Position numbers and translations under genes: made by a program. The notes below the pieces were generated by a model, which had not been told where the DNA came from, made no database searches, and was given only the letters and a program-made list of their open reading frames with translations. Shown one piece after another: positions 1 through 64,000 of a DNA stretch of 64,000 nt; position 1 is the first letter of the stretch, and every line of letters begins with the position of its first letter. Source of the stretch: Escallonia rubra (taxonomy: Eukaryota; Streptophyta; Magnoliopsida; Escalloniales; Escalloniaceae); contig JAVXUO010001957.1 of the NCBI GenBank assembly GCA_033065855.1, positions 1 to 64,000 on the forward strand, in the 5' to 3' direction.

Positions 1-3000
1 GTATCTTGAGACAACCCCGTGCAACACTTCCTTAGTTGCCTTTGGCAGGCAAATAAAGAAACAATAACAGGAGAGAGAAAAAAGTTTATACAAACCATGA
101 TATATGTCTAAGGTGCACCACATCAGAATAGGCTAAAGCACGGTGATCAATCAGAAATGCACCAAGGTGATACTCAAGGAATCTGTTTCAATGCTTACCC
201 GCAAAAGAAAGAGCCGAAGAATCACAAAAGAGACATCCTCCTGACTGTATCACTTGTGGTGCAAAAATGATAATTGTTACCACTACAGCCCAGTCGTTAA
301 GAACATGTTAACTTTTAAAGTGCAGTACACAATATAAACCCAACTTGCTTGATTGTAAAAGGCGAGTTATCAAAAGCCTTTTCCTTGCACCTTTATGATG
401 CAGTTCAATACAAAAACCATATGCCACATTGTGTTTCCCCATTATTGATGAATACTTTGTCAATTGCCAATAAATTATTCAGAGAGATTCAATCTCATAA
501 TTTTGCTGACATTTGCCTTCTTTTATCCAGAAGTGTAACTATAACGTCAAGGGAAAGAAAGTGTTAATATTTAATCATGCTTAACATATATAAAGTAAAA
601 CAAAGAGAGTGTTAAGAAGCAAACTTCTAAGAATTTTCTTTATGCATCGGTAAGACAAGACGGTAGCACACCACAAAAACTTCTTACAAAAAGAATATGA
701 CAACGACAAATAGAGAAAAGAACCAAAGCGTCCTAAAAAACCTACATGATATCTCAAAATTCTAAAAAGCATAAAGAATTGAGTAGCCTAAAGAAAAACC
801 TGGCAACAAGCTGAAACGTTGAACATGATCAGCATGAATTCCAGAAAGTATATCACCACTGCAAGATCGGAAAAAAATATAGTAAAAAACTACTAATGCA
901 TTACAAAACCAGAATATTCTCCACAACACAAGAGCAACGCAAGAGCAAACTTTACTTACGTGGAATAAACTCTCTCCAAAGGGAATTGAAGCCAATAGGG
1001 TAGGCCAAGTATTCCAAAATTTGAGAGTCGAATGCTTGAAATTAAGTCAGATTTTCTACTGAGCTTCAATACCGTCTGACCAACTTCACAAACCCACTAA
1101 TCAAAAAATGAAGTATAATTGCGACTTTATTTACTATTTAGCAAACAGAAGTAGAAAGTAATGAGTATTGTTACCTGTGTCACAAATGACTACATGGTCC
1201 TGAAAGGTTGCCACAGAAGAGACAAGACCAGCATATGGAACTCCCTCCAGTGGGCAATTGGCGAATAAACTCTGCTGCAACAAATGAGATGGCATCTGCT
1301 TCAAAGGGGACGATTTTTCCAGGATCATTTGTCCACAGATCTCCAAAATCCTGGGAAATCCTGTATGGAGTTAAACATTTTACTTTCGGCAGTCTTATTT
1401 AACATTGGAAAAAGGACAGCTTCTACAAGGGTAGATTAAACCTTTGATGACGTCTTTGACAACTCCTGAACTCAAATCCATAATCCACAAAGTTCCAAAG
1501 CTGCATACAAACAAATTAATTACATCTAAAGCTCAGATAAATAATATTATAATTAAGTAAAATGCAGGTACGTAATTGATGAATTTAAAATGCATGCTGT
1601 ACTTCAAATAAACTGTCTGCGGATGGAGTGCTTTTCCCTTTATTTTCTCTTAAAAAAAATCTTTTATTCTTTTTTATGTTTTTTATATTTGTTTTTTTGG
1701 GGTGAGGGGGGAAGCAGATAATTTTTCCAACCACTCGAGCTTTGACTACACGTGGAGAAGGGGGTTTGGCAACTCGACAGCACCAAACTGTCAATATACC
1801 ACTCGTCTAGTCTCTCTTAATAGGTCACAACTCCTTTCTTTAAACATAAAAGCGGTCCAATGCACGAGGTTCCTACCATTCCTAGTTTCAGGTAAAGACT
1901 TAAATAACTGAAGTAAAAGTTGCAAGAAAAAGAGAATTTGAAAAAAAAGGTAAAAGGAGAAGCAAAAAAGGCAAGACGTCAGAAGAAATGAATATCGTAT
2001 AAAGTCCTATAAGGATAAAGACAGACGATGGAAACGTAACAAGCAAGTCAAGATCAGTATCCTTTGTTGCTTCAAAAAGAGTCGGAAAATAGGAGCTCTG
2101 CAACCATAATGTTGGTAACCCAGAGAACTTGGGTGATGATCACAAATTATTGTGCTTAAAGGGCTTATCATTCATGCTTTCAGGAGGAAGGGGATGCTTC
2201 TTGACGTAGAGATTGCAACCAACACATGCTCCAGCTTGGAAGCAGGGCAGGAGTCAATCCCCTCAAGCATGTCCCAGAAGAAAGCAGGCCCTTCTACCAG
2301 TTCTGACCATAAAAGCATAAACCTGACGCCTTTGAGACATCCACAACCTCCAAGCAAGAAACGACTCATTGCTAGACACGTAAGAAACAGATTCACTGGT
2401 CCATTTATTAATCAAAGCTCAATTACAAATATACATCTCAAATCAAAACAAAAACAGCGTACACGCTACTTCTGTTCACAAGCTAATACACCCTAGCCTT
2501 CAAGAACTCCCTCACAAATCCCCCAAGCTCGACAAATCTGCTGGTTCACTTTTTGTGAAGGGACTTTTTTCCAACTTCTAATTCGCATTTGGATCACATC
2601 CTTAATCAGCAGCAAACACTCTTTCACTGATCTTTGTTCATGCACAAAGGTTCTTGTATTTCTCTCATACCAAATCACATAGATTGTTATTGCCAGGGCG
2701 AGCTTCTTGATCAGAGCTTGGAAGCTTTTACCTCTAAACTTTTGTATAGCCAAACTTAAGAGTTGCTTCCAAGAATGCCAATTAGTGGTATATTCAACTT
2801 CAGTAGCACCTCAGTCCACAAAGACTTAGTGTATGACTGTATGCACCTCTCTAAAACAGGTGAACACAATCTTCCTTATGCGCAAGGCATAAAGAGCATG
2901 TATCATCTGCAATATAATTTCAGTTTTTAAGTTTGGGTTTGGTTCTCAGTCCCCCATACATAACATCCACATTACAACAGCACATCTTGGAATGTTGCCA

Positions 3001-6000
3001 CTAGACCACTAGATTATTCTAATTGGACTTATAACATCGTCCACATGACTAGAAGGGATAATGAAGCATTCAATATTGTCAGCAGAAGAGCTTATCCTCC
3101 ACTTAATAAAATTCACCTTGTTTATAAAAAATCCTTGATTGTTGAAATTATCCCTTCACACTCCCCAACAAAATTTATCCGTTCCTGTTTATGATCAAGT
3201 ACGTCATCTTCCACTAGATCGGAAATTGTGTTGGTTCTAAATTGTTCAAAGTACCTCATCTTCCACTAGAATACCACAAAAAGATGTCCGGAATATCAAC
3301 AACATTTAGAACAATTTACTCTGAAAGTATCCCCACTTATCAGTAGAGAAGCGACTAGCATGTATCACACCTCTTGGAAATTCCATGCAAGAAACTAAAT
3401 GCAATATCTATGACCTAAACGGGACAAAAAAGTGTAAAGGACAAGTAGTGTTCCAAATAAAGAGACTGCAAAAGTACGCTTTACTAGAAATTATTGACCA
3501 TAGGAACTTGCAATACTATTTGAACCATGCAGATTGATTCTTATCTTCCGCCAACATTAAGATTGATTATTATCTTCTTAATGCTAATATGAACCTTGTA
3601 GATTCAATGACTATTCTTCATAATGCTACTCCCAGCACCTCTTTTAAAGAGCAGATGCCAAGACTGCACTTGGTGTTTCTAACAATTTATGCCATACGTA
3701 ACTCCATAGACGAAAAAAACAATTATCTATACATAAAGGTACTGAGAAATTTTAGGGGCGAAGGTGGACTACAAAAGTGGAATGCTGGTCACATTTGAGA
3801 CGGCGTTTTTACCTGCGGTTAAGAATAAAAAAATCGCCGTTCAACGACTTCATCAGATGCCAAGGAAACAAAAATGATTCCGAATTGAATTCCTCAGGCT
3901 CTGCCTCAACATCTTTTTGTTTCCAAAGCTTACTCGTAATCCAGCTCCATAGACTATTACTTTTGTTTTTAGTTTTGCATGTTGGATAAATTGTCTCTAT
4001 CACTTTGCTCTCCATATCAGCTCTCCTGATGGCATGGTTCTTTCATGACACAGTGAAACCAGGTAAGGTGTTAAAGTCAGAATTTGAATATAGAGGTAAA
4101 CCAGCTAAAGTAAAAGAAGGTATAAACCAAGTCAGAATTAGTAAGACAGTATGCCACCCAAAGATCAAGATATACACAAGATTATAAGACCATAGGACAT
4201 AGTAGTATCTACATTTTTAAAGCAACACAAAAAACTCATCCACGAAACATACAAGACTTCATGCCTGAGATGATTTTTAAGTGATACAAAAAGGATTGCG
4301 ACAAAGATACCCCAAAAAACCAGGATCAAAGGAACTGAAACGTAATCTACACTACATAATGCCAACACCCTGTAACTTGTTTGGTAGTTTTGGTGTAACA
4401 TACTAAATTAGTGACACATGTAATTGGAAAAAACCTTTAAGTAAAAAATATGCAGTATATAACTACCCTATAGGTCATGTTTGGTTTTCCTTAATATTTC
4501 AAATTAATAACGTCCCTTTATGTAATATTTAATTTTAGTTACAATTTTTAATTGGCAACTTTTATTTTTCTGCACGTCTTAATTCTTTTGTTTTTAATTT
4601 TGGGCATGCATCACGTTGCGTGTGCCACAACAACTAGTAAGAAAGTAAAATGAACAACCTTTTAAGTACCACAGACTATAAATGTTATACTCAACAGAGC
4701 AGTGAAAACAAGAAATACATAAAAGTCAAGTGAACAAGCATTATTACAACTTCCTGTAACCGGCTCCACAAATTTCCACAAAAACTCGGTCAACTACTAC
4801 GTAGAATAGAGTAACGAAAATTGCTACCCTATAATGGATCATACACAGATTCTGGTCTAATTGACATCAAAACCCGATCTGAAATTTTCAGCCATATTTT
4901 AATTTTCAGCCTATGCCATCAAGGGTCTCAAAACCTCCTACACCAAAACTTTCTAATCTAGTTCATAACAGAAATGCACATTAATATCAGGCATTCCTTT
5001 CCCTCGCCATATGCCACAAGGACGTCCGAAGAAGCTGTGTGTTTGTGTTGGAGAGCTGTCCCCATATGCCTTTGTTATCTTTGGTTGAAAGGAACAAGCG
5101 CAATTTCAAAAGCGTGCATCGTTCTGTTAGATGTGAAGCACGTCCTCTTGAGGTTTTGTTGTACATCCTGCGTACTTGGGTTCGCCCCCTTTTTGGAGTT
5201 CTTTCTGAATATATTCTTACTCATCATTGGGCACCCCTTTTCCTAAAACAGATATTCTGCAGCTTCAGCAGCACCTACCTCCATTAGTGTAATGATAGAA
5301 AGAGCTCAATTAAAAATAAAAATAAGGAAATCCTATGAGCTACCTCCTATAGCCATATGGACCTATTTTCCTAGGCAAAATGTACATCGCCAAAGCTTTC
5401 GACTTTGGTTGTTGCTACAGCTTTCATTGTTTTCCTCCTATTTCACTTGTTCTATTCCTTCCTACAATTATTGTAGCGCAACAAAAAATTACTATTCAAT
5501 AAATTGGTACAATTTGAAATTCAGCAGGCCAAAAAATTGGATTACAACATTCAAATAAATACTATTTCAACACATTAAAAAATACAGCTTAAAGACAGGT
5601 CATATCGCAAGTCAGAAGATATAGCTTTTCTAGGAACAAACCTCCGAGTCCACAATATATAGGCAATCCTCGCCATCATGATAAAAAGAAGCTGCGGGGC
5701 GCATTAACTTGGCTGATTCAAATTCTCCATCCTCGAAACCAGGAGAAGAACCGATCTGGGATAGAAACAGCATTACAGTTCAAATATAAACCTTCTCTCC
5801 CTTGCAACATCTGTCTAGGTCTGAAGCAAAATTCAACTGGAAATTAAACACTACAATGCTCATACATACACAGTCTAAAATCTTTCCATTGCCATCAAAT
5901 ACTATAATCCTATGGTGGTTGGTGTCTGAAAGGAACAAGCGACTGCCACCTTCATCAACTGCAATGCAGCCTACAAACAAAAACAGCATACTATGAGGAC

Positions 6001-9000
6001 TCCTAATCATTATACAACACACAAGTTTACAGAGGCTAGAATTCAAGAGAGTTAATCGTAATTGTGAAGCTTAGATAAACAATAACTGAAACGAAAGCAT
6101 TGAAACTAAGATTGGGCAACCACTCGACTTTGGTTTAAAGAACTTATCATTGACTTGATACTACTACAGGTAGAAACTGAAAATAAAACTAAGAAGCATC
6201 ACTTCTTAATACAAAAGAGTTTAGGTTGAAAATTTAGCTTAATTAATGGACGTTTTTCAGAAATTTGGCGTGTAACAGCTGGGGAGAGGGGGAGAGAGAG
6301 AGAGAGAGAGAGAGATTCATTTCTTCGTTCCATTTGCTCTTAGTTACATAATCTTGAAGAAAAAAACATATGGCGAACTCTCTGTCGTTACTAAACAGAT
6401 GTGAATCATTACAACCATTTCAATATGCATAGCATGCTTTGCTATGTCGACAAAGCATAACACTTGTTTACATGGGGTATCCTACTCGTCCATTAATCCT
6501 TTCAAAGACACGCCCTTCTCGAATAATCCTGAAACTTGGATCGTCCACAAACAGTTGGCCCACGTTTAGCTCCTTCACCGGCCTACTTGCAGAGTTGCAG
6601 TGATCTAATATCCTATTGTAATGCTTCAACACTATGAAAAAATTTATAAACATTGACATTGATAAGTTCGTTAACTTTTCCTCAGCCTTTTGCCTCTTCT
6701 ATTAAAACTTGGGCATGGACCATGCAAAACCACTCTGCATGTTGCTTGTCTCCTCCTCTCAACCATGAAGCTTTTGTATGTCATCCTTGGCTTTAACTGT
6801 ATTCTCTACAACCAATAAGAATAAGGTACGAAAGACTTAACTCTGCTATTCTCGAAAATAACTGCCTTACTAGATTAAAGATGAGAAACATGTTCACAAA
6901 CATACTTACTCCAGTCTCTAACATAAGTAATGCAATGTCTACCTTTAAAGCAAGTGGAAACACTAAAAATAATACACACTTGCAAAAAAATGATATTATA
7001 GGCAGATTATGAATAAGGAAACAGGTACCTGGGAAATAAAGAAGTAAGTTCCGCAAAGAAGAACAAACACGTGGCTCGTTAATGATTTCAACTGGCTTCA
7101 CCCAAGTGCTATTCAAATTATGTATCAACCTAGGCTTCTCAATATGCTGCACATTCAACTGCTTGATGGCTGCATATTAAATAAATCACAACGAAGATAC
7201 TATGAGGCATAGCACAATTGTGGTATATTTAATTTCCATAATAAAGTCAAAGTACAAAAACATTTATATGTATAAACTGATAGAAGCGCATTGAGAATAC
7301 ACGTAAAGGATTACCCAAAAAGAAGGAGTATGAGATTCTATCAAGCAACTATAACATTGGGCAGATTGGCAAAGTTGAACAAAAGAAGGGACGTGGTATC
7401 ACAAACAGGGCCGTAGCAGGTTGACATAAATTTAACTGAAAACAGCAGTCGTGGAACATTTTTTTCCTAAGAAGCTTTAATATAGTGATGAACGTCGAAA
7501 ACCAAAATGTCTAAAACATAAACCGTACAAGATGCACGTAAGGCACAGCAGACAAACAACATGATAAATGACTTGTATCTGATGTTTTGAACCATGTTAC
7601 CTGACATCCAAAAGACAAAAATCTTTTTCTGCATTTTTTCATGTTTACTTTTACTGTCTTTCTTTTAAAAAGAGTAATAGATTACCTCCTCCAATCATTC
7701 ATGCTGACAAGGCTAAACAGGAATGAGTATTTGTCCAACAAGTGTCCAAATGGCAATAATCATCTACAAGTAATTACTGAGCATTCATGATAAGCTTTAG
7801 CAGAATTTCGAAAAAAGGCCTCCTATGGAATAAAACCTTCTCAAATCCAACATAGGGTAATCTAACTTATCACTTTTTACTAAGTGAGTTCGTATTTGAA
7901 GGCCCCAAAGGTCAACACTGGGTGTATATAGGGTGATCTGTTATATGATATTGTAAGTAAAGAAAGCATCTTTCACTACTCGCCCCAACGTTAACCCCGA
8001 CCTTGATGTCTGACCTTCATTCTAGCAAGATCTTCAAGACTTCAACCTAGACATATTCCAATGGATATCCGAGGTTATTTAATCGCATGCTATGATGGAC
8101 TACTCCTCCACTAGTTACTCAAAAAGCTTGAGTTGAAATAGAATGTCAACCAACAACGTATGTCATGCTTTAACACTTCGTCTTACAAGCGACAGTTTCT
8201 CTATGACGAGAGATAAAGTAAGGTGTACAGCAGGACAAGCAGAAGATACACTTAATACAGGTGAGACTATGGTCCCTTTAAAAAGCTTAAGCTGCTAGAA
8301 ACATGGGCGAAATACTGTATCATGCTTTAACATGTTAAAACCAACTTAACTAGCCTCAGCTCATCTGTAACATGATGCTGTTACGGTGATATCTCCATGT
8401 TCTGCAAGCCAAAGTCGTTATACGAACATAAGGGTATCTACATTTTCAAAAGTTCACTAGTCCGTCAACAGAATATTGCTGCAACCTCTTGGTTCGACGG
8501 TAATTCTTCACCTAAACTTCCACTCACTAATCACTTCTCTCAATAGACCACAATTTCACAATATACAAAGAAGCTCATTCTTATGTTCAACGTAAAAGGG
8601 TGTTCAACAGTGTGATGAAATATAAGTTCTAATTTTCTTCATACAATAAACTATTGACGTGGAAAAAAGCAGTGGCCTCACCTTTGTCAATCGTCCCAAG
8701 ATCCACGTTCTTCTCAAAAAAGATTAGAGGACTATTAAAAGCTTTAAATATGATTAGGGATACGCCATCTGTCACCTAAAAACAACATAATTTTGGAGTA
8801 ATTAAGCAAATTGATAGAAACTTACTTATTGAGAGAGAGAGCAACCTACAGAAGTTCTATATTCATCTTGAAATCCAGATATGCCAAGCAACAACCAACA
8901 AGAAATCAGAGAGGTGACAAGTAAACTTGGATGAGGTATGCAAGCATTTGAAAGTTGCATCCCTGTTTGCAGTAGTGCTTTCAGGGATTCAATTCGAGAT

Positions 9001-11951
9001 GCTAGTCAAAGCCCATTTTCATAAAAAGGCAAAAATTCAAGGTGCATGTGTTCTAAAACTAAAATCAGCAAAATTTAGGTAACATATATAATTTATTTGA
9101 CATGTGCAAGAAAGTCACTATAAACTCCAACAGATGGTAGATAATATGGACCAGAGTTTATTAAAAAGCATGAGCATAATGAGAGACTAAAAAAAAGCTG
9201 TGACAAAAAGATCCAGGGAAAGGAGACAAGAAGGGGTCTAGTTGTAAAAGGATGAGAGTGGAACGAGAGTGAATGGAGATATACAACCTCAAAAACCAGA
9301 AGATGTATCCAATGCTTAATGCAAGTCAGCGAGAAAGAAAAACCCAAGAAACTCTGGAAGAGCTTGATCCAGGTCCACTAAAAAATTGATAAGTGCATTT
9401 GTAGGTATAGAGCGGTCCATGTTTAAGTTTATGAGTGTATAGCACATTGACATAAGGACATCTCACGTAACATCAACAAAGGAAAGAATGACATACTGAT
9501 ATATGAAAGTTGATGCTGATACACATAACAATGTTTTCTACCTATTGATTAGAAAACTTTGACGCTACTATTAATATTAAACTATAACTTGAAAAAGAAT
9601 GACAATATGGTTCAGTCAAGAAAAACAACCACCATTCACAACAAAAGAAATTCTTTCTGGCATTACAGTTTCAATATGATAATTATCCATCATTTTAAAT
9701 AATGCAAGTTAGTTGAAGAATAAATATTAGTAATCGAGTTGATCCCAGTGGGCAATTAGACGTGCTTTTGAAAGACAGAAGATACAAAGTCGATGCGAGT
9801 TGACAAATGACACACATGATGCTGTAGCTCATGTTGACTGCAAAGTGCAAACTCATAACAACTATTTCATATAAAACAACAAAAAGTTATGCCCTACCTC
9901 AGAGAAAAACTTGTTTGACAACAAAATGGGAAATGTAATATATTCCCTCATAGTTATCTGGACTAAACGATTACGAACAGCATCAGAGAAAATTGAGCTG
10001 CCAGATTGAAGACCTATAACATGAAGAGTAGAATACCTGACAAAGGAAAAAATAAGAAGAGCAAGTGATTTACATGTTTACTTAATAGTAAATAATTCAG
10101 ATCGAAGAACCAAACAGCAACCTGTATAAGATGTTCCTCTACCTCTGCTGAAGTGATTTTACTTTTTCAAAAACATTAGCAGAGTCTTGGCTAGATAATG
10201 AGAAGTCTTCACTAAAAGCACCAGAAAGAACCAAAAAGACTCCATCTCTCCTGTAAACTTTCTTGCTCCCCACAGCTTTATTCAACCAACAATGGCAAGG
10301 GCCTATATGATCCATCTAATATGTTAAACTTAGAAAAGGTTTCGTACTGGACGGCATTAGACGCTTATCTATCTTAATCCTAATCAAGAAACAAGAAACA
10401 CATGCAATAAGGGGAACTCAAATATCACAAAATCAATTTCAAAATTTGGGACAAGAGTTACAGACATGGACTTCTCTGGCAACCCTTGACGACCAAATTC
10501 TGGATAACATCCTTGCAAAACAACTTGTCTTTGGATGACAAGAGTCGGTGAAATCAGGGATGTGGATCGCAATCGATGGGTAGAAAAAACCAAAAAGATA
10601 TTGACCGAACGTTTGACATTGTTGTTCGACATGACATATAGGTCTGCAACAGTATGCAATGCTGGATAATTGGAAAAAGTTGCATGCTAGAACTATGTGC
10701 CTGTTTCGTATTGGAGAAAAAACCAACACTAAGGCATACCAGTGAGTTTGATAAGACAACCGTAATCACGAGGCTGAGGAGACCACCATTCGGCCATTCT
10801 TCCTCGCCAACCTCCTCGAGGCAGCCGTTTGCCTGTGAACTAGCCTTCATTGCTTGTTCCAACTTGCCCAACCACAAGGACGAGGCAGGGAGGTAACAAA
10901 CAGTTACTGGTTAAAAGGCGCGGCCTACCTTAGACTGCACATGGATTAATCCCGACATCCAAGCAGTGTAATGCATTTTTCCAATTAATTAAATCCTTCA
11001 CAGTCCGGAAGAAGTGAAGAGGTTGGCAATTACGTGTCTCCGAGCATAACACTGTGTGGCTTAGCTGTTGTTCAAAAGCTCAAATCATTCTTGTATTTGC
11101 TTTAGTTGTTGTGCCTCACGAGCCGGCTAATTTTTGTAGATCCCTTTTGTAGTACTTAAGCCAGGATGCTCAATTATCTTTGTTAGATGTAGGCTTGGAA
11201 GATTAGACAGTGAATTGCCTGGAGGCATCGAGTCAAAGGAGAGGTAAATGAGCTAGTGAATCCCCCACCTGAATACTACCTTCAGGTGACTACTAAAAAT
11301 TGCCTACTAGTAGATTCTATCTAATAATCGCCTTGCTTGGCATATTCAATTAATCACCTACCAAATGTGTCCATCCTTTATATCAACACCACTGTCCCAT
11401 AAATATTACCTCATGCCGGCTAACATAACTTTGAAAAATGATCAACCACAACGTGACTCTAAAAAGCACACAATTTCGAAACTGAAAAGGAAAAAAAAAT
11501 GGAGATTTAAAGATAGGAAGATATTTTTTTGAGTTCTGCAAATCCTTTGCTTAAATTATAATATTTCAGGAGAAAAGAATTTTGCGCGCGTACCTTCAAG
11601 CTCGTCAAGAGCAGACTCAATAAAAGCCAAGACATCAGCTTTAGGAAGCGGCTGCGATAAACTTGATTCAACTGTAGTTGAAAACCTGGAAGAGACTGTC
11701 GCTTGACAAGCTCTCGTTCTGTTGGTGTAAGCACATTCGTCAGGCAAAGAATTCAAGTGCAGAGCAAATAAGTTAATGCCGCACCTCGACGATTGACCAC
11801 TACCTGCTAAGAAAAATTGGGTTTAAAAACCGAATATATGAAAATTAGGTCTCAGCCAGAAGGAAAAATTGGTTCAGCTTTGAGTTTAATGTAGTTCACC
11901 TGAGAAAATTCGAGGCAAAATCCGGTGAACTCGCCGGAATCTGTAGGCCAT
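1..11951 (-). CDS. EMB1974: NHL-repeat protein, EMB1974-like (3' end off the left edge)
   Basis: Coding exons, read right to left: 11900-11951, 11594-11806, 10143-10302, 9898-10036, 8682-8775, 7029-7169, 5870-5970, 5642-5755, 3813-4039, 1442-1500, 1175-1360, 960-1083, 800-858 and, tentatively, 199-240. All junctions are GT-AG and phases agree throughout, giving about 556 residues (570 with the last exon). The start MAYRFRRVHRILPRIFS is Arg-rich and organelle-targeting-like; an upstream in-frame ATG at 12098 is less likely. Residues about 90-170 (RRDGVFLVLSGAF, VIGLQSG) look thioredoxin-like, as in NHLRC2-type proteins (inference). NHL motifs follow: SDTNHHRIIVFDGNGKILDC near residues 280-300 and CLYIVDSE/NHAIRRADMES near 330-349. 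FPWHLMKSLNGDFFILN and the SFGTLWIMDLSSG stretch match what I recall of Arabidopsis At3g07060, an embryo-essential gene of about 770 residues, so roughly 200 C-terminal residues lie outside. The molecular role is not established. Confidence 0.85.
2493..3000 (-). mobile_element. LINE 3' remnant in an intron of the EMB1974-like gene
   Basis: An 86-residue minus-strand reading frame (2493-2753) contains ITIYVIWYERNTRTF followed by RSVKECLLLIKDVIQMRI. This is the pattern found after the zinc-binding (zf-RVT) domain at the C-terminus of plant L1-type reverse transcriptases. Adjacent sequence up to about 3000 continues it in other frames (LWTEVLLKLNIPLIGIL). No poly(A) tail or target duplication was found, so it is an old, short fragment lying between exons 9 and 10 of the host gene. 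Confidence 0.5.
4974..5287 (+). mobile_element. possible LINE-derived 3' fragment
   Basis: Two overlapping plus-strand frames share a residue pattern (LVERNKRNFKSVHRSVR, then LLYILRTWVRPLFG) like the WRERNRRTF...RS tail common in plant LINE C-termini. The match is weak and frame-shifted. It lies in the intron between exons 8 and 9 of the EMB1974-like gene, on the opposite strand. Confidence 0.3.
6293..6315. repeat. (GA)n microsatellite
   Basis: A run of about eleven GA units inside an intron of the EMB1974-like gene, directly after a short G-rich stretch. Confidence 0.9.
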
Positions 11952-11988
11952 CTTATGGTCGGAAATGCGAGTCGTAGATTTTCTCACG
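11404..11988. repeat. source copy of a local segmental duplication
   Basis: This stretch carries exons 1 and 2 of the EMB1974-like gene plus part of intron 2. It recurs at 19943-21216 in the same orientation, nearly base for base outside inserted sequence. Both copies share CATGCCGGCTAACATAACTT at one end and the Met-start exon at the other. Homology stops sharply at about 11988/21216, just upstream of the coding start, so the promoter was not obviously duplicated. Confidence 0.9.
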
Positions 11989-12149
11989 GGTTGCAACTTG
12001 AATGGTGACGTCGGCGGGAGTCCGGCTAGGGCTCTAAACTTGTCAAAGTGGAGCGAAACAGATTGTGCGGCATTACCCCAACGTGAATCTAATCGCATTC
12101 ATCTTGTTCTCTCTCAAGAAATCTAATCGCATTCGATCATTTACCGACG

Positions 12150-12433
12150 ATGCTGGCCCAAGACTGGGAGCCCGTGGTGCTGCGCAAGCCGAAGCCCAAG
12201 GCCCAGGACCTCCGCGACCCAAAGGCGGTGAACAGGGCCCTGCGGAGCGGCGGCCAGGTCCAGACGGTGAAGAAGTCCGACGCCGGGGTGAACAAGAGGG
12301 CGGCGGCCACGGTGGTGAGCGCGCGCAAGCTGGACGAGGCGGCGGAGCCGGCGGCGCTAGGGAGGGTGGCGGCGGAGGTGCGGGGAAACGTGCCTTGGCA
12401 AGTGGATTTCCCTGTCGCGCGGATGGTGATCTC
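12150..12433 (+). pseudogene. MBF1C: truncated MBF1c-like coactivator fragment
   Basis: The frame opens MLAQDWEPVVLRKPKPKAQD and continues LRDPKAVNRALRSGG, QTVKKSDAGVNK, then KLDEAAEPAALGRVAAEVR. This is the N-terminal MBF1 domain and its linker, closest to the heat-responsive MBF1c type. In the family the next segment is the Cro/C1-type helix-turn-helix that binds TBP partners. Here it is absent: after VAAEVR come about 18 unrelated residues (PWQVDFPVARMV) and then a transposon. Only about 75 of roughly 145 residues remain. The fragment is much more GC-rich than its surroundings, like many intronless plant MBF1c genes. It starts only about 200 bp from the divergently oriented EMB1974-like start codon, so it may share that promoter region. 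I judge it a broken or captured copy. Confidence 0.75.
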
Positions 12434-13031
12434 GGGTGAGCACCAAACCGTTCAAATCGATCCGAATCGTTCAAACTGATTAAACCGAAACCAATTCAAT
12501 TCGAACCGTCCAAACGGTTTGGTTTCACATTTTCCAAACCGATCTTGATTCGGTTTGGTTCACGGTTCACATTTTTAAACCGAACCGACATATGATATGT
12601 TAATGTATTTTTAGTAATATTACATTGATAATTACATATATCAGGTACTCGGAAACTCCAAATAAACAAATCTTGAAAGTTAAAATAAATGAAAATATTA
12701 ACAACACTTAAAATACAAAAAAAATTGTGATCAATATTTAGTTTATATTTACTCATTATTTCTCATTTATCAATGAGAACTTATATATCGAGTGAAACAA
12801 GATTATATGCAATTTAGAAAGAAAAAAAACAAATTCAATTAGTAGTGTGCAAAGGAACAACGTCTTTAAGTGGGCAAACCGATCCAAACCAACTAGGTCG
12901 AATCGTTTAAACCGACCAAACCGATGATGTTTTGTTTGGTTTAGTTCGGTTCACATTTTTTCAAACCGAAGGGTAACGGTTCGGATTGCGATTTGACATT
13001 TAAACCGAACCAAACCGAATTGTGTTCACCC
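12434..13031. mobile_element. hAT-type MITE
   Basis: The ends are inverted: GGGTGAGCACCAAACCG on the left and ...CGAATTGTGTTCACCC on the right. Both flanks carry repeated AACCG/CGGTTT sub-motifs in opposite orientation. Eight-base flanks GTGATCTC and ATAATTTC agree at 5 of 8 positions, consistent with a decayed 8-bp hAT target duplication. The AT-rich 598-bp body has no transposase. It separates the MBF1c-like fragment from a short following frame (VNALVSPYNNAVCIMEKGAA, about 13070-13132) whose origin I do not recognise. Confidence 0.7.
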
Positions 13032-13107
13032 ATAATTTCAAGGTAGCGTTAGGCCTTGATTTCTTGCGGCAGGTGAACGCCCTCGTGTCACCGTATAATA
13101 ATGCGGT

Positions 13108-14130
13108 GTGCATCATGGAGAAGGGCGCGGCTTAATTGTGTGGAGCCTATGGGGAACATCTAGCACCATGACTCCTTCTATGCGGCTATTGGGTATGCGG
13201 CTAATGGAAGGAGTCGAAGACGAGGAAGCCAAGGGTGAGGGGACTTACTTGGCGAGTCTCAAGGTCGAAGACCATGTTGCGGCATTGGCCGAACCACCAA
13301 AGGAAGAAAGGAACGTCCTTAAGGCGAAGAAGGACGCAGCGAAGGGAGCCGAAGACGTTCTCGAGGGGAAATAAAATGTGTTGCCCGAGCTATCGAAGGG
13401 ACCACCTAAAAGGAAGGTGGATGATCGAGGCGTGCTTGACCGGGGGGCCAAGCTACCATCTGTGGCACCATGTGGGATGGCGCCACAAAAATTGGACGAA
13501 TCAGCAGCTATGTCCGAGACAAAGGAGAGAAATATGTGGGCAAAGTAGGTGGCTAAGTCATGGAATGAGAAGGCAGCCGTGTCTAAGGAGAAACACCCGG
13601 CGCAAGAAAAGACTAGTCTTGGGGGCAAACAAGACAAGGCGAATAGGCATGCGAGGCGGCGGCCAAGGGAGTACAACATTGGGGACTTGGTGATGGTCAA
13701 GACCCTAAGGAAGGAGCACGAGAGGCTTGTGCGAAGGTATAAATGACCCTTTCCCATTATGGCTAAAGTTGGGAAGGCGTCCTACCGATTGGAGTTACGG
13801 CCAAAGTCGGAGATTTGACCGGTCTTCCACGCGAGTTGGCTAAAATCGCACTATGGGGATGTGGAAGACGCGAGACGTGGGAAGAGCCATAGGACACTGA
13901 CAACCAAGGGTAAGTCCTATGCGAATGCGACCTAGAACGTGCTTAGAGGTGAAGCTCCAGTGAAGGCAAGGAGTTGCACCAACAAGGCGTTGCTTGGTCA
14001 AGTATGAGGAATTGCCGAAGACGCGAGCAACTTGAGAGCCAGTTAAAGACCTTCGACAGTTCAGTATCATTGTGAATCGACATCGCGATGAGGTCGCGAC
14101 GAGGGCGTCGCGAGATTAGGTGGGGGAGAA
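13108..14130 (+). mobile_element. Ty3/gypsy retrotransposon internal remnant (fossil)
   Basis: Plus-strand frames resemble the end of a Ty3/gypsy polyprotein. The clearest part, about 13620-13860, has RRRPREYNIGDLVMVKTLRK and then KVGKASYRLEL, the C-terminal integrase segment that precedes the chromodomain-like tail. The region is clearly broken and probably old. A purine-rich tract (AGGTGGGGGAGAA) ends at 14130, where a polypurine tract next to the 3' LTR is expected. Confidence 0.65.
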
Positions 14131-14664
14131 TGTCACTGACCGATTGAGAAGGAAGCTGATTTTGGACGTTACGCCATGCTGGAGCTCATTAGACGCTTAC
14201 GAGACGCTTAGTGGACACTTACTTGGCCATGTATGGGCAAGGCTTCCGGAAGGTTCATGATATCTCTACGCACTTTGTTCTTGTACATATGTGTATATTC
14301 TAGAGTATTCGTATTGGTGGATAGCTCTAGAATAGGGGAAGAACATTCTAGGAGTAGTCTAGAATGGTAAGGAGGCTTGTACATATTGTGGAGAGTTCTA
14401 GAGGGAGAATAAGAACCGTATGATCGAGTGTAATCTTTGTCATCCATTGAGAAGGTGGAGTAGTATATAAAGCCAAGGCCTCACTTGGCCAAGACATCTA
14501 AGACATCCTAACACTGTTGTGTACTAAGCTTTCTCCAAGTAATATAGTGGGAATCATTTTCCAAAACTCTTGTGTTCCTTTGTGCTTTTGCTTCTAACAT
14601 CGCCCAGCTCGACGGTTAGGCTAACTTAACACACAAGCGGGGGCTTGATAGCTAAGTGTCGTAC
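14131..14664 (+). mobile_element. 3' LTR of the Ty3/gypsy remnant
   Basis: It begins TGTCACTGACCG directly after the polypurine tract. It contains a TATA-like AGTATATAAAGCC near 14461 followed by CA- and TC-rich sequence, as expected of an LTR promoter. The right boundary is uncertain; it cannot pass 14664, where a second LTR-like element begins. No 5' LTR is in the window. Confidence 0.55.
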
Positions 14665-15309
14665 TGTAATACCCCGAACCCTAAGATATTTTTAACGGTT
14701 TAATCTAAAACTTTTAGCGGCGAAATTTTTAGTGTCGATATTTTTTTTATTTAGCAACTTCTAGTGACGATTAGTGTAAGCAGGGTCATGTAGCAACCAT
14801 TAAATTTTTCCTAGCACATTATTCTATCGTAAATAGTTTATTTTGGGTTATTTCATAATAATAAAAAGTTTTTGGTACATTTTTAAATAAGTAACGAAAC
14901 TTTAGGGGAGATTTTGGTAATTGTCCTTTTAGGATTTTATATATAAACCTGCATATACTATAGAGCAGTCGTCCCCATCTTGTTCTTCAGAGAGAGAGGT
15001 AGAAACAGAGGAAGGACGAGACAAAGATTCTGGCGATCGTCTTTGGTTTTCCGGTAAACTTTTCTAAATCTTTTCTTTTAAGAATTTTTCACTGATTTAT
15101 GGGTTACAGCCGAGTTTTGGACTGTGCAAGAAAAGGGCTTGCACCTTGTGGGTTTTGTGGCCATGATAACCATGGCTGACGAGAGGAAAAAATGGGGAGT
15201 TTGTACAGCCATGGGACTGTCGTATTAGAGAGAGAGAGAAACGGTTTTGTAGTGGATCTTCGGGGGGAGGCAGTGTATGCGGAAGTGAAGGCGATGGCAG
15301 CCATGTTGC

Positions 15310-16560
15310 CAGTGGCGGAGCCACCCTTGCACGAGAGGGGGCTAATGCACCCCCTCAGATTTTGAAAAAAAAATATTTATATATATAGTTTATTTGGAAT
15401 TTCGGCATTTCCCTTTCTTCTTTCTCTTTTCGCGACTCTCTCTCCTTCCAATTTCCAACGAGCCAACGACACGACCTTGGACTCTGGCCACGGTGCCTCA
15501 CTCCAGCGAAGCACAAACCGGCGACGACGGCCACGAGCCCACGACAGTCGACACGAAGCCACGATGGACGGCGACGTCTGCTGGATCTAGATCTGTTCTA
15601 GATCTACGCCGCTACGCTACGCGCCGACGGACGGCCTCACAGCTACCTCTGCACCGGCAGCACTGGTCTGAATTCTGAAGACCACCGGGCTCCGGTCACT
15701 CCACGGTCTCCATCAGTCCACCCGCGGCGCTAACATGCCACAGCTCTGAGCTCCCAAAATCTCAATCTTCTTCGATCTTCACCACCGGCGGAGCAATCGA
15801 CGACAAAGGTATGTTCTGAATTCCAATTCACCTTAATCTTGCCATGAATCATGATGCCATCTCTACAACTCTACAGTCGGCAATGTTTGTCGAAATTCCA
15901 AATAAACTCTACAGTCGGCAACAAAAACATCACAATTTTGGTTGTGATATTGAGTAAATAAGACGAACTACTGTCGGCAAAACCAACGAAGAATCTGCAA
16001 GACAAAACAAAAACATTGTTCCCTCAGGGTATAAAGATCAATGATGTTCCCGTGTTCGATGTTAGTAGATTTATGGTCTGATCATATCAATGGATGAACA
16101 ACAAAGATGTTCAGCATACAGTAACTCCTCATTATTCAATTTTGTAGAAGCAAAAGCATTCTAGGTTAGTTATCTAGTTTGATATTCTAGCATGGCAGCA
16201 TGGGTGATTATTGATTATTTGAGTTCCGAATTGTGATTATTGATTACTGATTATTGATTATTTGGGACCCAATTGGATTGAATGTGTGATTTGGTTGAAT
16301 TGGGTTGATTAAGTTAATTAGTTAACGCGATAAAGAAAAATGAATGAGAAAATAAAAGAATAAAATTATTTGATTAATTAGGTTATTATTGATTGATAAT
16401 TGATGGATTGATTGAAATAAAATAAACTCTGAAATATCTATTTTGTATTCGGTTCTTTTGTACTGTAAAGAGTTTTTAGTAACTCATGAAATTTAATAAG
16501 ACTTGGATACTTTTTCGTATTGTGTAATTGAAAAGACTTTTTTGATTTTACTTATAAAAT
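15310..16560 (+). mobile_element. possible hAT-like element, 5' part
   Basis: It starts CAGTGGCGGAGCCACC, a terminus typical of some plant hAT elements. Next come TC-rich, leader-like sequence, a GC-rich stretch (15440-15800) and a splice-donor-like AAAG/GTATGT at 15808. No matching inverted end was found before the next element, so only the left end is supported. Short GATTATTGATTA repeats occupy 16205-16260. Confidence 0.35.
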
Positions 16561-16584
16561 AATTTATTAATTTCGATATATTTT

Positions 16585-17260
16585 TAGATTGATATTACAG
16601 TCGACTGCATTGGAATGCAGTCGACTGTAATACTTATAAAGTCGACTGCATTTGGATTAATACTGCAAGTTGAAAATTTAAATTTTCAACGGCTACTTTG
16701 GTCGACTGTATTTCGATTGTTTTTGGAGCATTTAATGCTCCTAAAACGGTTTTTATTATCTATAAATACTCATTTTGGGCTTAGTTTTGATTCATTTTTC
16801 AAAGCTCTATCTTTCATGTTCTCAAAGATCAAAGCAATTGTTCAATCTTCTTGGTTTTCATTGTTTTCACATTTTACTTATTGTGAGGTTACACTTGAGA
16901 GATATATTTTCTTAAAGTCATCATACACTCATCTCTCTTGTTATAGTACTTAAACTTGTACTCATCTACTTCTTGAGAGTGAATTCTTGTACACAATTCT
17001 TCATCTAAAGGTTCTTGTATCAAAGTTTGGGGTTGTCAAGCTTTGGAGCTTTGGGTTTGTCAAAGCTTGTTCTTGATGTGGGCATAACATCAAGGGATTG
17101 TAAGAAGTTTGATCTTGACCCGTGGAAGATCATACTAGTGGATTATAGGGCCTTTCAAGGGACTTCCTTGAAGAGGTGGACGTAGGCTTGAGGGTATATC
17201 AAACCGAACCATTTAAATCTTCTTGTCAAGTATCTCTAAACCCTTCTCTCTTTACATTAT
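16585..17260 (+). mobile_element. copia-like LTR fragment (fossil)
   Basis: The stretch opens with repeated GTCGACTGCAT/GTCGACTGTA words. A TATA-like CTATAAATACTC lies near 16760. It closes with GAGGTGGACGTAGGCTTGAG and CCGAACCATTTAAATCTTC, wording characteristic of plant copia LTR 3' ends. Boundaries are approximate and no internal coding region adjoins it. Confidence 0.4.
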
Positions 17261-17299
17261 CATTTTATATTTGTGTTAAGATTGGTTGTTTGATTATTT

Positions 17300-17970
17300 A
17301 AGTTATTGAGATTGACGTTTGGATGGATAAAAAAAGGGAAGGAGAGAGACCCACTGCCTCACGGCAGTGGGTGTGAGATGGAAGTAGATGTGTGAAAAAC
17401 AGTGATGCATTTGTGTATATGTTGAGTGAATGAAGTGTGGGTGTTGGAAAAAAAAAGGGAGTGGGAGAGAAACCCCACTGTCGTCGGGCAGTGGGTGTAA
17501 GGTGCAAGGTGTGTATGTGTGTGTTTGTTGTGTGCTTGGTGTATGAGTGTGTTTGAAATGTTGGTGTGTATATGTGTGTTTACATATGGGTGAGGTGTGT
17601 GTATATATGTCTGTGTGTATATAAGTGTGTATAAAGGTGGGTATCATATGGGTGAGTTGGTGTGTGGTCTGTGTGACACGTGCATGAATGAGTGTGTATT
17701 TTGCATGTACATAGGTGCTGTGTGGGTGTAAAAATGAAGGGAAGGCTGAAACTTCAGCCGTGGGCATGTGTGTGTTTGGTGTGGCCGTGGGTGATGGCTG
17801 TCGTAGTGTGCAAATGTGTGTGGGTTGAGGGAGAAAAAGAGGGCAGCTGGGTGCATTGTGTGCTTGTGTGTGTGTGCGCGTTTAAATATGTATAAAGAGA
17901 GTGGAAAGGGTGTGCAAAGTAGTGTAATGTGTGTACGTGTGTATGTGTGTGTGTGGGGTTGAAAGTGAGT
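17300..17970. repeat. TG-rich low-complexity region with small hairpins
   Basis: One strand is dominated by TGTG and GGTGTG words. Two short hairpins, CCCACTGCCTCACGGCAGTG (17350) and a related CCACTG...CAGTGGG (17478), sit in otherwise similar surroundings. His/Thr-rich frames on the other strand are artefacts of the repeat. It is probably part of the enclosing LTR-like block. Confidence 0.6.
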
Positions 17971-19942
17971 ATGTAAGAGAATGAAGGGAGATCCGTGAAC
18001 AAAGTGTTGGGTTTTGGACCGTGAGCAAAAGGGAAGAAGAAAAGAAGTGCGGATCGGGTATTAGGTTAGCATTAAGTTTGGTACGAGCATTCAATAGTGT
18101 ACGGTGATCATTAGCACGTAAAACTTTATAGTACAATGCGCTAGACTATATTAGAATTTGTGGCAAAAAATTATAATTTTCTGGAATCATATGTATTTTT
18201 AGTATTTTCTGTAATTTCATATTTATAAAAACAAAATTTGAGCCTTTAAACTCATGAAAATATTCTGAAAAAATTAGAGTAATGTTGTTATAGTATAATA
18301 TAAACTCAGTATAAATTTGGTGATTTTTAGAGTTGATTTGCTCTCATTTCCGTATCGCATTGGATTTAGCAAAATGAAAATTTTAAAGTAAATTTTGATG
18401 TCTTTTAAATTCTGGTTTTAATTTTTATAATTTTTATAAGTATTCTAATTCTGTTATAAAAATTGTGGGACTTTATTTTCATCTAGAAAAAATTATGGCT
18501 ATTTATGGGCTTTTATGCATTTAAAGAATTTGTTTTTTAATTCGAAAATACTTGAAAATTTAGAAATTTTATATTTTCATTTTATATGTTTTTTTAAACC
18601 ATAAAAATGATTTACAGGAATTAATATCCATTATGGGTTATTGTTGAGCCTCGAATAGAGTGTCGAATTTTTGGACGAGATTGGCCGTTTCCGTGTGTGA
18701 GACCCGCTTCGAGTTGCGCGATTTTCGGGTTAGAAGTGAGCACGTGGTGAGTAATCGATAATAGGTTTATAATATTGTGTTCTAACAAATGGATTGTCAA
18801 TCTAGGTTTATTCAGATAATTTTGATCGAGGTTACGTAGCATTGCATAGCTTGGATCGATGTAAGAATTTTCTCTCCGAAGTCTGAACCCTCCATCATTA
18901 CTCTAATTTCAAATGCTTATAATAACAGTTTTTATAAACTACATTGAATGTTGATTTTTATGATTGATATAAAAATATTTTCAAATTGTAATTAAACCCT
19001 AATTTGAGCCGTATAGCAATCATTTGGAATTCATGTTTCATTCTTATATTTTATTGATTCGATTATCGTAAAACATTTTGAGTTGTACTTATCTCTTCTC
19101 ATTCTCATCTGTTTATTGAATCGATTATCGTAAAAAAATTTCAATTGTATTTATTTTTTTAAATGTTGACATGAGTTAGTAATCCTGAGAGTTATAAGGA
19201 TGGTGCGTATTGTTGGCGTTATAAGGATGATATGTTGGTTGGGTTAAACTAGTACCTAAATGGATTAGTCAGTGTACATATGCATATGTAAAGCGTATCG
19301 AGTACTGTCGCGGTGGCTTTGCTATAGTGTACTGCTCATGTTCAATATTTTTTTAAACTGAAGCGTTTTGAATAACTATTGATTTAAGAGATTGAGATGA
19401 TATTTGTCCCTATGTTTATATCGAATTGCTATGAATTCATCAAAAACAAATTTTTTTGAAAAGATATTATTTGACTCGAATATAAAAATCGTTTGAATCG
19501 TTTGCTTATATCGAAATGCTGTGTTTTATTGAAAATACTCTGAAAAAGTTTCGTTTGACTCTATATGAAAACTTGTCAGAATCGTTTGGTTGTTTTAATC
19601 TTTAATCGATCTTACTGGGCTTTCGAAAACTCACTCTCCTTTGACTTCCTTTTCGCATGTGATCATCAACAATAAGATATTTGGAATAATTAGAGCATGA
19701 ATAAGGAGTCGACTCGAAATGTTATTATTTCTTTTAGTTAAGCCTATGCGAGGGAAGTAACGTTTAACTTAGTTTCCGAGTATTTAGGTTTTAGTGTTCA
19801 TTTAAGAACAATGTAATATTGTAGAAGCTCTGATACACATTGAGGCTTTCTTATCGAATTTAGGTAATTAAAGAAATAAGTGATTGATAGATCGATTGTC
19901 TATCGTTCCGGAAAATTTCGGGATGTTATACGCATGGTCCGA

Positions 19943-21216
19943 CATTACCGCATGCCGGCTAACATAACTTTGAAAAATGATCAACCGCATCGTGACTCTA
20001 AAAAGCACACAATTTCGCAACTGAAAAGGAAAAAAAATGGAGATTTAGGGTTCGTTTGACAATTTTTTTTTTTGTTTTCAGTTTTTAAAGAGCAGCTTAA
20101 TTTTTTTTTTTTTAAAAACAAGTGGGTGTTTGATAATCCCTTTTTTTTTGAGTTTTTTTTTTGGGTGTTTGGTAACCCTTTTTATTTTGACTTTTTTTTT
20201 TGGTGGTTTGCGGTGGCAGTGGTGGTGGTGGTGGCCGGCGGCCGGAGCGGCGGTGGTCGCCGGTGGCCGGAGGTGGCTGCTGGTCGCCGGCGGTGGCAGC
20301 CGGCAGTCTCCGGCCGGCGGAGGTGGCTGCCGGTAGTCTCCGGCCGCCGGAGGTGGCTGCCGGCAGTCTCCGGCGGTGGTCGCCTGAGGTGGCTGCCGGC
20401 GGTGGGAGGGTGGTGGTCTAAGAAAAAAAAACCAAAAGTGAAAAAAAAAAATCAGTTTCTGGAGTTTTTTTTTTTACTCTTCAGTTTAAAAACTGGTTTT
20501 TAAAATTGAAAAAAAAATGGTTACCAAACGCTCCTTTTTTTTCAGTTTTTCTTTTTTTTTTAATTTTTAAAAATTAAAAAAAAAAGAGCAAAATTTTTTT
20601 GTCAAACTGGCCCTTATAGGAAGATATTTTTTTGGGAGACCTTCACAATCTACTTGAGTTCTGCAAATCCGTTCTACCTTCAATCCTTTGCTTAAATTAT
20701 AATATTTCAGGAGAAAAGAATTTTGCGCGCGGTATCTTCAAGCTTGTCAAGAGCAGACTCAATAGAAGCCAAGACATCAGCTTTAAGAAGCGGCTGCGAT
20801 AAACTTGATTCAACTGTAGTTGAAAACCTGGAAGAGACTGTCGCTTGTAAGTTAGGACTGCTAACTCAAATCGGTCAAAAACTACAAGCTCTTCCAACCA
20901 GGTGAAAACTTAATTTCTCCAATATACCTCTGAACTTGACAAGCTCTGGTTCTGTTGGTGTAAGCACATTCGTCAGGCAAAGAATTCAAGTGCAGAGCAA
21001 ATAAGTTAATGCCTCACCTCGACGATTGACCACTACCTGCTGAGAAAATTTGGGTTTAAAAACCGAATATATGAAAATTAGGTCTCAGCCAGAAGGAAAA
21101 ATTGGTTCAGCTTTGAGTTTAATGTAGTTCACCTGAGAAAATTCGAGGCAAAATCCGGTGAACTCGCCAGAATCTGTACGCCATCTTATGGTCGGAAATG
21201 CGAGTCGTAGATTTTC
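19943..21216 (-). pseudogene. broken duplicate of EMB1974-like exons 1-2
   Basis: This is the second copy of the 11404-11988 segment. Exon 1 (21133-21184) still reads MAYRFWRVHRILPRIFS with one substitution. Exon 2 (about 20733-21039) carries an extra 91 bp at 20848-20938, flanked by CTTG on both sides, which brings a stop into frame. The exon 2 donor has changed from GAAG/GTACGC to GAAG/ATACCG. No further exons follow, so it cannot encode the protein. A MITE occupies 20048-20613. Divergence from the source copy is low, suggesting a fairly recent event. Confidence 0.9.
20048..20613. mobile_element. Tourist-like MITE with internal 30-bp repeats
   Basis: It is flanked by TTA on each side (20045-20047, 20614-20616), and the paralogous site near 11510 lacks it. 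Ends are GGGTTCGTTTGACAA and TTGTCAAACTGGCCC. TTA/TAA duplication points to PIF/Harbinger. The arms are long T and A runs. The core (20215-20415) is GC-rich with about 30-bp units built on GGTGGCTGCCGGCAGTCTCC. Confidence 0.75.
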
Positions 21217-21830
21217 TCGCCGGAATTTGTATTGCAAGGCAAGCTCAAAATTTTCAGCATTGAAAACTAATTTTGGTATTGCATGCTTTCAGTTAAACAT
21301 CGACTAAGTTCAATGAAAGATGGCATATAGTTTTTTTTTGGGTGCAAAGATGGCATATAGTGATCATTGATTGTCGTCGTATGAAAGATTGTAAGTGTTT
21401 TAGTGGCTAAAAGTCTTTGATAACTTTTCATTGGGCTGTAGATGAAAAAGGGACCAAGGTGTGGCCCAATAGTTAAGTTGGTCCAAACTCTACAAATATA
21501 TTGTATTACCGCCACCAATTTCCCATTGGGCTGCATCTAAGTATTGCTTTGGGGTTTGAATCATTTTCTCTTAGCGAAATGCAAATTTTAGCCGTTAAAG
21601 ATTTTCATTTGCGACGAGTTTTCCTTTTATCTACAAAATGCGGGGTTGAAATCTTGTTTTTATCTAATTCTTGAGTGTTATTTAAAAGTCTTAATCTGAT
21701 CAAAAGAAATTTATCTCTGATTTTGAAGAGGCCTACGGGGATGATTACATCGAATTCAAAGTAACTTATTTTGTGTATTGACAAAATCAGAATATCTCCA
21801 ATTGTACTATTAACTATTATTTATACTATA

Positions 21831-21990
21831 GGGTTAATTGCATAAAATATCCTTGTAGTTTGGACTAATTGCAAAAAGGCCCTTGTAATTATAAAAATTG
21901 TAAAGAGACACCTGAAGTGCCAATGATATTGCAATAGTTAAAGAAATCGTCCAAATTGACGGAGCGTGATCTTCACTCTCTTAAGAAGTG
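21831..21990 (+). repeat. dispersed repeat, related to 39400-39540
   Basis: GGGTTAATTGCATAAAATAT and following words such as GCAAAAAGGCCCTTGTAATT recur in reverse orientation at 39400-39540. This looks like the terminal region of a non-autonomous DNA transposon; no partner end was located here. Confidence 0.6.
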
Positions 21991-22509
21991 CATTTGGTAG
22001 ATTTTAATACATTAAAAAGATTAAAATACCTCTCGTCTGCAAGCTGACCTTTGCTCTGAGATGTCCTGCCAAGAAGCACTTCGGTCCCCCCATCATTGGC
22101 CGATCATCTTGTCGTGAGAACGTAGCCAAGCAGCCTGTCCGCTCGCCGCGCAGATCGCGTCCGTCGCCTTGAGAGTTCAAGCCCCGAAGGCTGTTTTACT
22201 CGATCGCAGCTCAAGTCGCTTACGTTGCTTCGAGAATTCCAGCCACCCAACATGTTCAATCACAGTGCGAGTCATGGCCTATGCGTTGAGAAAGCATGCC
22301 AATTAGCATTCGATCGATCGCGGCGCAAGTCATTTTGCATGGGCATCGTCTCAGCCCGTGCTGGGAAATTTTCATCGGTTGGGCGGTCGAACGGTCGAAA
22401 ACTCGGTGGTGCGCATGGTGTGGTGAATGAGTGTGGTGCCCGGGGGGCATGTAACATAATTGTGACGAATGGGGGCGATGAAGTGTGGCAGTGCGGTGCG
22501 CGGGCGCTG

Positions 22510-22635
22510 GCGACGAGGGTCGCGAAGATGGCGCTCGGGCCCGGGCGACGGGAGTCGCGGAGCTGTCACGCGGACACGAGCGACGAAGGTCGCGGAGACG
22601 GCACGGGGGCGAGGGCGACGGGGGTCGCGGACGAT
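22510..22635 (+). repeat. 35-bp GC-rich minisatellite, about 3.5 units
   Basis: Units start at 22510, 22545, 22580 and 22615, each opening GCGACG(A/G)(A/G)(G/A)GTCGCG and diverging in the second half. The fourth is partial. Confidence 0.85.
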
Positions 22636-23016
22636 GCATGGTCCCTTGAAGAGTAGTGAAGGTGCTAAGGATGGAGGCCAAAGGCCAACCCTTGGCGGAA
22701 GGCCAAGGCCAACCTCTTTGGGCAAGTGCCATGGCGCGCCAACGGACGATGTACGACAGTCGAAGCGTGATGAGGCGTCACGCGAAAATGAGTTTCTTGG
22801 TGACGAAGTAACGTAACGAAAGTGAGAAGTGCACATGACTTGAGCGTGCACGCTTTGACTCGTTGTGTGCGTTGAATATTGAATGTTGCTTGTGCGGACG
22901 TGTCATGAAAGTTGAGACCCCAGTGGGCCTTTGGACGACCAGAATAGGTTGGGAACAATCTTTTAACAAGATCTATCTAGTTACCAAAATTTCACTAAAT
23001 TATTAACATAATTCGC

Positions 23017-23350
23017 TTGATTGTAGGAAGGTACTATCTAGTTGATGCAAAGTTTATGTTAAAGTCTGGGTTTATTGCACCATATCGAGGAACACGATAT
23101 CATTCGAAGGAATACTCGCAGGGTGCACTAACAACTCGTAAAGAGATCTTTAATCACAGACATGCTTCATTGCGCAATGCAATTGAGAGAGCTTTTGGTG
23201 TTTTAAAATAATTGTTTCCTATTTTAGCTACCGAAATCGAGCCTCATGTGATTTGGATACACAAACAAGCTATGTTTTAACATATTGTATTTTACATAAT
23301 TATCGTATGGGGGTGGATCCAGACGAAGCACTCATAGCATAAGTTGATAA
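23017..23350 (+). pseudogene. HARBI1-like transposase C-terminal remnant
   Basis: GRYYLVDAKFMLKSGFIAPY, then NHRHASLRNAIERAFGVLK, match the DDE_Tnp_4 core; the Asp of LVDA and Glu of AIERAFG fall at expected acidic catalytic positions. A TAG at 23209 interrupts the conserved FGVLK-x-x-FPIL junction, and the continuation (CILHNYRMGVDPDE) is in another frame. A splice-acceptor-like TTGATTGTAG precedes the frame. Confidence 0.8.
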
Positions 23351-23772
23351 GAACTATTGAACCAAGGGATTGAAGAATAAGAAGAGGTAGGATGATGGTA
23401 GACGACGCATAATAAATAGAGACAACATAACAAGTAGAATATGGGATGCTTACATGTTAAACTGATCATACTTTAATTTATTCTCTAATGTACTTGTTGG
23501 GAGGCCTTTTAGTATTTTGGAATTTCACTAAATATTCTCGACTTCGGCGTTATGTTTTCTTCTCATATTTATTTTCATTTTGTTTTGGGATTAGAGTTTC
23601 ATCATGATGTTATTCCTAATTTTCTTTTACTTATGTTGAACCGTTGTCTCTATTAGCTGGGATACTACTTGGTATGTAAAGTTGCACAATTCTTTCAAGT
23701 TAATTACATTCTCAGTTAGATCTATTTTTGTACATACTAAATATTTTGACAGGTAAGGCAAGGCAAGACAAT

Positions 23773-24790
23773 GGATGTAATTGAACAAGATGACAAAACT
23801 CCAATAGGTTACTTAGCATGCCATGGACGCAAGAAATGGATGAATACCTGGTCGACGTGTTGCTTGACCAGAAAAATAATGGTCAGAAATCTGATAGGAA
23901 TTTTAGTCATGCAGCATATGATGTTGCCATAAAAGCAATGAACGAACGTTTTACTGTCAAGGTAAATAAAGACAAGCTAACAAATCGTCCGAAGACTCTT
24001 AAAAAAAATGGATATTGGTGTGGAAGTGTTTAGGCACGACAGTAGTTTTGGATGGAATGATATCACAAAGCGGATTGAAGCACTACCAGAAGTTTAGGCA
24101 GAACTTATTAAGGTAAATTATGTGAGACGTTAGTCATACACATGCATGAATATTTTTTAGGTGTTTTCTTATTTCTTATTTCTATTTTTCATGGTTAGAC
24201 TTACCTTGATGCAAAAAAGGTTCGAAACTCTTCAATGCCATGTTTTACTGTCCTCCGCGAAGTATTTGAAAAAGATCGTGCAACTGGAGAAGCAAAGTGC
24301 AAAAGAAAATAATCGTCGTTGGGAAAAAAGAAGGAAGAGACACGAGACATGATGATATAGACGATATGGTAGAACAAGATGACATCATTGTTGAAAATTT
24401 TGAGGGAACGAGAGGAGCTATTCGCTGATCAATTGTCTAGCAAGTGCCAGCTGCACCTGGGCCTTCGTCAAAGAGTGGCAAGAAAAAAAAGTTCGAAGTT
24501 TGATGAATTGAATCAAATTATATCAGTGATTACAACATCGATGACAAAAATTGCAACTGCACTTGATAGAGCTACCACTGTGGCTCAACAAGGTAGACGA
24601 CGAATTTATTCGGGGCAAGAAGTTTATGCATAATTGATTAAGATTGAGGGAGCCGATAGTAATTTTCTCTTTGCCTCTTATGATTTTCTCATCTCTGATC
24701 AAACAGTTGTGGAAGGGTTTTTTGGATATCCACCTGAGATGCGTATCTCTTGGTTATCTTGGAAGATGAATAATCCTTCCAAATAGAATT
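23773..24790 (+). pseudogene. Myb/SANT-like ORF1 remnant of the Harbinger element
   Basis: MPWTQEMDEYLVDVLLDQKN (from 23818) and FSHAAYDVAIKAMNERF are the Myb_DNA-bind_3/L10-interacting-MYB type domain. Then follow DELNQIISVITTSMTKIATA (about 24505) and EGFFGYPPEMRISWLSWKM (about 24714), the usual C-terminal parts. The pieces sit in several frames with stops between, so no full protein is made. In intact elements this protein binds DNA as the transposase partner. Confidence 0.75.
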
Positions 24791-24851
24791 AAAGCTGTTG
24801 TTTAAAATTTTCTCTTTTTTAAGTCAATTTAGGATGTTTAAATAAGGACAT

Positions 24852-26351
24852 CCTTCCTCAAGCTCTATCTACCTTTCGTACAATCTCATCTTTGGACTTC
24901 AAAGTACCAGACTTTATCTCGGAAGGCGTTTGGGATGAAGGGAAACTAAGTAGTATCTTTCCTTCTCTTATAGTTGATTCTATCCAATCGATTTATATCT
25001 ATACAACAGGTTACCCTGATTAGTGTATCTGGGAGCCAACAGGAACCGAAATCTTTACGGTGCATTCAGCCTACCTTTTGTGGTATAAGGAAATATTGGT
25101 TAATCAAAATAATCTTCAACACTCCTTCAATCCGGGGGCTTCAATTCCTTCACAGACATGGAAGGCCCTTTGGCGACTTCAGATTCCAGAAAAAATGCAA
25201 CTATTCTTCTGGCAACTTCTTATTGACATATTACCCACTAGAGACGGCCTAACTCGATGCGGAATCATCAACGATCCCCTCTGTGAGCTTTGTAGCCAGG
25301 AAATTGAGACAGCTCAGCATCTCTTTTTCTGATGTCCACTCATCCGACTAGTTTGGTTTGGCAGTCCATTGGGCATTCTCACTTCCTCTCCTTTACCTTC
25401 TTTTAAATAGTGGCTCATAGCATGGCTTACTCCAACCAAAGCTTCAACCTACATATCTTCAAATCAAATTATTTTTCTAACGACCTTATGGTATATTTGG
25501 GTATACCGTAACGAGTGTATATTCAAGCATGTCTCTTTTTCTCCTTCCACTGTTTTAAATCAAGCCCATCTCTTGACCCAAACAATAAACCGTATATTTT
25601 CTAACAAAACCACGGAAAGACACAAAACACACCTTAATAGCTACTCCCAGATATACAAACCGAAGCTTCACAACCTTTTACCTGTTCATCTTCACTCTGT
25701 GAACCAATCTTGTCTATGTATCAATCCCGATATCTTTCATCTCTATATTGCATCCTACTGGGATAAAGAGAGCTTAAAGGCGGGACTAGGGATCTTTATT
25801 TTCAATGTTGAATGTATACATGTACAAAGCTGGAGCTCTAGTTTTTCGGCTGCCACACAACAGTTAGCCTTGGCTAAATCACTCTTACATACTTGCACCT
25901 GGGCTCGACTTCACAACTTAAAGCATATCATAATTCATATTGACTCTTTATACCTGCTCTCGCAGATGGCGGATGCTGATACGTTGGATTGCATGGTAAA
26001 GCCTATAATATATGATATATGCCATCTATGCTCCTCTTTTGATAAGTGCAGTTTAACCACCGGTGATCCAGACATATTTCAAGAAGTCAAACTGTTTGCC
26101 ATGACGGTAAGAATGGCAAACTCTTTCACAAACCAGGAGTGACTTCTTATCTTATGAAGCGAATGAGAGGAATCATTTTGTGGTCTTACTAGTCTGTGCT
26201 TTACTAGTTTTTAATAGGAGTATTTTGTCGAGCTTCACTATTTAATATCCCCTTTTGTAATTTACTGTTTTATGGTACTCTAGGCAAGACTGTTAATTGA
26301 ACTTTTTATTTGATATTAATGCAAGCCTGAAAATTTCCAAAAAAAAAAAAA
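24852..26351 (+). mobile_element. 5'-truncated L1-type LINE with poly(A) and 8-bp TSD
   Basis: The frame opens mid-protein (DFKVPDFISEGVWDEGKL), then a zf-RVT domain, about 25140-25350 (LWRLQIPEKMQLFFWQLL, PLCELC, ETAQHLFF), and an RNase-H-like domain, about 25730-26140 (AGLGIFIFN, LALAKSLLHTC, IIIHIDSLYLLSQM). It ends in a run of about 15 A. AAGGACAT flanks it at 24844-24851 and 26352-26359 (its first two A's merge with the poly(A)). The reverse transcriptase is missing and at least one stop (25330) and one frameshift break the rest. Insertion was into the Harbinger remnant. Confidence 0.8.
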
Positions 26352-26359
26352 AGGACATG

Positions 26360-26740
26360 AGTTTAATCTCGTGATATTTATTGTTTTTATAAGAGTTGCT
26401 TTAATATCAGTATTATTTGGATGTCTATAGTTTTTTTGTATTAAATTTGTTTTGGATATCGTTTTTATCCTTCACATCAATTTTAACTAATGTTTGTTTT
26501 TAAACTTAGAAGTCTTAAAAGGATATTATTGTCAAAAGCACAATTCCTTATGTCTTCCAAACAAAAAGAAAAGAATTCTGGGCAATTGAATTCTAATTTG
26601 TTCCTAACAGAAAAGTTAGAATAATAACTTTCCAAATTCTATTTGAATTCCAATTCCAAAAAAAATTGATTCCAAATCCAAATCAAACTACGGGTATCTT
26701 TTTTCTCAATTAAAGAAGCAACTCTACTCACGCGCTTCAA
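26360..26740. other. AT-rich sequence, probable continuation of the split Harbinger element
   Basis: No coding frame was seen. Repeated AATTCCAATTCCAA/CCAAATCCAAATC words around 26620-26690 resemble subterminal sequence of non-autonomous DNA elements. Assignment to the Harbinger element rests only on position across the LINE. Confidence 0.35.
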
Positions 26741-26856
26741 TCACCAGTATAACCAGCTACGTCTTTCACCAGTATAACCCTCGCCACTTTCGCCGCCGAT
26801 ATCGGAGGGTCGCGTTCTGCTCTGACGCACCGCCGGCGCCGCGACTGTCACCGAAG
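26740..26856 (+). other. putative non-coding first exon of the CWF19L2 gene
   Basis: This GC-rich island in AT-rich surroundings has leader-like sequence with a doubled CACCAGTATAACC and ends CACCGAAG/GTTAGCC, a plausible donor. It lies about 5.4 kb upstream of an acceptor at 32270 (TTCTGCAG/TTAG) that precedes the coding start. Transcript evidence is absent, so the link is inference. Confidence 0.4.
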
Positions 26857-28133
26857 GTTAGCCTCTCAGTCGCTCGACATCTATCATTCGGTTTATCACC
26901 GTATACAGTCTCGAAGTCGTACCCTAGCCTGTTAGAAATTGCTTGTCAAATTAGTTCGTCGAATGTGAAGCTGTACCTTTTTGTGCGATTTATATGCTGA
27001 ATATTGGTGAATCCTGAGATTAACCGCGTAATTGGTGAATGCTGTTGTTACTGATTATTGGTTAAAATAGTTGCTTCATTGTAATTGTTATTTTCACCTT
27101 TTTTTTAATAAACTTTTCAGGAATCTGACTGAATTGTTGTTACTGACAGATGTATACACTTGTCCAATTTTCTCTTTCTTTTCTGTCCGGAGAGGCTGTC
27201 TCGACCCCAATGTGCTATTCCACCCCCTCGTATGTCGCTATAAAGGATAATTGTCACTACAGTGAATTTATTAGCGGTAACAAGGGGGGTGGAAATAGCC
27301 TTATCTTTTTCCACTTTGGAAGGATAAATATCATGGCCAGTTCTATTCAGTACTAGCTTCAATTTATTTTGCAAGCCATAATTTAGGGCTAGTATTCACT
27401 GTTTTGTTCCTTTTGTTGCCCGTTTGACTTCTATTTAGCTCAAAAAAGAAGTCTGCATTAGCAAAAAAACCTTTACTGTGATGACGTTTCTGTTAGCAAA
27501 AAACCTTGTATGAGAATTTTACGTTATCCTGTTGTTAGTGGTAGAGTGGGGCTCGGGCATTTTTAGTATTTGGGGTTTTTTAACAAGAGCACTTGTGGCG
27601 GGGCAAATGTTACTAGTGGGAACATGTGTTCAAAGTTTTTCATACACGTGAAAGTTGGGGGTTGCTTATAGATGATTTACTGGTGGTGTAATCTAACTAA
27701 GTCCTAGTTAGATTACATTTATAGGATTCCTAGTTATCTAAGTAAGTCCTCCTGGGACAGTGGTTGTGGAGAAATCCTAGGCTGTGGATGGCTCCAGAGG
27801 TTGGGTTACGGCGTTTTGTGTAGGTGAGCAGAGGAGCATTGCAGATAGGGGGCCGCTGGTCCTTTTTTTGGGATTGGACAAGTTTGGAATGCCCCAAAGG
27901 TTGGATTAGGGTCCTTATGGGGTCGGTTTGTCGTACAGCATTGCAGGATTGTGGCCTAGTTTTGTGAGGCTATCTTTATTGTTGGGCAAGAGGAGAAGAG
28001 TGATGTTATGGATCACGAGTGCCAGTGTTGCAGAGTCAGAGTCAGTAAGAAGCGATTGAAGGATTGGGAGTGGATCTTAATATGCTTATCCAGAAGTGAT
28101 CCGACCCAGCAAACCACAAGCGCACAAACCCAT

Positions 28134-28136
<3 letters not shown>

Positions 28137-28164
<28 letters not shown>

Positions 28165-28191
28165 TTATATATATATATATATACATACATA
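28137..28191. repeat. (CT)n(AT)n compound microsatellite
   Basis: About 13 CT units pass directly into TA units and ACATACATATACATAC. Confidence 0.95.
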
Positions 28192-29120
28192 TACATACCG
28201 CAGTCATAAATAATGATACCGTTGTCCCCTGATTAGAAATTCAAACATCAAAAAAGTTCTTAATTGCTTCGTAAACTTATCATTCGCCAAACTACATGGA
28301 ACCCTTAAATTAGAACTTAGATTTGAAACTTGTGCAAAATTAGAGTTAAAACCTGTTCTCAAGGGTGTAGATGGAAGATTCTAATTTTATTGAGGCAAAT
28401 GTTTAGTTTTGTAGTATATACAGGTCAAAACATGAGTTTCAAGGATATATCTGAAAGTTGTCGAAAGGTTTGTGGGTTTTTAAATACAAGTTTGTAATGG
28501 TTTGGGGCCTAGGTAGCACGGACACCGTGTCCGACACCGACACCGACACCGACCGAGACACCGCAATTTTAAAAAAACCAGATTTTGGACACCGCTGAAT
28601 TTATATATATATATATATATAGGGAGCTGATCCCTTGACAGCGCTGGCAAAATAGGACATCTTGCCAGCGCGATCTGACCGTCCATCCTGAAAGATGGAC
28701 TGCCCAGATCGCGCCTTTTTCGTATACTGTCAGTCGTCCGCGACACTATATCGCGGACGGACTTTTTTACCTTTTTGCCCCTCCGACCCGTCCGCTACAC
28801 TATATCGCGGACGGTCCAAATATTTTTTTTACTTTTTTTTAAGTTCGTCCGCTACATAATGTAGCGGACGATTTTTTGACAAAAATATCCTCATGTTCCA
28901 TCCGCTACATTATGTAGCAGAGGAGTAGGCAGGCATTATTTTTTTGTTCTGTCCTTTCTCTAATTGTTCTTCTGACATCTCTCTCTCGTTTCTCTCAATG
29001 TCCTTTCTCTTTCTCTGTCCTTCCTCAACCACAGCAACAGGATGAAGAAGAAGTGGAAGGTTCAATTTCTCGTTTAAAACCTTGACAGCCCTCTTGCTCT
29101 TCTTCCCCCCATGGCAGCAG

Positions 29121-29315
29121 TTGTTTATTCAGTCTGCTTTAATCGATATGTATTGCAAGTGTGGGGATATGGGTTCGGGGAGGAAGTTTTTCTATGGCTC
29201 GATGGAAAGGAATGCTATTTCTTGGACTGCTCTGATGTCGGGTTATGTCTCAAATGGGAGGCTTGAACAGACTTTAAGATTGATAGTCTGGATGCAGCAA
29301 GAAGGGTTCAAACCA
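29121..29315 (+). pseudogene. captured PPR protein fragment
   Basis: ALIDMYCKCGDMGSGRKFFY, then ERNAISWTALMSGYVSNGRL and WMQQEGFKP, are P/L/S-type pentatricopeptide repeats. They resemble a chloroplast-type PPR protein (At1g71460-like, from memory). About 65 residues, roughly two repeats, were captured. The frame continues through the element into the lectin piece. Confidence 0.85.
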
Positions 29316-29317
29316 AG

Positions 29318-29449
29318 ATCGACTCGAAGAAGAGGCTGGCGAAGGGGAGGAAGAGCGACCGGTATGCTCCACGCGCCGGCGATAGCTTGCCGGAATCGGT
29401 GGACTGGAGGGCCAAAGGTGACGTTGCTCCGGTCAAAGATCAAGGAAGC
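29318..29449 (+). pseudogene. captured papain-like cysteine protease fragment
   Basis: Read in a different frame from its neighbours: [19 protein letters not shown], then [13 protein letters not shown]. This is the propeptide/mature junction of RD21-like C1A proteases. It stops just before the CGSCW active-site cysteine, so no protease activity is possible. Confidence 0.85.
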
Positions 29450-29471
29450 CGTCGAAAGTCCGGCCACCATC

Positions 29472-29798
29472 AGCAACAATGCCCTGCGGGTCACGCCGGA
29501 AAGTATTAACAGCGAGGTCTTCAGCCTCAAAAACCGGTCCGGCAGGGTCATGCTCCGTACACCTTTCAAGCTTTGGGATGGCCAAAACGTGGGTTCTTTC
29601 AACGCTTCCTTCCTCATGAACATTTTCCGGCCGGGCAACGCCACTGCCGGAGAAGGCATCGCTTTCGTTATCGCGCCGGACCTCAGCCTGCCAGGCAACA
29701 GCCACGGGCAGTACCTTGGCCTGACAAACTCGACCACTGACGGCAAATCTAGTAACCAGATCGTGGCCGTAGAGTTCGACACTAGCATGTCGTCGTGA
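29472..29798 (+). pseudogene. captured legume-lectin domain fragment
   Basis: SEVFSLKNRSGRVMLRTPFK, SFNASFLMNI, GEGIAFVIAPDLSLP and QIVAVEFDTSMSS are the N-terminal half of the L-type lectin domain, as found in lectin receptor kinases. It ends at the VEFDT strand where metal-binding residues begin. It shares the frame of the PPR fragment, giving a 238-codon chimeric frame 29082-29798. Confidence 0.85.
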
Positions 29799-30352
29799 TG
29801 GGTTCGTGGGTAAGCAGCCATGACTGCCGTGAGAAGGTGAAGGCGAGGGGATTGGTGCGCCTGTGTGTGAAAAAAGAAGGAGAGGGGAGTAGCATCAGGT
29901 TGCTGCCTGGCATGAGAGTGCATGTCTGCGTGTGTGAGGGAGAAATGAACAAAGGGAGAAGAAGAGCCACTGCCGTGAGGCAGTAGCACTGTTACTTGAA
30001 TGTCTTTTCTTGGAGCCTGAACCCAAAGTCGCCAATGTCGGCGCATAATTTTAACGAGAGAAAGGACAGAACAAAAAAATAATGCCTGCCTACTCCTCCG
30101 CTACATAATGTAGCGGATGGAACATGAGGAACTTAAAAAAAAAGTAAAAAAAATATTTGGACCGTCCGCGATATAGTGTAGCGGACGGGTCGGAGGGGCA
30201 AAAAGGTAAAAAAGTCCGTCCGCGATATAGTGTCGCGGACGACTGACAGTATACGAAAAAGGCGCGATCTGGGCAGTCCATCTTTCAGGATGGACGGTCA
30301 GATCGCGCTGGCAAGATGTCCTATTTTGCCAGCGCTGTCAAGGGATCAGCTC

Positions 30353-30386
<34 letters not shown>

Positions 30387-31077
30387 GACATATACACACA
30401 CATACACACATCTCAATTGGAGCAACTAAATTTCGTTCAAAATGGATGAGAAAGAAAGCAAGTAACATGAAATAGTCTCAACAGTAACAAGAAAAAAGGT
30501 CGGCAACAAGAAAGCAGTTGAATGTCTCAACAGTACCAAGATTAGAGTCTCAACAATAATAAGAGAGAAGGAAAAAAGACATGAGACCAAAGGTATGAAG
30601 GAGAGGTTTTATATAGTTAGATGGTCTGTAAATGAGGTCGAAAATGTTGACCTATCTTTCTCTAGACTGGCAAGCTTGGATGCTTTAGGCAACAAAAAGA
30701 AAGAAAAGACAAAGAGATGAGAGATAAAGAAGAAGGTACCTTTTGTTGGGTCGATCTGATTAAGGTTTGGCCTAAAAGTTCATTTCTAAAAAACTCCAGA
30801 TTTATCCCTCAAATAAATTTGAAATATTGTATTTTGGCCCCATACGAGTGCACATTTCTTCACAAGGTGTCTGACACTTCTTAAAGAGGTGTCCGACACA
30901 TCTTCGAGAGGTGTCCGACACGGTGTCCGGTAATTAAAAAATAAATAAATAAATTCGGACACCGTTGAGAGGTGTCGGACACGTGTCCGGAGGTGTCGGT
31001 GAGGTGTCGAGGTGTCGGTAAGTGTCGGACACCATACCTCGTCCTATAAGAGGTGTCGGTGCTTCCTAGTTTGGGGC

Positions 31078-32270
31078 TATATATAATTGTTTAAAATTTA
31101 GGGGGTCAAATATAATTGTGCAAACCTTAGGTTTTGCTTTGGACCATAAACCCAATTCATTTTTCAATCCATTTACCACTGGATCAAAATGGATTGGATG
31201 TATTCGGATTTGCCTTTTATGGATTGGATATTATCAAGAGGCTTGCTTACCACGTCAGTGCTGGATTTGGCAGTGGCTTGGTCTGGGATGAGGTTCAGAC
31301 AGGATTTCAGTGATTGGGAGCTTGAGTCTATACACTCCTTTACATTGTACAGGAAATTAAGCTGCCAGGGCCGGTGATGACTGTCTTTCATGAATTCTGA
31401 ATAAAGGGCGGGGGGTTGTTCGTTCCTTTTGTTGCCCTTCATGTGAAGTTTTAAAGAGTTTTTTCCTGTAGATGAGTACTTGGATGTGCTCTGCACCTTC
31501 TGTGGTAGCTTTCTTTTTGTGCCAGCAGTTTCGAGGAAAGGGCAGATCTTGACTACTAGGTAACTGGTGATCATTTGCTGCTCTATTATGAGGCGGCCTG
31601 TAGCTTTTGAGTCTTCTTCTTGCATTTTTTGGGGTCTAGTCAGTCATGCCAAGGACAATAAGTGATTTGATGATAGGCAGAGGTGGAGGCTGGCGTCATT
31701 GTGGGTCATATGTCGTCCATTTGGAGAGAGAGGAATAGGCGCACTTCATGGAGTGAATTGCATCTCATTTCCTATATGATACTGAGCCTACAATTTTTCT
31801 GGGCTTAAAAGGATTTTCCGAAGTCTGCCATGGCATTTGTTGATTGGTCAATACATATATTTTTTGTGCCTTGGCCGGGTGATCTTGTTTTGCTTGCCTT
31901 GAGTCCCTTTGGAGTTCTTGGTCTTGAAATTTTGATTTTGTTTTGCTTGGAAACTTTGCCTCGCTCTGGGGCCTTTCCAATACAATTGACTTGTCAACAC
32001 TAGAAAGACAAGAGACGCACCCCACCCTTTTTTAATTGATGGGGTGGACTAGCAACTGCTAGTGCTGACTGCTGAGAGAGTCCCTCCCTTCTTGCTATTA
32101 TACGTTTGTTTATTTCCTTTCCTTAATGATTTAGTTACTTAATGTAGAATAATAATACAAATTCAGTAATTACCTTAATGAATGTCATTGCATGCACCCG
32201 TTTAACTATCTCGATGATATATTAATGGGCTTTTCTTATCTCCTGTCTTGATTCTGCAGTTAGTGGACAG
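31078..32270. other. putative 5' intron of the CWF19L2 gene, nothing else seen
   Basis: T-rich sequence on the plus strand, with no recognisable coding frame or repeat. It ends in an acceptor-like TTGATTCTGCAG at about 32270. Confidence 0.5.
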
Positions 32271-32315
32271 CATTGGACAAACCAAAATTTTCTTTGATTT
32301 TTGAGAAACAGATCA

Positions 32316-35300
32316 ATGGCCTTACCGTTCAAGGTAATCAATTTTACTTCTTCAGCTTATTTTCTGTGTACGTATCCATGTACGTGTGTAGATGCATGTA
32401 CATATATAGATATGCATATCCATGTATATGCTACCAGTGATTTACGTGCTTACACATGATAGTATTTTGTTATTATGTTGTTTTTGGAAATAATAATAAT
32501 AACGGATATGATTGGAGTAGAGAGGACTTACAAGCTACCATGAGCAAAAACATGGACAAAGTTCTCTAACATGGTACAATTACCAACTATGATTTGCCTC
32601 GGACCAAATATGAATACTAAAAGCAGAAAACAGTATAATCAATAGCTTTGAATATTTATTTGTCATAAGTTCAATAGCTTGAAAGGTTTTCCTGGTGTTT
32701 GTATCTTTTGCTAAATTAGTAAAATATATTGATGCTTCAATTATTCGGTGTTGTATATGAATTTTTCATTAGAATGATGAGAAATATGAATCCTTGAATT
32801 GATTGATTACTAACTTGAGTAGAAAAGAATTGGTAACTTCCCTTTTGGAGCTAAATTGCGTTGTTCCTTCAATGTCATTCTCTGTTAACTACTGAACGTT
32901 GCACTATTAATTGTGCAGGACGTATCAGTTCGTCATGCTGATATGAAAGTGCCTAAGCTTCATGATTCTGTATCCTGGGGGAAGCGGAAAAGACAAGCTA
33001 TGTCTACTAAGGATGCAGACTTGATATCTTCTGCAAGGTCCAGCTTAAACAAGTTTGCCAATGATGGAAGTTTCACGTGCCAAGTTATGCATCAGAAAAG
33101 AGACGATTCTGGTGGTTTTTCATATGCCAGACATGACAGAAACATAGAGTCAGAACAGGTTTCATCAGCCCCATCCATTTCATCAGAATCCAAGAAATCT
33201 AGCCAAGATTATGCAGCTGTTAATACAGCATTGAGTGCAAACCAGTTGACTGCAAAGGTTATGCAGCTTCGTATGAAAGGAAAGCATGATGAAGCAGAAA
33301 AACTTATGGTGAGAAACTACTTTATGTCACATTTTTGGAACTCGTCCCTGATATCACTTGAGCACCTGTTTGTAGGAAGTTAGAGATATCATTACCAACT
33401 TCTATAACAATGCTAACTTTTGTCATGGCTGTTAATTTTTGGCCATTTACGCCTTTCTCCCTTTACATGTTTTTTTATCCTCGTTCCATTATAAAATCAT
33501 TTATCTTACATCAGATAGTCAAGATTGTAGAGAGAGAGCTTGAAAGCTCAGCTTGCCCGTTATCACTCGCAATGAGTGCTTAAACATTTTAGTTGTATAC
33601 TCAAGCTGCTAGTTTCCCTTTTCACTGGTCTTCAGCCTTTTTCACAAACTATGTGAATATATAGCTTGCCCTTTGTATTAGTACATACTTTTCGACTGGT
33701 CTCTATGGTAATTAATTTTATCCAATCTCCATGGCAATCAACTGTATGTATAGTGTTCTACTTTCCTAACTTTCCTGTTGTATACTGTTGTTATTAGTGA
33801 TTTGATCCTGCAGTATTATTATATATATCTGTATGATTCCGTGCAACAATCTGAAGTTTAAGAACATTGATTGCAAAAAATGAGACTGTTTTTTCTGAAG
33901 GTTCTCCCATTCCTCGTTTGAAGTTACATCCCTAAAGTGAGCTGATAACGTAGGATGGAAAAGTTTGGTTTTAAGAGTGAATTGGGTTGCTGGTCACATC
34001 TTTAAGTTGGCCTTTTAAGATTTGTAATGAATTCCTCAGTGATTTGTTCTTTTACGCCAGGGTCGCCCTAATTGCCTTGAAGAACTGTGTTTCTCACTTC
34101 CTACGAGAGATTTTCTTGATTTATTCTTTTGTACCTCAAATTATGGGAAGAACACAAATTTCTAGGGCCAAAGTATAATGGACTTCAGTGTTGCTTACTT
34201 TACTAATACGCAGCTTTCTTCTTTGTTTCTTATTAGAAAGTGGCAGATAAAATGAAGGCAAAGCACGATTCTGTTGATGAAACACAAAGACCCCAAGATG
34301 ATGGAAGAAGCAGGTATTTTTGCATCTATCTTTAAATTATGCTGTTCCTATGAATTGCGGATAGAATATTAAAGCTGTTATTGCATCTGACTCTCCCAAA
34401 TAAGATAAGACTGTTCTTGTGTTACTCTATTAAAGGAAATGGCCTGCCCATATTTCTTTTCTTGTCATTCCAATAACATTTTTTTTCCCTTTTTGGATCA
34501 TATAACATTCACATTCTTTCTGCGGTTTTACAACTAAGTCGTGTCAATGTTGTGATATTTCTCACTAGATATGTAAAGCATTACCTGACAAACCGGCAAA
34601 AGAAGAAAGAGGAGGATGCTGACTCTTACCTAGCTCAACAGATAGTGCAAAACGAACTGTACACCATAGCTGGTGGGGCAGATGGTGAATATGATTACGA
34701 TGGGGCTCCAAGGAGAAAGATTCGGAAGAAAGAGGGCAATGATCACAAGTCAACTCAGAAGGCTAGTTTTGCAAACCGAATCTTGACTCAGCAAGAGCGC
34801 TGCCAATATTGCTTTGAGAATCCCAAGCGGCCACGACACCTAATTGTTGCAATAGCCAACTTTACCTATCTGATGTTACCACAGTGGCAACCCATTGTGC
34901 CGGGTCATTGCTGCATATTACCTATGCAGGTGAGTTACACTAGTGCATCTACTTGTCTTGTTCTGTATAGCTTGCATTTATCAAGACAAGGACTGTGTCT
35001 TGCCAGTACTCATTATCTGGGTTGATTTTTGGGTGTCTTTTGCTCCTGTTGGTTAGAGGGATGGAAAAAGGTACCTGGAAGGCTTTGTTTAGGATTGTAC
35101 AGGAAGAAAAGAGGATAGGACCCGGAAGGCTTTGTTTATAAGAAATTTGAATTTTTAAATGCTTTGGAGATGAAAGTAGAATCATTTTTGGATGCTTAGA
35201 TTATCAGCTTGATGCAAGCATTCACCATGATTCCACTACCACTACAACTGCCACAAGAAATATATTCTTATTCTTATCAGCTTAGATTGTTTCCTATTTA

Positions 35301-36300
35301 GGATATATTCTTATCCGTAGCTTTGCTTTGCCTAAACAGCATGAATCTGCCACAAGAACTGTCGACAACCATGTATGGGATGAACTTCGCAACTTCAAGA
35401 AATGCCTCATCATGATGTTCGCGAAGCAAGAGAAGGATGTAGTCTTCCTTGAAACGGTGATGGGGCTGGCACAACAACGGCGGCATTGTTTGGTCGAGTG
35501 CATTCCTTTACCACGGGACATTGCCAAAGCGGCACCCCTCTACTTTAAGAAGGTCATTTTTCTTGACATCTTTTTTCTTCTCTCTAGTATGATTTTTTCT
35601 CGTCAGTGTTCGTGAAGCTTTCTTGGGGATTGAGACGAAAAGATGATAGAACCTTTGTTGTCATAGGCCTTTTTCATTTGATCTTAACAAAAAGGAAAGT
35701 AGAAGAAATGAAGCGGAAACAGGACGATAGTAACTGAAGAATGCATGCTAACTTTGTGCTTGATATTGCTCGGGGCCCAAATTCCATCATCCTCCATGTT
35801 GTTCCTCTATCATGCATGCCCTCCAGTACTATCTGCTAATATGCGTTACGCTAGAAGTCACTCTCTTATTTCCAATTTTTATTATACTTACAAAAGAAGG
35901 CTGATAATATTAGGACCCAAGTCACATCCTTGCAAGAAACTAAAGATAGGTTACATGTGTATGATTTCAGGCTATTGATGAAGCTGAAGATGAATGGAGC
36001 CAGCACAATGCGAAGAAGTTAATTGATACAAGTGAGAAAGGATTGCGAGGCTCGATTCCTAAAGATTTTCCATATTTTCACGTGGAGTTTGGTCTGAAGA
36101 AGGGCTTCGTTCATGTCATTGATGACGAGAAGACGTTCAAGAGCAACTTCGGCCTTAATGTTATGAGAGGCATGCTAGGTTTGCCCGTAGAAGACATGCA
36201 TCGCCGAAGGCAGAATGAGTCAACTGAGACACAGAGGCAAGCTGTTGCAAAACTTGCCCGAGATTGGGAACCTTTTGATTGGACGAAACAACTTGAATAA
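32316..36300 (+). CDS. CWF19L2: CWF19-like protein 2 (N-terminally short)
   Basis: Coding exons 32316-32333, 32919-33308, 34237-34313, 34569-34929, 35340-35552 and 35971-36300 join in phase with GT-AG borders to give 462 residues. Family signatures: SVSWGKRKRQAMSTKDADLI; ALSANQLTAKVMQLRMKGKH; RILTQQERCQYCFENP with the CwfJ_C_1 histidine-rich core VPGHCCILPMQHESATRTVD; then CwfJ_C_2, CLVECIPLPRDIAKAAPLYF to DWEPFDWTKQLE at the end. CWF19L2 proteins act with the spliceosome and lariat debranching in the nucleus. Plant members normally carry about 200-300 further N-terminal residues (Ser/Lys/Asp-rich). Here only MALPFK precedes the conserved part, and a TGA lies in frame 21 bp upstream. Either the gene is a shortened but expressed copy or its early exons were lost. 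AATAAA-like signals follow at 36341. Confidence 0.9.
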
Positions 36301-37012
36301 TTATCCTTGGTTGGAAGTGTCTTTTGTTCGAAAATAGTTATAATAAATGTCTTTTTAGTCATTTTAAATATTATATTTATACAAATAAACACAAAGTAAC
36401 AAAGTCCAAACAACTAAAGTCAACGCTTTACATAGTGCACGTGGCGACAAAATGACATGGCCACGGCTCACATGTTTTCTCTCTCCCTCCTCTGATGGCC
36501 AATGGCGATTTTTTTGACAATTCTCCCTTAATTATATATTTTGTGTCCGCCTTTCGCCACTGTCCACAAGTAAGAGGGACTTAGAATACTCGTTCCTCTC
36601 CATGGCAAGAAATCATTTTCTTCCATCTGCACAAGTTACTCTTTTCCCTGCAGTAAGCCTGCTTGGCAAAGTCTCAGCAGCAGTAAGCTTTTGCATGGAA
36701 GGTTGGTGGAGATAACCCTTGCCAAGTCAAGCTTTTTATGCTTGCAGAATCCAACAATGAGGATATTATAGAACACAATGCCAGGCTTTAAACTATTAAT
36801 TGAGACATCGAGAACTAAAGATCTATGTGATGGTTCATAGGCAGGCCTTTCAACAAAATTTTAGAAGTACAGAAGTCACGCTTATATCCATGACCTTGAA
36901 TCTGGTGAAAAGTTTGAACGCGGCACCGCTATTTTCCGCCCGAAAAAGCTCCTGCAGTTGAGAGCTATAATTATGAGGGAGGGGGAGTAAGAATTCCAAA
37001 GTCATTAAATTA
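36301..37012. other. 3' flank of CWF19L2, no gene seen
   Basis: AT-rich intergenic sequence. No repeat family or coding frame was recognised. Confidence 0.6.
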
Positions 37013-37275
37013 TACTCCTTCTGTACATAAATTGATCATATTTTATTTTTTTACGTAAATTAAGGATTTAAGTCATACATTGTGTGTTATTCATTCTACC
37101 ATTTAAAGGGAGGACGGGAAGAAAATGAGTCAGTCAGGAAAGAAAAACTGGGCTAGTAGAGTGTTAAATGTGGAGAGAGAAATATAATTAAAAAAAAAGT
37201 AATATGGAGAGAGAAATAAAATTAAAAAAGTGTAAAAGGGGTAAATATAAGGACTTTCGTCCGAACCCTTATTTT
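37013..37275. mobile_element. Stowaway-like MITE remnant
   Basis: It opens TACTCCTTCTGTACATAAAT, a decayed form of the TACTCCCTCCGTCCC terminus, and contains GAGTGTTAAATGTGGAGAGA, the inverse of a stretch at 59645-59665. The right end is uncertain. Confidence 0.45.
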
Positions 37276-37279
37276 GATA

Positions 37280-38578
37280 ACTTGTTCTCGTAAGTACTCC
37301 TTGAATTACTTATGACTAATGTTGAACTCTGAAGTATGAATTGATATCAGCAAGTTATTACCCAGAAAACCCTAATGTTGAACCTGAATCGATTATTTGA
37401 AAATCTTGGGATGCTCGTCTGTATTGCATGCTGAGAAAATTTGATAATTGTTTGTATTCGTTCTTTCGAGTTGTTGTGCCTAAATTCGATAACTATTTGC
37501 AATCGTTTTACTGTTTATTTGTGGTTTTATTCTGGAAATTTCGAGTGATGACTTATTCGGTATGTTATAGTTATTAAAATTCGATCTGTTTCTAGTGATT
37601 TGAGCTTATGTTAAAGCCCATTGATATTGTTGAGATTTCTGTGTTTACCTAGGAATCTATTCTGTTCTGAAGCGGGCATGGAACGCAAGCTAGTGCCCAA
37701 TGTGACTAGTAATTATATTATGGTACATCATGCATGTGTACACTCTGTTAGCTTGCCGGAATGTAATTGCTATTGGCCAGGATCAACATTGAATTTTGAT
37801 TTTATCTGTTCTGTATATTGCCATGACTATTACAGAAATGTCTAATTTGTATATTGATGTGACTGTTATCGAATTGACTGAAAAGTATTCTTTGAAATAA
37901 TTTGTGCTCGTGTTGAAATCTTTTTGAGAAATCTTCACTGTATTTTTTAAAGAACTGTCTCAGATAATCTGTGTACGTTTTGTAAATCCTTTGGAAAACT
38001 ATCAGCGTATTTTGGAATTGATGACTTCGAAAAGAATTTTTTATTGATCGTTTTGAAAACCATCGTGATTGTATTTGGCGATTTTGGTATTTTATTTATG
38101 ATGAATTTTGATCGTTTTGGAAATCATTGAATTTTGATCGTTCAAAGTGTTTTGGAGATCATCGTTGTTTGGGTTCTTGGAAATCTTTTTGTAATCCTTA
38201 TAGGACCTTACTGAGCTCTCAAAAGCTCACCCTTCATTTGGCTATATTCTGCAGGTGATGATAAGCGGTAGCAGGTTCGGGAATGTGTTAGAGTCTATAT
38301 GAGGTTCCGATAAACCCGCCACCACAGTGTAGTGAGACCCTGCGTGGGTCGGTACTATCACTGTGTTTCATATGGACTCGAGTTTGTAAAGAACTTAGGT
38401 TTTAACAATTTAAGTTTGAGCAGCCTTGTAAGCTTGTGTTGGAAAATTTATGAGATGATATCGGATAAAATGTTTGGAAGTATGTGTTAGTGAAAAAAAT
38501 TGACAGGTTTGAGGTGATCCGGTAGGTTAACGACCCGGGAGTTCGGGGCGGCGGAGCTCCGGATTTCTGGGGCGTTAC
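37280..38578 (+). mobile_element. LTR-like repeat, 3' portion (fossil)
   Basis: It ends TTTCTGGGGCGTTACA, the terminus typical of plant LTRs beginning TGTAACACCC. It contains CCTTACTGAGCTCTCAAAAG at 38207, counterpart of 19612 in the 14665-19930 block. No left terminus or coding part was found. Confidence 0.4.
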
Positions 38579-38963
38579 AAAAAACCACCGAGCAACCCAG
38601 CAACAAATGACCTCTTACCTAGCAGCTTTCAACCAATCAACCTTATCATCCCAATCTAAACCTTTACCCAAATGCAACCAGTCCCAAAAGACACGGCTTG
38701 TCCATAGCCCGGCACAGAGATCGAACGACGATTGATGATGGCAGCTACCGCAGTCCCAAAGATAAAATCAACACACAATTCCAATAAAACCACACAACAT
38801 TAGTAAACTACTCTACCATACCACCACACGCTGAAGTAAGCCGACGGTGGCGGTGGCGACGCAGAGACTCTGTGGGGGAGAGACGGTTTTTTTTTTCCAA
38901 TTTTTGGGAGAAAGAGAACTTTTTCCTCCCCTAGCTCGACAACAGATGCAATCGCACATCGCA

Positions 38964-39008
38964 AGATCTAGGGTTTCAATCGCACATTGCAATTGAAACC
39001 CTAGATCT
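38964..39008. repeat. perfect 17-bp inverted repeat with telo-box motifs
   Basis: Arms AGATCTAGGGTTTCAAT (38964-38980) and ATTGAAACCCTAGATCT (38992-39008) enclose an 11-base loop. Each arm holds an AAACCCTA telo-box. A related ATCGCACAT(C/T)GCAA is also doubled here. Confidence 0.9.
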
Positions 39009-39399
39009 GAGTTCGTGCAATTTGGGTAAATCAACCACATCTAAGCCTAAACACGTATGTTTTATTCCACAAACAAATTATGTCACATTAAAACTTGCCA
39101 AGAATAGAGAAGAGGGCATTGCGGCAATGGGATTGGTTTGGCGACAAAATGGAAGACGGTGGGTTTGACGGAGTTGTGGCGGCGACGAGAGTAGGGGGCT
39201 TGACCTGTGGCGGCGACAGGCATCGCTGGGTGGCGGTGGTAGGGGCCAGATGGTTGTGATGAGAGAGAGGGCTAGGGCTTGTGGCGATGAAGGGCGGGCT
39301 TGAGTGGTAGCAGATGTGGCTAGGGTGGTGTTATTGCCCCTCTTGTCAAGACTTTTTTCTGCATACAAACAAAATAGGGTTTATACATAGGGTATTTTG

Positions 39400-39540
39400 G
39401 ACAATTTAAACCGTCGGATGCAACACTTTTACGATCACAAGTGCTCCTTTGCAATTTTTGTAATTACAAGGCCTTTTTGCAATCAGCCAAATCACAAGGG
39501 CATTTTATGTAAAAGTTTGAAAATAACTATAGGGAGAAGT
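39400..39540 (-). repeat. dispersed repeat, related to 21831-21990
   Basis: Inverse copy of the repeat at 21831 (TTGCAATTTTTGTAATTACA, GGGCATTTTATGTAAAAG). Confidence 0.6.
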
Positions 39541-41400
39541 GCATTCTAAAGCCTCAAATAAGTACGTCAAACTGTAATTACATCGGTAAAGATATATAAG
39601 AACCAATCTTTATAATGACAAATTGGGGGCCTTTTACTCAAAGCTTTACTAATTAATAAATCACTAATCCATCCTTTTTATAAATTAATGCATTGACTTT
39701 TCGTAGATTTCTATGATTGCATAAATTTGAATATATACACGTAAACAGAAAATAAATTCAAATATCAACAACATATTGTATCCCCCAAAATACTTCTACA
39801 CCGGCTCCATTTACTGTACATAGCATACTTTTCTTTATTTTTTGGTTAGATAGTATGGGATATTCTCGAAAGTCAAGAAAGAAAGAAAGAAAACTTCGTT
39901 CACCACAAGGTACTTTGTTGAACGTGAAGCCATACAGAGTTGGTGCATCATTCCTCCTTTCTCTCCTTTAGAGTACGGTTATGTAGGCCGTCGTACTATT
40001 TTTTTCTTCATCAGCCCCGAAATTTGTGGAGTAATTAACGTTAAGTATAGACTGTGCATGACCAGCAGTATATGGGACTTAGAGTCAATTATGTAACCTC
40101 AAGAATGCTTCCTAGCTAAAAGGCACAAATCTCTTCACACACACACACAAAAGAGGGAAAAAAACAAACAAATGTGGACAGCCCTGATTTTGGTAATAGA
40201 TTGATCAATGAGGGGAAATGAGGCAGTAGTTATCATTTTCCAATCATGGACTCATGATGGTCTGAGGTGACCAGCTTTATTGGATGTTGTGTTTGAGAAG
40301 ACAAAAGCCATAGTCCAAAGCCCTTCAAATAATTTCCCAGGCAAAAACAAAAGGTCCTCTCTCACTAATTTTCACCAGATCTGACACCACTGCCCTGTTT
40401 GGGCCAGATTCCTTTCCTGTCTACCTACCTGGCCTTCCTTCTCCTCAACTGAAGCTCACTAGAACTAGAAAGATCACAAAACCCATGCAAGGAAACAAGT
40501 TATGGTGACTTCTTAGACTAAAAACAATGCCGAGGCATGAGACCTCAACAGATGTATGCGTCTTCTGCTCCAGTTCATTGTGAACTTTTGTAACTTAATC
40601 ACCCTTAATTTGGGTTCTCGGTGTTACACATTCTGTACGTCTTTGCTTTATTCTTCTATACATTTTAAAGCAAGTGAATTCATAAAGCTTACATGAAATG
40701 AAAAGTGAGTGCCGAAAACAGTGCGTATGCAGGGAATTAACCTCCCCGTTGATTCGACTACGTAGCTATTCTCAATAATTGAAGCGAAGGAGCGGCTGGA
40801 TCTGAACATCTTCCTCCCGCCCGCCTTCATCCCCCTCGGGGCAAAATCATGTAGAAGGGCCAACTCGAGCCAGGAAGAACGAAAGCACAAAACAGAAAAC
40901 GAAAACATACAATAAAATCTTAAATTTAATTTGCAAGTGAACAAGCTATAACAACAGTGCTATTACTCGATCTGTATTTCCCCAATACCAGAAAATATAA
41001 AACAACAAACAACAAGCAACTAACATAAATTCAAGGATCCTCCCTCTCCAAAGGTACTATATATAATAACATCACCATTGTCATCATCATCATCTATGTC
41101 TAGATCACGGGTGTCTCTTGCTATACAAATCTAACAAAAAAGGGTCCAAAAGAAAAGAAGAGAAAAGAGCTGATATTGCTAAGGATGATGATGATGATAA
41201 CAACAAAGGTAACAAACTTCTCACTTAGGACAAAAGAAGTATTAATGGCAACAACATATATAGTAAATCACCTGCCCGTTACGAACTCTTCCACTGGTTG
41301 CAACACAGCTAGCTAACACTTCTGCAGTATTGATCTTCACTTCCATATGCTAGCTAGCTTTTCGAGATTCGCTCGGAGATGAACTTACCGGCCGATTTAG
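39541..41400. other. intergenic, includes 3' flank of the CLE gene
   Basis: AT-rich. A short (CA)n run lies at 40138-40149 and small GATGAT/CATCAT runs at 41080-41095 and 41185-41198. No gene was seen. Confidence 0.6.
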
Positions 41401-41718
41401 CTAGTTGGATATAGGGTTTGGCCCGCTTGGAACTTCATGAGCCCCTGCCCCAAACTCTCTACCAACTGTAGAAGAAGAAGATGCTCTTTTATGGTGTGAG
41501 TTTTGGGTACTTTTGGGGTGCAAGCTGTTCGTTTTCGTCGAAGAATCCGAGCCGAGAAGTTCATGCCTTAGGGTTGGATTTATGTTTGTGGAAGATGGTT
41601 TTAGGGTGAGGAAGATTGTCATGAGTAGGAGGGCAAGGAAGAGAAGAAAAATGGAGTAGTGTGACCTTGTGGATGTTGTGTTGCTTTGAGAGATTGAATT
41701 GGTTTTGTGTGTTGCCAT
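41401..41718 (-). CDS. CLE44: TDIF peptide precursor (CLE41/CLE44 type)
   Basis: A single-exon 105-residue precursor. MATHKTN at 41718 is chosen because Arabidopsis CLE41/CLE44 begin MAT; the same frame is open further upstream to 41958 without homology. Residues 22-39 (SIFLLFLALLLMTIFLTL) are a hydrophobic signal/anchor segment, followed by a variable Ser/Thr/Asn-rich stretch. The C-terminus is REFGAGAHEVPSGPNPISN, so residues 94-105 are exactly the tracheary element differentiation inhibitory factor dodecapeptide. Known role of the family: the peptide, cleaved from the precursor in phloem and hydroxylated on prolines, signals through the PXY/TDR receptor kinase to maintain cambial stem cells and block xylem differentiation. 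Everything needed appears intact. Whether it is closer to CLE41 or CLE44 cannot be settled from sequence alone. Confidence 0.95.
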   Translation of the reverse strand: MATHKTNSISQSNTTSTRSHYSIFLLFLALLLMTIFLTLKPSSTNINPTLRHELLGSDSSTKTNSLHPKSTQNSHHKRASSSSTVGREFGAGAHEVPSGPNPISN

Positions 41719-43745
41719 GCACTCTGGAATTATAATAGGAAAAAACCTGCACCCCCCAATAGAACACAAGAGATCAATATCCATGAACCAATATACCACC
41801 CCAAGTCTAAGAATTAGGGGGGAAGAAAGGGAGGAGAGCAAAAGGAAGGGAGAAGAAGGTTCAGCAAAAGTGGATGGAATGGAAAGGAGCGGTTTTGAAA
41901 TAATACTAATTGCATTTATACACATTAGGTACTGTTGTTGAGAACCAACACAAACCAACTAATAATCAACATGGAAGCCCAAGGTCTAAAAGAAAACTAA
42001 TTAAATTTTAAAAGTCCTCCTGCCTTGGCAGAGTTAATTATATACATATGAGGAGTGGTGTAATTAAGTTACCACTTTTTAGGACATTATGTACCAAAAT
42101 AACTAAATGACTCCATTATATCACTATTCATGTGAGGCGAGATTGAGTTTTCGGTTCAGTTTTTAAAGCGACAATGAGATACGAGATGTAATATTTAAAA
42201 TTGTTCTTCATGGGTGGACTAGTTAACATATATACTTTGATCTCGTCAAACCACCAAGCACGTATATATGCTCTCAGCCCAACTAAGCCAAGTCGGGCGA
42301 TAGAATCCAATTCAAAATCATCAAAATGAAGTAGAGACCCACAAGACAAGTATTAGTATTTTTTATTTTTTCTCTGCGCGAATGTATCCTCAACACGCTC
42401 TCTCACATGTGACCGACCGAATTTCGTACGAGCGAACCAAATACGTGTATGCATTAAACTGAATAGCAGTGAAACTTATCGAACGCGTGTCTTATAATCT
42501 TATGATTCCAGCAGAGACATGAGAGATAGAGTTGTATGGAATAAAGGAGATTTATCTTTGAAAGGAAAAAAGGCAAATGGCAGCAGGAGGAAGAAGGAAA
42601 GGGAGGTGGTGGAATGGTGGCTTTTTCTTGCTTGGCCGGTTACCCAAGAAATCTTTACTTTGACTTGGGAGCCAAACCTAAACATTGGAAAATTGTTTCC
42701 TTGGTATACCTTGCCTTTGCTTTGCTTTTCTTTTATCAAATGTAATGTCCCTCTCACTCCCCCATCTTGAGCGCGTACCAGTTTGAAGCCGGCCCCTCCA
42801 CCAAGATTTAAAACCTCGCTCTAGTAGGGACAAGGGGGAATGTAGTTCCATTACATTGAACTTTGGCCTTTAATTTAAATAAGTCAGCTAGCGTGGCACA
42901 CGCGATGCGTGTTCAAAAATAAAGTTGATAATATCAATTTTGTTAAAAAAAATTAAGCATTCATTATGTATAAGTGTTTATTATCACATTTGGTAAAATG
43001 AATCTTAAATTGCAGAAAAATAAGTTAGCCATGCGTGTGGCAAAATGAGTTAGCAAAATATTATCATTATATGAAACTTAGATTTAATTTTAACTACACT
43101 TTTTTTAATGAATTTGAAATTATTAAAACCAAACATGTGCAAAGATAAAGTTAGCATTAATATGCTATTTTTGTAATATCAAGTTTGGGCTTTATAATTT
43201 ATTCTAACTATATATTTTTAATGAAGTTTAAATTATAAAAACCAAACATGTCTTTATAGGTAGTTATTTAGGATTTGTATTTTGTGTCATTTTCTAAAAA
43301 AAATCTTGAAATATCACTTGTCACAATTCTAGATAAGTAGTTAGTAATACCAAAGGGGTGTTACACTAAAACAGGTTTTTCTTTTATATATAGTATAGAT
43401 AGATAAATAGATATAGATTTAACTAGAAGGGAAAACAACAAGGTAAGAGTAAATAAAAGATAAATTCACTTGTGGTGTTTTATGAAGTGAAAGGGTAACC
43501 TAAAAGACTTTTTTAGAATCTCCAACCCATAGCCCTCGTTGATATCACTAGGGTAACACTAGTTCTCGGTTGATGGTTGACCATTAGACTATTTCCAAGT
43601 GAAAGTCAAACACAGAATGTATGGAAGTACATGACTCGTGCATCATACTTTCTCGAGACTATCCTAACTTGAAAGGAATCAAAGAGTTTGGATAAATTAG
43701 TCGATTATAGACGTATTGGAGATAAAACTTTACCTAATAGCCTAA
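41719..43745. other. intergenic, upstream region of the CLE gene
   Basis: 41719-42050 should contain the CLE promoter and leader; no confident TATA box was chosen. 42880-43420 is very AT-rich and holds AAACCAAACATGTG words twice (43127, 43239), suggesting an unidentified non-coding repeat. Confidence 0.45.
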
Positions 43746-43822
43746 GGGTGTGTTTGATAACGCAATTAAACACTTAAAATTTAAAATTTTTAATGATTTT
43801 CAATTAAATGCGTTTGATAACG
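43746..43822. mobile_element. solitary 77-bp MITE end
   Basis: GGGTGTGTTTGATAACGC and the next roughly 60 bp are the inverse of 44893-44970 (ends ...GGTTATCAAACACATCT). TAA precedes this end and TTA follows the other. The partner lies inside a different element. Confidence 0.65.
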
Positions 43823-43898
43823 CTAAACCTTGTATCACTTAAAAAATTAATTCATACCAAAAATAGACTAAACTTTTAAGTCAGGGTGGACTTACTTA

Positions 43899-45616
43899 GG
43901 GGCTGTTTGATAAAACTAAAAATTAAGTGCTGAAAACGTTAAGCGCTGAATTTATAAAACTGAAAACTTTAAGCAACTGAATTTTTACTGAAAAATAAGT
44001 TAACCTGTTTGGTAAATAAAAAACAAATGTCTGAAAATTGTTCAATTTACAAATTAATCCGTTTTAACAAAATTATGCATTTATTTATGTACTTAATAAC
44101 TTTTTTTCGGGCAAAATCGTGTTAATGGTGGCGGCAGCGGCCGCGAAAAAGTGTCAATGGTGGCGGCAGTGGTGGGTGAAGATGTGGTGTTGGTAATTGT
44201 GGTATTAGCAATATGTAGCGACATGGTAGTTATGATAGTGGTTGTAGTGTGGTGAATATTTAGATGATTTTGACAGACATGAATGTGGTGATTGTGGTAA
44301 TGATGTGATGGAGTGGCGTTTCCTCGTGGTGATGGTGGTAGTAGTGGCAAGGTCTTAGGAATCGTGATAGTGGTAGCAAAAGGGAATAATAGTTGTGGTG
44401 GTGATTATAGTGTGGTAAAAGCGGTGTCGCCAGTAAATTAATTGAAGCGGCATCATAATGGTAATTATTCTTAGAATTAAGTGATAAGCATTAAGAAAAT
44501 CCTAATTGCAGCTACATTTTAATCATCTCACTTAGAATTAAGTGATAAGCATTAAGAAAATCCTAATTGCATCAAAAAATCAAGCAACACCCATATAATA
44601 AGCACCATGAGAAAACAAAGAAATCATGTAGCTGCAATTGTGGCTGGAGTATACGTGAGAAGAGATTGTTGCTTCGGCTCAATCTGGAGGAAGAAGAAGA
44701 AGAAGAGACAGTGAAACAATCGGGAAGAAGATGAGTCAAATGAGGAGCTATTGAGGACAAATTAGTCACTTATGGGTTAAATATTTTAATGACCTACCAT
44801 TGAGCGTTTTCAGTGATAAGTCAGCTATGAATGACTTAAAATATTGGCCTTTAATTGACTTGCCACTTATTACTTTAAGTGATGGAAAAAGTTGGTTATC
44901 AAACGCATTTAATTTTAAATCATTGAAAATTTTCAGTTTTAAGTGCTGAATTGGGTTATCAAACACATCTTTAATGTTGATCACTTAATTCTAAGTGAGA
45001 TGGTTAAAAGTTCTTTAACATATTTTTACATAAAAATAATAATTATCACCATGATGCCGCCTCAATAAATTTGTTGCCAACACCGCCTCCACCACCACAA
45101 CCATTATTTCATTTTGCTACCACGACCTAGTCACCATCACCACCACCACCACCACCGACAACATCACAAGGACAACGCCTCCTCCACCATACCGTCGTTG
45201 TTGTCACCACGTCCATTTCCGTAAAAAAACATTTAAAGATTCATGTCGCCGCATATCGCTATCATCACAATTACCAACACTACGTCTTCACGGATCATTA
45301 CCGCCACCATTGACTCCTTTTTGCCGCCGTCGCTGCCGCCGTCACCACCACTACTACTCCATCATCACTGCCGCCACCACCACCACCACCAACACGATTT
45401 TAACCTCCTAAAAAAAGTTACAAAGTACATAAACAAATGTATAATTTTGGTAAAACGGATAAATTTGTAAATAAACAATTTTCAGACATTTGCTTTTGGT
45501 TTACCAAACATGTTAACTTATTTTTCAGTAAATATTCAGCCGCTTAAAATTTTCAGTTTTACAAATTCAGTACTTAACTTTTTCAGAACTTAAATTTCAG
45601 TTTTATCAAACAGCCC
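43899..45616. mobile_element. foldback MITE, 1.7 kb, TTA target duplication
   Basis: TTA flanks GGGGCTGTTTGATAAAACT on the left (43896) and TTTTATCAAACAGCCC on the right (45617). Inverted arms extend inward to about 44566 and 44978, including GGCATCATAATGGTAATTAT against ATAATTATCACCATGATGCC. The arms are rich in GGTGGTGG/CCACCACC, giving spurious His-rich frames. A 37-bp direct repeat (44471 and 44531) adjoins the centre. TTA duplication suggests PIF/Harbinger kinship. No transposase. Confidence 0.7.
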
Positions 45617-48600
45617 TTAAGTTAGTAATTCATCCTTCATTATGAATCGACATACACAACACAACTCATTGCTACGCTAACTTCTAAGGAATTCTTAAAA
45701 GCTTATGAACCGCAACAATCAAGAACGTGTTAACAAATATCTTCCTTGACATGTGTACCTTACATCACATTTTTTTCTTGGGTGGGGTGGGAGGGTAGGG
45801 AGGTTGGTTTAGAAGGTACTAGCTTGTAAGTCAATCGAGACTAAATCTTCTCCTTGTGCAATCTTCTATGAGCACCCCATCGGCTTAAAGCATTCTAAGA
45901 AACACATTCCCCAGGAGTGCACTATATGTCACTACTAGAGATCCCTATTGAGTTGAAATTGCTGCCTTCAAGTGCCATCATGAGGTTAGTCACAGGACCA
46001 CACCGTAGCCTAACCTTAACAATCACTTCACAGTGGCACATCGCTACAACACAACATTGTTGTTGCGCCAAGACACCAATCAATTAAGATTGCCAAACTC
46101 CCCCGAGAGCACGACCCATAACATCACATATACAAGGTCAAGGATCTTTATGCACAACCCGCGGGTAAGAAACAAAACAACAACAAAAAGAGGACAGGCA
46201 GGGTAACACCTTATGTGAATAGTCCGTCTCAAAACCATGGACTTTTATACCGCTTGTCAGGGAGCCGTAGAGTTGGACAAAGGAATCGATACATACCACG
46301 GGAGTCCGACATTTTTCCTTAACACCTAACCTTGTTTTGTTTAATTCTAATCTTACAAGTAGCAGTGGGTACACAAATTTGGAGGTGTGGCTCGTGGGAG
46401 TCAAGTGCTTTAGAATGAGAGTGAGTCTAAGACACAAGTTTATGCTTCTGAAAATTGAGTGTGCAAAAAAGAGCACACGGAAAGCAACGCATCGTATTCT
46501 CTCATTTGTGAAAGAAAGCTAAGTCCAAGCCGAATGCTTCGCTTGTCTCCATGATGGGAGGTGAATGGGGTCCCCATGACCTCGGTATATACATGTTCAC
46601 TGGAAAGGGTGGTACGTTCAGGTCAAATCTGGAATTTCACTCCCTGGTTCCTCCCTTTAATGAGTGGCTCATTATCAAGCTTTTCGTCTTTTACTTCGGC
46701 ATTTCCCAAAGATAACGTGTTGCGTGTAGGACATTGAGGATCTCCTTTTTGGGTATCCGGAGATTTTGAGTATTACCCTTTTCTCTCTCTCTCTCTCTCT
46801 CTCTTAGGTTAAGAGAGAAATGAAGTTGAGAAGATTTCAATAATGTCATTGGTATTTGCTTGTTAATGTATCCGTTGAGAGAGTTTTGTTTTCGTTCGAT
46901 GTCCGAAAAAAGAGTCATCAGTATGACCATTTTTAGCCTTTTCCCCCCTAAAGAAACAGTTGAGACTGTTGCTTTGATGTGCTCAACAAAGATGAAAAAC
47001 AAGGATGGAAAGAAAGCGAAAAATGAGAAATAAAACATCCCAACTAAAGTTACAAACTTTGGCCTAGACAAGAAACCAACCCCTCATGTGTTGGTTTGCA
47101 AGCTTCCACAACATCTAGTTTGCAAAAGTCAAAGGAGTGAGCCTTCAATAGTTCAATGTATAATTGAGTCGATGACTGGCTAACCACCAAGAATTCAGGA
47201 TGCTTTCAACTTTTAACAGATAAGACAACCCCTCATGGGTTCCTTTGTTAGGTAAGCAGCAGAGCAAACTATCTGTCCATCCGTTCACAAATTAGCAGCA
47301 AGCCCAAGAAAACATTCACTATTCTGACCAAAAATGTCAACAGATTGAGGTAAGCACTCAACCTAGATCTCAGTGACCTTACGTTGATACATTAATTAAT
47401 ACCATATCTAGGTCATTATTGGACTCATGGAGAACATAATACTGTAGGCATCTCTAAACCTTAGACGTCAATCCTAGTGAAATTTATTCCTAGTGAAACA
47501 GAAAGGTTCAAGGCACACAACACATTCATATTTAACTTGTAAACTTTGTGATACCTTCCTTTCGACTACTTCTGCCAAAAACAAGAAACCCTAAAACAGC
47601 CCATTTGAGGTGGCAAGTTGAGGTATGAGATGGGGATGTGACCTAAAGAAGGCATAACCCAATGAGCAAGCTAGAAGACACAAATAGTCAACAAAGTCTT
47701 TTGTTTTTCCTATTGACAAAACCTTCCAAATGGACACCCCTTTATTCTTTGATGAACAAGTAAGGAGGAAAGAAACCGAATTCCCACCTCTAGATGGGAG
47801 AAGAAGTTGCAAAGTAAGCAGGTTTAGGTATAAGATTCACTTCCAAAAGCATGTAATAATAGCCATTCCTCATCTTCTTCATTCTTCGTATTCTTTTCCC
47901 ACTTATCAAATTGGACATGATTATGGGGAAAGGTAGCCTTTATTTTTAGCTACATGTTACCCGGACCTCTTTATCAGGGTCCACCCGAGGCAAAATCAAG
48001 TTTTCCACAATACCAACTTACGAAAAGTATCTGCTTAAAGTATTTTGTATGAACCCGTTGTGATATATAAACAGGTCAAAGAGCCATTGCCCCTTTCCAG
48101 GCGCAGTTTCAGTAAATTTTCAAAACATAGGTCCTACTTGCCATCCCAACACAATAATAGTCAATCCTATACATGATAGATGCCATTTATTAAAGAATTT
48201 ATGGACATCTTAACAGCCTTCAATATACAATACTCAATCGGTGGCAGTGGAGGAATGAGGTAATGCAACTTTTGGTAGGGTTGAAGTCATCGGTTTGTTG
48301 ACTCGGAACGGGAGAGAACGCGAGAGTGCGAAGGCCGTTAAAGTTGACACGTATTTAAAAGTGAGTGCGAGAAAGGCAACGCAAGAGCGAGGGCCAAGAG
48401 TGAGGGCGTTGTCAAGCTTCATAAGGATCTTTTGACTTGGGGTAAGGTCGATCACGTGGTGGCATGCATACTATATGTATAATGTTTAGTGCCTTCGGAA
48501 AAGAAAGGCTTTGGCAATGGTAAAACAATCATGGATCAATTAAACCAAATCCGCAAGCTAGCAAAAGGACATGAAAGGTGAGTGGCACTTGCATGTGTTT

Positions 48601-49869
48601 CCCTGTCTAGCAAAGACGTAGAATACAAAGTTGCAAAGACAAAGTCGTTGGTGATGCAAGTGGGTAATGGAGATAACACACGTAACCTGCCACATGCATG
48701 CTATTTAATTGCTAAATGATTCACACATTCACACATGTATGTGTGCTGCGTAGTGTGTCCCAGTCTTGCAACAATGCCAGTGCCGTAGCCCCTACTTGTT
48801 TATGAAAGCTTATATCCAACATTGAATGATGTCCAATGATTTTATGTGATTGATAACTGATATTCATAATATTACTTACCATTTCATAAGATAGTGAAGT
48901 TTTGATTTTTCTGCTCCATGCTATTTCTCAATCGTCTCTCGCCATCTCGTCCACTTTTGCTCCTCAAAAAGTTCAAGATAAGGTTTCACTGGTAAAGGGC
49001 TTGTTTGGTTTGAAAAGCAAAAGCGAGAGCGTGCAAAATAGACGCACAAGATTGAGAGCTAAAGCATTTCCCACTTTACAAGAACTTGATAACTTACGCA
49101 AGAAGACAATGAAGATGCACCATGATGCATCTTCATCTTTATATGATGAACCTGTAAAACTTGACGCCACTACTTATCGTTAAACCTCAAATTAAAGGTT
49201 TAGAAAGGCAATCGAGAAGACGATGAAACCATATTTCAAAACATGTGTTTACATGAAAATGATAGGCAAATGTGAAATTCTCGAGAAAAATAAAAAGCAA
49301 GTGAGATATATTTTGCGCTTTGCAGCTGTAACCTAACATTTCTCATGTTAATTACATTTTTGGATTATCTCAGTGAAAAGTGACGCTTCAAGTGGGAGGC
49401 CCATACTTTTTAGAAAGGTTAAGACACTAAGAATTGATTAGACCCTAATAAGAAGTTCATAGAGAAAGGGTTTCGTCTTGTAAAGATGGTAGGGCACAAG
49501 AAAATCTTCCATAACGTACTTTTGCTTTTATGTTTTTTCAAAAATCTATTTTTACAAATGTGCCTATCGTTTTCCCTCTTTTCCGGTGTTTCCTCCATTT
49601 GCCTTCACAGAAATTAACACGTGAAGACGCAAGACTTGCACCTAGCCATACATTATTGATATGTACAGACAGGCAAGCAACTTATTTTTGATTTAAAATT
49701 TTGAGGATCTCACCTAAACTTCACAAAAAATGGAGCAGAGAGTAACAGAAAAAGGAAAAAACAGAAACAAAACCCACCAAAACTAGTGCTGGTCAAATCA
49801 AATACTGTGATACACAGTTAACAGTTTCATCTTTCTTCTGTGCAACGCACTAAGAACCTAGCGAACTAA
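45617..49869. other. intergenic, no gene supported
   Basis: Scattered short frames without recognised domains. A (CT)n microsatellite lies at 46782-46804. A 93-codon frame at 48902-49183 (VSLVKGLFGLKSKSESVQNR) is not recognised and has no visible splice partners. Confidence 0.5.
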
Positions 49870-50111
49870 GGGCGTACGTTTACCATATTCGTTTTTTATT
49901 TTTTGCGATGATGATAAAATAGTTTCATTTTTTTCTGTACTTTTACCATTTTCTGTTTTCGTTTTGGGCAAAATTATTAAAACAGTGACAAACTTAAGAA
50001 GACGTAGCTGAAATTTTTCGGCGAAAATTATAAAAGTACATGAACGTATTTCTAACTGAATACGAAAATTATGAAAATGAAAATAAAAAACGGATATGAT
50101 AAACATACGGG
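49870..50111. mobile_element. 242-bp Tourist-like MITE
   Basis: TAA at 49867-49869 and 50112-50114 flanks inverted ends: GCGTACGTTTACCATATTCG on the left, CGGATATGATAAACATACGG on the right, followed by mirrored TTTTTTATTTT/AAAATAAAAAA. Short, non-coding and AT-rich. Confidence 0.75.
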
Positions 50112-50114
50112 TAA

Positions 50115-50974
50115 ACATCACCAAGAACAGAAACATTAAGGGCGGCCGGGGCTGGTGCAGCACGGTTGATGGTATTTTCCAGAAAACACCAAGGTCATAC
50201 CTTCGGTACAAGCTTTTTTTCCAAGACAGGCAGCAAGGCAGCCTTATTGGCACTCCTAGTAGTACTTATAAAATACGCGCACACGATCAGTACAAGGTAC
50301 TATCATGTAAAGCTGTGCAGGGAGGAACATTAGCACATTAGAGAGTGCCAATAGGACTACCCTTTCAACAAATCCGGGAGTCTTTCATGCATATGTATGA
50401 TGAAACCGTGGTGGTGTTGACGTCGAATAATACAAGATCCTATTGTAACCAGTGTCTGAGTGGCAACTTGTCAGTCAAAACTCCACCTTGTATAATGTAT
50501 TGTTATTAGACTGGGCCAGCCAACTTTCATAGCGTCTCTTATAAAGAGGCGTATTGCTAACAAAAAAAGGGATTAAAGATGCAACTATTATCATATGCTA
50601 AGCATTGCCACTGTCGTTTAAATGCAAGTGTTGCATAACTTCAGTATCCACTTAATTAGTAGGTCTACGGCAGCTATTCAATTTCCATTACAAGAATTAA
50701 CATAGTTTCAGAACACATCAATCATAGTCATCCTTGACAATTTTTGCTTCCATCAAAAGTAGTCATGTCTCGACACTCAAAAATATAAATCCAGCTTGCA
50801 TGAAGATTAACATCAGAGAAACCGACTTTAACAACCATAATACAAAATTGAGCAAAAGTTGAGCAAAAGATGCAAGGACACGTCACCATTCTACAAGTGA
50901 TGTGCAATTATATTGTGGCCAAATAGCAGAAAATGAAAATTGCAATGAGCAAGAAAAGAAGTGCTCGCTGTACC
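50115..50974. other. 3' flank of the AP5B1-like gene
   Basis: No gene seen. A short inverted pair, CCTTATTGGCACTC (50240) and GAGTGCCAATAGG (50342), about 100 bp apart, may be the ends of a tiny MITE. Confidence 0.4.
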
Positions 50975-53900
50975 TCACTTCCACCGAAGAGACTGCCTTA
51001 TCCCAGTACAGATAAGTCCTAATGATCGTCCAATCAAGTAAACTAGAAAGAACGAGACAGCATCACTGACTTTAGCAACTACGGTTCTTATCAACGGCAT
51101 TGTAATATCAGTCAATTCTAGGAAGAGACTGTAGTAATACCTCCTGCAAAATGAAATAATATAATTGTAAAATGACTAGGTGGCAATATCCTCTCTGAGC
51201 TTCCAAGAATGGAGAAGGAATAGTCTCGGCCATTTGATGCAGCCTAAACAGGTGATGAATTTTCTGTGTAGGTTTGCGGGGATTTGATTGGGGTATGCAA
51301 GAGTTAGAAGAAAGATACTACAGCCTCAATGTACTAACATATGACTTATCAATTAATTCAGGTACCAGGCCATCAGGATCAAAAATCAGCGTAATATGCT
51401 AAAACGCGATGAGTGAGAAGCAGGAAATAGCGCCTTATACAACTACATTGGGTCAAACCATAAAAAGCGATCGTGATGTCACACATAGAGTCAATGGCAA
51501 CTGCCCTAGTCCTAACCCAGCACTCACCAATTCAGATGCTAACCAAGCAGATTCTTCAAACCCACTCACATATGTTCTCCAGAAATAATTTAACCACCTC
51601 AACAAAGTTTTAAGGGTAAAAAACAGGAACACCCCCTCAAGTAACAACTAGTGGTGACTCGGTCCCTCAACTATTTAACCCGACGGGTACACCTCTTCAG
51701 GTCATCAAACCCGAACACACTTAGAAAACGAATAAAAACAGCATGTGCTACTTATAAGCATCCTTTAAGACAATAATGTCCTCAACCATTTGGACACAAA
51801 AACAATAGAAAACCGCCTTAGAACTCATACCAATAGGATCCCAAAAAAGAAAGAAAAATTATCTCGTAGTAATGCATGCTATTGCTGGCCATAATGCCTT
51901 TCAAAGCAATTACACTCTCTCTCAATCTTGATGCCTACCAACACGTTGTACCTAACATGTATGTGTTTGTCTACGATTATGTGTATGTATGGATATGCAA
52001 TTATGCAATGATATATCGGCTTCCATCTCACGTTTTGCACAATTGCTTTCCTCTTACTTTCCAATTTTGCCTAAGTATAAATGTGTATGTCCCCCGAAAA
52101 TTCTAATTCTGCACAAACTTCTCCTATATACACAAACAAGAAACCCAAGAAAAATCTGCAAATCATTTATTACCCCCTTCATCAATGTTGCAGTGAGATT
52201 TACCGCCATCAAGTCAGATGTACGCCACCTTTGAGTTTTTTCCATTGACACCTGATCATTTTAGTGGTGATGGGGTCAGCGATTTGATGAGAAATAGACG
52301 AGTTTTTAGGTGGCGGCTATGGAGTGAGGGTGGGGGTTTTGGTGGAGGCTTGGATCGTGGTGGCTGATGTAGTGTGGCCGGTGAATTTCGGTGAGAGGGG
52401 TGTCCATTTTGCTCGGGATAAAAGGATAAACGGATGAGGTATATTGAGCGTGAAATTATATAAGCAGAGAGAAAATTCAGGACATCAGATGTCAAGCGGG
52501 AATGTTTGTCAATGGGTTCATTAGATGGAGGGTTAGTGGAGGGGAAAATTGTCATTCTACATTTCTGTTAACCAACGTCCAAACTGAGTCAGGTGATGGA
52601 CTTACTTGACACGAGTTGTAGTTTAGGAACTTACAAGCCAAAAGTAGTTAGTTGAGGGGGTAGTACTGTATTTTATCCAAGTTTACAAACTTATTTATTT
52701 TATTTTTTTGGGCCTCTTTTTTCATTTAAACTATGTACCAAATGCATGTATTATTTTTCATTAGATTGATGTTCAACTTGAACAGGATGAGAGTGCTCAA
52801 GATTTCAGGGGAGTCCAAACCTCGCTGTGCTGCAATGTTCTCAGCATTTGAATGACGTATAAGTCAAAAATCTACTTCAGAGGTTTAATATTAATGATAT
52901 GTTCACTTGTAATTTCAACCAGATAGTTCCCCCAGATCTCACATGGAAATTCAGCTTTGCTAGTAAACAAAATTTCAAACCAAACTTTCGAAAACAGATA
53001 ATAATGGTCCCTTTCTAGTTGTTTTTATGATTTCGATCTAGTTTCATATGATCTGGACTGTGATTTCACCCGAGAGCACATATTTGCAACAGTCACCCAT
53101 ATGGACCTATAGCCAAAAGCAAATCCCAGTACCTACAACAGATTATTGAAGAGTATATATCCTGTGCAAAAAGGTTGTGCGTGCAACAACAAATCCCAGT
53201 GCCTATAATAGATTATTGAAGACCACACATCATGTGCAGAAAAGTTGTGCGTGTCACTTCAATCCAGTTTTGAAACTGTGTACCCTGCATCTAGTTCAGG
53301 TAGAAAAGAATGGGGCAAGAGATAAACATACCACCCAGTCAAAGCCCTTAACTCCCTGGTGCGCTTGACAGGTATAGAGATGTAGCTGATCACAGCAAAA
53401 CGTGATGGAGATGATTCAGGTAGAGATTCTCTCATGCTAAGTTTCTTCCACCAGCTAAAATTATCAGTCTCACTCTTTCTGGGTTCCTCAACAAGTTGAG
53501 TTTGAAGAGTGCGCAGGTCAAATCGATCCTCATACATTGACGCAACTGCTTCCATGTTCTGATACAACCATTGACTCAACACCACCTGTTAACAAAGCAA
53601 AAATTGTTTAATGTAGCTTTTTAAGATTGTTCAAACAGTTAAACTATGTACCAAATACATGTATTATTATTCATTAGATTGATGTTCAACTTGAACAGGA
53701 TGAGAGTGCTCAAGATTTCAGGGGAGTCCAAACCTCGCTGTGCTGCAATGTTCTCAGCATTTGAATGACGTATAAGTCAAAAATCTACTTCAGAGGTTTA
53801 ATATTAATGATAAGTTCACTTGTAATTTCAACCAGATAGTTCCCCCAGATCTCACATGGAAATTCAGCTTTGCTAGTAAACAAAATTTCAAACCAAACTT

Positions 53901-56900
53901 TCGAGAACAGATAATAATGGTCCCTTTCTAGTTGTTTTTACGATTTCGATCTAGTTTCATATGATCTGGACTGTGATTTCACCCGAGAGCACGTATTTGC
54001 AAAAGTCACCCATATGGACCTATAGCCCAAAGCAAATCCCAGTACCTACAACAGATTATTGAAGAGTATATATCCTGTGCAAAAAGGTTGTGCGTGCAAC
54101 AACAAATCCCAGTGCCTATAATAGATTATTGAAGACCACACATCATGTGCAGAAAAGTTGTGCGTGTCACTTCAATCCAGTTTTGAAACTGTGTACCCTG
54201 CATCTAGTTCAGGTAGAAAAGAATGGGGCAAGAGATAAACATACCACCCAGTCAAAGCCCTTAACTCCCTGGTGCGCTTGACAGGTATAGAGATGTAGCT
54301 GATCACAGCAAAACGTGATGGAGATGATTCAGGTAGAGATTCTCTCATGCTAAGTTTCTTCCACCAGCTAAAATTATCAGTCTCACTCTTTCTGGGTTCC
54401 TCAACAAGTTGAGTTTGAAGAGTGCGCAGGTCAAATCGATCCTCATACATTGACGCAACTGCTTCCATGTTCTGATACAACCATTGACTCAACACCACCT
54501 GTTAACAAAGCAAAAATTGTTTAATGTAGCTTTTTAAGATTGTTCAAACAGTTCGAATAGACCATCACAACCAATGTACAATTATGTATCTGACACAAAT
54601 CTACAATCATTTTTGTTAGCCAAAATCTTCTACGGGCCATACAACCCGGCTAAAAATTAAAAGAATAGAGGACTTAAAGAACCACATCCCTCTATACAAA
54701 ATTCTGAAACTTCTTGGGAAAAATACCCAATATGCATGTATTTCAATAATCGGTACTTGGCGAAAACGTAATAAAAGCACTAAATGATTGAATGTAACTA
54801 AAAAGTTGAGGACAGTTCCTCATGAAAAGGTCTTCCAAAATCAAAATGGACCAGACTGAAGTGCTAATTGCTCACTACTCTTTTATTTTTAATGGTAGAA
54901 GACTACATTTTCTGACTCCAGGACATAAGAGCCCTGCGAACTTGAGCTTATAAAGTCACTGAACCAAACTAACAATAAAGGGAGGCCAAGGTTACAGATT
55001 AAAGGTAGCTGGTTCAAAGAGGCAAAAACTCGTATAGGCTTCCGACCGACCTATTCAGATTTCCAAACCTATACATGGAATGAATAGTCGAAGTTCCTTC
55101 AAAAGATATAGAGCAGATATCTGTAGGCAAACAGATGCAAGCAAAGGCAGCAGAGTCCTTTCCAATCTGATCCTTCCTTCCTGTTGAATCGGACTGGGAA
55201 GAAGGCGTTTAGTAAAAAAAAAATTCGCGTTTCCATTTCCTTTTTGGGAAGAGAAAAAAGTATTTGGATGTGAGTTCCATTTATATTTCAGACAACCAGA
55301 TTCTCATTTTAGACCAAATGAAAAGGAAAACTCGACAACACAAAATGAGAAACCATAAAAGGTGATTCTATTCTTTTCTGCCACACGGTTCTTTTTGGTT
55401 TAGTGAAGTTGGCACTTCAACTTCTACTGCGAGCGCAAAAGAAATATCTTAGACTTCTTTTAGAGATATAAGATCAGAGATAACGAACACATCCATCACC
55501 ATGCCAGCCGAAGAAGAGACCTATCTTCTTCCTCTCACCAAGCCAACCGACAGCGTCATCTGCCATTTTAGACCACATCTAAAACCTCCAAAAGTCAACC
55601 TAGAAACAAGATCACGGACATTTTTCAGTGCAATCCATTTGGAAACTTCGGCCACCACAATAGACATTGAAGATTAGACATTGGTGACACATCTATCATC
55701 AAAGGGCTGAAATCGGCAGGGGTGCTGTCTATGGTGTGAGATTGAGACAACGATTTGGCCTTGTGGACGAGATGACACGGGGGATAGGCAGCGGTGGCAC
55801 ATCCATCGCTTCTTTCTTATTTCTCAATTTGGGTGAATGTGAAGGGCTTGGGTTTTTTCGATCTGGTGAAAAATCTGGAAATTTTGGTCGTAATTTAATT
55901 GAGTATTCAGGGTGCTATTTCTCAATGCTACAAAGTAAAGAAAGTGGTGCTCAGTGGTGGGTGGCGGCTGTTAGTCAATTGCAGAAGGTGTGTAGTAAGT
56001 TTCAAAGTAAAAGAAACGGTAAGAAATTAGAAAGCATGTTTCATGTCCTTAAAAAAAAACGGTAAGAAAAAGAAACGGTAAAAGAAGCATACAAATAACC
56101 AAATACATTCCAGTGTTTCCCATAAAAGAAGTGGAATAGAACTATGTTTCATGTCCTTAAAAAAAAAGAATACAAGAATTACCATGTGATTCCTTTGATT
56201 CCAATGTACAGAACAAAACGTGATTGAGTCACTAGAAGAAGAATGGGCCATATTTTCCTTCCGGAATGCATGTATATGTAGCTTTCCAAGAAGCTGAGGA
56301 TGACTCATGAAATTCTGGTCTTGAAAATGGCAATTATAATGACTCTTCATTTGCACTTGTGTTCTGAGCCATGGTGGACAGAGCTAACATCCGAGAGAAA
56401 ACACGTCCATAATTTTAACCTTGGGAGGAGTCGTTCTTCGAGCTTTTACATGCTTACTCCCAGATTGACTTCACGATCCATGTGTTTGGCTTTTTATGTC
56501 ACTGATCCTTTTGGTAATCGAGCAAACTGGGCCTAATGACCTACCAAGAAAATAGTTAGTACCTACTTGGCTAGCCCTTTTGAAGGAGGCAATGCCCTCC
56601 AGCAGGGCCGTGTTCTGGCTCGTTAAGATGGTCTCAAAAGCTCAGATCGGGTCTATCTGGCCGAGTTCATGGAGGTTGGAAAGCAGATTCCGATCAGCGG
56701 GTTGCCAGTACTATCAGACTCCCGTCAGAGGGGAAGATTTTGGGCTATATGTAACAAGGTTAAGATTGGGCCCTAGTGGGGATGCTAAGGATAAAGTAAT
56801 TGACTTGTAACAGCCCATCCCACACTTCTTATGTGTAAAATTCGGATATGGCCTCAAGAATACTACCCTGTAGCACCCCTACTTGGATAACCCTTGGGCC

Positions 56901-57115
56901 GGGGGGGTAGGGTGTTGTTCAATTGGCTTGCTACATTACCAGTACCTATGGAACAAGCCTTCAGGAAAGAGAATTAGAGACGACAGCAGAGAGTGGAGGT
57001 TGGAAAGGGATCGAGAAAGAGGAGAGGCAGTAAAAATGTTTACCAAAAAGAGGGTGCAAGTGTCTTCAAGAGCAGTTCTAAGGAGAAAGATGAGAAAAGT
57101 CAAGATAGCCATGCA

Positions 57116-57170
<55 letters not shown>

Positions 57171-60100
57171 CAATGCTCCTAAGCTCATTTCTGTCTTCTC
57201 TAGCATTTTGGGCAGATGGAAGGCCTGATTTTAATGATGCCTGTTTGGAACTTCTACCCTTCGTGCAAGTTGATTACCCCCTCTGGCCTTTTTTGTGGAA
57301 AAATTGTTGTACTTACAGAAAAATAATACTGCTTTTAGTAGTTTGAGCCTTTTGATTACCGAGGTCAACTAATATGAATCGTCTCCTCATACTTATTAAG
57401 AGCACGCCCAGGAACAACCTTAGCCCTTCGCTTAGAACTAGGCGTAGCCCCTTAAGGGAAGACAACACTTTGTGCGCTTAAGCAATAAGCCAGAAGCCCC
57501 TTGGAAGCGAGCATTTTCATAATCGGTCTAGAGCCCTGTAAAACAAATGATTTTAATTTTTTTTTTACTTCCTCACTATAGAACAAAAAATGCCCTCCAT
57601 CCATCCCTCCCTTGATCCCTCTATCTATAATCATCATTTTCTATTTGACATACCTCCCTATTTAAAACCCCACAGTTGTTCAATAAAATGCCAATCATTG
57701 TGCTACATCTATGAATATATAGTTGAATTTGTTGGTTTCCATATAATATGAATATACTTAGAAATTTGTGGTATGCTGCACTTCTCTTCGATTAAGGCGG
57801 CGCTTGCACTTTGGCCTGGGCTCAGGGGGCCTTTGTGCTTTACATGCGCTTTAAATAACTAATTGAATTCCTTTCTCCCAGCCTCAGTCAGGATCTTGAC
57901 TGGTCTTCATTTCAAATGTAGCACACAGATGGGTTGGCTTGTCAAACAAAAGGTACCCCACGACTAGTAGTCCTGCCAAAATTCCTGCATTAACTGTAGT
58001 TGCCCACTTAATTGTACACGCATACCACTCCATCCTTAAATCTTGCATACAGATCATGTTCCTGAACTTATCCTGTACAGCTAAAGCACTCCGTCATATA
58101 CAGGTACCGTCTAGAAAACTGATCACCCACCAACAAATATGAAGAATAGAGAACTAGGTCACAGAATCTTCAGGAGAAGCTATATGCATGAAAAAGCCAG
58201 ATGCATATGCTGAGATAAGGGGAAAAAACATACTAAGAAAGGAGGGAGGGAGACCCCATATATCCCACAAAAAATAAACAAATTAACCTATAATACTTGT
58301 TAAGCTTGCAGCAGAAAACAACAGTACCTCATTGCGCAATCTTTGAAGTGCTCGAGTTGACAATGTGCATAAACTCAAACCAAGACGGTTCATTTCGTTT
58401 GACATGTTACCGTCAACAGAAATCAGCTCCACGTACATGCTAGCTATCCCATCTGCTAATGTAATCACCAAATCTTCTAGTAAAGAAACTCCATGAATGG
58501 TAAAGAAGCTATAGTCATAACAGCAATCCTGCCTGTTAGAACACAACATATAGTTAAAGTTATTCTTCCAATGACAGGCCAATTACAAAGCAACTTTTGC
58601 GTCGAACAGCAATGAAATCCGATGCCATAATGTGTAAAGCACGTGTGTTTCTTACTGTTGATATATGTCTTGTATTTATGTCCCACATCGGTTACTCAAA
58701 GAAGGTTGTAGGTTGGCCCTAAGTATATAAGGCATCTTGTCCTACATTGGTTGTCTAGAGAAGATCACTGCTTATCTCTAGGTATATGTAAGTTGTCTTA
58801 TATTGTGTTTAAAGTCAAGAGAGAAGAGTCATTCTTTGAGTATGCAAACAATTGAGAGATACACGTGAGGATGTGTTGTAAATCTGACTTGTGTAAAATG
58901 GATTTTAGTTCTCTCAGATTTCTTGTGTTCTCTTGTTTGGTTATCATGTTCTATACATATTTATCTAGAGCGATTTCGTAACCCTTACAATATGACACAA
59001 ATCACATGAATGGAACGGTTGTCGAAGAGGTATATTAGACACCACGTTAGTGAAGACAAGTCTGTTGCATAATCACGAATTCACTTAAAAGTTCGAGGAA
59101 AAAAAAAAGGAATCAAATAATATGTCCTAATGATCTGTTCCCGTTTTAGTTTAAAGCACTTTTTCCCACATAATTAAAAATTAGCAGTAGATAGAAGTGC
59201 TTAATGCTTCTTTGCCCTCTGAACAAATTAGCAACTGTATCCACTAGGTACCATCTACGTTACATGGACTTGGTGTCGGTGTCCGGATTGGATATGTGTC
59301 CGAGTCGGACTCGCCTATTTTGAAAAGCTGGGGATACAGGGACACGGATCCGAAAGTGGACTCAGACACGAGGACACAGCTAAAAATTTTAAGATACATA
59401 TAATACTTTGAATGAGATTGAGTGTAAAAAATTACTCCCTCCGTCACACAAAAATTGATCATCTTTCCTTTTTGGGGCGTCCCACAAAAATTGTTCATTT
59501 CCAAATTAAGAAAGATTATGCAGGTACTTCTACATATTTACTCTTTTTACACTTTTTTTATTTCTATTTCTCTTTCCACATTGAAATCTCCATCAACTCA
59601 TTTTTTCTCTCTTGACCCACTTTCTTACACTTTTTTATTCATTTCTTTCTCCACATTTAACACTCTACTAAGAGCATGTTTGGGATTGATTCTGAAAAGC
59701 AGAATTCTGCTTAAAATTTAATCAGTTTTCAAAATCAGATTTAATCTATTTTAAGCAGAATCGCTTTAATGTTTGACAAAAGTAGTTATAAATTAGCTTA
59801 AAGCAATAAAAGTGTTTGGGTAAAAAGTGCTTAAATCAGTTCCACGATAACAAAATGACTATAGAGTACACTTAATAAATAAATTTCTAATATCCCTTTA
59901 AAAAGGTGATTAAAAGATAACTTTCATTTGTGAATAATTATACTACATAAATAAATTATCAAAAAGTTATTTTCATTCACCTACAAAAGTTGTTTACTTT
60001 TTATTTTAAATTAAAAACACTCACGATCTCCCATCAGTGCTTATAGTACAATAATTTTCGTAAATTATTTAAAGGGTATGGGATGTTCTTTTGTGAGAGA

Positions 60101-63100
60101 TATGAAAATAGTATGGTAAATTAGAAAGTCAAATCTGATTATGAGAAAAGTGATTATTTCATAATTCTCAATTTTCAGGATTATGGATTTAATTAGTTTT
60201 GAGCTTTTTGTGTCAGATTAAATCTCTTAATATGTTTTGCCAAACCCCCAAAAATCTGATATAATCTAGATTAAAATCATATTTGACAATTCCAAAATCA
60301 ATCCCAAACACCCCAAACTCATTTTCTCTCTCCTTCTTATTGAGATATTTTTGGAACCTTACTGGGATAAGGTAAAGTTAAAAAAAAGGGACAAAAGAAA
60401 GAAATCCAGCCTGTCTAAACTCAAAAACCAAAGAAGATAGAAAACTCACATGACCATTGACTGTTGGCTGAAGCCTCCCCCCCCCCCCTCTCTCTCTCTC
60501 TCGTAAGTCCATGGGCAGATCTTCTTTGTTTTTTGACTCTCTTCTTCTTTTCCCTCTTCAAAATAATCAGTCTTCTTCTTCTCTCTCTTAAAAACCTTCA
60601 TACCTTCTTCTTTCTTCCATTTATACCATCGCTCTCTGGTCGGAATGTTAACGCGGCGTATCCGTCCAGCAGATCATGGATCCGACACGGATACCATACC
60701 CGTGTCGACATCGCCCCTTCACCCCAAAGTGAAGGTTCCATGTAACATAGGGTACCATACAAACTGAAGTCATACTCCATAACGACCACAGCCCCACCAA
60801 AGCATGATGCCACCCTCAAAAAGCTAGACAGGTAGGTCATTATGAGTTTCTTGACAAGGTCATTAAAGGATAATTTTACACACGAACGTATCAGCCTGGA
60901 ACGGGGCGTTACATACTTCATCTAGGCTACAATACAAAAACATTATTCATCACGGTTATTGTATGGTCCAACGCTCATAAGACTATATGCAAACCTTGTG
61001 CTAGGCACCCAGACAATGCACTTGTGGCAACGCACAAATAGTTACATACACTACAAACAATCACACACATATATTATTACACACTAATCACACGTATACG
61101 AAAAAGTGAGTATGAGGTGACACCTTAGGTAACTAATCTAAGGTGACCATTAGTAAACTCATCATGGAAATCATAATTTCAAAAATCAACATTTGGATTG
61201 CATCACCTAATGACAACGTAATTTCAAATCGATAGGTGGTCAAGATATGTCAGACTTGTAAGTACAAATTTTATAGCGTAAAACAACCATAGTTAACACT
61301 ATTTGAACAAGGCACCTGAACTCAATGTAGATCGACGAGGACAATAACCTATTCAATTTTTTGGCATGGCACTTATCAAAGTGACCATTTTTTAGCAAGA
61401 TTTTGACTCGTTCATATGCTTCAACTCCTTGAAAGCTCCATTTATAAGCTTAAAACTTGAGAAGTCTCGCTATTCCTCTATTTTGAGGGTCTTAATAAAA
61501 TGGAAATCCAATAGATAGCAGACATGCATTCCTTAATTTGGTGCCTTTCCATAACAGGAGAGTAAAAGTAACTACGATTCGTCTGTCTCTAACGCTCTTG
61601 ATCCTTCAGCAAAATCATCTGAGTACAAAATCGACTCAAACCTGACCGGTCCATTAAAGCAGTCCCTTTGAACGACCTCTAAAAATTATGAAAAGGGTGA
61701 CGCCTAAATTTTGTGGGTCAATTATAAGGTATGAAGATCAAAGAGTTCTTGCATTGTCCATCATGCGCCTTCACAATTTTTTCGAACTCCTTACCTGATA
61801 AACACCAAACACACAAACGACTAATGTGATGATTCTTCTACAGCACAAAATAACACTCACATCTACACACAAGTTTTTCTAGAACATCTAAAACAGTGGT
61901 TCATTTTTCTCTTCATTTATGTGGAGAACCCGCATACAAAAGATGCCCAAAGCAGCAAGGAAATTCCCTGGCCAAGACATAAAACCAATTGCACAGATGA
62001 AACTATGTTCAAATCATCTAAAAAACAAAAAACATATCAGACCTTCCAGGAAACTCCCCCTTTATTCTCCTATAAATTCAGTATCTTGCATTGCATGCAA
62101 CTACATTACATGGTGCATTAAAGGAACAACTTCATGTTGTGCTTATATATCGCATTTTCACAATCCCATGAAACATTAAATAATTGAAGATCTATTTTTA
62201 AACTATTTCAAACACAACATTCTTCGCAGATGATATAAAGAGATGAATGATTGACCAGCTAAACAGACCCAGATGCATGCACATGATACATGGAAGAAAA
62301 ACCAAAATGATAACTAATTTACCTGAGAGAACCAAATCTAAGAACGCAAATTAATTCAGCATAAAGGTCCTCCTTGCCCAACTTTTTTATGTTTTGTAAA
62401 ATAGAGTCATATCCGTTTAACTTCTCAACCATCGTAGAAAGAAGTGCCTGATAAACGGAAAAACAGTTCCATCTCAACACGGTAGCAACATCTGTACCCT
62501 TTTTTCTTTTCCCTTTATTCCGGGTGATAAGTAGCTAGTAGCAGCAGCATTTACAACACAATATGCTAACTTCTTCAAGGTACCTTGTCACAATCGCTGT
62601 TTCTCAAACAAAGCTCCTCCTTTAGCCAGCCCGTGCTTACAGACTGATAAGACTTCTGAATAATTTCAGAAAAAACCTTCAGCGGACTTAAAGTATCAGA
62701 TTTTTCTGAGATGTTATCCACCTGTAAAAGTAAAAAACCTTCTATCAAATGACAGGACAAAACAAATTTTATATCTCCAGAAAGTAATAGTCTTGTCAAG
62801 ATGCTGGCCTACAAAGCTCACTTTGACAAGGAATAAGAAAGAAGACAAGGCGATATTGTGATAAACATTAGTTATGGACCAAGTGCCTGCCTCTTTATTG
62901 AGCCACTGGTAAGACGCCCACAGCAAACGAAACCTCGGACCCTCAGCCACAGCATACAAACTTGAAGGTCGTCGTTGCTCATGTTCAAAGCCTTTGTTTC
63001 CAAGGTCTCCCCCGCGACCAATAGTATTCAGAGTATCCATAAGTTTGCCCTTAACAATATCCCATGGAAACCCGAAGTTAATTTCGTCATCATTATTTGT

Positions 63101-64000
63101 ACCACTGCAATTACAGAGGAAAAACTCAAGCAACCAACGGATATCACTCAGATTGAATGAGAATGGATGTGTTTTGACATGCCAAGGATCTATTGAAAAT
63201 TAAAAGGAATCTTTCACCCGTAATCTTCCTTACCTACCAGAAAAGGAAATTTCTTCAGGAACCTCACAACCACTTGAGATTCCCTTTTGATAACTTAAAC
63301 GAGACTTCTCAGCGGGTATTACTCCAGCCATATAGGTAAGAAAAATACTCCCCATCAGAAGTGCTTGATTGACAACAGTAACCCAATCAGAAGTCACTGC
63401 AATATCAGCATTTACCAGAGTCCCCAGGCAACAGCACTTCATAAAACTCTTCTTGTAAGGACTTGTTTTCACAGTTCCGGTGCGAAGAGCACCGAACCCG
63501 CAAACTTTCACTAATGAAAGCTGGGTGCAGTTTCCAGGGTAACACTTCCTACAGAGTAACAACGGTAACACAGTTGTAAACATATTTGCACAAAGAGAGG
63601 AGAAGACGAGCAGACAAAATCAGTTCATAACTACGAAGTAACAACACCATTATTCATAAAAGATATGTAATACAGCAAACATAGCAAGTGGGTGGCAGAA
63701 TGAAACCTTTTGATTCGAACATGTAAGCTTTTGGGAACAGTGTGTCGCGCACCACAACTTCCAAACAAATGCAATCTAACTTGTGATGGAACAGCCACGC
63801 ATTCTGCCATTCGTATAACTTTCTGCCCTTGATCAATACATTTAATGCTGATGTATGAACTCAAACTTATTCAAAAAGCCTCACCTAGTAAACCAACTAT
63901 ATAAAAAAATCCATCAAAAAATTGAATAGCACAACTCATATACCCCAAATTAGATAGAAGTCATATCCTAACCACGCATTACTCCCTCCTTTCACAATTT
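50975..64000 (-). CDS. AP5B1: AP-5 complex subunit beta-like protein, C-terminal half (5' end off the right edge)
   Basis: Exons, read right to left: 63707-63847 (outer border tentative), 63234-63548, 62891-63104, 62584-62721, 62323-62447, 58328-58532, 54245-54498 (or its duplicate 53332-53585) and 50975-51143, phases agreeing at each junction; about 519 residues. Landmarks: VIRMAECVAVPSQVRLHLFG; EGPRFRLLWASYQWLNKE; VFSEIIQKSYQSVSTGWLKE; LEDLVITLADGIASMYVELI; QWLYQNMEAVASMYEDRFDL; RALTGWRYYYSLFLELTDIT; C-terminus GLICTGIRQSLRWK. From memory these match a conserved single-copy plant protein annotated as AP-5 beta-like (At3g19870 type), expected in late endosomal trafficking. The name is less certain than the gene. 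The last exon has a hydrophobic run (VSFFLVYLIGRSLGLIC). The 62891 donor is GC, not GT. Two introns of 3.8 kb hold transposons. Confidence 0.8.
51604..52683. mobile_element. non-autonomous DNA element in the last intron of the AP5B1-like gene
   Basis: Loosely inverted ends: TTTTAAGGGTAAAAAACAGG then CACCCCCTCAAGTAAC on the left; GTTAGTTGAGGGGGTAGTAC then GTATTTTATCC on the right. Arms are diverged, and superfamily and exact ends are unresolved. No coding capacity. Confidence 0.5.
52728..53640. repeat. 913-bp tandem duplication, copy 1 (downstream in the gene)
   Basis: Starts AAACTATGTACC and ends TTCAAACAGTT, joined directly to copy 2. It contains a full coding exon (53332-53585, minus strand) with its acceptor and donor. 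Differences from copy 2, roughly eight, all lie outside the exon as far as compared. Confidence 0.95.
53641..54553. repeat. 913-bp tandem duplication, copy 2 (upstream in the gene)
   Basis: Offset of exactly 913 bp from copy 1, with about 99% identity. Its exon (54245-54498) encodes the same 84 residues plus two bases as copy 1, with identical splice borders. Confidence 0.95.
54554..58327. other. 3.8-kb intron content of the AP5B1-like gene
   Basis: No gene was recognised. 55736-56065 is an open frame without domains. A (TA)n(GA)n microsatellite lies at 57119-57170. TTTCATGTCCTTAAAAAAAA is doubled at 56039 and 56143, about 100 bp apart, suggesting a small local duplication. Confidence 0.55.
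58656..58983. mobile_element. solo LTR with 5-bp target duplication (fossil)
   Basis: CTTAC occurs on both sides (58651-58655 and 58984-58988) of a 328-bp segment beginning TGTTGATATATGTC. Inside, CCCACATCGG and the TATA-like AGTATATAAGGC (58723) are typical of small plant copia or TRIM LTRs. It lies in an intron of the AP5B1-like gene, with no internal region left. Confidence 0.65.
59432..59673. mobile_element. Stowaway-like MITE remnant
   Basis: Opens TTACTCCCTCCGTCACAC, close to the Stowaway terminus. It shares CCACATTTAACACTCTACTA, inverted, with 37150-37175. The next element follows directly, so the right end may be disrupted. A third such start (TTACTCCCTCC) appears at 63980, at the window edge. 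Confidence 0.5.
59674..60311. mobile_element. non-autonomous DNA element, TGTTTGGGATTGATT ends
   Basis: TGTTTGGGATTGATTCTGAA at the left is mirrored by CAAAATCAATCCCAAACA at the right. The body is AT-rich with repeated AATCAGATTTAATC words and no coding frame. No clear target duplication. Confidence 0.6.
60474..60502. repeat. C-tract plus (TC)n microsatellite
   Basis: A homopolymeric C run passes directly into about nine TC units. Confidence 0.9.
60503..62322. other. rest of the 3.8-kb intron of the AP5B1-like gene
   Basis: 60640-60910 holds CGTGTCG/CGACACGG words and ends GGGGCGTTACA, suggesting a short LTR-derived scrap. 60910-62322 shows nothing recognisable. Confidence 0.4.

Follow-up and report, generated by a model that had tools for sequence, protein, structure and literature searches.

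What is the 1,733-bp structure at positions 28622-30354 of this window (the whole 64,000-nt stretch of Escallonia rubra DNA that was analyzed), and do the pieces of different genes joined inside it amount to a new gene? The structure is bounded by terminal inverted repeats (TIRs) and is, in all probability, a non-autonomous Mutator-like element (MULE) of the Pack-MULE kind, with cargo drawn from multiple sources. The open reading frame that runs through two of its cargo pieces is most likely incidental. The features to which the text refers are the following.

28509-31069, no strand: outer element, host of the Pack-type insertion, with ends CTAGGTAGCACGGACACC and CTAGGAAGCACCGACACC
28602-28621, no strand: left TA tract, 20 nt
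28622-28961, plus strand: left TIR, 340 bp, starting GGGAGCTGATCCC, with many palindromic modules
28734-28923, plus strand: four near-palindromic 26-bp modules of the left arm, at 28734, 28788, 28845 and 28898
28962-29120, plus strand: CT-rich leader-like stretch, with ATGs at 28998, 29042 and 29111 that do not start the chimeric frame
29121-29315, plus strand: PPR gene fragment, about two repeats, in the frame of the chimeric ORF; borders approximate
29148-29798, plus strand: ATG-initiated part of the PPR/lectin frame, 216 aa; judged incidental
29243-30046, minus strand: antisense open frame, 267 aa, used as a control
29312-29449, plus strand: papain-like cysteine protease fragment, in another frame; borders approximate
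29454-29798, plus strand: N-terminal half of an L-type (legume-type) lectin domain, in the frame of the chimeric ORF, with the stop at 29796-29798; borders approximate
29799-30056, no strand: fourth, GT-rich segment, with the hairpin word CCACTGCCGTGAGGCAGT at 29967-29984
30057-30354, minus strand: right TIR, 298 bp, without 43 nt (one hairpin module) present in the left arm
30094, 30162 and 30216: three near-palindromic 26-bp modules of the right arm
30355-30383, no strand: right AT tract, 29 nt

The first-pass annotation of this DNA described near-perfect inverted ends of about 300 bp. Alignment of the whole arms, 340 and 298 bp long, bears this out, with one mismatch in 297 aligned positions and gaps of 1 nt (in a T run) and 43 nt. 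An outer inverted repeat (28622-28840 with 30136-30354) extends for 219 nt at 100% complementarity, and an inner one (28888-28961 with 30057-30130) for 74 nt at 99%. No second copy of the element was seen in the 64-kb window, where the terminal 22-base word is found at the two ends only; none of 100 shuffles contained those 22 bases, even with up to three mismatches allowed. Exact searches found no match to the terminal word in viral and bacterial/archaeal contigs and none to a TIR module word in viral contigs, collections in which a plant element is not expected. Besides the 26-bp modules, the arms also hold an outer hairpin, and the left arm, folded as single-stranded DNA, reaches -72.2, where 100 shuffles average -32.4 (z about -10). 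The arm lengths fall within the Pack-MULE range of about 100-500 bp; excerpts of PMC3310237 give MULE TIRs of 100-500 bp and target site duplications (TSDs) of 9-11 bp.

Between the arms, three unrelated host-gene fragments in sense orientation had been proposed, and homologies to a PPR protein, a cysteine protease and a lectin are indeed found, all on the plus strand. Agreement in orientation among three pieces has a probability of 1/4 and is unremarkable. The PPR piece matches PF13041 (PPR_2, E=2.6e-9) and the lectin piece matches PF00139 (Lectin_legB, E=3e-28, profile positions 19-127 of 250), both above the Pfam cut-offs; a second scan over ten cargo frames left these values nearly unchanged, and phmmer against solved structures agrees with Pfam among the best 60 of 120 matches. 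The protease piece lies between them and is read, as had been claimed, in a different frame, 2 nt after that of the chimeric ORF. Its 46 residues cover the end of the propeptide and the start of the mature enzyme and break off after DQGS, just before the point where the catalytic cysteine motif would be expected. Its closest match by phmmer, among the best 60 of 110 matches to solved structures, is Triticain alpha (E=1.3e-5); in the same set the second match, TLP-IPT, looks like chance, and the others are mostly named papain-family enzymes. The Pfam score for Peptidase_C1 (E=0.026, 15.0 bits) is below the cut-off of 20.7, which is unsurprising because the match spans just 22 of 220 profile positions. 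These homologies support derivation of the carried pieces from host genes that are not transposon genes.

A fourth segment had been said to resemble the region at 17300-17510, so that more than three sources might be joined. One part of that claim stands: an exact 18-mer, nearly palindromic, is common to 29967-29984 and 17370-17353 (E=0.008). The overall similarity to 17.3-17.5 kb is weak, its score being equalled by 3 of 300 and 3 of 500 shuffles, and by 14 of 500 once 29967-30040 is removed; other tiles, from 15.3 to 17.7 kb, score 22-24 against 27. A search for the hairpin form found three instances in the window (at 17353, 17477 and 29969), each after a GGGA/GAGA-rich stretch. The two at 17353-17492 are ACTGCC-N4-GGCAGT hairpins, the second with one change, set 124 bp apart in GT-rich DNA. 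The shared near-palindromic 18-mer and the GT-rich composition thus hint only weakly that the fourth segment may be a piece of the 17.3-kb region.

Cargo of this kind could act as RNA, with transcripts or small RNAs that target the genes from which the PPR, protease or lectin pieces derive. As DNA, the left TIR folds into strong hairpins, and excerpts of a review describe the fragments that maize Helitrons, Pack-MULEs and Sireviruses have captured as siRNA reservoirs (PMC13317346). No Rfam family matches 28000-31500 at the gathering threshold, which counts against this reading. We consider it unlikely, and it is compatible with a Pack-MULE rather than exclusive of one.

The class of the element depends in part on its flanks. 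When direct duplications of every length from 1 to 20 were compared across the two flanks, all ten odd lengths matched and all ten even lengths failed. A duplication of 9 or 11 bp (or of 3 bp) therefore fits, and one of 2, 8 or 10 bp does not, although the exact length is unreadable within a TA tract and 9 or 11 bp is no more than allowed. Tc1/mariner elements make duplications of 2 bp, and hAT elements of 8 bp. This argument from phase is weaker than it appears, since guayule SaTar MULEs that have landed in TA tracts frequently show no proper TSD (PMC5907723, in excerpt). Perfect TA tracts of at least 16 nt number four in the window and cover 98 of its 64,000 nt; the element's own flanks account for two of the four. 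Because such tracts are so rare, the landing in one would be unlikely for a random target and hints, from a single insertion, at a target preference, though MULEs may favor AT-rich sites.

The Pack-type reading given in the first-pass annotation is upheld. It is supported by the long TIRs, a flank phase that allows 9 or 11 bp and three unrelated homologies, together with a cargo GC content of 0.52 (0.39 for the window) and the lack of any transposase family among the Pfam matches (E of 1 or less) to the ten cargo frames of at least 62 aa. A competing reading is an element outside the MULEs, of foldback, Harbinger or CACTA type, with a 3-bp duplication and captured pieces. Other superfamilies have terminal motifs of their own, such as the CACTA ends of CACTA-type elements; the ends here start with GGGAG. 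A 3-bp duplication (ATA) does also fit the flanks, and transduplication is reported, in excerpts of PMC2528002, from every superfamily of class II elements in grapevine. The MULEs described in the excerpted literature nevertheless match the arms of about 300 bp, the foldback modules and the TA tract, and we regard a non-MULE origin as improbable.

The insertion lies inside another, older element. An 8-bp duplication, TTTGGGGC, at 28501-28508 and 31070-31077 encloses an outer element with imperfect inverted ends of 18 bp, CTAGG[T/A]AGCAC[G/C]GACACC, and an abundance of GACACC/GGTGTC words. Since duplications of 8 bp are typical of hAT elements, the outer element is possibly hAT-like. Its ends and its duplication lie beyond the TA tracts; therefore the Pack-type element was inserted later, into a TA tract inside the older element.

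The Pack-type element is apparently young, judging from its arms. One substitution in 297 positions is a divergence of 0.0034 (Poisson interval 0.00009-0.0188), which at an assumed rate of 7e-9 per site per year would place the insertion at about 0.24 million years ago (0.006-1.34), with TIR identity taken at face value. If the TIRs are homogenized, the element would be older than this estimate.

Several other features of the window were observed. The Pack-type element ends about 2.5 kb upstream of an exon region, 32889-33383, that belongs to CWF19-like gene exons on the plus strand at 32889-35025; PF04677 is matched within 34477-35022 (E=7.9e-16), and 32889-33383 was assigned by eye. An ORF on the minus strand at 41401-41958, without a Pfam match at E up to 0.01, ends in HEVPSGPNPISN, which we take to be the TDIF (CLE41/44) peptide. 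Inverted repeats at 43743-45626 (167 nt at 86%, 107 nt at 78% and 79 nt at 87%), with ends GGGCTGTTTGATAAAA, look like another old foldback-type element. Direct-repeat blocks at 11405-11990 and 19944-21223, 96-97% identical at spacings of 8.5-9.2 kb, are perhaps LTRs that belong to a single retrotransposon; the second block contains GC-rich tandem repeats at about 20.2-20.4 kb. Probable LINE remains occupy 24823-26142 on the plus strand, where 25411-26142 has an RNase H-like match (RVT_3, E=3e-4; 21.0 bits, the cut-off being 21.6) and the upstream part was assigned by eye. A direct repeat at 52687-54166, with a step of 913 bp (300 nt at 94%), is probably a tandem duplication, because a 70-bp repeat pair recurs at the same step.

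Does the joined cargo encode a protein? The PPR and lectin pieces had been assigned to one frame of 238 codons, 29082-29798. That frame is open and common to both pieces, but it starts with TTG, and its first ATG, at 29148, falls inside the PPR piece. From stop to stop it has 250 codons, where dinucleotide shuffles of the cargo average 113 and none of 500 reaches 250. This is the one result that points towards constraint, although the shuffles ignore the coding origin of the pieces. It is discounted because the pieces come from coding DNA and because the antisense frame, which is longer and has no Pfam match, passes the same test (0 of 500 shuffles reach 270 codons). By descent, neither the PPR nor the lectin piece has a stop in its own frame, and the protease piece lacks stops in two of its three frames. 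A fairer control varies the phase at the junctions: given the three pieces, two of the nine phasings leave PPR and lectin in a common open frame, which makes the frame a weak argument for a gene. The new chimeric gene hinted at in the first-pass annotation is accordingly not sustained, and its inference from ORF length was rejected.

That two PPR repeats and half a lectin together make up a functional chimeric protein is very improbable. In its favor, besides the length of the frame, the PPR_2 and lectin parts score above their cut-offs, and ATG 29148 has a purine at -3 where ATG 29111 has none, so that leaky scanning could reach 29148. Against it, the upstream ATGs at 28998, 29042 and 29111 open short frames (15, 11 and 51 codons), the middle part is protease sequence read out of frame, and, with profile positions 128-250 of the lectin missing and only about two PPR repeats present, a function of the parental type seems unlikely. 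A static inverted duplication or an assembly artefact is scarcely credible: transposition is not needed to produce a perfect 219-bp inverted repeat, but the two arms stop at an identical base where they meet the TA repeats, both flanks carry on an older element that has an 8-bp duplication of its own, and the gene families behind the cargo are unrelated.

With the element read as a Pack-MULE, its relatives can be compared. Pack-MULEs of rice, maize, Arabidopsis and tomato, as described in the excerpted sources, likewise have long TIRs and host-gene fragments without transposase, and in rice a GC-rich cargo. The joining of several parents is already well described for Pack-MULEs, including those of rice; among putative genes derived from MULEs, about 5-10% trace back to more than one parent in most Oryza species, and such genes are GC-rich (PMC4858842, in excerpt). 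Unlike the usual Pack-MULE, the present element combines at least three recognizable sources and a fourth piece with TIRs built of palindromic modules and a TA microsatellite as insertion site.

MULEs, or MULE-derived MITEs, that target TA are reported from Medicago, rice, guayule and pineapple (excerpts of PMC4486113 and PMC5907723 among the sources). MuTAnT of Medicago truncatula, a foldback MULE with 9-nt TSDs, shares with the present element the foldback TIR modules, the terminal G run and insertion into (TA)n, its 9-nt TSD being read at non-TA sites (excerpts of PMC4486113). Its published TIR search mask is GGGGTTTGCTAGAACA, in contrast to GGGAGCTGATCCCTTG here, and to the eye the two agree in nothing but the terminal G run; the element was therefore not assigned to the MuTAnT family. 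In addition, 90% of MuTAnT copies are 200-300 bp long, and the excerpted text of PMC4486113 does not mention captured genes. The SaTar and Micron elements of guayule and rice are similar in being non-autonomous MULEs found in microsatellites, predominantly TA, and the rice families measure 0.38-1.9 kb; rSaTar1, 3 and 5 of rice differ in being classed as non-Pack-MULEs (all from excerpts of PMC5907723). According to the same excerpts, guayule SaTars outside microsatellites have TSDs of 10 bp, a length that does not fit the flanks here, although SaTars in TA tracts often misfit as well, and SaTars join end to end where the present element nests (PMC5907723).

In the open-licence literature, as represented by the excerpted sources, TA-microsatellite targeting and gene capture by MULEs were found treated apart. 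What is mildly new at this locus is gene capture combined with a resemblance to the (TA)n-targeting MULEs MuTAnT and SaTar. We propose tentatively, as a reading about as open to doubt as to belief and leaning slightly towards doubt, that there is a MULE lineage which, besides homing to TA microsatellites, picks up fragments of host genes and joins them (a 'Pack-MuTAnT').

Such an element might have formed as follows. The host-gene pieces would have been copied into an ancestral element through template switching, either while a gap was repaired or where a fork had stalled. Trouble at a fork would be in keeping with TIRs so rich in hairpins and with arms that differ by 43 nt. Models of capture by gap filling and by fork stalling have been worked out in animals (PMC8277862, in excerpt). 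A MURA-type transposase supplied in trans may then have moved the element into the TA tract, a recent event if the TIR identity is read directly as age. Excerpts of PMC8277862 call protein-coding Pack-MULEs rare. Any effect on the host is likelier to come from TIR transcription and small RNAs matching the parental genes than from a working protein.

The element alone is no demonstration of a new gene. It is a clean and apparently young case of multi-source gene capture, with near-identical TIRs whose arms differ by one 43-nt stretch holding a hairpin module, and as such is useful for studying how MULEs acquire fragments. If a TA-homing lineage does also capture genes, its capture machinery could shuffle exons and the insertions would still fall near genes at sites where they do no harm.
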